Shown in pieces: positions 1-30,771 of a DNA stretch of 30,771 nucleotides. The position numbers and the translations under genes were made by a program. Position 1 is the first letter of the stretch; every line of letters starts with the position of its first letter. Below the pieces are notes generated by a model. The model saw only the letters and a list, made by a program, of their open reading frames with translations, had not been told where the DNA came from and ran no database searches. This DNA comes from a virus: IMG/VR virus record IMGVR_UViG_3300043803_001227, positions 1 to 30,771 of that record; one strand, 5' to 3'.

Positions 1-283
1 TCAGGTTCTCAACGCTCACGCCTGTCTTCTGCGACAGGTCGCGCATGTTGTCGGCGGCATCGATTGCGCCTTTGGCGAAGGCCACCACACCAGCAGCGGA
101 CAGGCCGGCACCCAGGGCCAGCACGCCACCGGTGACGCTGCCGAGGATCTTGCCCATGCCGCCCAGCGCGCTGTTCGCCTGCTCGCCGGCTTTCTGGATC
201 CCCTTGATTCCAGCGCTCAGCCCAGCTAGGCCCGACGCATCGCCCTTGGCGCTGATCTTCAGGATCGCGTCAAGGTTGGCCAT
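1..283 (-). CDS. Tape measure protein, N-terminal part (runs off the window)
   Basis: This is the first 94 codons of an open frame that leaves the window at position 1. It starts MANLDAILKISAKGDASGL and continues with a Gly/Ala-rich hydrophobic stretch and 'AIDAADNMRDLSQKTGVSVENL'. The last phrase is typical of the start of phage tail-length tape measure proteins. Its ATG shares one base with the stop of the upstream chaperone extension (TGATG), so translation is probably coupled. Tape measure proteins set tail length and are built with the G/GT chaperones, which lie immediately upstream here. The position (tail tube, G, GT, tape measure) is the strongest support. The bulk of the protein lies outside the window. 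Confidence 0.8.
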   Translation of the reverse strand, partial: MANLDAILKISAKGDASGLAGLSAGIKGIQKAGEQANSALGGMGKILGSVTGGVLALGAGLSAAGVVAFAKGAIDAADNMRDLSQKTGVSVENL

Positions 284-603
284 CAGCTGTAGAGCTCCAT
301 CAGGTAGGCGCCTTCCATGGTCTGAATGTCCTCAAGCAGCGCCAGCGGCTGGGTCACTGAGCACAGGCTAAAGAGCCATTGAGCAGCGCCATAGTCCAGC
401 CCGATCGGACCACGCGGGCCGGTGCGCCACTGGGTTTGGAGCCGACAGAACATCGTCACCGCCTCCCAGTTCTCGGGCCACACCAGGAACGCAGTGGGAC
501 CGATCTCCTGCTCTGGCAGCTCGATGCCCCAGTCCGCTGCCGCAGCTGCCAGTTCGTCACCGCTGCCCCCGCTCAGGAGATGCCTTGCGGCATCCGCGAG
601 GTT
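283..603 (-). CDS. Tail assembly chaperone T-frame (DUF1799-like), made by -1 frameshift
   Basis: This frame is open from the eight-A run at 602-609 to the stop at 283-285 and has no good start of its own near its left border. Read in the -1 frame it gives 106 residues after the slip, including 'VWPENWEAVTMFCRLQTQW' and 'GPRGPIGLDYGAAQW', which resemble DUF1799. DUF1799 proteins lie between the G-type chaperone and the tape measure in many siphophages. The fused G-T product would be about 229 residues. An internal GTG at 483 could start a 66-residue product, but the unbroken upstream frame argues for frameshifting. Its stop overlaps the tape-measure start by one base. Confidence 0.8.
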   Translation of the reverse strand, partial: NLADAARHLLSGGSGDELAAAAADWGIELPEQEIGPTAFLVWPENWEAVTMFCRLQTQWRTGPRGPIGLDYGAAQWLFSLCSVTQPLALLEDIQTMEGAYLMELYS

Positions 604-971
604 TTTTTTCGACCGCCGATGATCGAATCATTCCAAGCCTCGACGATCGCGGCAGCAAACGACGCCCGGGCGATCAGCTCCTGCTTCAGGCCTTCGCTGA
701 ACTCCACCGGCTGGCCGTTGCTGGTGATGCCGCTCCAGCCGGTCAGGATCTCATCGGCCAGCTGCATGTCGTCAATCATCCCGTCCACCGGCTCACCGGC
801 CGTGCTGGCGATCATCCGCTGCCGGATGGCCTCGTTGATCTCATCAATCCGCGGCTGGCTCAGGCGCCGGAAGCGGCCGGTGAAGGTCTCGCTTTTGTTG
901 GCGCGGTTGGATGGCTCGCCGAGCGTGACGGTCCATTCGTAGCTGTCGCCCTTGTCGATCTCGAACGCCAT
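573..971 (-). CDS. Tail assembly chaperone (gpG-like)
   Basis: This 132-residue protein lies between the tail tube and the tape measure, the standard place of the G chaperone that coats the tape measure during tail assembly. It begins MAFEIDKGDSYEWTVTLGE, with a beta-rich start and then a helical part with 'RFRRLSQPRIDEINEAIRQR'. No signal peptide or membrane segment is visible. The A8 slippery site lies near its 3' end (codons 122-124), and only the last few residues after it are unique to the unshifted product. That layout matches the G/GT pair of lambda-like phages. The identification relies on position and the frameshift rather than on sequence motifs. Confidence 0.78.
   Translation of the reverse strand: MAFEIDKGDSYEWTVTLGEPSNRANKSETFTGRFRRLSQPRIDEINEAIRQRMIASTAGEPVDGMIDDMQLADEILTGWSGITSNGQPVEFSEGLKQELIARASFAAAIVEAWNDSIIGGRKKTSRMPQGIS
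602..609 (-). other. Slippery site for programmed -1 ribosomal frameshift
   Basis: The minus strand reads CGA AAA AAA ACC in the frame of the upstream chaperone gene, so A AAA AAA forms a perfect slippery heptamer inside a run of eight A. Slipping back by one base avoids the TGA at 573-575 and enters the downstream frame, which stays open to 283. Runs of eight A are rare in this GC-rich window. A GC-rich stretch follows and could hold a stimulatory structure, which I did not fold. Confidence 0.8.
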
Positions 972-1005
972 GGGTAGGTGCAGTGGTGTGGTTCAGAGTC
1001 GCCAG

Positions 1006-1025
1006 CCTGAGCTGCTGGGCTCAGG
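1006..1025 (-). terminator. Intercistronic hairpin after the tail tube gene
   Basis: Arms CCTGAGC (1006-1012) and GCTCAGG (1019-1025) are perfect inverse complements around a 6-nt loop, straddling the tail tube stop codon at 1021. There is no T-run after it, so it is not a classical intrinsic terminator. It may be an mRNA stability or processing element like the other junction hairpins in this region. Confidence 0.4.
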
Positions 1026-1956
1026 TGAAGGCCAGGCTCAGCTCGTCGCTGCTGCCGGCGGTGTGGAGTGCCACGAACGGGATCTCCAGGCCAGCAATGC
1101 CGCGAATGTCGGCGACCTGGGGCGGGCCGAAGTTCACGGTCGGCAGGCTCACCGCCAGGCGGTTTCCGGCGACGGTGCCGTGGGTGAAGCTGATCCCGCC
1201 GGTGGTGCCGGCGATGGCCTGGGCAAAGAAATCTTTGGTCGCCAGCAGATCTGGCCGCTCGATGGTGATGGTGCCCTCCACCATGCGGTCGGTGATGCGC
1301 ACTTGCTTGGTGCAGCCGGCGTGGTCGAAGAACTCGACCTGGTTGCCCAGCGACAGGTTGAACGCCGACACACAAGCCGACAGGCCAGCCACCGTCACCG
1401 TGGCGGTGTTGGTGGAATCGAACGCCACCGGGGCGGCCTGGTTGGTGTAGGTCGGGCTGGGGAAGGCCACATCCGTGGGGGCCTGGTAGATGCCCTGCAT
1501 GGTGAAGCTGAACCTTGGGATCTGGCCAGCCTCGAAGCTCAGATCAAACGTGCCCCGGGCGCCCAGCCCCTGGTGTTTATTCCCGTCCCAGTTGTGGAAC
1601 AGCTCGCAGCTGTCGGGGGTGCTGCTGATGGGCGCATAGGTGACGCTGGTGCTGCTCACCACGGTGGCGTTGAAGCCGCAGGCCAGCAGGAGCGGGTCGT
1701 ACTTCGGCGCGGTGCCAGCGGCGCCGGAGCCTGCGGCCTCCACATCGAACTGAAGCCCCATCTTGCGCATGGCGATGATGCGCGAGCGCACCCGGCCAAA
1801 GCTGCTGTCGATGATCTCGCGCTCCAGCAGATCGCCGTCCAGCGGGGTCAGCTGGGGATTCAGCACCAGCAGGGCGTCAGTCCCGGCTGCGCTTGCCGAC
1901 GTGCCGTACGTCGTCTCCTTCTTCACCATCAGGATCTGGCGCCGGGTCGTTGCCAT
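1021..1956 (-). CDS. Major tail tube protein
   Basis: This 311-residue protein starts MATTRRQILMVKKETTYGTS, typical of phage tail tube proteins of the gpV/TTP kind ('..KKETTYGT..'). It is rich in beta-strand-like Thr/Val/Phe segments and carries phrases such as 'FSFTMQGIYQAPTDVAFPSP' and 'EGTITIERPDLLATKDFFAQ' found in this class. It forms the stacked rings of the tail tube around the tape measure. A good ribosome site, GAGGTAA, lies 7-9 nt upstream and fixes the start at 1956, although the frame of a small upstream ORF overlaps its first 80 bases. The order tail terminator, tail tube, chaperone, tape measure supports the call. Confidence 0.82.
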   Translation of the reverse strand: MATTRRQILMVKKETTYGTSASAAGTDALLVLNPQLTPLDGDLLEREIIDSSFGRVRSRIIAMRKMGLQFDVEAAGSGAAGTAPKYDPLLLACGFNATVVSSTSVTYAPISSTPDSCELFHNWDGNKHQGLGARGTFDLSFEAGQIPRFSFTMQGIYQAPTDVAFPSPTYTNQAAPVAFDSTNTATVTVAGLSACVSAFNLSLGNQVEFFDHAGCTKQVRITDRMVEGTITIERPDLLATKDFFAQAIAGTTGGISFTHGTVAGNRLAVSLPTVNFGPPQVADIRGIAGLEIPFVALHTAGSSDELSLAFT

Positions 1957-2065
1957 CGGTCGTTACCTCGGGGGATTCAGCGGGGGATTGGTTGACCCAT
2001 TCCGCATCCACCAGCAGGAAGGTGCCGGCAGTGGTGGGCCTGGGCGGGAGCGGCTTGGTGGCCAT
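1877..2065 (-). CDS. Small hypothetical protein overlapping the tail tube start
   Basis: A 62-residue ORF whose ATG shares one base with the stop of the preceding tail terminator gene (TGATG), the coupling used throughout this operon. It starts MATKPLPPRPTTAGTFLLVD and has an acidic, proline-rich middle (PAPDPDGEEGDD) and a basic end. Its last 80 bases overlap the first codons of the tail tube gene in another frame. I recognise no family. The acidic middle makes a disordered protein or capsid/tail-associated peptide possible, but this is open. If it is not a gene, 108 bases between the tail terminator and the tail tube would be empty, unusual for this operon. Confidence 0.45.
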   Translation of the reverse strand: MATKPLPPRPTTAGTFLLVDAEWVNQSPAESPEVTTDGNDPAPDPDGEEGDDVRHVGKRSRD

Positions 2066-2484
2066 CAGGTTGTGAGGTCCGAAAGGGAACTCCTGTACCG
2101 CACAGCGTAGGAACAGCTCAGGATGCCGATCTCGCCTGAATCGGCCTTCCATTCCCGGCCTTGCGGGTAGACGTGGATCACGCCCAGCCCGCTGAACGTC
2201 GCGGCCATCAGGCGGGCATGGGCATCGACGCGGATTGGGTCGGCCAGGGTGCTCAGGGGTGAGCCGCTGATCAACACGTCGATGGCTACCACCAGGTCGG
2301 TGTTCACCGGGCCAACGTCGGGCACCTCGTCGCTTTCGCTCAGCGGTTCGATCACGATGCACGGCATCTCGTTGCGGGCCACCGCTTCCCAGCGGTCCCG
2401 GAACACCTGGCCGCTGATGCCAGCAGTGGGGGTTAGCGCCGCCTCGATCGCCGCCAGGATCCGCTCGGACTTGCTCAGCGTCAC
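2065..2484 (-). CDS. Probable tail terminator / tail completion protein (gpU-like)
   Basis: A 139-residue protein just upstream of the tail tube, where lambda-like phages encode the tail terminator. It begins (GTG start) with MTLSKSERILAAIEAALTPT, a helix typical of 'minor tail protein U / tail completion' proteins, then 'VFRDRWEAVARNEMPCIVIE' and a beta-rich part ending 'CSYAVRYRS'. The family pattern is an N-terminal helix, 'P.i.v.p' and a C-terminal strand. The GTG overlaps the stop of the upstream gene (GTGA). The terminator caps the finished tail tube and makes the joint to the head. Support is by position and general pattern. Confidence 0.62.
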   Translation of the reverse strand: MTLSKSERILAAIEAALTPTAGISGQVFRDRWEAVARNEMPCIVIEPLSESDEVPDVGPVNTDLVVAIDVLISGSPLSTLADPIRVDAHARLMAATFSGLGVIHVYPQGREWKADSGEIGILSCSYAVRYRSSLSDLTT

Positions 2485-2696
2485 AGCTTCGGCTCCTCAG
2501 GGATGGCATCGGATCGCCGCCGCCGGCCCAGGCCCAGCATCCGCCCAGCGGCTGGGATGGCGCCTTGCAGCGGGGAAGGGATCAACACGCCAAGCGCCAC
2601 ATTCCAGCGGGCGTCACAGGCCGCCCAGGGGTTGGGGGCTCTGACCTCGCAGACCCCGATGTAGCCCACCAGCAAGGCAAAAGCGGCCCAGTTCAT
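2481..2696 (-). CDS. Small protein with N-terminal hydrophobic segment
   Basis: A 71-residue protein starting MNWAAFALLVGYIGVCEVRA, a single hydrophobic helix long enough to span or anchor in the membrane. It is followed by a Cys/Trp-containing part and a basic stretch (GLGRRRRSDA). It overlaps its neighbours by 4 nt on both sides, so it belongs to the operon. No family is recognised. Together with the next upstream gene, which also has an N-terminal hydrophobic helix, it could be part of a lysis cassette (holin or spanin-like), but no enzyme for cell-wall lysis is visible in the window, so this is only a guess. Confidence 0.5.
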   Translation of the reverse strand: MNWAAFALLVGYIGVCEVRAPNPWAACDARWNVALGVLIPSPLQGAIPAAGRMLGLGRRRRSDAIPEEPKL

Positions 2697-2893
2697 AGCT
2701 TCCCCTTGCGAAGGCGATCCTCGTGGTCGTCGAGGGTGTTGCGGTGATGGGCCAGGATTTCAAGGATCTTGCCCTCAAAGGTGCCCAGGCCCTTTGAGAT
2801 TGACCACAGGGCCTTGACGCCGGAGGCGGCAAGAGTTGCCGCAGCCAACCCCACGCCCGATAGGGCAATCAGTTCAGCGACTCCCACGGGCAT
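2693..2893 (-). CDS. Small membrane protein with C-terminal coiled coil, holin-like in size
   Basis: A 66-residue protein with one hydrophobic segment near the N-terminus (VAELIALSGVGLAAATLAAS) followed by a charged, probably coiled-coil tail (ILEILAHHRNTLDDHEDRLR). One membrane helix plus a short charged tail suits a holin or another small phage membrane protein. XhlA-type proteins carry the two parts in the opposite order, so I do not assign that family. Its 3' end overlaps the next gene by 4 nt (ATGA). The 39-nt gap before it holds one of the recurring hairpins (2912-2927). Confidence 0.5.
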   Translation of the reverse strand: MPVGVAELIALSGVGLAAATLAASGVKALWSISKGLGTFEGKILEILAHHRNTLDDHEDRLRKGKL

Positions 2894-2911
2894 AGGCGTG
2901 GCGGATGAACT

Positions 2912-2927
2912 CAGCCTAGGAAGGCTG
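2912..2927 (-). repeat. Junction hairpin repeat, copy 1 (compensated arms)
   Basis: Plus-strand CAGCCT-AGGA-AGGCTG, a perfect 6-bp stem with a 4-base loop. It belongs to the family with consensus TCAGGCTAGGAAGNCTGA. Here a C/G pair is flipped on both arms relative to the copy at 10764-10781, so pairing is kept. It lies between the stop at 2933 and the start at 2893. Confidence 0.65.
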
Positions 2928-2932
2928 GGTCA

Positions 2933-3730
2933 TCAGAAGGCAGCGGCGATGGCGGCGATCAAGGCGGAGACGCGGGTGTCAAGGAGGCCGAGATCCAAGG
3001 ATTCGCCAATGGAGTAAAAAGAGATCCGTGCATTAGAAATGCTAGTTGTAGTTTCGTTAGAGCTATTGTTGGCGAATACAAAAGTATTGGCCACATTGCC
3101 AGGGTTGGCCGATACTTGCGTAATTGAGCTAGAGGCGCCATTATACCTCGCCGTATAGTCAGTTGAAGATGCTCGACTTGCGCCAATAAGGCCCGTAGCG
3201 GTTGCGCTGCTGCTAATTACGTTGGCGGTTATGTTTCTTTGGCGAATAGCTATTTGATTTTCGGAATTGTATTGAACAATGTGCGTCAAATCTCCGCCAA
3301 TGTAGATCGGGTAACCTTGCGTAGTTGATTGCTGGCTAACAAAAACACTTAAGTGCTGATTATTTTGCGGATCAGCATTAACTTTGCGTCCAGAGTTTAG
3401 AAACTTAGTGGTCCCATTCCCCAGCAAGCCCGTTTTTCTGTTGTAATCAGTGCTTGCAAATGGCCCGTTATTTGTCGGCGCAGGCCCCACAAGCGGCACC
3501 AGTGCCCCGGTCAGTGTGCGGGCACCGGCCAGGATGCAAGATGCCTTGATGGCACTCCAGATGCCGTCTGCCTTGCAGCCGACCACGAACGCATTGATAG
3601 CGTCCTTCACCGCTGTCTCCAGGCTCTGCCCATCGGCCGCCTCGACCGCCGTGATGTAGGCCTGCGCGTCGGCGTCGTAGCCGCCAGCCGCCACCGCAAA
3701 CCTCCCCGAATCAATCCAGATGACGCTCAT
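2933..3730 (-). CDS. Probable tail fibre / receptor-binding protein with lectin-like domain
   Basis: A 265-residue protein. I chose the ATG at 3730 (MSVIWIDSGRFAVAAGGYDA) because it overlaps the upstream stop by 4 nt. A longer open frame begins at 3850 but its extra 40 residues look like read-through of the neighbour. The first 90 residues are helical and GC-rich. The rest has the pattern of small phage fibre-tip domains ('TGLLGNGTTKFLNSG', 'GGDLTHIVQYNSENQIAIRQ', many Ser/Thr/Asn), resembling concanavalin/laminin-G-like sandwich folds. The middle, about 3000-3480, is visibly richer in A/T than its flanks, so this tip was probably acquired separately. The function is inferred, not proven. Confidence 0.55.
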   Translation of the reverse strand: MSVIWIDSGRFAVAAGGYDADAQAYITAVEAADGQSLETAVKDAINAFVVGCKADGIWSAIKASCILAGARTLTGALVPLVGPAPTNNGPFASTDYNRKTGLLGNGTTKFLNSGRKVNADPQNNQHLSVFVSQQSTTQGYPIYIGGDLTHIVQYNSENQIAIRQRNITANVISSSATATGLIGASRASSTDYTARYNGASSSITQVSANPGNVANTFVFANNSSNETTTSISNARISFYSIGESLDLGLLDTRVSALIAAIAAAF

Positions 3731-4401
3731 GCCTGCTTCTCCCAGGCCAGCGATTCGCGCTCGGGCGTGGTGGGGTCGTCCGCCAGGAATTGACCGCTCT
3801 CGTCGCGAGCCTGCACGACGACCCACAGATCCCCGGCAGCATCGACCCACTCCTGCCCCAGTGCCGTCGCAGCCGGGCGGGCAGCGCCGCCCAAGGCCGC
3901 TACAAATACCTCGGGTAGGTGTAACGCCAAGGCCAGGCCGCGCACCTCCTGAAGCAGCTCGGGCGACACCAGCCCCTGGCGGCGCAGGGCCACCCAGGCG
4001 CCTCGGAAGTCGTCAACATCGCCACCGCCCGCAGCGGCCAGCAAGGTGGCAGGCAGGCTCAGGCCAGCCGCCGGGGCCTGGCTCAGGCTGCCGCCCAGCA
4101 GGGCATTGATGGCAGGGTGGGCCAGCAGCGTGCGCTTGAACGTGCGCCATTCCGGCAAAGGGGCCACAGGCGGCAGCGGCTCCACCGCCCAGCCCCAGCG
4201 CCACTTGGCGGCGTCACGGTCGATGGTGCGGGTTTCGCTGATGCTGTGTGTTGCCGGGTCGTATTGCGGCGCTGGCTCGCGCACGATGCGAAGCACCTCG
4301 TAGCGGGCATCGAGGCCCTCGACAGGTTCTTCGTCGCGGCGGGGGTAGTCCCGGATCAGGCCGGTTTCCGTGTCGAGCAGGACGAGGTTTTTCATGTTCA
4401 A
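3727..4401 (-). CDS. Tail-fibre-associated protein of unknown function
   Basis: A 224-residue protein between two fibre genes, overlapping both by 4 nt (ATGA). The first 35 residues (MNMKNLVLLDTETGLIRDYP) are followed by a segment with 'DRDAAKWRWGWAVEPLPPVA', and a long helical second half rich in Ala/Leu. The location between fibre genes suggests a fibre assembly factor or linker subunit. The short N-terminal part with 'YEVLRIVREPAPQYDPATHS' resembles the beta-rich starts of fibre-assembly proteins, but I do not recognise a family. A second ATG lies two codons inside. I prefer 4401 because of the ATGA overlap. Confidence 0.55.
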   Translation of the reverse strand: MNMKNLVLLDTETGLIRDYPRRDEEPVEGLDARYEVLRIVREPAPQYDPATHSISETRTIDRDAAKWRWGWAVEPLPPVAPLPEWRTFKRTLLAHPAINALLGGSLSQAPAAGLSLPATLLAAAGGGDVDDFRGAWVALRRQGLVSPELLQEVRGLALALHLPEVFVAALGGAARPAATALGQEWVDAAGDLWVVVQARDESGQFLADDPTTPERESLAWEKQA

Positions 4402-5789
4402 ACCCTCCGCACGAAAAGGCTGACCTTGAGGCCAGCCCCGGCCACCGTGCTGCCGATCTGGTCAATGTCGATTGAAACCTCGGCGTCGTCGGCAAGATTG
4501 GAATCCGTGATCGTTGCGGCGCTGGCGGCGGTGGTGCTGCTGGTTTCGGTGGCGTCAATCGACAGCTTCGTACCGAGCACCGATGTTCCAGCTTCGTTCA
4601 CATCCACGATCAGCGTGCTGCCGGTCGGGGCGGTGTTCACATTCGCCCGCACCGCCAGCAGGGTGGCTGCAAATGGCAGCCTGAACCGCACCTTGTTGGT
4701 GCCGGTGGTGAGCGCTGTGCTCTCGTCGCCAACCGGAATCACGATTACATCGGCGTCCCGTTGGTGCGCGTGATCAGCCCGGGCGGCGTCGGTGCTGCTT
4801 CCGGCCGCTGCGGTGGCCGCCAGGGCTGCCGGGGCGGCGCTGCTGACGGCCAGGCTGCTGGTGCCAGCGCCAATGGCCGTGCGGGCTGCTGCAGCATCGA
4901 CAGCGGTCAGGAGTGCGCGGCCCGTTGCCGTGCTGTCGCTGATCGTGCTGGCGGCTTGGCTGTGGCTGGCAGCGGCGAAGTCGCCGGTGGCAGCCGTGGC
5001 CGCCGATCCCAACCCCAGGGTGGTCCGCGCAGCAGCAGCGTTGGCGGCGGTGGCCAGGGCCTGGCCGGTTGCCGATGCCGTTGCCGCCCACCAGGCCGCA
5101 GCAGCCTGGAACACCCTCTGCGCCGTGAAGGCCCTGCGGGTCGTGGCGCTGCCGGCCTCTGCCTCCGCCTGGCTGATCGTGGTGGCAGACCACTCGCGGC
5201 TGTCGCTCAGCCTCGCGTCGCTGGTCTGGACGTAGTTGGTAAGTCCCGCAGGCTGCACCGCTGTGCCGGCCAGCGCCGCCGCTGCATCCCAGCTCGCCTG
5301 GCTTGCGGTCGTCGGCAGGCTGTAACCGACGGCGAAGGTGAGCGCCAGGGTGCCGGTGGTCGTGACCGGTGAATCGGCGACAGCGAAGCCAGTGGGAGCG
5401 CTGAGGCCAACGCTGGTCACGGTGCCGGAGCCGCTGGCCGTGACGGTCAGGACGCCATTGACGATCGACAGGCCGCTCAGGGTGAGCACCACCGGCGCCC
5501 CGGTGCCGCTCTCGCGGCCCAGCACGCCCGCCGTCATGGTCAGGCCGCTGCTGCCGATCGCGCCGGTGGCGGCCTTGCCGTCCAGGGCCGTCTGCGTGGC
5601 CGTGCTGACGGGCTTGTTGAGGTCGCTGGTGTTGTCGGCGTTGCCGAGGCCCACCGTGGCCTTGGTGGCCAGGGCAGCGATGGCGCTGGCCGCGGCATCC
5701 ACCGTCGAGCCGCTCTGGTCCATCGGCACCCGCTCGGTCCCGCTGAGCGCCGAAGCGTTGGGCAGCCCTGTGATCGTGACGTCGGCCAT
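4398..5789 (-). CDS. Tail fibre protein
   Basis: A 463-residue protein with low complexity typical of fibres. The N-terminus (MADVTITGLPNASALSGTER) is a common start of phage fibre or virion proteins. The middle repeats motifs like 'AARTTLGLG' and 'AARTAIGAG' followed by 'SHSQAAS', the short repeats that build trimeric fibre shafts. A beta-rich domain of about 110 residues ends the protein (VRFRLPFAATLLAVRANVNT), probably the distal knob. Ala, Thr, Ser and Gly dominate. It is unusual that a fibre gene lies between the head-tail joiner and the tail terminator genes. The start at 5789 directly follows one of the recurring junction hairpins. Confidence 0.75.
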   Translation of the reverse strand: MADVTITGLPNASALSGTERVPMDQSGSTVDAAASAIAALATKATVGLGNADNTSDLNKPVSTATQTALDGKAATGAIGSSGLTMTAGVLGRESGTGAPVVLTLSGLSIVNGVLTVTASGSGTVTSVGLSAPTGFAVADSPVTTTGTLALTFAVGYSLPTTASQASWDAAAALAGTAVQPAGLTNYVQTSDARLSDSREWSATTISQAEAEAGSATTRRAFTAQRVFQAAAAWWAATASATGQALATAANAAAARTTLGLGSAATAATGDFAAASHSQAASTISDSTATGRALLTAVDAAAARTAIGAGTSSLAVSSAAPAALAATAAAGSSTDAARADHAHQRDADVIVIPVGDESTALTTGTNKVRFRLPFAATLLAVRANVNTAPTGSTLIVDVNEAGTSVLGTKLSIDATETSSTTAASAATITDSNLADDAEVSIDIDQIGSTVAGAGLKVSLFVRRV

Positions 5790-5793
5790 GGGC

Positions 5794-5807
5794 TCAGGCT
5801 AGGAAGC
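5794..5807 (-). repeat. Junction hairpin repeat, copy 2 (half-degenerate)
   Basis: Plus-strand TCAGGCT-AGGA-AGC. The left arm and loop match the family exactly; the right arm keeps only three pairing bases because it lies in the last codons of the gene ending at 5799 (..Ala-Ser-stop). It sits directly before the tail fibre ATG at 5789. Confidence 0.55.
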
Positions 5808-6170
5808 AAGAGTGACGAGATACCGGCCATCGAGCGTCACCAGGCGCAGGCCGCTCAGGGTGGTGATGTTGTTGGCCACCGCCGCCGACTTCACCAACGG
5901 CACCCGGCAGAACGTGCCGTCGTCGAAGCGCTGCGGCTGGGTTTCGACCTTGTAGCTGGCCCCATCCACCGTGATGGCGTCGCCGTAGCCCAGGCTGCCG
6001 AAGGTGGCCGTCGGGACGGTCAACAAATAATCAATGATCGTGATCTCGCCGCCGAGGATCAGTTCGCTGTTTTGATCGAGGATCCCCACGCCAGAAACGG
6101 CCCCGGCGACCACAGGGACGCCGAAGCCGTTGAGGTCGAGGAATACAGAGAGATCCTCGGTGAAGGCCAT
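5799..6170 (-). CDS. Head-tail joining protein (lambda FII-like)
   Basis: A 123-residue protein that starts MAFTEDLSVFLDLNGFGVPV and continues with 'GVGILDQNSELILGGEITII' and 'GDAITVDGASYKVETQPQRFDDGTFCRVPL'. This is the pattern of the short beta-rich proteins that phage annotations call head-tail joining or 'ATP-binding sugar transporter-like', which are gpFII homologues. FII caps the portal-connector complex so that the tail can attach. It lies two genes after the capsid, as in related siphophages. Its TAG stop is formed inside a recurring hairpin repeat. Confidence in the family is fairly high, and the role is inferred from it. Confidence 0.65.
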   Translation of the reverse strand: MAFTEDLSVFLDLNGFGVPVVAGAVSGVGILDQNSELILGGEITIIDYLLTVPTATFGSLGYGDAITVDGASYKVETQPQRFDDGTFCRVPLVKSAAVANNITTLSGLRLVTLDGRYLVTLAS

Positions 6171-6171
6171 C

Positions 6172-6549
6172 TCAGCTGTACTTCTTCAGGCCGTAGCCAA
6201 AGCAGGTGACGTTGCTGGAAGCGGTGCCCGTCTCAGCGGTGCAGCTCAAACGGATGTAACGCTTGAGGTCATTGCTGTTCAGGGTGATCACCTGCTTTGA
6301 TGCAGCGTTGGCAATCGCGGTGAAGCTGCCGCCGGTGGCAGCGGCATAAGTCGAGTTGTCATCCGACTCTTCAATGCGGAAGGTCAGGTCAGCGCTAGCG
6401 CCAGCAGCAGTGCCGGCCAGGATGATCTGAACATCGCCTTCAAATCCTTGAAGGTCCACGCCGGTCTGGTTGCCGGTCGCGGTGATCGTGGTTGTAGCCA
6501 GAAGGGTGAAGTGCTGGAGTTTGTCCAGCGAAAGCTCATGAACAGCCAT
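6172..6549 (-). CDS. Small beta-rich virion protein of unknown role
   Basis: A 125-residue protein starting MAVHELSLDKLQHFTLLATT. It has the pattern 'TGVDLQGFEGDVQIIL.GT' and 'RIEESDDNSTYAAATGG', a family I know from many phages near the capsid gene, usually listed as hypothetical. The composition (Thr, Ala, Ser, strand-forming residues, ending in an aromatic/basic tail) fits a structural protein. The position after the major capsid and before the FII-like joiner would suit a head decoration or head-completion protein. One base separates it from the next gene. No enzyme motif is visible. Confidence 0.6.
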   Translation of the reverse strand: MAVHELSLDKLQHFTLLATTTITATGNQTGVDLQGFEGDVQIILAGTAAGASADLTFRIEESDDNSTYAAATGGSFTAIANAASKQVITLNSNDLKRYIRLSCTAETGTASSNVTCFGYGLKKYS

Positions 6550-6760
6550 CGGTTTGACGGGGGGTTGATTTACGGGAGCGAGGCTTTGCGGCCTCTGGTG
6601 CGGTGATCACCACCGGATCAGGACCTGGCGCCTGCTCAGCCCTGCCCATGGCCAGCAGGAGCCGGGCATCTGCAGGGGTTGCCTCCACCACGTCGCCAAC
6701 CCGTGCAGGCCGGCCACTGATTGAGGTTTGGCGCAAGATCCTGATCCTCATGGCCATCAC
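6536..6760 (-). CDS. Small head-region protein
   Basis: A 74-residue protein. A GTG at 6760 overlaps the capsid stop by 4 nt (GTGA) and an ATG at 6757 overlaps it by one; either may be used, and the second would give 73 residues. After 'MRIRILRQTSISGRPARVGD' comes 'VVEATPADARLLLAMGRAEQ', the pattern of short proteins next to phage capsid genes. The tail is basic (KPRSRKSTPRQT). It overlaps the next gene by 14 nt. The function is unknown, and a role in head completion is only suggested by location. Confidence 0.55.
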   Translation of the reverse strand: MMAMRIRILRQTSISGRPARVGDVVEATPADARLLLAMGRAEQAPGPDPVVITAPEAAKPRSRKSTPRQTDGCS

Positions 6761-8634
6761 AGGGTGTTGTTACCGCGGCAGAAGGCTTGGGGGTGGCGCA
6801 CTGCGTAGTCGATGGCCTGATGAGCCACAACCCGAATGTTGCCCTCCTTGTCCTCTGAGTAGGGGTTCACCTGGAGATCGACGGCACCGAAGAGGCCCAG
6901 AACGAGCTGGCTCCAGACACCGAAGAACACGTCGCCAGTCTCCACCTGGTTGGAGCGGACTACGCCGTAGCTGTTCACGGTGTTGCCAGGCTCGAGAACA
7001 AACTGAGCGGTGTTGGCCGCTTTTTCGGTGGTCTTGAATCCGCCGTAGGTGGTGGCGTTGGTGACGTAACCCATGGTGCCAATGTCGGCGTCATCGGCCG
7101 CGACTTGGGTTTCCATGTCCACCAGCTCGGCATAGGTGGGCTGGTTTGCAGCGAAATCCTTGGTGTTGATCCCTGTGGTGATCTTGAGTCCTTCGGGCTG
7201 GGAAGAGGATCCCAGGCCATAAAGGGCAACCCGTGCTTGCTCCAGGGCCATCACGGTTACCAGGTCATTACGGACAAACGTCTCAACGTCGATGGAGCTT
7301 TGCAGCATCAGCGAACGGGAGAAGCGAGTCCAGGCGCTCATTTCCTTAAGCGTCATGGTGACCTGGCCCACGCTGGGCTCAGATTCGGCGGCGGCCACGC
7401 CTTCACCCTTCCAGTAGACCTGGCTGGCGCCGGTCTGCTTGGGGATACCCACGGGCCCAGTCAGGCCAGCCAGGATGGTGACACCAAGGCCGGTCAGGAA
7501 GTTGCGCTTGCGCAGCAGCTCGATGAACGATCCGGGGCGAGCATCGGTGAAGATCAGGTCACCGGCGGCGGAAGCGGTGCCAGCGACCAGGGACCGGCTG
7601 AGCACATCGTTTGCGATCAGCATGCCCTTAGGCTTAAGGCCCATCCGTTGCGCGGTGGCATTGCTGACCTCGCGCTCGAAGGCGGCCTCTTCCTGGAAGG
7701 AGCGCTCGTTGGGGAAGAGCTGGGCGCGCATGCACTTCAGAAAGCTGAAGCTGCGGGCCTCTTTGTCGGTCAGGCCGATGTCAGCAGAAGCGCCGGCGAT
7801 CGGTTGAGCAGCGGCCGGGGTGGCGGGCTGCTTGGCGCGCTTGCCGATGGCGGCGAGCACGTCCTTCATGGCTTCGGTTTCGGTGGCACCGCGTTCGATC
7901 AGGCCCTGGGCCAGGTCGTCGGCTTTGTGCTCACGGCAGAGGCCGGTGATGCTGGCGACGCGGGAACGCTCATCGGCCGCAGCCTGAGCCTTCACCGCCT
8001 CGATGTCGATGGTCGGTTCCATGGATTCGATCGGGGGTTGGGTTTGGTCTGCGGCCTGGGCCGCGGTGTCGCCGATTGCTCGGCCTTGGCCGACGGTGGC
8101 GTCGGCTGGGATGGAAACGGTCGAGACTTCCATCGGCGTGAACGCTGTGACCAGCGCCACGCCTTCGCGCGACTTGAGGTCAAGCGGCGCGTCGATGGAG
8201 TACATAAAGGAGACGTTGCGGATGATGCCCGCCTCCCAGTTCTGCCGGACCTTCCATTCGTCGGAGCCCTCGGACTTGGTGTTGGGGCTCCAACGAGTGC
8301 GGACCATGCCGCGCCCGTCACCGCCCTGCCAAGCCTTCTCGACTCCGCCGAGAACCACATCGGGGTTGTGGTTCCAGAGCCATGGCGCCGCCCCTGAATT
8401 GAGGCGGGCCATGTTCATCGCGCCAGGGTCATGGCTGAGAACTTCCATCCCGAAGTAGCGCTCGACTGGCTCCTCTGAGGAGAAGCTGAACTCGACTACT
8501 TCGGGGTCGTCCTCCGCGCGGCACCAGCTCGCCACCACCGCATTGCGGTAAAGCGGCTTGCCGTCGTGGTCGCGTTGTTCCATTGGCGCGGCGTTTCCTG
8601 CGCTCAGGCTAGGAAGTCTGATTTCGTCGCTCAT
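6757..8634 (-). CDS. Prohead protease fused to HK97-type major capsid protein
   Basis: One 625-residue frame contains two modules. Residues about 40-190 look like an HK97-family prohead serine protease: 'PWLWNHNPDVVLGG' with a likely catalytic His89, and 'GIIRNVSFMYS' with a likely Ser142. After a helical, Gln/Ala-rich linker or delta domain (190-285) comes an HK97-fold capsid domain with 'VGIPKQTGASQVYWKGEG', 'KEMSAWTRFSRSLM' and 'ALYGLGSSSQPEGL'. The fusion should deliver the protease into the prohead and be cut during maturation. The start at 8634 has GGAGG 10 nt upstream. A recurring hairpin lies inside codons 5-11. The ATG overlaps the portal stop by 4 nt. Confidence 0.88.
   Translation of the reverse strand: MSDEIRLPSLSAGNAAPMEQRDHDGKPLYRNAVVASWCRAEDDPEVVEFSFSSEEPVERYFGMEVLSHDPGAMNMARLNSGAAPWLWNHNPDVVLGGVEKAWQGGDGRGMVRTRWSPNTKSEGSDEWKVRQNWEAGIIRNVSFMYSIDAPLDLKSREGVALVTAFTPMEVSTVSIPADATVGQGRAIGDTAAQAADQTQPPIESMEPTIDIEAVKAQAAADERSRVASITGLCREHKADDLAQGLIERGATETEAMKDVLAAIGKRAKQPATPAAAQPIAGASADIGLTDKEARSFSFLKCMRAQLFPNERSFQEEAAFEREVSNATAQRMGLKPKGMLIANDVLSRSLVAGTASAAGDLIFTDARPGSFIELLRKRNFLTGLGVTILAGLTGPVGIPKQTGASQVYWKGEGVAAAESEPSVGQVTMTLKEMSAWTRFSRSLMLQSSIDVETFVRNDLVTVMALEQARVALYGLGSSSQPEGLKITTGINTKDFAANQPTYAELVDMETQVAADDADIGTMGYVTNATTYGGFKTTEKAANTAQFVLEPGNTVNSYGVVRSNQVETGDVFFGVWSQLVLGLFGAVDLQVNPYSEDKEGNIRVVAHQAIDYAVRHPQAFCRGNNTL
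8604..8621 (-). repeat. Junction hairpin repeat, copy 3 (inside the capsid gene start)
   Basis: Plus-strand TCAGGCT-AGGA-AGTCTGA, six of seven pairs intact. It lies 13-30 nt downstream of the capsid ATG in the coding sequence (residues ..Ile-Arg-Leu-Pro-Ser-Leu..), unlike other copies, which lie outside genes. Confidence 0.6.
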
Positions 8635-10187
8635 GTTGAAGCGTCCTCCGGGTCGTCCTCGAGGTCGTCGTCGGGGTCTGGCTCGCTGGGATCTTCCGGC
8701 TCGTCATCCGTTTCCGGCTCAGCGTCGGGGGATCCGCCCTGCAGGTCGTCGGCGGGGTTGGTGTCGAACTGGATCCCCAGCTGCTCAGCCCGCTCCACCT
8801 CAGCGGCGCGCGCCAGAAGCAAATCCTCCAGATCGCCGCCTTGCTGGGCCACGACCTGCGCCTGCGTCGTGAAGCCGGAGCGGACCAGATCTCTGTTGGC
8901 CGCCGCTTCCTTCTGCGGGTCTACGAACTCCCAGCCGCGCGGGAACCACTTCACGGCTTCGTAGCGCTCTGGCGCCAGGTCGTAGCCCGGGAGCTGCAGG
9001 GTGCCGGCGCCAACGGCAGCAGCCATGGCACGCTCGAAAACGACCTGGCACACGTCTTCGATGATCCAATCCTGCAGGCTGCGCCAGAGCTCCAGCACCT
9101 CAAGCCGCTCAAGGCGGCTGCTGCTGTAGTTGGACTGGCTGTAGTCCGCGCTCACCGTGGGATAGGGCACGCCGGAGCCGGCGGCCAGTGAGCGCAGCAT
9201 GGGCCGCAGGAAGGCCTCGTACTCGGTGTCGGCGTTGCCCAGCTGCGGCACCGTGATGCTCTCACCCGGCGCCAGGTGCTTGAAGACACCGGGCTCGAAG
9301 TTGGTCAGCCGCTCGCCATCCTCCACGCCATCGCCGACGAGCTCGCCTTCGGGGCTCTGGATGAAGCCCATCAGGCTGGAGCGCGCGCGCTTGCCGACCA
9401 CTTCGGCCTCCTCGAAGCCGGCGACGTGGTGCATCCGCTTGATGCTGCTGGCGAACATCGGGACGCCCCTGGTCTGGCCGGGCCGCTCGGGGATGAACAG
9501 GTGGATGATCTGCTCGGCCGGCACGTCCCTAGTGCTGTAGCCGACGGCGCCCGACACGTCGCCAGGGTGGCGAAGGCGGAAGCGGTAGGCGGTGGGCCGC
9601 CCCCAGCGGTTGACCTGCACGCCCATGCGCCACTCGAGGCCATTGGCATCAGGGCCGACCGTGTGCGTCTCGTCGCAGAGATCGGCCTCGAGGATCTCCA
9701 GGCCCAGCGGTGTGTCGCTGTTGCCGAACGCCTCGGGCACCAGGCGGATGAACACCTCGCCCGATTCGGGAACGGCGGCCATGGACTGGCGCAGGATTCG
9801 CGCGAACGACAGCTTGCCGGCGGCGTGGATGTGCTCCTTGCGGCAGTAGCGGCGCCACCAGGCTTCGATGCGGTCGTTGGTTGGCTTGTCCAGCCGGCCA
9901 CCGCCGCGCACCATCGGCACCCGCGACTGCATCCGGATGCCGCGGCCGATCACGTTGGTGACGATCGCCCGGCGCGCTGCCTGCACGTAGGGGTTGTCCC
10001 TGAGCAGCTGCCGTGAGCGATTGCGCAGCCGCACCAGGCTGCCATCGATCTCCGCATCGGCGCTGGTGGAGCTTGTCACCCAGTCAGCCGTAAGGCGCGA
10101 CACCAGGGCGCCTTCGTAGGCGCGCCGGCCGCGGCGGGGGGCGGCTGGGGTCTGCTGCTGGGGCTGTTTGCCCTTGCGCTTGCTCAT
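8631..10187 (-). CDS. Portal protein (lambda gpB family)
   Basis: A 518-residue protein of the lambda-type portal family. Recognisable parts are 'LRNRSRQLLRDNPYVQAARR' near residue 55, 'TNVIGRGIRMQSRVP', 'ESGEVFIRLVPE', 'GLEILEADLCDE' and 'VPAEQIIHLFIPERPGQTRG', then 'SSIKRMHHVAGFEEAEVVGK'. The length is normal for the family. The portal is the dodecameric ring through which DNA is packaged by the terminase. The N-terminus is basic, while the last 40 residues are extremely acidic (many Asp/Glu/Pro), perhaps as a flexible tail or DNA mimic. A ribosome site GAGG lies 8 nt before the ATG at 10187. Confidence 0.92.
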   Translation of the reverse strand: MSKRKGKQPQQQTPAAPRRGRRAYEGALVSRLTADWVTSSTSADAEIDGSLVRLRNRSRQLLRDNPYVQAARRAIVTNVIGRGIRMQSRVPMVRGGGRLDKPTNDRIEAWWRRYCRKEHIHAAGKLSFARILRQSMAAVPESGEVFIRLVPEAFGNSDTPLGLEILEADLCDETHTVGPDANGLEWRMGVQVNRWGRPTAYRFRLRHPGDVSGAVGYSTRDVPAEQIIHLFIPERPGQTRGVPMFASSIKRMHHVAGFEEAEVVGKRARSSLMGFIQSPEGELVGDGVEDGERLTNFEPGVFKHLAPGESITVPQLGNADTEYEAFLRPMLRSLAAGSGVPYPTVSADYSQSNYSSSRLERLEVLELWRSLQDWIIEDVCQVVFERAMAAAVGAGTLQLPGYDLAPERYEAVKWFPRGWEFVDPQKEAAANRDLVRSGFTTQAQVVAQQGGDLEDLLLARAAEVERAEQLGIQFDTNPADDLQGGSPDAEPETDDEPEDPSEPDPDDDLEDDPEDAST

Positions 10188-10759
10188 CGCCCGAACCTCA
10201 CATAGAGCGAGCGCGGATCACCCAGGCCGGCGGCCACCTTTTCGGCGGCTTTCTCGCGGGCCACGATTGCTTTGAGCTGCGACTCGCGCTGCATCAGCTG
10301 GCCCAGGTCGGCAGCGTCGAACCGCCTACTGCCGATCGTGTAGCTCTTGAATCCCTTGTTGACGATGGCGCGGATCGCGGCGCGCACCTCATCGAGCTCC
10401 ACCTCAGCCTGGCTGCGGCCATCGAACGCACCGGGGCTGCCGGCGTAGCTCAGGCTGGCCAGCACCTGGAAGCTGCCAGATCCCACCGTGATCACCGTGG
10501 CGCCGCTGGTGATTCGGCTCTGCCAGCTCCAGGTGCCGGCATCGAAGGCGGCAGACGTGGTGGCGCTGATTGCCATGTCCCAGCCGCCATCGGTGCGGGC
10601 CGTGCCGGTCACCGTGGCGCCTTCGCTGGCGGTGTTGAAGCGCAGGAAGGCGGTGAACGTCCAGGCCGCTGAGGTGGCGGCGTTGCCGTCGAGGTCGAGC
10701 GCAGCCGGCTCCACCCATGCCACCGTGTCGCCGGCCCGGATTGTCGCAGGGACTGTCAT
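10184..10759 (-). CDS. Ig-like domain fused to gpW-like head-tail connector
   Basis: A 191-residue protein between the large terminase and the portal, exactly where lambda has W. Residues 1-115 form a beta-rich domain (MTVPATIRAGDTVAWVEPAA, 'AGTWSWQSRITSGATVITVG'). The C-terminal 70 residues ('EVRAAIRAIVNKGFKSYTIG', 'RRFDAADLGQLMQRESQL', 'GDPRSLYVRF') follow the gpW pattern of helix, beta hairpin and helix. gpW stabilises filled heads and forms the site for the next connector protein. The extra N-terminal domain is common in alphaproteobacterial and cyanobacterial relatives as I recall them, and could decorate the connector. It overlaps the portal by 4 nt. Confidence 0.72.
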   Translation of the reverse strand: MTVPATIRAGDTVAWVEPAALDLDGNAATSAAWTFTAFLRFNTASEGATVTGTARTDGGWDMAISATTSAAFDAGTWSWQSRITSGATVITVGSGSFQVLASLSYAGSPGAFDGRSQAEVELDEVRAAIRAIVNKGFKSYTIGSRRFDAADLGQLMQRESQLKAIVAREKAAEKVAAGLGDPRSLYVRFGR

Positions 10760-10763
10760 AGCC

Positions 10764-10781
10764 TCAGGCTAGGAAGCCTGA
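10764..10781 (-). repeat. Junction hairpin repeat, copy 4 (perfect)
   Basis: Plus-strand TCAGGCT-AGGA-AGCCTGA, a perfect 7-bp inverted repeat. It fills the 23-nt gap between the large terminase stop (10783) and the gpW-like start (10759), directly before the ATG. Confidence 0.75.
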
Positions 10782-10782
10782 T

Positions 10783-12723
10783 CTACCAGCCCGACACGAA
10801 ACCACCCGGGCGCGTTGGCGTGCTGGACCTGGCCTGGCGCTGCGGGGCGGCTGGCTTGGTGAGCTGCGCCTCCAGCTGGTCCCACATCGTCGCGCGGTTG
10901 TAGCGCCTGGCCACCAGCTGCAGCGCGGCGTAGGCCATGCGGGTGCAGTCGCCGGCTTCGTCGCGGGAGCCCGGGGGGCATTCCCACTTGTACTCCCTGC
11001 GCTCCTTGGTCTTGGGGATCCACTTCCACGGGAACAGCTCGCGCAGGAAGTCATCGGTTGAGGCGGTGCCGAAGTGCAGGTAACCGGGGCCCGGCTGCTC
11101 CACCCTGAGCTGCTTCTTCAAATGGTTCACGCTGTTCGTGTATCCCACGGTGTAGACCTTGGCCCCCTTGGCGACCGTCTGGTTCTTTCGGTTCACCTCC
11201 ACCGGCTTGCCTTTCTGGATGATCGGCAGATCCTTGAAGCCCGATCCCTTCATGGCCACCCATCGATCGGTGCGGGTCCGGCAGTAGTCGGCCACTGCCT
11301 TGCTGGAAAGGCCGCCGTGGTCAATGCCGCCCAAGGCGATCCGCATTTTCCCGCCATCCTGCCGGGCCCACGTGGTCTGACTCAGCTGGTCCAGCTGCTC
11401 CCACACCTCGGCCTGTTGAGGGTCGCCATCGATCTCGAAGTGGGCAATGTGCCAGCCTTCCTCACCGCGGCCCCAGCCCCAGACCGTCAGCACCAGTCGC
11501 TCGCCCACAGTGCCACCGCCGCCCTGCACGTCCACGCCCGCAGTGAGCACCAGCACGCCGGTAGGGATTGACCATGCCTCGCCGTTCCAGGGGTAGCCAT
11601 TGCCGAACCCTTCGCTCTTCCGGCGCTCCGCCAGCCCTTCCCCGGTCAACTTGCTGGTGATCGAATCCTCCCACGGCACTCCTAGGTCGGTGTTGTGGAA
11701 CGTCTGCATGGGATCGGTGTTGCCCATCTTCATCTGCTCCAGCGCCGTGCGGTGACGGCTCACCAGCTCCGGCCACATCGCTGCCCGGTGGTAGCTCATG
11801 CCGGGCCCCACCTGCTGGGATCGCCAGACCGGCACACCATTGCGCAGCACCTGCTTGCTGCGGTCCAGGCCCAGTGGACACGCCCAGCCGGCATCCTCGT
11901 CCATCTCCCGCAGGTGGCTGTAATCGATCGGCGTTTCGCAGTTCTCGCAGCTGATCCGGCCCTCGTCCGGCCCTTCCTTGATAAATCGCTCCCACCTCAA
12001 CTGCTGGTAGTGACGGCAGTGCGGGCAGGGATAGTAGCGGTACTGCTGATCGCCTTTCTTAAAGGCCTGCTCCATGTAGTCGTTGGGATAGATCGGGGTG
12101 CCGCCGATCGTGAAAAACGGATCCCAGATATTGCCGGCCCGCTGGAAGAGGTTGCCGATCGTGTCGCCCTCTGGGCTGTCGTAGGTGGCTGGCTCCTCGA
12201 ACAGGATCGGGCTTCGCTCCACCCGCCGGCCGGATCGCGGGGTGGCGGCGCTCACCAGGTGGATCAGGGCACCGTTCACCAGCTGCTTGAAGTTGTAGGC
12301 GTTCTTCGGCGCCCCCTTAGCCTTTCTGTTGCTGAGCATCCCCTTCAGCCGTGGGATGCCATGGTTGTCATCAAACATCGAATCAATGTCTTCGTGGCTG
12401 TAGGTGTCAACCTCAGAATCCGTAGGCTGCACCAGCATGATTTTGGACGGGCGCCAGTCGGTGAAGAACGCAATCACGGCCTTCACGTACTCAGACCACC
12501 CGACCCGCGACGGCTTCTGGCACACCATGCACTCCACTTCGGGGTCAGTGGGCGCCAGGAACCAATCCCGCTGGTATGGCCTGGTGTACCACCGTTGCCG
12601 GCCGTCTGTGGCGCTGGTGATGTAATAGTGCTGGTCGGAGTATTCCAGCATCGTCATGGGCGGCCGTGGCTTGACCTTGGCCGCCAGTCGCTGGGCCATC
12701 CTGCGCACGCTGCGGTCGATCAT
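10783..12723 (-). CDS. terL: Terminase large subunit (lambda gpA type)
   Basis: A 646-residue packaging ATPase-nuclease. The gpA hallmarks are present: 'RWYTRPYQRDWFLAPTDPEV', a deviant Walker A 'SRVGWSE' (residues 72-78, equivalent to 'SARVGYS' in lambda), a Walker B-like 'ILFEEPATYDSP', and a zinc-binding pair 'CPHCRHY' and 'CENCETPI' at about 230-265. The C-terminal half carries the nuclease-type acidic positions ('TAGVDVQGGG', 'GGIDHGGLSSKAVADYC') and 'PWKWIPKTKERREYKWECPP'. It cuts concatemers at cos or pac and pumps DNA through the portal. It overlaps the small-subunit gene by 4 nt (ATGA). The end is Gln/Arg-rich. Confidence 0.93.
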   Translation of the reverse strand: MIDRSVRRMAQRLAAKVKPRPPMTMLEYSDQHYYITSATDGRQRWYTRPYQRDWFLAPTDPEVECMVCQKPSRVGWSEYVKAVIAFFTDWRPSKIMLVQPTDSEVDTYSHEDIDSMFDDNHGIPRLKGMLSNRKAKGAPKNAYNFKQLVNGALIHLVSAATPRSGRRVERSPILFEEPATYDSPEGDTIGNLFQRAGNIWDPFFTIGGTPIYPNDYMEQAFKKGDQQYRYYPCPHCRHYQQLRWERFIKEGPDEGRISCENCETPIDYSHLREMDEDAGWACPLGLDRSKQVLRNGVPVWRSQQVGPGMSYHRAAMWPELVSRHRTALEQMKMGNTDPMQTFHNTDLGVPWEDSITSKLTGEGLAERRKSEGFGNGYPWNGEAWSIPTGVLVLTAGVDVQGGGGTVGERLVLTVWGWGRGEEGWHIAHFEIDGDPQQAEVWEQLDQLSQTTWARQDGGKMRIALGGIDHGGLSSKAVADYCRTRTDRWVAMKGSGFKDLPIIQKGKPVEVNRKNQTVAKGAKVYTVGYTNSVNHLKKQLRVEQPGPGYLHFGTASTDDFLRELFPWKWIPKTKERREYKWECPPGSRDEAGDCTRMAYAALQLVARRYNRATMWDQLEAQLTKPAAPQRQARSSTPTRPGGFVSGW

Positions 12724-13313
12724 TCCGGCAGCTCCTCAAAGGAATCGGATGCCACCGATTCGAAGACGTCGGAGATCATGCGCTCGATCTTTTCCAGCTC
12801 CCTATGCGTCAGGTGTGGAATGGCCGCTTTGATCTGTTTGTGCAGTGATCCGGCCTTCGTGGTCAGCTGCAGCAACACGGCGTTATAGGCCATCTCCATG
12901 TCTTCAATGTAGGCCAGCTGGCCGGCTTTCACCTTCCTGTCCATCTCAGCAATCAGCCGCTTCTCCCGTTCGTGGAGGGCCCGCTCATCGTTGAAGTTCG
13001 GCACCTCGCCGGGGTCGAGTGGCTCGGCTGGCTCGATCGGTTGGCGGCGGGGCGGGGCGAATACTGGCGGAGCTGGCCGCTCACGCTTTGCCGCTGGCTG
13101 CTGCGCTTCGGCCTGATGCGGCGCCACCCGAGCCAGGTACTCGCTCACCAGCAGGTCGCCATCCACCCGCAGCGGCTTAGCCTGCAGGATGCACGGGCTG
13201 CCCTGAAGCGCCCCACGCTCGCAGAGCTTCTCCAGGTTCTGGCGGGTGCAGCGGCGTCCGGCCTGGGCCTCGATCAGCTCGGCGCCCTTGGTGCTGTTCA
13301 GCTGGTTCGGCAT
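12720..13313 (-). CDS. Terminase small subunit-like protein (Nu1 position)
   Basis: A 197-residue protein directly before the large terminase. I chose the ATG at 13313 (MPNQLNSTKGAELIEAQAGR), since the upstream extension to 13382 overlaps the neighbouring gene's end and a hairpin. The first part (TRQNLEKLCERGALQGSPCI, 'VDGDLLVSEYLARVAP') resembles the DNA-binding winged helix of Nu1-like subunits, which read a helix followed by a 'VD...EY' wing. A proline-rich linker and a helical C-terminal domain (ERALHEREKRLIAEMDRKVK) follow, as expected for the large-subunit binding part. It recognises the packaging site. Confidence 0.75.
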   Translation of the reverse strand: MPNQLNSTKGAELIEAQAGRRCTRQNLEKLCERGALQGSPCILQAKPLRVDGDLLVSEYLARVAPHQAEAQQPAAKRERPAPPVFAPPRRQPIEPAEPLDPGEVPNFNDERALHEREKRLIAEMDRKVKAGQLAYIEDMEMAYNAVLLQLTTKAGSLHKQIKAAIPHLTHRELEKIERMISDVFESVASDSFEELPE

Positions 13314-13340
13314 TGCAACCAGCCTAGGGAGCGGTTGCAG
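13314..13340 (-). repeat. Junction hairpin repeat, copy 5 (divergent, extended arms)
   Basis: The core AGCCT-AGGG-AGC (13321-13332) matches the family weakly. Outside it, TGCAACC (13314-13320) and GGTTGCA (13333-13339) are perfect 7-bp inverse complements. The hairpin lies just before the small terminase ATG at 13313. Confidence 0.5.
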
Positions 13341-13354
13341 CTTGGTTGCACTCG

Positions 13355-13371
13355 CGAGCCTGAGCCTGTCA
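13355..13371 (-). repeat. Hairpin after the HNH gene stop
   Basis: On the minus strand GCCTGA-CAGGC-TCAGGC is a perfect 6-bp stem across the TGA stop of the HNH gene at 13369. There is no T-run after it. It shares the CCTGA/TCAGG arm bases with the junction hairpin family. Confidence 0.4.
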
Positions 13372-14160
13372 GGCCAAGGCAAGCGCCAACTGCTGGCCCT
13401 CGGGTGGGCGGATCACCCGGCGGATCCGGCGCAGGCGGAGCTCGCTGAAGAACGGCTGGCAGCGATACCAGGGCTCCATGTCGTTGAGTCGCTTGCTGGC
13501 GTTGCACGGCCAGCAGGCCGGCACGATGTTCCCGATGTCATGGGCGCCGCCCTTGCTGATCGGCTCCACGTGCTCGATTTGCATGTCGCCGCCGGTGCCG
13601 CAGTAGGCGCAGCAGTTGCCGAACTCGTTGAACCGTTGGCGCAGCGCCGCCACCGGGATCTGCACGGGGGTCTGGCCCCGGTTCTGAGCCTTGCGGCGCT
13701 TGGACTTTTCCCGGTGGTAAAGCCGCAGGTCGGGCTTGATCTGGTATTCCAGCCACCAGCTGGCCTGTGCCCATTGACGGTCGTGGGCGGCGCGATCACT
13801 TGGATGCTCGCGCCAGTGGCGGAGCTGCTCATCCATCACCAGGCGGGCGACGCTGGGGGATCGGCCGGCGCGGCGGATGGCCTTCTGTAGGGCCGTTGCA
13901 GGGGCGCCGTTGATCCGTTCGGTTCCACGGGTTGTCAGGCCTTTCTCTTTTAGCGCTCTCCTGATTGCGGGCCTGTGCTCGCGCATGTACTGGCGGTGGT
14001 ACTCGCGCTTTGCCTCCGTCAGCCGCGACTGCTCGCACTCAAGGCAATTCCCACCGACTTTTCTTCTAAGGCTTTGCCCGGTGCTTCTCCAGTCGTGCCC
14101 ACGCTTGCAAAGCGCTCCGAGGCGAAAGCGATCGCTATCAAATGCGTAGCCTGGTTCCAT
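13369..14160 (-). CDS. HNH endonuclease
   Basis: A 263-residue protein with a C-terminal HNH core at about residues 184-222: 'CCAYCGTGGDMQIEHVEPIS', then 'KGGAHDIGNIVPACWPCNAS'. The Cys pairs and EH..P, N, and C..CN positions fit the zinc-bearing HNH class. Near the N-terminus 'LCKRGHDW' and 'CLECEQSRL' form a second putative zinc knuckle, often linked to target recognition. HNH proteins next to terminase genes assist DNA cleavage during packaging in many cos phages, which is the likely role here. Its location just upstream of the small terminase supports this. A homing-type HNH is the alternative. Confidence 0.85.
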   Translation of the reverse strand: MEPGYAFDSDRFRLGALCKRGHDWRSTGQSLRRKVGGNCLECEQSRLTEAKREYHRQYMREHRPAIRRALKEKGLTTRGTERINGAPATALQKAIRRAGRSPSVARLVMDEQLRHWREHPSDRAAHDRQWAQASWWLEYQIKPDLRLYHREKSKRRKAQNRGQTPVQIPVAALRQRFNEFGNCCAYCGTGGDMQIEHVEPISKGGAHDIGNIVPACWPCNASKRLNDMEPWYRCQPFFSELRLRRIRRVIRPPEGQQLALALA

Positions 14161-14216
14161 CGGCCTGTTCCTGCAGGTTGGTCACGGGCCGGGAGTCCTA
14201 CCTCGCCGGTCCACAA

Positions 14217-14234
14217 TCAGGCTAGGAACGCTGA
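14217..14234 (-). repeat. Junction hairpin repeat, copy 6
   Basis: Plus-strand TCAGGCT-AGGA-ACGCTGA. Left arm and loop match the consensus exactly, and the outer four pairs of the right arm are kept. It spans the stop of the gene ending at 14222, in the leader of the HNH gene. Confidence 0.6.
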
Positions 14235-14428
14235 GCCGCAACCTTATTGCGAGCCGTTGTCAACAGCGCAACCGCGGTACGAATAGCCCTCAAATCCCCA
14301 GCGACAGCGAGGACCCGAAGCCCGGGGCAGTCATACCAAGGGATCTCAGCCACGCCCCAATCGGCCGCGCGTTTGATCACAACGCTTTGGGCCTCGATTG
14401 GCCCTGCAAAGTGGTTCGCCGCGAACAT
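14222..14428 (-). CDS. Small hypothetical protein
   Basis: A 68-residue protein. The ATG at 14428 (MFAANHFAGPIEAQSVVIKR) shares one base with the stop of the upstream gpZ-like gene (TGATG), which selects it over a start further upstream at 14458. The sequence is moderately hydrophobic with a helical C-terminal half (LRAIRTAVALLTTARNKVAA) and ends Gln-Arg-Ser. I recognise no family. In lambda the gene next to Z is the tail terminator U, but this protein is too short and shows no resemblance to it. Confidence 0.5.
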   Translation of the reverse strand: MFAANHFAGPIEAQSVVIKRAADWGVAEIPWYDCPGLRVLAVAGDLRAIRTAVALLTTARNKVAAQRS

Positions 14429-15282
14429 CACGAGCGCTTGGGGTTCTTGAGCGCCCACTCCAGCGCCTGGCGGAAGTGGCCGCCCACCTCAGCCTTGAAC
14501 TGTCGCTCAGCGATCACCCTGATCGGGAACTGCACCGGGTAGCGCGGCTGCTCAGTGATCCAAAACGCCGGCTTGATGCCGCGGCGATAGCCCACGGTCT
14601 GCGGCCGGCCTGGCTTGCCTGAGCCGATCCCTGTGCCGCCCTTGGGTCCCTTGCCCGTGCGCTGCATGATGGCCCCGCCCTTGCGGCGATCGACGAACAG
14701 ATCCACCTCCCGCCGCTTGGCTGCTGTGCGCCCGCGTGAGCCTGGGCCGCTGGGTGCGTTGGAGGTGACGCCCTGGTCACGGTTGGCCCCGAGCCTGGAG
14801 AGCAGGCGCTGGTAGTTGCCGCCGGTGATGTTGCCGAAGCTGTTGGTCTTGCCGATGCCGTGGCCGCCTGGGGTGATGAACTGGTTCGAGCGGATCACGC
14901 CAGTGCGCCTGAGTGCCAGCTCTGTGCTCTTGGCTGAGCGGATGCCGCCACGGGCCAGCACGTCCATGTAGCGGCCGGACGGGACGCCCATGCCCGACAT
15001 GCGGCCCATGTCAGCGAACGACCCGTCGCCATAGTTGAAGCCCACCACGGCCACGGGGTTGGCCCGGGTGGCATAGCGCACCAGCAGGCCGCGCGTGGTC
15101 CAGCTGGTGGGCTTGTTGACCGCACCAGTAGCCAGGCGCCGCTTCAGGTTTGCGTGGATCGATTTGGCGGTGGCAGTGATAGCCCTGGAGCTCACGAAGT
15201 CAAGCTCGCCTCTGATCGTCGCCAACCAGAGATCAGCCTTGCGCAGATCGCTGGTGTCAATGCTGATCTGAATCCCCGCCAC
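14428..15282 (-). CDS. Minor tail protein Z-like
   Basis: A 284-residue protein with the layout of lambda gpZ-type tail completion proteins. The first third is a helix-rich part with 'SSRAITATAKSIHANLKRRL'. A Gly/Arg-rich middle contains 'RGRTAAKRREVDLFVDRRKG'. It ends 'PVQFPIRVIAERQFKAEVGG', where lambda Z also has a Tyr-Pro-Ile...Pro segment and a final Arg-rich helix. gpZ acts at the tail top and helps DNA reach the portal. The start is a GTG at 15282 with GAGAGG seven nt upstream. In lambda, Z follows the FII gene; here the gene stands before the terminases, so the assignment remains moderate. Confidence 0.55.
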   Translation of the reverse strand: MAGIQISIDTSDLRKADLWLATIRGELDFVSSRAITATAKSIHANLKRRLATGAVNKPTSWTTRGLLVRYATRANPVAVVGFNYGDGSFADMGRMSGMGVPSGRYMDVLARGGIRSAKSTELALRRTGVIRSNQFITPGGHGIGKTNSFGNITGGNYQRLLSRLGANRDQGVTSNAPSGPGSRGRTAAKRREVDLFVDRRKGGAIMQRTGKGPKGGTGIGSGKPGRPQTVGYRRGIKPAFWITEQPRYPVQFPIRVIAERQFKAEVGGHFRQALEWALKNPKRS

Positions 15283-15427
15283 CCTTCACCTCTCGAACAT
15301 GGATCACAGTCTGATGCGGGTGCAACGTGCGCCACAGCCACCCAGCCGCCCAGGCTGATCGGGCCATGATGCGGTGGTCACGGGTGCGGCAGGGGTCGTG
15401 CCGGACGGTGACCCAGAACGCGCGCAT
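15257..15427 (-). CDS. Small conserved-looking hypothetical protein
   Basis: A 56-residue ORF starting MRAFWVTVRHDPCRTRDHRI. Its ATG shares one base with the RusA stop (TGATG), the standard junction of this operon, and its 3' end overlaps the gpZ-like GTG start by 26 nt. Composition (Trp, His, Arg, strand-like 'FWVTVRH' and 'QTVIHVREV') suggests a folded small domain. It explains the otherwise empty 144 bases between the RusA and Z-like genes. No family is recognised. Confidence 0.55.
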   Translation of the reverse strand: MRAFWVTVRHDPCRTRDHRIMARSAWAAGWLWRTLHPHQTVIHVREVKGGGDSDQH

Positions 15428-15843
15428 CAGCCCTTGATCTCCCTGATCTCGATCCGGCAGCCCTCCAGCTCGCCAGGCAAGGTGTACTCCTTGCTGGCCA
15501 CCAGGAAGGCCACCTGCGAATCATCAGCGAACAGCACGCCGGTAAGCGCATCGAGGGTGCTGCGGCAGAGCTTGTCCAGGTCGGGCCGGGTGATGTGCTC
15601 GATGCGCGCTGATGCCTTGATCTGCCCCTTGCTGTCGTGGTGCCCCTTCGGCCGCCTGAACCTGAACAACAGGTGCAGGTAGATCGGCTCAGCAGAAATG
15701 GCCAGGCCGGTGGCGATTGCCTCCTGCCTGACCGCTTCGCGCCATGGCTTCACCTTGGCGCTTGACTCCACCATCCGGCCGCCGCCCACATGGCGTTTGC
15801 TGCCCTGCGGGGCGGGGCTGAGGCCGAGCACGGTGAAGATCAC
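15427..15843 (-). CDS. rusA: RusA family Holliday junction resolvase
   Basis: A 138-residue protein with the RusA family signature. It has an N-terminal strand with 'FTVLGLSPAPQGSKRH', a conserved 'RPDLDKLCRSTLDALTGVLF' in which the Asp residues bind metal, and 'ADDSQVAFLVASKEY' following. The enzyme cuts four-way junctions to resolve branched replication or recombination intermediates before packaging. I chose a GTG at 15843 that follows the upstream gene's stop by 4 nt and puts the strand at the N-terminus. The frame is open further, to a TTG at 15888. A GGAG sits 10 nt upstream. It follows two small genes and precedes structural genes. Confidence 0.85.
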   Translation of the reverse strand: MIFTVLGLSPAPQGSKRHVGGGRMVESSAKVKPWREAVRQEAIATGLAISAEPIYLHLLFRFRRPKGHHDSKGQIKASARIEHITRPDLDKLCRSTLDALTGVLFADDSQVAFLVASKEYTLPGELEGCRIEIREIKG

Positions 15844-15847
15844 GCCC

Positions 15848-16072
15848 TCATCGCTCCGCCTCACGGCACAGCCACTGAGTTGCCTCAATCAAAGACATGG
15901 GCCGGCCTGCCTGTTGCTCAAGCACGATCAGCTCGGCCGCCAGGTGGGCCAAGGTGAGCCGGGCCATCTGGCTGATCCAGGTGGCGCTGCAATCGGCCTC
16001 GATCATCGCCTCGGTCATGGCCGACACCGTGCGATCCACCAGGGTGTCCTGGGTGGTTTCTTGAATGCTCAT
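15848..16072 (-). CDS. Small helical hypothetical protein
   Basis: A 74-residue protein (MSIQETTQDTLVDRTVSAMT) that is almost entirely helical in composition, with an acidic first half and 'LTLAHLAAELIVLEQQAGRP' and 'SLIEATQWLCREAER' after it. The start overlaps the stop of the next upstream gene by 4 nt (ATGA). No known motif was seen. Its place between a helical coiled-coil protein and the RusA gene suggests a DNA-metabolism accessory protein, but nothing in the sequence shows this. Confidence 0.6.
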   Translation of the reverse strand: MSIQETTQDTLVDRTVSAMTEAMIEADCSATWISQMARLTLAHLAAELIVLEQQAGRPMSLIEATQWLCREAER

Positions 16073-16422
16073 GGCTGCGGGCTCCTGATGGTCCAGAACG
16101 GGGCGCCGACCTTGACCGTGGCTGACCCATCGGCCTCGGCGGCAGCCTTGGCGGCCTTGGTTTTGGACTCCAGCTCCTGGACGGCGGCGGGGTAGGCCCA
16201 GGACTTGCGGCCGGCGCTCCAGCTGAACGCCCAGTCGTTGTGCGAGAAGCCGCCCTGATCAACTTCGCCGGCCGCAGCCAGCTGATCCAGTCGATCCAGC
16301 AGGGCCTCATCGGTGGCCTTGAGGCGGGCCAGGGCTTGGCGGACCTCGACCAATCGATCCAGGACCTGATCGGCGTCCATAGCGTCGAGATCAACCTCGA
16401 CAGTCTGAGTGAGATCAGCCAT
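16069..16422 (-). CDS. Helical hypothetical protein in the recombination cluster
   Basis: A 117-residue protein; I chose the ATG at 16422 (MADLTQTVEVDLDAMDADQV) because the 44 residues further upstream are low-quality read-through. A helical segment (VEVRQALARLKATDEALLDR) precedes a short aromatic part (FSHNDWAFSWSAGRKSWAYP) and a second helix. It loosely recalls small phage proteins next to exonuclease genes. A 30-residue ORF (16415-16507) overlaps its start by 8 nt. I cannot assign a function. Confidence 0.6.
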   Translation of the reverse strand: MADLTQTVEVDLDAMDADQVLDRLVEVRQALARLKATDEALLDRLDQLAAAGEVDQGGFSHNDWAFSWSAGRKSWAYPAAVQELESKTKAAKAAAEADGSATVKVGAPFWTIRSPQP

Positions 16423-16507
16423 GGGAAACGATCGCGACGAAGAACGTGCCGAAGGCGATGAAGAGAAGCCAGTCGCCAGCGAGGCGATGGGGGGATAGGC
16501 GAAACAT
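16415..16507 (-). CDS. Putative 30-residue membrane peptide
   Basis: A very short ORF (MFRLSPHRLAGDWLLFIAFG, ending FVAIVSHG) with one clear membrane segment of about 18 residues and positive charge at the N-terminus. Its stop overlaps the ATG of the next gene (ATGGCTGA). It would be the first gene behind the promoter-like site at 16555-16584. No ribosome site is visible, so the call is cautious. Small membrane peptides of this kind are common in phages but nothing shows its role. Confidence 0.35.
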   Translation of the reverse strand: MFRLSPHRLAGDWLLFIAFGTFFVAIVSHG

Positions 16508-16528
16508 GGGGCAGGTGGTGGGTGGTGA

Positions 16529-16549
16529 GGTCGGCTCAGAAGTCCGACC
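16529..16549. promoter_or_regulatory. Operator-like inverted repeat at the predicted late-operon start
   Basis: GGTCGG (16529-16534) and CCGACC (16544-16549) are perfect inverse complements around 9 nt. The repeat begins where the promoter at 16555-16584 would start its transcript (about 16549), a classic operator position. It could equally be a hairpin at the 5' end of the RNA. Confidence 0.45.
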
Positions 16550-16554
16550 GCCAC

Positions 16555-16584
16555 ACCCTACTAGCTCGGTATGGCGGCTGGCAA
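16555..16584 (-). promoter_or_regulatory. Candidate promoter of the morphogenesis operon
   Basis: On the minus strand TTGCCA (16584-16579, five of six bases to TTGACA) is followed after 18 nt by TAGGGT (16560-16555). The same TAGGGT with an 18-nt spacer and a TTG box precedes the operon at 26558. It points into the long minus-strand gene series that ends with the tape measure. The match to the -10 consensus is only moderate. Confidence 0.5.
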
Positions 16585-16587
16585 GCA

Positions 16588-17253
16588 TCAGAACGGCGTA
16601 GGCTCAGCGTTCCGAGCCCGCCACGTCGCCCAGGCGCCAGCCCAGGCCAGTAGGCACTCCTGGCGGGAATACAGCGGGCTGAAGGTGGTCTGGCCGGGCC
16701 TGGCCCAGATCGTCTGCCCAGCGTCGTAGTGGTTGCCCCAGGTGGCTTCGAGCGCCATGTAGCCGCCGATCTGCGCCCGGGTGTCGTAGGTGCTGCCGTT
16801 CTCCCCCAGGCTCTTGAGGTCGGCCAGGATGCGCCGGCCCTGCTCGTCGATGTAGGCGCAGTCGAAGGTGCCGGCCACCTTGCGGCGCAGGCAGCAGGTG
16901 GGGCGCTCTGACGCGATCACCTGCAGCTGGTGCCAGCGGTCGTGGGTGAGCAGTGGCGCGATCCAGTCGGCGTAGGGGCCGGCGATCAGTTCGGACAGTT
17001 CGTGGCCGCTGACTGGCTGCCCCCCAAACTCAAAAGCCAGCATCAGCTCCAGCGCCCGATGGCAGCTGTTACCCCTGGGCTCCCAGGTGGCGCGGGTCGC
17101 CTCGATGCGATCCATGGCGTAGTCGCTCTTCGTGCAGCCGATCACGCCGGTGACGCTCACGGGGAACTCCACATCGCCCAGCCAGTAGCGGTGTTCAGGG
17201 TCTCGGCGGTGAAGGCCGGCGATGGGTGGGAGCCAGGGGTGCGGGGTGGGCAT
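16588..17253 (-). CDS. PD-(D/E)XK nuclease, RecB/Cas4-like exonuclease
   Basis: A 221-residue protein. The N-terminal part has 'SVTGVIGCTKSDYAMDRIEA' and 'RGNSCHRALELMLAFEF', where the His-containing helix with Glu is typical of RecB-like nucleases. The active site is 'RKVAGTFDCAYIDEQGRRIL' and then 'ADLKSLG', giving the Asp, Asp-x-Lys set, followed by 'QIGGYMALE', the usual motif with Gln and Tyr. Phage enzymes of this class process dsDNA ends for recombination, working with a ssDNA-annealing or binding protein. The rich Trp/Cys content is unusual for the group. It is transcribed toward the repeat-free side and ends just before the late promoter. Confidence 0.75.
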   Translation of the reverse strand: MPTPHPWLPPIAGLHRRDPEHRYWLGDVEFPVSVTGVIGCTKSDYAMDRIEATRATWEPRGNSCHRALELMLAFEFGGQPVSGHELSELIAGPYADWIAPLLTHDRWHQLQVIASERPTCCLRRKVAGTFDCAYIDEQGRRILADLKSLGENGSTYDTRAQIGGYMALEATWGNHYDAGQTIWARPGQTTFSPLYSRQECLLAWAGAWATWRARNAEPTPF

Positions 17254-17314
17254 GGGTGGGTGGGGGTGGGTGGGGGTGAGTGGCTCAGGATCGGGAGGCT
17301 GAGCCTCTCACGCG

Positions 17315-17504
17315 CCCGGACAGGCCGGACAATCCGGCCAATCAGTCGTGCCAAGGGGTCTCAGTGTCCGGAGCGTTTTCGGACAACCCGGCCATGGTGT
17401 AGCGGGGTTTACTACTGTCCGGGTTGTCCGGCTTGTCCGACGTTTTCTAAAAGGGGTCAAATCCACTGCTATCACTGGTTGGCCGGTCTGTCCGGGTTGT
17501 CCGG
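17315..17504. repeat. CCGGACA/TGTCCGG repeat array, candidate origin or regulatory array
   Basis: Within 190 nt there are about nine (C)CGGACA or TGTCCG(G) units in both orientations. They include a perfect 17-bp direct repeat CTGTCCGGGTTGTCCGG at 17415-17431 and 17488-17504 and a perfect inverted repeat GGCCGGA-CAA-TCCGGCC at 17323-17339. Half lie in the gap after the primase-helicase gene, half in its last codons, where they encode an Arg-Thr-rich tail. An iteron-like origin beside a replication gene is the natural reading; protein low complexity is an alternative. Confidence 0.5.
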
Positions 17505-19741
17505 AGTGTTTCACCCGAGGCGATTTTGTACGTTGCCTCCGTCCCGGCCCTCATCGATTCGGCCAGGCCCAGCTCCACCAGGCGGCGCAGCGAGTCGTCA
17601 ACCCGGCGCGCGTCCTTGTCCCGCCCGCGCTCGCCCCATTCGATCTCCAGCGCTTCGCAGACCTGCCGGCGGGTCATCCACTGGCCGGACTCCTCCAGGG
17701 CCTCCAGGGCCTCGCGTTGCTGCAGGCTGAGCCGCTGCTGCTTCTTGGCGTCGTCGGCGGCGTTCTTGGCCGTCTCCTGCCATTCCGCAAAGGTGCCGAC
17801 CTTGTGGAAGCGACCGCTGCCGGCGGTGCCGCTGATCACCAGGTCGAAGCTCTGACCGCTGCGGGCTTCGCGCACGATCCGCCGCTGGGGGGCGTCCTTG
17901 ATCGGCTTGCCGTTCTGGTCTGGGATGTAGTGCAGCGTGATGATCGTGTTTGCCGATCCGGCGATGGCGTTGTGTCCGCTCAGGGCCTCGGTGCCGATCA
18001 GGCCATCGGCCTTGTTGCAGTGATGCACCACCAGCAGCGAACCGCCGACGTTGATCACCGCCGCTTTGAGGTCGTAGAGGATCGCCCCGATCTCTGGATC
18101 GTTCTCGCCGTGCTGGAGCGATCGCCCGATGGACCGCAGGCTGTCGAGAATCACCAAGGCGCCGGGGTTTGCCTTCACCGTGTCGAGAAGGCCATCCATG
18201 TCCGGCTCGGTGAGCCTGAAATGCCGCGACCACAGCAGGCCGGGGTGCTCCCAGGCCCCGAGGGCCTCGAGCATGTCGGCGCTGTCGCCGTCGGCCTGGT
18301 CGTCGGTGACGAGCACCACCGGCCGGGTGCCGTCTGGCTTGTTGTCGAGGATCTCGGTCCCATTCAGCACGGCATCGGCGATCGCCAGCGCGAAGCGGGT
18401 TTTACCGACCTTCGCCCTGCCGCCAACGATGCTCATGTCCTCGGCGGGGATCAGCCCATCGATCAGCCACCGCACCCGGGGGCGCTCCATCGCCATCCGC
18501 TGCTCAGCGGTGAGCGGCTCGAACTTGTGGCCCTGCTGTGCGTCCTTAGCCTCCAGCACCCGCTGGGCGATTTCCTGGCGGTTGATGAACTTGCCCAGGC
18601 CCAGGGCCTCGACCGCCTTGAGAAGCCGCACCCGCCGCGTCAGGCTGTTGCGTTGCCGGTGGGATTCCACCTCCACGCAGCGGTTGAAGCAGGCCAGCCG
18701 GCGGGTGAGCGATAGCTGCTTGCCGCCGCTGCGCTGCTTCTTGGCCTCCTTGGGCTTGGGCTTGTTGGGCGGCGGTGGCGGTGGGTCGCTCGGCGGTGGC
18801 GGATTGGCGGCCTCCTTCGCCGCGGCCGATTGCTCGGCCTTGGCCTTGCGTGAGTGCATGAGCCTGGCGGCGCTCTCGATGGCGCTCAGCTGCTCCGCCG
18901 TGCTGCCGGGGGCGTCGTCGATCGATCCACCTTCGGGAAGGCCAGGCCAGAGCTCCTCGGCGTGCAACACCAGCAGGGGAAGCCCGGCCATCGCCGCGGC
19001 CTCGGCTGCTTGCTTGGCCCTGGCGTGCCCGGTCTCGTCGTTGTCGGCCAGGTAGACCACGCCCGGGGTTCCCTCCAGCGCCAGGGCCTCGTAGCGCTGG
19101 TGGATCTGCTCGACCCCATGAGCGTGGCCTGGCTGGCTGATCGCCACGAAGCCAGCGGCGGCGGCCAGCTCAGCGCACTTCTCGCCCTCCACCTCCAGGG
19201 GCCAACCCTCGGCGATGGCGCAGTCGTCGTGGTTGAAGGTGTACCAGGGCTCAGGGCCCGAGCCATCCACCCAGCGCCCATCGGCCAGGTGCTGGCAGAA
19301 GAACCGCTTGCCACCGCCTTGCAGCGGCGCCCGGTTGACCCGCTGGGTGGCGCTGTAGCTGTAGGGGCTGCCGGACGGCTGCCGTGGCTCAGCCAGCCGC
19401 GCCAACGTCGGCGCCTGGGCTGGCATCGCTGCTGGCTTCGGCGGGGGCTCTGGGGCCTGCTGCGGCGGCGGATTGAAGTCGATCGGTCGGCGAGTGTCGC
19501 CCATCCGTGGTTTGTGCAGGGTGAAGTGCCCGGCCCTGCCGTCCTTGGTGTTCTTGGTGAAGGCCCATGACTGGTCGTCGCCCAGGCCGCGCACCACGTC
19601 GCCGGGCCGGTAGTCCTTGGGGTGATGGCAGATCACCTCCAGGCCATCGGGGCTGGTTCTGCAGTCGCGGTCCTTGGTCCTGCCGCACACGGGGCAGGGG
19701 TTGTGTTTGCCGCTGGGGAACAGGCGGCGTTCGCCGCTCAT
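17447..19741 (-). CDS. TOPRIM primase fused to RecA-like replicative helicase
   Basis: A 764-residue replication protein. It opens with a zinc-binding Cys set (C16, C19, C27, C38). A TOPRIM domain follows, with 'VEGEKCAEL' at 184-192 and 'DND' at 233-235. After a proline-rich linker (about 312-330) comes a RepA/AAA_25-type ATPase with Walker A 'GGRAKVGKT' (440-448), Walker B 'ALVILDSLRS' and 'LLVVHHCNKADG'. The end carries a winged-helix-like region (QREALEALEESGQWMTRRQV). Such proteins prime and unwind phage DNA. The last residues are Arg-Thr-rich and encoded by the repeat array. A GGAG lies 8 nt before the ATG, which shares one base with the upstream stop. Confidence 0.88.
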   Translation of the reverse strand: MSGERRLFPSGKHNPCPVCGRTKDRDCRTSPDGLEVICHHPKDYRPGDVVRGLGDDQSWAFTKNTKDGRAGHFTLHKPRMGDTRRPIDFNPPPQQAPEPPPKPAAMPAQAPTLARLAEPRQPSGSPYSYSATQRVNRAPLQGGGKRFFCQHLADGRWVDGSGPEPWYTFNHDDCAIAEGWPLEVEGEKCAELAAAAGFVAISQPGHAHGVEQIHQRYEALALEGTPGVVYLADNDETGHARAKQAAEAAAMAGLPLLVLHAEELWPGLPEGGSIDDAPGSTAEQLSAIESAARLMHSRKAKAEQSAAAKEAANPPPPSDPPPPPPNKPKPKEAKKQRSGGKQLSLTRRLACFNRCVEVESHRQRNSLTRRVRLLKAVEALGLGKFINRQEIAQRVLEAKDAQQGHKFEPLTAEQRMAMERPRVRWLIDGLIPAEDMSIVGGRAKVGKTRFALAIADAVLNGTEILDNKPDGTRPVVLVTDDQADGDSADMLEALGAWEHPGLLWSRHFRLTEPDMDGLLDTVKANPGALVILDSLRSIGRSLQHGENDPEIGAILYDLKAAVINVGGSLLVVHHCNKADGLIGTEALSGHNAIAGSANTIITLHYIPDQNGKPIKDAPQRRIVREARSGQSFDLVISGTAGSGRFHKVGTFAEWQETAKNAADDAKKQQRLSLQQREALEALEESGQWMTRRQVCEALEIEWGERGRDKDARRVDDSLRRLVELGLAESMRAGTEATYKIASGETLRTTRTDRPTSDSSGFDPF

Positions 19742-19908
19742 CAGCCTTGCTCCGGCTCGGCAGCCTGAGCGACAGGATCCGCCGCCATGGCCTGCTCAAG
19801 GGCCAGGATCACAAGGGCGTTGAGGGCCAAGCCGCGCTGGGTGCGCTGCGCCTTGAGCCATGCCAGCTGGGCCGCCGTGGGCCTGACGCTGATCGGGTGC
19901 CGGTGCAT
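19741..19908 (-). CDS. Small ribbon-helix-helix-like protein
   Basis: A 55-residue protein with the ATG at 19908 (MHRHPISVRPTAAQLAWLKA). The pattern, a short strand 'ISVRPT' followed by two helices ('AQLAWLKAQRTQRGL' and 'ALNALVILALEQAM'), fits ribbon-helix-helix DNA-binding proteins, though it may be degenerate. The longer open frame upstream crosses the divergent promoter region and is unlikely to be coding. It shares one base with the primase start and would be cotranscribed with it. It may be an autoregulator of the replication operon. The function is inferred from fold-like features only. Confidence 0.6.
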   Translation of the reverse strand: MHRHPISVRPTAAQLAWLKAQRTQRGLALNALVILALEQAMAADPVAQAAEPEQG

Positions 19909-19987
19909 TGACAGGGATCGGTGTTCTGAGCCAATGTAGCGAAAGCGGTTCAGGCCCGCTACTCTGAGCCGCAACGGACCCGCACCC
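19909..19987. promoter_or_regulatory. Divergent promoter region with inverted repeat
   Basis: The 79-nt space between the replication operon (minus) and the nuclease-like gene (plus) contains GTAGCG (19936-19941) and CGCTAC (19957-19962), an inverted repeat whose arms overlap possible -10 boxes on each strand: TACATT for the minus strand (19938-19933) and TACTCT for the plus strand (19960-19965). Neither has a strong -35 box. A protein bound to the repeat could control both directions. Confidence 0.45.
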
Positions 19988-20599
19988 ATGCCGACGCCGA
20001 TCCCAGCAATCCAGACAGAGGCCTTCGGCTGCCTATTCAGGAGCCGCCTGGAAGCCCGCTGCGCTGTGTTCCTGCAGGCCATGGGCTTGCGGTGGGAATA
20101 CGAGCCGGAAGGCTATGAACTGCCATCTGGCCGTTACCTGCCCGACTTCAGGGTCCACAAAGAGGGATGCCCGGCTGGGTATTACTGGATCGAATGCAAA
20201 GGCGGCATCCCGACTGATCAGGAAGTGCAGTTGGCGCGCGAGCTAGCCAAAGCCACAACGGCTTGCGTTGTGTTTTTTCGGCAGCCGTTTTTTCAGCTGA
20301 TGCGGGAGCAGTGCGCCAGCTATGTGGAGTTCTTTGAAAGCGATTTCTACACGGATGGCTGGGGCCCATGGAACGGAGAAGTGACGGATCCGTGGAGTCT
20401 TAATTGCAAAGATCGCGCCTTACTGTTTGGCAATCATCACTGGTATCAGATGTGGGACCGGCATTCGATTGCGGATCAGGATTTAGTGAAGCTCGGCTTT
20501 GACATGGGATCGGCTGAGCCCTGGTGGCCGCTGAGCAAGGCAAGCAAGGCTGCCACAGCAGCGTTGAGCGCTCGCTTCGAGCACGGCGAATCCCCCTAA
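19988..20599 (+). CDS. PD-(D/E)XK-type nuclease-like protein
   Basis: A 203-residue protein whose first 100 residues fit a small endonuclease fold: 'FRSRLEARCAVFLQAMGLRW' (Glu-Arg helix), 'YEPEGYELPSGRYLPDFRVH' and 'YYWIECKGG', giving the Asp and Glu-x-Lys positions of a PD-(D/E)XK site. TnsA-, VSR- or MrfA-type nucleases have this order. The second half is rich in Trp/Phe and has no recognised motif. The gene is AT-richer than its surroundings from about 20240 on, is not overlapped with neighbours, and is divergent from the replication operon, so it looks like cargo. It could be a defence, anti-defence or DNA-processing nuclease. Confidence 0.6.
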   Translation: MPTPIPAIQTEAFGCLFRSRLEARCAVFLQAMGLRWEYEPEGYELPSGRYLPDFRVHKEGCPAGYYWIECKGGIPTDQEVQLARELAKATTACVVFFRQPFFQLMREQCASYVEFFESDFYTDGWGPWNGEVTDPWSLNCKDRALLFGNHHWYQMWDRHSIADQDLVKLGFDMGSAEPWWPLSKASKAATAALSARFEHGESP

Positions 20600-20680
20600 C
20601 CCCCTGGGCCTGCCCCGCCAACACGGCAGCGCTGTAAGCCCCACGCCCACCACCCACCTGCACCACCACTCTTTGATGTC

Positions 20681-21304
20681 ATGCAAACCCGTCTTTCTGA
20701 TTGGATCAAATCTGCACCAGTAGGCAAAACGACGACATACGAACTTCTTGCGGTTCTTGGCATTAAACCCGACAAGGTCCGGTCTCGCGGCGTTTCGGCT
20801 GCCGTCTCGGTGCTTAATGATGAGCAGGTATTGGCAATGGACAAAGCGGCGCTGGCCGTTTCTACTGGCACGCCAGTTGCTCAAATTGCAGCCATTGCGC
20901 CTACGCAAAGCCTTGACCTTGAAGCGCTTGAGCTTCGGCTTGTGGCGGCTTTAGAGATGGTTCGCGCCGCAATGGGACAACCGTTAAGTACTAGAGCTTG
21001 TGCCACCATTGTTGCGCCTGCGCCTAAACTGCCACTCGGCAAGATGAGCCGCGCGGTACTGTTCAGTGCCATCGTTTCTCAATACGAAAACTTCACTGAG
21101 CATCGAGGCCGCTATGACGTCAAAGAGTTTCGCCAGTTATGCGAGCCATTGCTTGCCAAGCATTTTCACACCGAAGATGTCGAGCCAAACCGTGACGGGG
21201 TTCCGAAGTGGTACGGGCGGTTTTGCTACGCGCATTCCCAACACGCCGCCGGCCAAGGATACATCCACGAATCGAACGGCTTTTTTATCAAACTGAGCAC
21301 CTAA
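20681..21304 (+). CDS. Unknown protein with possible C-terminal winged helix
   Basis: A 207-residue protein of visibly lower GC than the rest, starting MQTRLSDWIKSAPVGKTTTY. The first 50 residues contain 'TTYELLAVLGIKPDKVRSRG', which may be a helix-turn-helix. A central helix (LDLEALELRLVAALEMVRAA) is followed by a C-terminal part, 'VPKWYGRFCYAHSQHAAGQG' then 'YIHESNGFFIKLST', that recalls Mrr-type winged helices (Trp..Arg..., Gly-x-Ile, x-x-Gly-x-Phe-x-Leu). It stands alone between gaps of about 80 and 10 nt. It may form a unit with the nuclease-like gene before it. I do not recognise a family. Confidence 0.6.
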   Translation: MQTRLSDWIKSAPVGKTTTYELLAVLGIKPDKVRSRGVSAAVSVLNDEQVLAMDKAALAVSTGTPVAQIAAIAPTQSLDLEALELRLVAALEMVRAAMGQPLSTRACATIVAPAPKLPLGKMSRAVLFSAIVSQYENFTEHRGRYDVKEFRQLCEPLLAKHFHTEDVEPNRDGVPKWYGRFCYAHSQHAAGQGYIHESNGFFIKLST

Positions 21305-21314
21305 CCCCCAGGGC

Positions 21315-21482
21315 ATGGCCGGCACGACCCGCCGATTACCCACCCTCCGCGGTGAAGCCATCCACTGCCCGGCCCAGGCGGTGGCCGTTAATGGCCTCTC
21401 CCGAACAACACGGACCCATCGAGGTCAGCTGCTGGTGCCAGGTGTTCATCCCGAGGAGCAGCTGCAAGGGTGGGGCCTGTAA
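21315..21482 (+). CDS. Possible small protein
   Basis: A 55-residue ORF (MAGTTRRLPTLRGEAIHCPA) in the 222-nt gap between two plus-strand genes. It has GC-rich third positions like its neighbours, a Thr/Arg-rich middle and an end 'EEQLQGWGL'. An overlapping second frame from 21391 has similar base use, so the choice is uncertain. No motif was seen. If neither is real the gap is leader for the following operon. Confidence 0.35.
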   Translation: MAGTTRRLPTLRGEAIHCPAQAVAVNGLSRTTRTHRGQLLVPGVHPEEQLQGWGL

Positions 21483-21526
21483 GTCCCTGGCCCCTTTCCA
21501 CTCTCACCACCATCCCTCAGACTCCC

Positions 21527-21754
21527 ATGCCCGAACCACCACCCGAAACCCTGGCCTGGCTGCGCCACGCCGCAAGCTGCGGCAAGGCTGACGCTCAGCT
21601 GACGTTGCACATCCTGGAGCGCCTGGAGGCGCTGGAGGCACGCCCGATCCCCTACAACGCAGCCCACCATCCTGACCAAGTGGGGCAGGCCGATGATCAT
21701 CGGTTCCGGGGCCCCGATGGCGAGCAGTTCCAGAAGGGCGACGGTGATGCCTGA
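21527..21754 (+). CDS. Small helical protein
   Basis: A 75-residue protein starting MPEPPPETLAWLRHAASCGK. The first half is a helix with likely coiled-coil character (LTLHILERLEALEARP); the second is His/Asp-rich and probably flexible (AAHHPDQVGQADDHRFRGPD). The ATG at 21527 is preferred over a longer version from 21470 because the extra residues show no protein-like pattern. Its stop overlaps the next gene's start by 8 nt, so it heads the coupled set 21527-23019. Unknown function. Confidence 0.55.
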   Translation: MPEPPPETLAWLRHAASCGKADAQLTLHILERLEALEARPIPYNAAHHPDQVGQADDHRFRGPDGEQFQKGDGDA

Positions 21755-22205
21755 CCCCATCGAGCCACCCACCCCACCCAGCCGCGCCGCCCTGGCGGCC
21801 GTGTTGGCTCAGGCTGTCGAGCCCGATTGTCGGCTGCTGGCTGATCACATGCCGGCCGAAAACGACTGGGTGACGCAGCGGGTGGATCTGGCCAACGGCT
21901 GGATCTTGTGGGTCCACTGGGTGCCCGGGCTGACCATGGAGCGCCTGTTCGCCGCTCAGGCCCCGGATGGCGCCCGGTGGTCCTATGGGTGCGATCGCTG
22001 GCCGGATTGGAACGCCGGGCCCGAGGCGGTGGTCCTCGAGCCACTGCGCCACCTGCTCACCGACGAGCAGCGCCGGCGACTGCATCAGCGGCTGTTGACC
22101 TGCTGCTGCTGGCCGGAGCTGGACCCGCTGCCAGCGCCGCCGCCGCGATCGGCTGAGGAGGTCGAACGGCTGCTGACGTTCGACGTTGAGGAGATGGCGT
22201 CGTGA
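21747..22205 (+). CDS. Hypothetical protein
   Basis: A 152-residue protein. The ATG at 21747 (MPDPIEPPTPPSRAALAAVL) lies 8 nt inside the previous gene, and a start further upstream at 21693 is less likely. It has aromatic phrases 'NGWILWVHWVPGLTMERLFA' and 'ARWSYGCDRWPDWNAGPEAV' and a helical C-terminal half with 'LTDEQRRRLHQRLLTCCCWP'. It has no membrane segment or known motif. Because the operon also encodes a zinc ribbon and a DNA-binding protein, a regulatory or replication accessory role is possible but unproven. Confidence 0.6.
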   Translation: MPDPIEPPTPPSRAALAAVLAQAVEPDCRLLADHMPAENDWVTQRVDLANGWILWVHWVPGLTMERLFAAQAPDGARWSYGCDRWPDWNAGPEAVVLEPLRHLLTDEQRRRLHQRLLTCCCWPELDPLPAPPPRSAEEVERLLTFDVEEMAS

Positions 22206-22429
22206 TCTGCCCGAAATGCGGCGGCGAGTCGCGGGTGAGCACCAGCCGCCCGGTGATCGGGCTGGAAGGCGGCCGCGTTCGTTGGCGGGTCTGCGGCAGC
22301 TGCGGGCACCGCTGGTACACCTGGCAAGCGCCAGAGATCGCGCTGCCGATCCATGCGGTGACTTGGGCCGCGTCCGACGTGTTGGTGGACCGGCAGGAGC
22401 TGCGCCGGGCCAGGGAGGCTCAGCCATGA
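22202..22429 (+). CDS. Zinc-ribbon protein
   Basis: A 75-residue protein with a GTG start that overlaps the previous stop by 4 nt (GTGA). It opens with 'MICPKCGGESRVSTSRPVIG', and 'VCGSCGHRWYTWQ' follows. The two CxxC pairs with 'RVSTSR' and 'HRWYT' closely follow the zinc ribbon at the start of NrdR and of many phage ribbon proteins ('MKCP.C......V..SR......R.R.C..C..R..T'). It has no ATP-cone domain, so it is not NrdR itself. It probably binds DNA or a protein partner. It ends 'ELRRAREAQP' and overlaps the next gene by 4 nt. Confidence 0.65.
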   Translation: MICPKCGGESRVSTSRPVIGLEGGRVRWRVCGSCGHRWYTWQAPEIALPIHAVTWAASDVLVDRQELRRAREAQP

Positions 22430-23019
22430 GCCGCCCCTGGACTGTCGAAGACGTGGAGATGCTCTCCAGCCTGGCCGGTGACATCCCCTGGCCGCTGGTG
22501 CCGGGCCGGTTCAACAACAGCCGCCCACGCCGGACCGCCACGGCGCTGCGGCGCAAGGCGGAGGAGCTGGGCCTGCTGCGGCGCTGCACCGGGGCGTACC
22601 TGACCAGCGGCGCACTGCGGGCGCTGATGGGCGTGAGCTACGAACGCGCGCGCCGGTGGATCCTGTCCGGTCAGCTCCCGGCGCGGCGATGGGGGCAGGG
22701 CCGCGCGTTCCCCTATTGGATTCACCGGCGTGATCTGCGCGCCTTTGCCAGGGAGCGGCCCGAGCTGTTTGGCGGGCTGTCAGAGGGCCAGCTGGTGGAG
22801 CTGCTCGACTCTGAGCCCCTGGCCGCTGAGATCGCCGCAATGGAGCTCCCCCGCCCCCGCCAATGCGTCGCGGTGCAGTGCATCGAAACCGGCCGCAGGT
22901 ACGCATCGATCAAGGCGGCGGCCCGGGCAGCCTTCGTGACGCCTCAGCGCATGGCAGTAGTGCTGGCCCGGGGCTCCACTGCCAACGGCCGCCGGTATCG
23001 CCGCGCTGAGGCTGCCTAG
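22426..23019 (+). CDS. DNA-binding protein with Myb/GcrA-like and MerR-like helices
   Basis: A 197-residue protein (start at 22426, ATGA overlap). Residues 1-50 ('RPWTVEDVEMLSSLAGDIPW', 'PRRTATALRRKAEELGLL') follow the GcrA/SANT-like pattern of an acidic helix, a turn and 'R...A...KA..LGL'. Next 'GALRALMGVSYERARRWILS' and 'PYWIHRRDLRAFARERPELF' look like a MerR/excisionase winged helix. A third part ('ASIKAAARAAFVTPQRMAVV') resembles the HNH-associated repeat helix (NUMOD-like). It is a likely transcription regulator of phage genes. It is the last gene before a strong terminator, and its stop region contains a variant of the junction hairpin. Confidence 0.65.
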   Translation: MSRPWTVEDVEMLSSLAGDIPWPLVPGRFNNSRPRRTATALRRKAEELGLLRRCTGAYLTSGALRALMGVSYERARRWILSGQLPARRWGQGRAFPYWIHRRDLRAFARERPELFGGLSEGQLVELLDSEPLAAEIAAMELPRPRQCVAVQCIETGRRYASIKAAARAAFVTPQRMAVVLARGSTANGRRYRRAEAA

Positions 23020-23024
23020 CCTGC
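23007..23024 (+). repeat. Possible plus-strand member of the junction hairpin family
   Basis: In gene sense TGAGGCT-GCCT-AGCCTGC, with five paired bases around a 4-nt loop. It spans the TAG stop of the preceding gene, much as copies 2 and 6 do on the other strand. Confidence 0.4.
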
Positions 23025-23046
23025 CCTTGGTGCATGTGGTGAGTCA

Positions 23047-23076
23047 GCCCGGCCGCCTTTGCGGGCCGGGTTTTTT
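23047..23076 (+). terminator. Rho-independent terminator of the 21527-23019 operon
   Basis: A GC-rich stem formed by CCCGGCCGC and GCGGGCCGGG (one bulged G) around CTTT is followed by six T at 23071-23076. It lies 28 nt after the last plus-strand gene of the block. Confidence 0.85.
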
Positions 23077-23182
23077 GTTGGGTGCCCGGCCTTCGGTACG
23101 GTTGCAGGCCGCCCCCAACGAAAGCGACCACCGCGCCCCCCTTGCGGATGATGGGCCGACCGGGCAGGCGCATCGTGGCATG

Positions 23183-23208
23183 AAAAAGCCCCCCGGGTAA
23201 CCGGGGGC
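23183..23208 (-). terminator. Rho-independent terminator of the 23217-24135 minus-strand genes
   Basis: On the minus strand CCCCCGG-TTA-CCGGGGGG-style arms (CCCCCGGT and ACCCGGGGG, 23207-23189) are followed by GCTTTTT. It converges with the plus-strand terminator at 23047-23076, with about 100 nt between them in which I see no gene. Confidence 0.85.
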
Positions 23209-23216
23209 GGTGGGGG

Positions 23217-23420
23217 TCAGGCGATCCGGCCGTTCATCAGCCGCGTGCGATGAATGCCGCTGTCAATGCTGCAGAACTCCTCAACGGGCTTGGCGGCGTT
23301 GAACTGATCCACAAGGCGGCGGACATCAGCCATAGCGGCTTCCCATGCGTCGGTGCCGAACTCCAAGGAGTTGACGATTGCGCGAGCGGCTTTGAGTTGA
23401 GCGTTGGTAGTGTTGGTCAT
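23217..23420 (-). CDS. Small helical protein behind leader copy A
   Basis: A 67-residue protein, MTNTTNAQLKAARAIVNSLE, helical with 'AAMADVRRLVDQFNAAKPVE' and a short C-terminal part. No family is recognised. Its start lies seven nt after a promoter/leader that is also present, nearly identical, in front of the 48-residue gene at 23989-24135, so the two genes are probably expressed together. The terminator at 23183-23208 follows closely. Small size and shared control suggest early regulatory or anti-host peptides. Confidence 0.6.
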   Translation of the reverse strand: MTNTTNAQLKAARAIVNSLEFGTDAWEAAMADVRRLVDQFNAAKPVEEFCSIDSGIHRTRLMNGRIA

Positions 23421-23426
23421 TTGCTT

Positions 23427-23491
23427 TGTTGGGTGGTGGAGGGCCTCCCCTCCGATGTCCTAATAGTAGCCCATCCGTGACGGCATGGCAG
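23427..23491 (-). promoter_or_regulatory. Promoter/leader, copy A
   Basis: A 31-bp block (23427-23457) identical to 24142-24172 contains an inverted repeat GGAGGG-CCTC-CCCTCC (23438-23453). Upstream in minus sense lies a -10-like TACTAT (23468-23463) in the conserved context GGGCTA. The similarity to copy B continues to about 23517, past a conserved CCATGCCGTCACG. No good -35 is visible. It would drive the 67-residue gene. Confidence 0.6.
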
Positions 23492-23508
23492 GCCAACGGC
23501 TGGCCAGT

Positions 23509-23733
23509 TCATAATCCGTCACGCTTGCGCTTCTGCGCTCGCCGCACCCGGTCCGCTCGATCGGCCCGGCCTTCTGGGGTGAGGCGGGTCCAGCACCTGG
23601 AGCACAGCAGCCCACGGGCCCCGGTGTGCAGGATCCCGCAGGCCTGGCAGGCTGGCCGCTGCGCTGGTGGCAGCCGCCCGGCCTTGCGCTCGCGGTAGCG
23701 ACGAGCGCGCTCGGCGCCGGTGGGGTCAGGCAT
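23509..23733 (-). CDS. Small zinc-binding basic protein
   Basis: A 74-residue protein (MPDPTGAERARRYRERKAGR) with two Cys pairs, 'ACQACGILHTGARG' and 'LLCSRCWTRLTPEG', and very basic ends. It is a single zinc ribbon/knuckle likely to bind nucleic acid. The ATG at 23733 overlaps the stop of the preceding gene by 8 nt; a version starting at 23808 would cover much of that gene and is less likely. The Arg-rich start 'ERARRYRERKAGR' is common in small phage proteins. Leader copy A begins right at its 3' end. Confidence 0.6.
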   Translation of the reverse strand: MPDPTGAERARRYRERKAGRLPPAQRPACQACGILHTGARGLLCSRCWTRLTPEGRADRADRVRRAQKRKRDGL

Positions 23734-23932
23734 CTTGAACCCTGGCAACTCGCAGGCTGCCGCCACACAGCCGGGCGGCTTCATCGCGAAGGCGCATTGC
23801 TTCGTCACGGGTCAGGAAGTGATCGGCAAAGATCAGGCCGCAGAACTCAGGCAGCCTGCTGTTGTTGCTGACGCGGATGCCGAAGCCCCAGCGGTTGCCG
23901 TCGTGGGCTTCGACTCGGTAGGTGGTGGTCAT
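23726..23932 (-). CDS. Small hypothetical protein
   Basis: A 68-residue protein, MTTTYRVEAHDGNRWGFGIR. It has a beta-rich first half and a helical second half (TRDEAMRLRDEAARLCGGSL). The pattern recalls small soluble proteins that many picocyanobacterial phages and islands carry, but I recognise no family. It overlaps the next gene by 8 nt. The upstream gap contains a perfect inverted repeat (23942-23960). Confidence 0.6.
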   Translation of the reverse strand: MTTTYRVEAHDGNRWGFGIRVSNNSRLPEFCGLIFADHFLTRDEAMRLRDEAARLCGGSLRVARVQDA

Positions 23933-23941
23933 TGGAGGCGA

Positions 23942-23960
23942 TGCAATGGGATAAATTGCA
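23942..23960. promoter_or_regulatory. Operator-like inverted repeat TGCAAT-7 nt-ATTGCA
   Basis: TGCAAT (23942-23947) and ATTGCA (23955-23960) are perfect inverse complements around an AT-rich 7-nt spacer, 10 nt upstream of the ATG at 23932. AT-rich palindromes are rare in this GC-rich window, so it is a plausible repressor site or promoter element. Confidence 0.45.
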
Positions 23961-23988
23961 GGGATGGGCTCCCGGCGGGCCGTGGGGG

Positions 23989-24135
23989 TCAGGCGGCTTG
24001 CATGGCTTCCCAGACTTCGCCGGCCAGTTGCTCAAAGGAGCCCGGTCCGATAACGGCCTCAAATGCTTCTTTGATGGTGGCGCCTTCGGCGACGCGGGCG
24101 AGGATCAAGGCGGAGATGGCTTGGGTCTTGGTCAT
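23989..24135 (-). CDS. 48-residue protein behind leader copy B
   Basis: A short ORF starting MTKTQAISALILARVAEGAT and continuing 'IKEAFEAVIGPGSFEQLAGE' to 'VWEAMQAA'. It is amphipathic helical and weakly acidic. Its 5' leader is a near copy of that of the 67-residue gene at 23217, which supports real expression. The start has no clear ribosome site. The function is unknown; the 'IKEAFEAVIGPGSF' segment could be a short helix-turn-helix, but the evidence is thin. Confidence 0.5.
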   Translation of the reverse strand: MTKTQAISALILARVAEGATIKEAFEAVIGPGSFEQLAGEVWEAMQAA

Positions 24136-24141
24136 GGCTGG

Positions 24142-24206
24142 TGTTGGGTGGTGGAGGGCCTCCCCTCCGATGCACTTATCTTAGCCCATGCGTGACGGCA
24201 TGGGAG
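24142..24206 (-). promoter_or_regulatory. Promoter/leader, copy B
   Basis: The identical 31-bp block (24142-24172, with the inverted repeat at 24153-24168) is preceded in minus sense by a -10-like TAAGAT (24183-24178) in the same GGGCTA context as in copy A. Outside the core the copies differ by scattered changes, and similarity extends to about 24232. Confidence 0.6.
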
Positions 24207-24296
24207 GGGTCAGGCTGGCCAGTTCACAGATCGTCATCTGGCGGCATCGCCGCAGTAAATAGCACACCTTCTCGAACGAGTGCGCCGCCTAGGCAC

Positions 24297-24325
24297 TAGG
24301 GTCGGCCCCAGCGGCAAGGGGGTCC
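24297..24325 (+). promoter_or_regulatory. Possible promoter -10 and ribosome site of the recombinase gene
   Basis: TAGGGT (24297-24302) matches the -10 box of the other two promoter-like sites, but no clear -35 lies 17-18 nt upstream. AAGGGGG a few nt before the ATG at 24326 is a good ribosome site and fixes the start. Confidence 0.35.
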
Positions 24326-25597
24326 ATGATCGTCGGCTACGCCAGGGTGAGCACCGACAAGGCCGAGCAGGATGTTTCGATCGCCGAGCAGGTGCAGCAG
24401 CTCAAGGCGGCCGGCTGCGATCGGGTGATCGCCGAGCGGCGCAGCGCGCACAAGGAAGCAGCCCGCCCCGGCTGGGAGGAACTGCTGGCGCTGGTGGCCG
24501 GCGGCAGGGTGCGGCGCGTGGTGGCCATCAGCCTGTCGCGCCTCAGCCGCAAGGGGGAAGACGTGCCCTTCCTGCGGATGTGCGCTCGCCGCGGCGTTGA
24601 GGTCCAGCTGCTCGACGGCACCCCAGCCGACACCGCCGACCCGGCCGGGAAACTGCTCACCGGCGTGCTGTCGCTGGTGAACGAGATCGACAGCGACATC
24701 AAGGCGATCAACACCCGCAACGGCCTGGCCAGGCGCAAGGCCCAGGGGCACTACGCCTGCGGCCGGGTGCCCTTCGGCTACGCCTACGACGGCTCCCAGG
24801 TAGTACCGCACCCTGAGCGCTTCAGCGAAGCCCGGCAGCTGTGGGAGCGCCTCGAGGCCCAGGAGTTCAACCTGCCCGGCACCATCCGCCGCCATGGGCT
24901 GCAGTGGAGCGCCAGGGGGCTGGGGCGGTGGATCAACAACCCGATCCTGCGCGGCATCGTGAACCACGAACCGGCCCGGGTGGCGCCGCTGATCAGCTGG
25001 GCGGAATGGCAGCAGGCCCGGCGGCTGCTGGAGTCGCGTCGGATCGGTGGCACCAGAGCGCCGCGGGTGTTGCGGGTGTTTTCGGGCCTGGTGCGCTGCG
25101 GCTTCTGCGGCAAGGCCAGCCACTACGCCATGAACGCAGGCCAGCCGCGCCTGAAGTGCACCAACCTGCACTGCAGCCACTACGGCCGGGGCCTGGCTGA
25201 GTGGAAGGCGCGGGCCCAGGTCATTGCCGAGCTGCGGGCTGCTGCTGATCAGATGGCCTCGACCGCCGCGGCCCCGACCATCACCGAAGCCACGCCAGCC
25301 GATCAGGCCAAGCGCGCCCAGGTGGCGCAGCTCGAAGCACTTGCGGCTCAGGGTGTGCCGGGCCTGGCCTCGACGATCGAAGCGCTGCGGCTGGAGCTGC
25401 TGGCACCGCCGCCGGTGGCTTCAGCGAACTGGGCCGGCTACCGGGAGTTGCTGGCGCGGCCCGGCGTGCTGGAGGCGGCCACGGCTGAGGAGCTGCGGGC
25501 TGTGGTGCTGGAGCTCGTCGAGCAGCTGGTCTACGTCGGGGATCCCAACAGGGTCGAAGTCCGGCTGCGCAGCAGCGCGAGCGGCAATCCGGCGTAG
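24326..25597 (+). CDS. Large serine recombinase (XisF-like integrase)
   Basis: A 423-residue serine recombinase. The resolvase domain begins MIVGYARVSTDKAEQDVSIA with catalytic Ser9, and shows 'VRRVVAISLSRLSRKGEDVP' with the arginines of the active site. The recombinase domain follows ('RKAQGHYACGRVPFGYAYDG', 'RGLGRWINNPILRGIVNHEP') and then a zinc ribbon ('LVRCGFCGKASHY', 'CTNLHC'). The remainder is a helical coiled-coil-like segment with an Ala-rich linker. The shape fits cyanobacterial XisF-type recombinases, which excise DNA elements, or phage integrases. It sits between the plus and minus blocks rather than at an element's edge. A possible attP should lie near 24236-24325 or 25598-25766. 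Confidence 0.88.
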   Translation: MIVGYARVSTDKAEQDVSIAEQVQQLKAAGCDRVIAERRSAHKEAARPGWEELLALVAGGRVRRVVAISLSRLSRKGEDVPFLRMCARRGVEVQLLDGTPADTADPAGKLLTGVLSLVNEIDSDIKAINTRNGLARRKAQGHYACGRVPFGYAYDGSQVVPHPERFSEARQLWERLEAQEFNLPGTIRRHGLQWSARGLGRWINNPILRGIVNHEPARVAPLISWAEWQQARRLLESRRIGGTRAPRVLRVFSGLVRCGFCGKASHYAMNAGQPRLKCTNLHCSHYGRGLAEWKARAQVIAELRAAADQMASTAAAPTITEATPADQAKRAQVAQLEALAAQGVPGLASTIEALRLELLAPPPVASANWAGYRELLARPGVLEAATAEELRAVVLELVEQLVYVGDPNRVEVRLRSSASGNPA

Positions 25598-25728
25598 AGC
25601 GGTCTGGGCGTCCATGCTCGACACTCTGAGCCCCGCTGCGCCGATACGTCAAGGCTCAGGCTCGCGGATCTGACCTGCAGCAGTGGCGCAGCAGTCCGGC
25701 AATCCGTGTTGCCGAGCCTGATCTGAGC

Positions 25729-25749
25729 GCCTTACCGTCTCAGTAAGGC
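25729..25749. promoter_or_regulatory. Operator-like inverted repeat O1
   Basis: GCCTTAC (25729-25735), 7 nt, GTAAGGC (25743-25749): a perfect 7-bp inverted repeat 17 nt before the regulator start at 25767. A second, slightly altered copy with the same spacing lies at 26512-26532. It is a likely autoregulation site of the XRE protein. Confidence 0.65.
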
Positions 25750-25766
25750 ACCAACCCACAGCACTC

Positions 25767-26468
25767 ATGAGCACCTCCTACTCACTGATCCGAGCCCAGC
25801 AAGGCGAAGCCGCCGTCGAGTTCGGCAAGATGTTGCGCCGTTGGCGTGTCGCCAATGGTTGGACCCAATACACCGCCAAGCGCTGGGCCGAGGAGGCCGG
25901 GCATCCTTCGATCAGCCACAGCGGCATCAGCGAGCTGGAGCAGGCGAAAACCAAGGCGCCGCGCACCGCGGTGTTCCTCAGCCTGGCCGAGCTGAACCAG
26001 CGGGTCGCCGATGCCGACTTCACCGGAGTTCGGAGCCGGGACCTCAGGGACCAGCTCGAGGGGTCGATCCCGATCGCGCACGAGGATGGCACCCCCTGGG
26101 GCCCTGGAGACTTTTGGGAGTGCCACGCCGGCCTCAGAGCTGCACCGCCCTACCTGGCCGCCCCGACGACCCACCCCTGCCCGGAGTTGACCGATGAGCA
26201 GGCTGCCGAGCTGTGCGCCAGCTGGGCTGCTCAGGCCCGCCAGTTGGTGGTGGCCCGGGGCGGTCGGCCTGCCGATCTGATGCGCGTGGGAGCAGCCGCG
26301 CCGGCCCGATTCCGTGATGGCTGGTCAGCGGTGGCGCTGGGCCTGGCGACCTGGAGCCCACAGGAGCTGGCGGAGGTGTGGGACCAAAACGCCAGCGAGT
26401 GGAAACCGGCGGCCTGGCTGGCCACCTGGGCTGAGTCGCTCCCGGCCGCGCCGGGGGGGGGGGGGTGA
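25767..26468 (+). CDS. XRE-family helix-turn-helix regulator
   Basis: A 233-residue protein. Residues about 17-60 form an XRE-like helix-turn-helix ('EFGKMLRRWRVANGWTQYTA', 'SISHSGISELEQAKTKAPR'). The rest is helical with 'ELTDEQAAELCASWAAQARQ' and 'VALGLATWSPQELAEVWDQN' and has no LexA-type protease motif, so it would not respond to RecA cleavage. It probably represses its own promoter and the following operon through the O1 and O2 repeats. The gene ends in 13 G residues (encoding Gly), and loss of one would replace the last residues by another ten. No SD is visible before its ATG. Confidence 0.72.
   Translation: MSTSYSLIRAQQGEAAVEFGKMLRRWRVANGWTQYTAKRWAEEAGHPSISHSGISELEQAKTKAPRTAVFLSLAELNQRVADADFTGVRSRDLRDQLEGSIPIAHEDGTPWGPGDFWECHAGLRAAPPYLAAPTTHPCPELTDEQAAELCASWAAQARQLVVARGGRPADLMRVGAAAPARFRDGWSAVALGLATWSPQELAEVWDQNASEWKPAAWLATWAESLPAAPGGGG
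26453..26465 (+). other. Run of 13 G at the end of the regulator gene
   Basis: A G13 tract lies at the 3' end of the regulator, just before the TGA. Length changes would alter only the last residues and the stop position. Such tracts may slip in replication, but a sequencing error is equally possible. Confidence 0.9.
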
Positions 26469-26502
26469 GGTTCGAAATCCTGAGCTAAGTAGCTGTTGAT
26501 AC

Positions 26503-26532
26503 TTGCGGCTCGCCTTACTGATCTGGTAGGGT
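26503..26532 (+). promoter_or_regulatory. Promoter with overlapping operator O2 for the 26558-30337 operon
   Basis: TTGCGG (26503-26508), 18 nt, TAGGGT (26527-26532) form a promoter-like pair. The inverted repeat GCCTTAC, 7 nt, GTAGGGT (26512-26532) covers the spacer and the -10 box, with the half site GCCTTAC identical to O1. A transcript would start about 26539, so the GTG at 26531 cannot be the gene start. Confidence 0.55.
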
Positions 26533-26557
26533 GCAGAAGTGCAGCAATTCACCACCT

Positions 26558-27223
26558 ATGCACCCAATGTCCACAGAGCTGGCGCTCAAGGCTTTCGAGG
26601 CCGATGCCTCGTTCAGCACTGCGCTCGCTGAGTTCCAATCGAAGGCCGATCCAGGCCTGAGCCCCATCCAGGCGGCCCGCGCCGCCACCGCCCATGGCTT
26701 TTCTTGGCTGGCCCGCCCTAGCGGCCCTGGCCTGATTGAGGTCCGGCTCCGCCACAGCGGCGGCGCCGACGCCGCGGCCGAGGGCCCCTGCCTGTCTGAG
26801 CTGTTAGCTGGCCTGTTGGGCCTGGCTCCCGGCGACGAGACGCCCACCGCGGCGCCGCTTCCACTGCAGCAGCCGCCTCAGGCTCCCGAGCCGGTGCAAA
26901 GTATGCACGAATCGCATACAGCGCCGGAGCCGGATCCGGTGGAGGTCGCCGCCGAATCACTGGCCGCGGCCACCGGCGGCACCGTCGTCGAGGCTGACGA
27001 GCCGGACCCCACCACGCCGCTGACTGCTGAGCAGCGGGAGGCGGCGTTGGAGATGGTGAAGGCCTTGAGCCCATACGAGCGCAAAGCGTTCACGATCAGC
27101 TTCCGAGATGCGTTCCGAGTTGATCGCTCCGTGAAGGCCATTGCCCCGGTGATCCAGCAGCTGCGCCACCTGCACTTCATCGACCGCTTCACCGTCGAGG
27201 CCGCCGGGGGTGTGGCGCCATGA
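26558..27223 (+). CDS. First gene of the early operon, unknown protein
   Basis: A 221-residue protein. The ATG at 26558 (MHPMSTELALKAFEADASFS) or the one at 26567 starts it, since the frame upstream lies before the predicted transcript start. The N-terminal third is helical. A low-complexity, Pro/Glu-rich middle ('LPLQQPPQAPEPVQ', 'APEPDPVEVAAES') links to a C-terminal domain, 'LTAEQREAALEMVKALSPYE' and 'KAIAPVIQQLRHLHFIDRFT', that looks like a compact helical fold. No family is recognised. Being first behind an operator-controlled promoter it may be an early regulator or replication adaptor. Confidence 0.6.
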   Translation: MHPMSTELALKAFEADASFSTALAEFQSKADPGLSPIQAARAATAHGFSWLARPSGPGLIEVRLRHSGGADAAAEGPCLSELLAGLLGLAPGDETPTAAPLPLQQPPQAPEPVQSMHESHTAPEPDPVEVAAESLAAATGGTVVEADEPDPTTPLTAEQREAALEMVKALSPYERKAFTISFRDAFRVDRSVKAIAPVIQQLRHLHFIDRFTVEAAGGVAP

Positions 27224-27492
27224 ACGATCCCCGCAACCGTGAGCGGCTGCGTCGGGCGCTCGACCTGATTGAGCAGATCGCCGGCGAGCACCAGAGCGCC
27301 CTGAACGATCGCGCCGCGGCGACCCTGAACCAGAACCCGGGCCCCATCGGGATCGGGCGGATGCTGCACCTCAGCCGCCGCTGCGACGCCCTGGAGCGCG
27401 TCGGCCGTGAGATCCACGAACTGCTCGACAACGACCCACCCGGGCGCCGCCTGGCGCTGGTCGAGGCCGAGCCCGACACCGCCGCCGCATGA
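27220..27492 (+). CDS. Small helical hypothetical protein
   Basis: A 90-residue protein, MNDPRNRERLRRALDLIEQI, that is mostly helical with an acidic end (ALVEAEPDTAAA). The phrase 'GRMLHLSRRCDALERVGREI' looks like a second helix. It overlaps the previous stop and the next start by 4 nt (ATGA), so it is part of the coupled operon. It has no known motif, membrane segment or zinc site. The position upstream of a ribbon-helix-helix protein and an ssDNA-binding protein fits a DNA-metabolism accessory role, not shown by the sequence. Confidence 0.6.
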   Translation: MNDPRNRERLRRALDLIEQIAGEHQSALNDRAAATLNQNPGPIGIGRMLHLSRRCDALERVGREIHELLDNDPPGRRLALVEAEPDTAAA

Positions 27493-27683
27493 CCGATCCC
27501 CCAGCCAAACCACGCGACTACGGGCGCGCCAAAGAACGCCCAAGCCACCACCTGATGGTGGTTCTGCGCGCCGATGCCCTTGACGCTGTGCGCCGCGTGA
27601 TGCGGGAGCACAACCTGAGCAAGTCCGGCGCCGTTCATCACCTGGTCCGCCTCGGCGCGGGCCTGTCATCCCTCCTTCCCTGA
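27489..27683 (+). CDS. Ribbon-helix-helix-like protein
   Basis: A 64-residue protein with a basic, flexible start (PPAKPRDYGRAKERPSHHLM), then a strand 'HLMVVLRADALDAVRRVM' and a helix pair ending 'NLSKSGAVHHLVRLGAGL'. This is the strand-helix-helix layout of CopG/Arc-type DNA-binding proteins, in which the strand 'MVVLR' makes the DNA contact and 'SKSGAVHHLVRLG' is helix two. A dimer would bind an operator. It ends just 8 nt before the ssDNA-binding gene. It could regulate the operon together with the XRE protein. Confidence 0.6.
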   Translation: MTDPPAKPRDYGRAKERPSHHLMVVLRADALDAVRRVMREHNLSKSGAVHHLVRLGAGLSSLLP

Positions 27684-27690
27684 AACACCC

Positions 27691-28266
27691 ATGGCATCTG
27701 AGACCTTCTACAGCCCCAAGGCGCCTGTGCGCTGGGCTCACCTGATCAACGCCGACGAGTACGAAGGCAAGTACAGCTACAGCTGTGAGCTGGTGCTGAG
27801 CCCTGCCACCGAGCCAAGCCACAAGGCATACCTCGACAAGCTCGAGGCCGAGTTCGTTGCGCTGCACGGAGCGAAGAAAGCCCGCAGCAGCAAAGGCACA
27901 CCCTGGAAGGCCGACAAGGACGACGCCAGTAAGGTGGTCGTCAGGTTCAAGGCCAACCGCTTCACGAACGACGACGGCACGCACAGCAAAGGGCCGCGGA
28001 TTGTTGACGCGAAGAAAGCGGCCTGGGATGGCAGCGAGATTGGCAACGGGTCGATCTTGATCGTTGGCCACACGATGTATCCGTGGAGCCGCTCCGAAGG
28101 CTGCGGCATCACCCTGCAGCCGCGTGCGGTGCAGGTGGTGAACTTCGTGCCCCGCGAAGATCCCGGTGAGCAGATCGCCGACGGATTCGAGGAGCAGGAA
28201 GGCTACAGCGTGGCCGATGCCGGCAGCTATCACGACGAGTTCGCCGATGAGGAGGTCCCTTTCTGA
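27691..28266 (+). CDS. Phage ssDNA-binding protein (DUF2815-like)
   Basis: A 191-residue protein. The start, MASETFYSPKAPVRWAHLIN, followed by 'YSYSCELVLSPATEPSHKAY', 'VVVRFKANRFTNDDGTHSKG' and 'GHTMYPWSRSEGCGITLQPR', follows the OB-fold pattern of phage ssDNA-binding proteins of the DUF2815/gp2.5 type ('.P.Y.w..l..p...y.v.l.l....'). The acidic tail ends in 'DEFADEEVPF', resembling the SSB tip 'DDDIPF' used to recruit replication proteins. It covers single-stranded DNA and is likely to work with the primase-helicase and the RecB-like nuclease. The frame is one of the most solid in the operon. Confidence 0.78.
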   Translation: MASETFYSPKAPVRWAHLINADEYEGKYSYSCELVLSPATEPSHKAYLDKLEAEFVALHGAKKARSSKGTPWKADKDDASKVVVRFKANRFTNDDGTHSKGPRIVDAKKAAWDGSEIGNGSILIVGHTMYPWSRSEGCGITLQPRAVQVVNFVPREDPGEQIADGFEEQEGYSVADAGSYHDEFADEEVPF

Positions 28267-28517
28267 TGGACGACACCATCGCCAGGATCATCCAGGCCGC
28301 GGCGGCCCTGGACCCCGAGGAGCAGCCCTGGTTCATCGCCCGCGAGGCCATCGCCGCTGCCCGGGCCGCTGATGCGGCCATCACGGATCAGGCTCTTGAG
28401 GCTGAGCTTCGCGCCTGGTGGAAGGGGGCGGTTCACCCGCTCACCGCCCCGGCGTTTCACACGATCAGCACCCACATCGCCTGGGGTCGGCACCTGTTGA
28501 GCAGGGGGCGGCCATGA
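28266..28517 (+). CDS. Small helical hypothetical protein
   Basis: An 83-residue protein, MDDTIARIIQAAAALDPEEQ, whose ATG shares one base with the preceding stop (TGATG). It is Ala-rich and helical ('FIAREAIAAARAADAAITDQ', 'ELRAWWKGAVHPLTAPAF'). It does not show a membrane segment or a binding motif. It is next to the ssDNA-binding gene and overlaps the following tiny membrane protein by 4 nt. I cannot name it. Its acidic first half could bind a partner protein. Confidence 0.55.
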   Translation: MDDTIARIIQAAAALDPEEQPWFIAREAIAAARAADAAITDQALEAELRAWWKGAVHPLTAPAFHTISTHIAWGRHLLSRGRP

Positions 28518-28669
28518 AGGGCACCACGATTGCTTCCATTGCGCTTTCGTCCCTGTCGCTGGCCTTCAACGCCAGCGCCGACCGCTGGGAGTGGGCTTTA
28601 TGGGCCGGGCTTGCCTCGGCCTCAGTGGCAGTCGCACTGGCCGCACACGATCTCTGGGGGCGGCCATGA
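28514..28669 (+). CDS. Tiny membrane protein 1
   Basis: A 51-residue ORF, MKGTTIASIALSSLSLAFNA, with 'WEWALWAGLASASVAVALAA' making a likely membrane segment and a second, more polar hydrophobic stretch before it. It ends 'HDLWGRP' and overlaps both neighbours by 4 nt, which supports its being a real gene despite its size. Together with the following gene it makes a pair of short membrane proteins in front of the sigma factor. The function is unknown. Confidence 0.5.
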   Translation: MKGTTIASIALSSLSLAFNASADRWEWALWAGLASASVAVALAAHDLWGRP

Positions 28670-28809
28670 AGCCCGCCACCCGCACCGCCCTGTCTGCGGC
28701 CCTGCTCGTCGGGGCCTGGGCGGTGGTGCTGATCGGCTGGCCCAGCACCATCTCGGCCTGCTTCGCCGGGCTGCTGGCGCTGGTGGCGGTGTTCTTGGCG
28801 CCGCTCTGA
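28666..28809 (+). CDS. Tiny membrane protein 2
   Basis: A 47-residue ORF, MKPATRTALSAALLVGAWAV, with two hydrophobic segments ('ALSAALLVGAWAVVLIG' and 'CFAGLLALVAVFLAPL'). A short basic N-terminus suggests the cytoplasmic end. It overlaps the previous stop by 4 nt and the sigma factor ATG by one base (TGATG). The size and two helices would fit a holin, an anti-sigma membrane anchor or a superinfection-exclusion peptide, but no evidence separates these. Confidence 0.5.
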   Translation: MKPATRTALSAALLVGAWAVVLIGWPSTISACFAGLLALVAVFLAPL

Positions 28810-29759
28810 TGGCTTCCACCGAGTCGGCCACCGCCTGGCTCGAAGCAGCCGGCCGTCATCCACTCCTCACAGCCGCCGAGGAGCTCCACTGTGGAGCCCT
28901 GGTCCGTGCCTGGCAGGATCACCCTGCCGGGCCTGAGCAGGCACCTCCAGCGGTCAAGCGGCGGGGCCTGCGGGCCAGGGATCGCCTGATCACCGGGAAC
29001 TTGCGCATGGTCGGGCACGTCGCCCAGCGAGCGCAGCACGGGTCAGGCAAGGCGCTGGCCCTTGAGGATGCCCTGCAGGTTGGCGCCATCGGCCTCCAGC
29101 GCGCTGCTGAGAAGTTCGACCCTGCCCGGGGATACAAGTTCTCGACGTATGCCTTTTGGTGGATCCGCCAGGCGATCAGCCGGGAAGCCGAAGTCAGCAG
29201 CCGCACCATCCGGCTGCCGAGTGGCTTCGCCTCACGGGTGGGACGGCTTGAAGGCGTGCGCGAACAGCTGGCCTGTGAGCTTGGCCGGATGCCATCCACC
29301 GGCGAGATCGCGGCGGCGCTGAACATTTCGGTCGAGGAGCTGCTGGAGCTCAGCCGCCGCGGCCAGGGCTGCCTCAGCCTTGACGTGCATTACGGCGACG
29401 ACAACGGCCACAGCTTGGCTGACATCGTGGCCGCACCCAGCGCCCCGGACGACCCTCAGCGCGCCGAGCTGCTGGCCCGCATCCACAACCTGGAGCCCGA
29501 CCTGGCGCGGCTGGTGAAGATGCGCTGGGGGATTGGCCAGCCGGCCCGCAACTCGAAGGAGCTGGCGGCGCTGCACGGCGTCACCAGCCACCGCATCCAC
29601 CAGCGGTTGCGCCAGGCCGAAGCGCTGCTGCGCCATAACGTCAACTGCCGGGCCGCAGCTCGGCCAGTAGATCCCGGGCCCATTCCTGGTGCCGCTCAAG
29701 CGGTGGTGCAGCTCAGCCTCAGGCTTCCGAGTCCGAACACCTCACCGAGCGAACCATGA
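28809..29759 (+). CDS. Sigma-70 family RNA polymerase sigma factor
   Basis: A 316-residue sigma factor, with the ATG at 28809 overlapping the previous stop by one base. Region 1.2 is 'WLEAAGRHPLLTAAEELHCG'. Region 2 reads 'ARDRLITGNLRMVGHVAQRA' then 'EDALQVGAIGLQRAAEKFDP', 'ARGYKFSTYAFWWIRQAISR' and 'SSRTIRLP'. Region 3 follows ('ACELGRMPSTGEIAAALNIS'), and region 4 contains 'RLVKMRWGIG' and the helix-turn-helix 'SKELAALHGVTSHRIHQRLR'. It lacks the conserved basic tail of housekeeping sigma factors. It resembles picocyanobacterial group 2/3 sigma factors and should direct host polymerase to phage promoters, perhaps the TTG-N18-TAGGGT sites. It is cotranscribed with the ssDNA-binding gene. Confidence 0.9.
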   Translation: MASTESATAWLEAAGRHPLLTAAEELHCGALVRAWQDHPAGPEQAPPAVKRRGLRARDRLITGNLRMVGHVAQRAQHGSGKALALEDALQVGAIGLQRAAEKFDPARGYKFSTYAFWWIRQAISREAEVSSRTIRLPSGFASRVGRLEGVREQLACELGRMPSTGEIAAALNISVEELLELSRRGQGCLSLDVHYGDDNGHSLADIVAAPSAPDDPQRAELLARIHNLEPDLARLVKMRWGIGQPARNSKELAALHGVTSHRIHQRLRQAEALLRHNVNCRAAARPVDPGPIPGAAQAVVQLSLRLPSPNTSPSEP

Positions 29760-30337
29760 GCCACACCCTGCGAATTAGGCGCAACGACTGGGAGGTGCGG
29801 CCCGTATCTATTGACGTTGGGCGCCGGCTTGTCGAGTCGTTTCATTACGCAAAGGGCGCATCCAACACCCGCACATACCTGCACGGGCTGTTCCCGAAAG
29901 GGGCCTTCTGGGATGAGCAGTGCGTCGGGGTGGCGTGGTGGATTCCGCCGACACGAACTGCGGCAGAGGCCACCTACCCAGCCAACTGGCAAGGGGTGCT
30001 GGCCCTGTCACGGCTGGTGATCGCGCCTGGTGTGCCCAAGAACTCCTGCAGCTTTCTGCTCGCCAGGTCCGTGAAGATGATCTGCCCGAAAAAGTGGCCG
30101 TGTCTTGTCACTTACGCGGACCAATGGCGAGGCCACGAAGGCGGCATCTACAGGGCATCGAACTGGCAGTACCTCGGGCTGACGGGCGCAGAGGCCACTT
30201 ACACCATCGCGGGGGTCATGACGGCACGGAAAGCAGGCGGCTACACCCGCACCCATTCAGAGATGCAGGATCTCGGCGCGGTCCTTGAGGGGCGCCACGC
30301 GAAACACAAGTACGTCCTGATTAGGGGCAAGTCCTAG
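29756..30337 (+). CDS. Mom-like adenine modification protein (GNAT fold)
   Basis: A 193-residue protein, overlapping the sigma stop by 4 nt. It shows the pattern of the Mu Mom family: 'VESFHYAKGASNTRTYLHGL', 'VGVAWWIPPTRTAAEATYPA', 'GVLALSRLVIAPGVPKNSCS' with a following 'FLLARSVKMI', then 'LVTYADQWRGHEGGIYRASN' and 'WQYLGLTG'. Mom changes adenine to a bulky carbamoyl-type derivative and shields phage DNA against restriction. Conserved His, Tyr, Ser-Arg and Asp positions appear intact. It is visibly less GC-rich than its neighbours, so it may have come from elsewhere. A general GNAT enzyme is an alternative. Confidence 0.6.
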   Translation: MSHTLRIRRNDWEVRPVSIDVGRRLVESFHYAKGASNTRTYLHGLFPKGAFWDEQCVGVAWWIPPTRTAAEATYPANWQGVLALSRLVIAPGVPKNSCSFLLARSVKMICPKKWPCLVTYADQWRGHEGGIYRASNWQYLGLTGAEATYTIAGVMTARKAGGYTRTHSEMQDLGAVLEGRHAKHKYVLIRGKS

Positions 30338-30409
30338 CCACCCTCACCCTCCCTGCCCCAACCCCGCCAGCACCTCAGCCGCCCAGGCGTGGTGCCGATC
30401 GGCCGGCGG

Positions 30410-30613
30410 CTAGTTGATCGCCTCGCGGGCCTCCAGCTCCATCACCCGCGCCAGCGCCTGACGCAGCAGGTGGTCAAAGGTGACGCAGTTCACCAGGGCC
30501 GAATCCAGCCGGGCTTCTAGCTCATGCCGGTGGAGCCGGGGGATCGCTCGCCGTGCCGTCTCCAGCTCCAGCTCTCTGCTCAGACTGAGCTGCGGATCGA
30601 TCCACCAGTCCAT
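30410..30613 (-). CDS. Small helical protein, remotely NblA-like
   Basis: A 67-residue protein with the ATG at 30613 (MDWWIDPQLSLSRELELETA), or longer from 30712. Helix one 'LSLSRELELETARRAIPRLH' and helix two 'ELEARLDSALVNCVTFDHLL' follow the topology of cyanobacterial phycobilisome-degradation (NblA) proteins, which read 'SLEQEF.L...'. NblA would help degrade phycobilisomes, a known theme in cyanophage biology, but identity is low by eye. The gene is on the opposite strand to the operon and could be host DNA, near the edge of the element. The start and family are both uncertain. Confidence 0.4.
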   Translation of the reverse strand: MDWWIDPQLSLSRELELETARRAIPRLHRHELEARLDSALVNCVTFDHLLRQALARVMELEAREAIN

Positions 30614-30771
30614 GGCCCAGGCCCAGAGTCCCCAGTCTGAGCAACCGGGCCAGGCCCATGTTGTCGTCGATGCTGCCGGCGGCGCCACCTGGCGGATCTG
30701 CTCGCGCGGCATCTGCCTTGAGGATCGCTGCGGGATCAGGTTGAGGGCGCGTTATCGGGACCTGCTGATCA
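30612..30771 (+). CDS. Partial ORF open at the window end
   Basis: From the ATG at 30612 (MAQAQSPQSEQPGQAHVVVD) the plus strand stays open to the end, including 'AAGGATWRICSRGICLEDRC' and 'GIRLRARYRDLLI'. The composition (Cys, Arg, Trp) and codons look protein-like. Its start coincides with that of the minus-strand gene at 30613, so at most one of the two starts may be right. It may be the beginning of a host gene. No family can be named. Confidence 0.35.
   Translation, partial: MAQAQSPQSEQPGQAHVVVDAAGGATWRICSRGICLEDRCGIRLRARYRDLLI

Follow-up and report, generated by a model that had tools for sequence, protein, structure and literature searches.

What does a regulator gene control when it sits between two matching inverted repeats in a viral genome? 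The question is raised by the virus record analysed here, a stretch of 30,771 bases that we refer to as the window. An initial annotation had placed one operator before (O1) and one after (O2) the gene of an XRE-family regulator, and had predicted an autoregulated repressor that also controls a replication/sigma operon, in the manner of a lysogeny-type switch. Our analysis suggests that the regulator is probably the immunity repressor of a temperate picocyanobacterial siphovirus, which would hold down its own gene, the operon behind O2 and a RusA-packaging block. That the locus is a dormancy switch appears very probable, because viruses related to this one and cyanobacterial genomes, dozens in all, share its layout.

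Gene content of the window

The head, portal and terminase genes of the window resemble those of the Synechococcus siphoviruses S-CBS1, S-CBS3 and S-LBS1, and its relatives point to Synechococcus or Cyanobium as the likely host. On the plus strand, the integrase gene is followed by the regulator gene, by O2 and then by seven overlapping or closely spaced genes. The minus strand carries, in this order, the genes for primase and exonuclease, a third site (O3), and the genes for a 117-aa protein, RusA, HNH, terminase, portal and head protein (Table 1). No tRNA gene was found in the window as an attachment site. Control of a replication/sigma operon, as predicted, holds in part: O2 lies on the promoter of an operon with annealing/SSB-like, sigma and Mom-like genes, but the replicative primase is encoded on the minus strand, upstream of O3 and without such a dyad site.

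Table 1. Features of the window that bear on the proposed switch.
Feature	Position	Strand	Remark
O1, putative operator GCCTTAC-CGTCTCA-GTAAGGC	25729-25749	+	regulator's own promoter; left half overlaps -10 TACCGT
O2, putative operator GCCTTAC-TGATCTG-GTAGGGT	26512-26532	+	-10 TAGGGT inside right half
O3, putative operator GCCATAC-N7-GTAGGGT (GCCATACCGAGCTAGTAGGGT)	16555-16575	-	between exonuclease gene and RusA/terminase/portal/capsid block
Putative regulator promoter TTGCCG-18-TACCGT	25709-25738	+	18-bp geometry also at O1 of L100, L146, L149
Putative O2 operon promoter TTGCGG-18-TAGGGT	26503-26532	+	sequence match
Putative promoter at O3, TTGCCA-18-TAGGGT	16555-16584	-	sequence match
Serine integrase	24326-25597	+	upstream of regulator; profile matches
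XRE-family regulator, 233 aa	25767-26468	+	HTH near residues 18-76 with its recognition helix at 51-58; C-terminal domain helical, no S24 signature
13-G tract, 3' end of regulator gene	26453-26465	+	tract of variable length conserved there in near relatives
g3, first gene of O2 operon	26558-27223	+	start moved to ATG after O2
g5, 64 aa, candidate ribbon-helix-helix protein	27489-27683	+	predicted extended segment-helix-helix; also in XRE-less relatives
Gp2.5-like ssDNA-binding/annealing protein	27691-28266	+	phrog_112, 3.5e-14
Phage sigma-70 family factor	28530-29759	+	profile matches
Mom-like DNA modification gene	29756-30337	+	Pfam Mom 1.1e-23; last gene of sigma operon
Exonuclease	16588-17253	-	phrog_298, 7e-11; just upstream of O3
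Conserved 117-aa protein	16069-16422	-	downstream of O3; start placed at ATG
RusA-like resolvase	15427-15888	-	downstream of O3
Terminase small and large subunits, portal, head protein	6757-13382	-	downstream of O3

Three matching sites on three promoters

The sequence bears out O1 and O2 in position, in their 7-nt spacers and in the shared left half GCCTTAC, and O2 does overlie a promoter's spacer together with its -10 box, as the initial annotation had it. Both palindromes are real, but a count of two was incomplete, O3 on the minus strand having been overlooked. O3 was first met among four window matches with at most three mismatches, and a second search of the window returned it as a one-mismatch match to GCCTTACN7GTARGGY. 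With a weight matrix made from O1, O2 and O3 themselves, the three sites score 25.8, 24.5 and 23.2 bits and the next best in the window 12.8 bits; since the matrix was made from these very sites, it is the gap to the next site that is informative. An abundance of similar palindromes throughout the window, which the initial annotation would have counted against itself, was thus not seen. Two sites in the window lie within two mismatches of O1, compared with none in 97 and one in three of 100 dinucleotide shuffles. Perfect 7-bp dyads with a 7-nt spacer are not rare in themselves (four in the window), and when matching N7 dyads of any sequence were paired blindly, the window gave 16 pairs and 20 shuffles gave 2-15, no clear excess over chance. 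What carries the case is therefore the location of the sites, the third site and conservation.

Each site lies on the -10 box of a putative TTGCnn-18-TAnnGT promoter, the box falling in the left arm at O1 and in the right one at the other two sites. TTGCnn-18-TARGnT is found in 20 of 33 non-redundant relatives, near the regulator gene's end or past it, and spacers of 14-17 or 19-22 between the TTGCnn and TARGnT boxes in none of the 33. A consensus scan for sigma-70 promoters returned no strong one, the -35 boxes matching TTGACA weakly; we assume that the host sigma factor reads these promoters.

Conservation of the layout and of the arms

Searching with a profile of five regulators yielded 28 viral loci and 12 loci in Synechococcus, Cyanobium or related cyanobacterial assemblies; a direct search of viral contigs with the regulator sequence gave no matches, and the loci appeared only with the profile. 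Cultured Synechococcus that carry a relative include 1G10, CS-1330 and CS-1325. Across 33 non-redundant loci, the dyad core TTAS-N7-STAR lies upstream of the regulator in seven and downstream in 11, where about 0.2 would be expected in each case, and any other spacing from 2 to 13 yields at most one locus. The same core follows the exonuclease gene in 7 of 15 loci, only at spacing 7. A pattern search of 25 virus records returned 16 matches against 1 for the reversed control, and the exact O2/O3 composite pattern had no matches in viral contigs. In near relatives, the dyads occur almost only at the O1, O2 and O3 positions and, as in the window, a serine integrase precedes the regulator. In support of the lysogeny-type switch, this layout is conserved across relatives and adjoined by the integrase in the nearer ones; the regulator is the presumed binder of the sites.

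The association has exceptions on both sides. L099 and L102 have the regulator and no such dyad, and several distant relatives are without the left arm. Upstream of g3, G008/L161 has neither regulator nor integrase and yet keeps perfect dyads; G018/L145 likewise has neither, with altered dyads, and in L156-L158 regulator and dyads are both absent and the promoter remains.

The arms of the dyads differ between genomes and agree within each, reading TTAC/GTAA in the window, G016, G025 and G013, TTAG/CTAA in G015, G005, G011 and G031, and RTAC/GTAY in G029 and G030. Agreement of the inner base is 0.957 against a shuffled mean of 0.466, a value reached by none of 20,000 shuffles, and is to be read as a description and not as a probability, because half-sites were gathered by hand, each palindrome enters with its two arms separately, and related genomes do not form independent observations.

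Two further observations concern dyads elsewhere. Downstream of the regulator in L126 and L128, the promoter spacer holds a different dyad, of GGCTCAG-N4-CTGAGCC type, perhaps another operator class. In the near-identical phage L077 (G025; terL 99.5%), an extra 302-aa gene follows O3 with a second dyad copy beyond it (dyads at 6341-6359 and 7440-7458), an arrangement that a joint insertion of gene and operator could have produced.

The regulator as candidate binder

Placed between O1 and O2 and predicted to carry an XRE-type HTH, the regulator is the natural candidate to bind the dyads. The window protein matches the HTH_31 profile at 2.2e-05 (25.1 bits, just below the Pfam cut-off of 27), and HTH profiles are matched by 15 of 31 family members, at best with 3.7e-09. 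Its AlphaFold2 model has a mean pLDDT of 91, with helices at 36-44 and 51-58, and Foldseek matched it in part to XRE proteins, among them 2ofy and viral HTH_XRE entries, in no case with E < 0.001. For an S24 or LexA-type C-terminal domain there was neither a Pfam match in the 31 members nor a significant fold match, and a PDB sequence search with the regulator profile returned nothing convincing. The window regulator and the distant member L129 had no match in 50,697 phage records, nor had L129 in 72,556 plasmid records.

We also considered whether residues of the HTH determine the arms. Columns 38 and 67 separate two arm classes, but not beyond chance among the near lineages: 21 of 35 possible splits of these lineages are also separated by some columns, and overall support is weak (0.03). 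This candidate was rejected. Our certainty that the XRE protein is the binder is held back by the dyads of G008/L161, by the arms of L146 and L149 (discussed below) and by the dyad-less L099 and L102.

Proposed mechanism and alternatives

We propose that an XRE dimer would bind the dyad through its core, TTAS-N7-STAR. At O1 it would cover the -10 box of its own promoter and therefore limit its own synthesis; of the autoregulated repressor predicted initially, the position of O1 is seen in the sequence, and the XRE protein is the presumed binder. At O2 it would cover the -10 box of the operon that runs from g3 to g5 and on through the annealing protein, sigma factor and Mom genes, and at O3 that of the promoter before RusA and the terminase/portal/capsid block. 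All the sites would be occupied during lysogeny, and loss of the repressor would open the three promoters together. We infer binding by XRE, repression as its outcome, induction, the lysogenic context and transcription that starts at O3 and reaches the packaging genes.

Another phage protein may recognise the dyads in place of XRE, or compete with it for them as a Cro-like factor; we consider this rather unlikely. The candidate for such an alternative or additional binder is g5, whose predicted two helices follow an extended segment, and two sets of relatives speak in its favour: the XRE-less G008/L161 keep the dyads and carry g5, and L146 and L149, with identical XRE recognition helices and nearly identical HTHs, differ in their operator arms, which read CGTAC..GTATG in one and CTTAG..CTAAG in the other, and also in their g5 strands (KVQTKLR versus YVMTVLR). 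However, arm class cannot be read from the strand residues, which at the facing positions are alike in the window and L149 although the arms of these two differ; Pfam and PDB profiles of ribbon-helix-helix families gave no match, and O1 lies on the XRE promoter and not beside g5. A replacement regulator in the XRE-less genomes was also sought in a small protein, some 62 aa long, in which an HTH comes after a membrane-type helix. Encoded divergently from the integrase or g3, it occurs in G008 (42493-42678), G015, G016, G018, G021, G022 and S-CBS3 (28597-28773) and was not found in the window. It was rejected, as it coexists with XRE in other relatives; the reading is weakened further by the promoter-like sequences before its gene in G008, which have no left arm.

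It is very unlikely, in our view, that the repeats are promoter elements only, with the -10 arms kept for the polymerase and the palindromes incidental. One arm of each site is indeed a -10 box, and L156-L158 and several distant relatives keep the promoter without the dyad; but the other arm, which plays no part in the promoter, is nonetheless conserved at exactly 7 nt, and its inner base varies together with the -10 arm. Least credible of all is activation by the regulator at these sites. The type of HTH leaves the sign of regulation free, and the weak -35 boxes would suit an activated promoter, but the three dyads lie over the -10 box or start region, where exclusion of the polymerase is expected. 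Repression by XRE hence remains our preferred reading.

A G tract at the end of the regulator gene

The regulator gene of almost every near relative ends in a tract of 10 to 43 G, which starts 13-67 nt before the stop codon (window, L008, L099-L101, L103-L106, L121, L146, L149 and L166). The tract is often the sole G/C run of at least 8 in the whole locus, and its lengths occur in all three frames. Slippage could swap short C-terminal tails or alter read-through into the O2 operon, making this a contingency tract that tunes dormancy, which we think unlikely; the variation in length may be an assembly or sequencing error, and the tract upstream of O2 may be a plain terminator. A second recurrent tract (9-17 G) lies shortly before the exonuclease in L046, L051, L054, L055, L132 and L137, followed by the conserved motif TA(A/C)TAC...GGGCGGGAA(A)TCGGGAA.

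Relation to known phage repressors

The CI-type repressors of 434 and lambda are an obvious comparison, the operator of coliphage 434 being ACAA-N6-TTGT. The proposed system shares with them an XRE-type HTH, a dyad whose four-letter arms stand about 6-7 nt apart, operators over -10 boxes, the autoregulation proposed here and an integrase nearby. It differs in that the window has single dispersed operators at three promoters and not a divergent tandem cluster with cro; regulator and O2 operon run in tandem with one dyad each, without divergent repressor/cro promoters. Moreover, its regulator has a helical C-terminal domain without an S24 peptidase match, and one of its operators precedes a RusA/packaging block. 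In phage P1 (C1) and mycobacteriophage L5 (Gp71), one repressor acts on copies of a site scattered over the phage genome. The likeness to these is one of layout, a single candidate repressor with dispersed copies of one site, although the window has only three sites, all on promoters. Most likely, then, the system would work like a dispersed-operator phage repressor; a lambdoid CI region it is not.

In the literature that we searched, no publication on this operator site was found. S-CBS1 and S-CBS3, which are related lytic isolates, and S-LBS1 share capsid, portal, terminase and sigma factor homologues with the window, but neither such a regulator nor such dyads were found in them. The authors of the P-SS2 genome reported no identifiable repressor (PMC2784084), and the word 'repressor' is absent from the S-LBS1 paper (PMC6157547).

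To conclude, one type of site is found both at an early operon and at the promoter that precedes a packaging block. A repressor family and operator code common to cyanosiphoviruses and Synechococcus/Cyanobium assemblies offers a handle for finding lysogens, in which induction is testable, and the operator arms could predict immunity groups.
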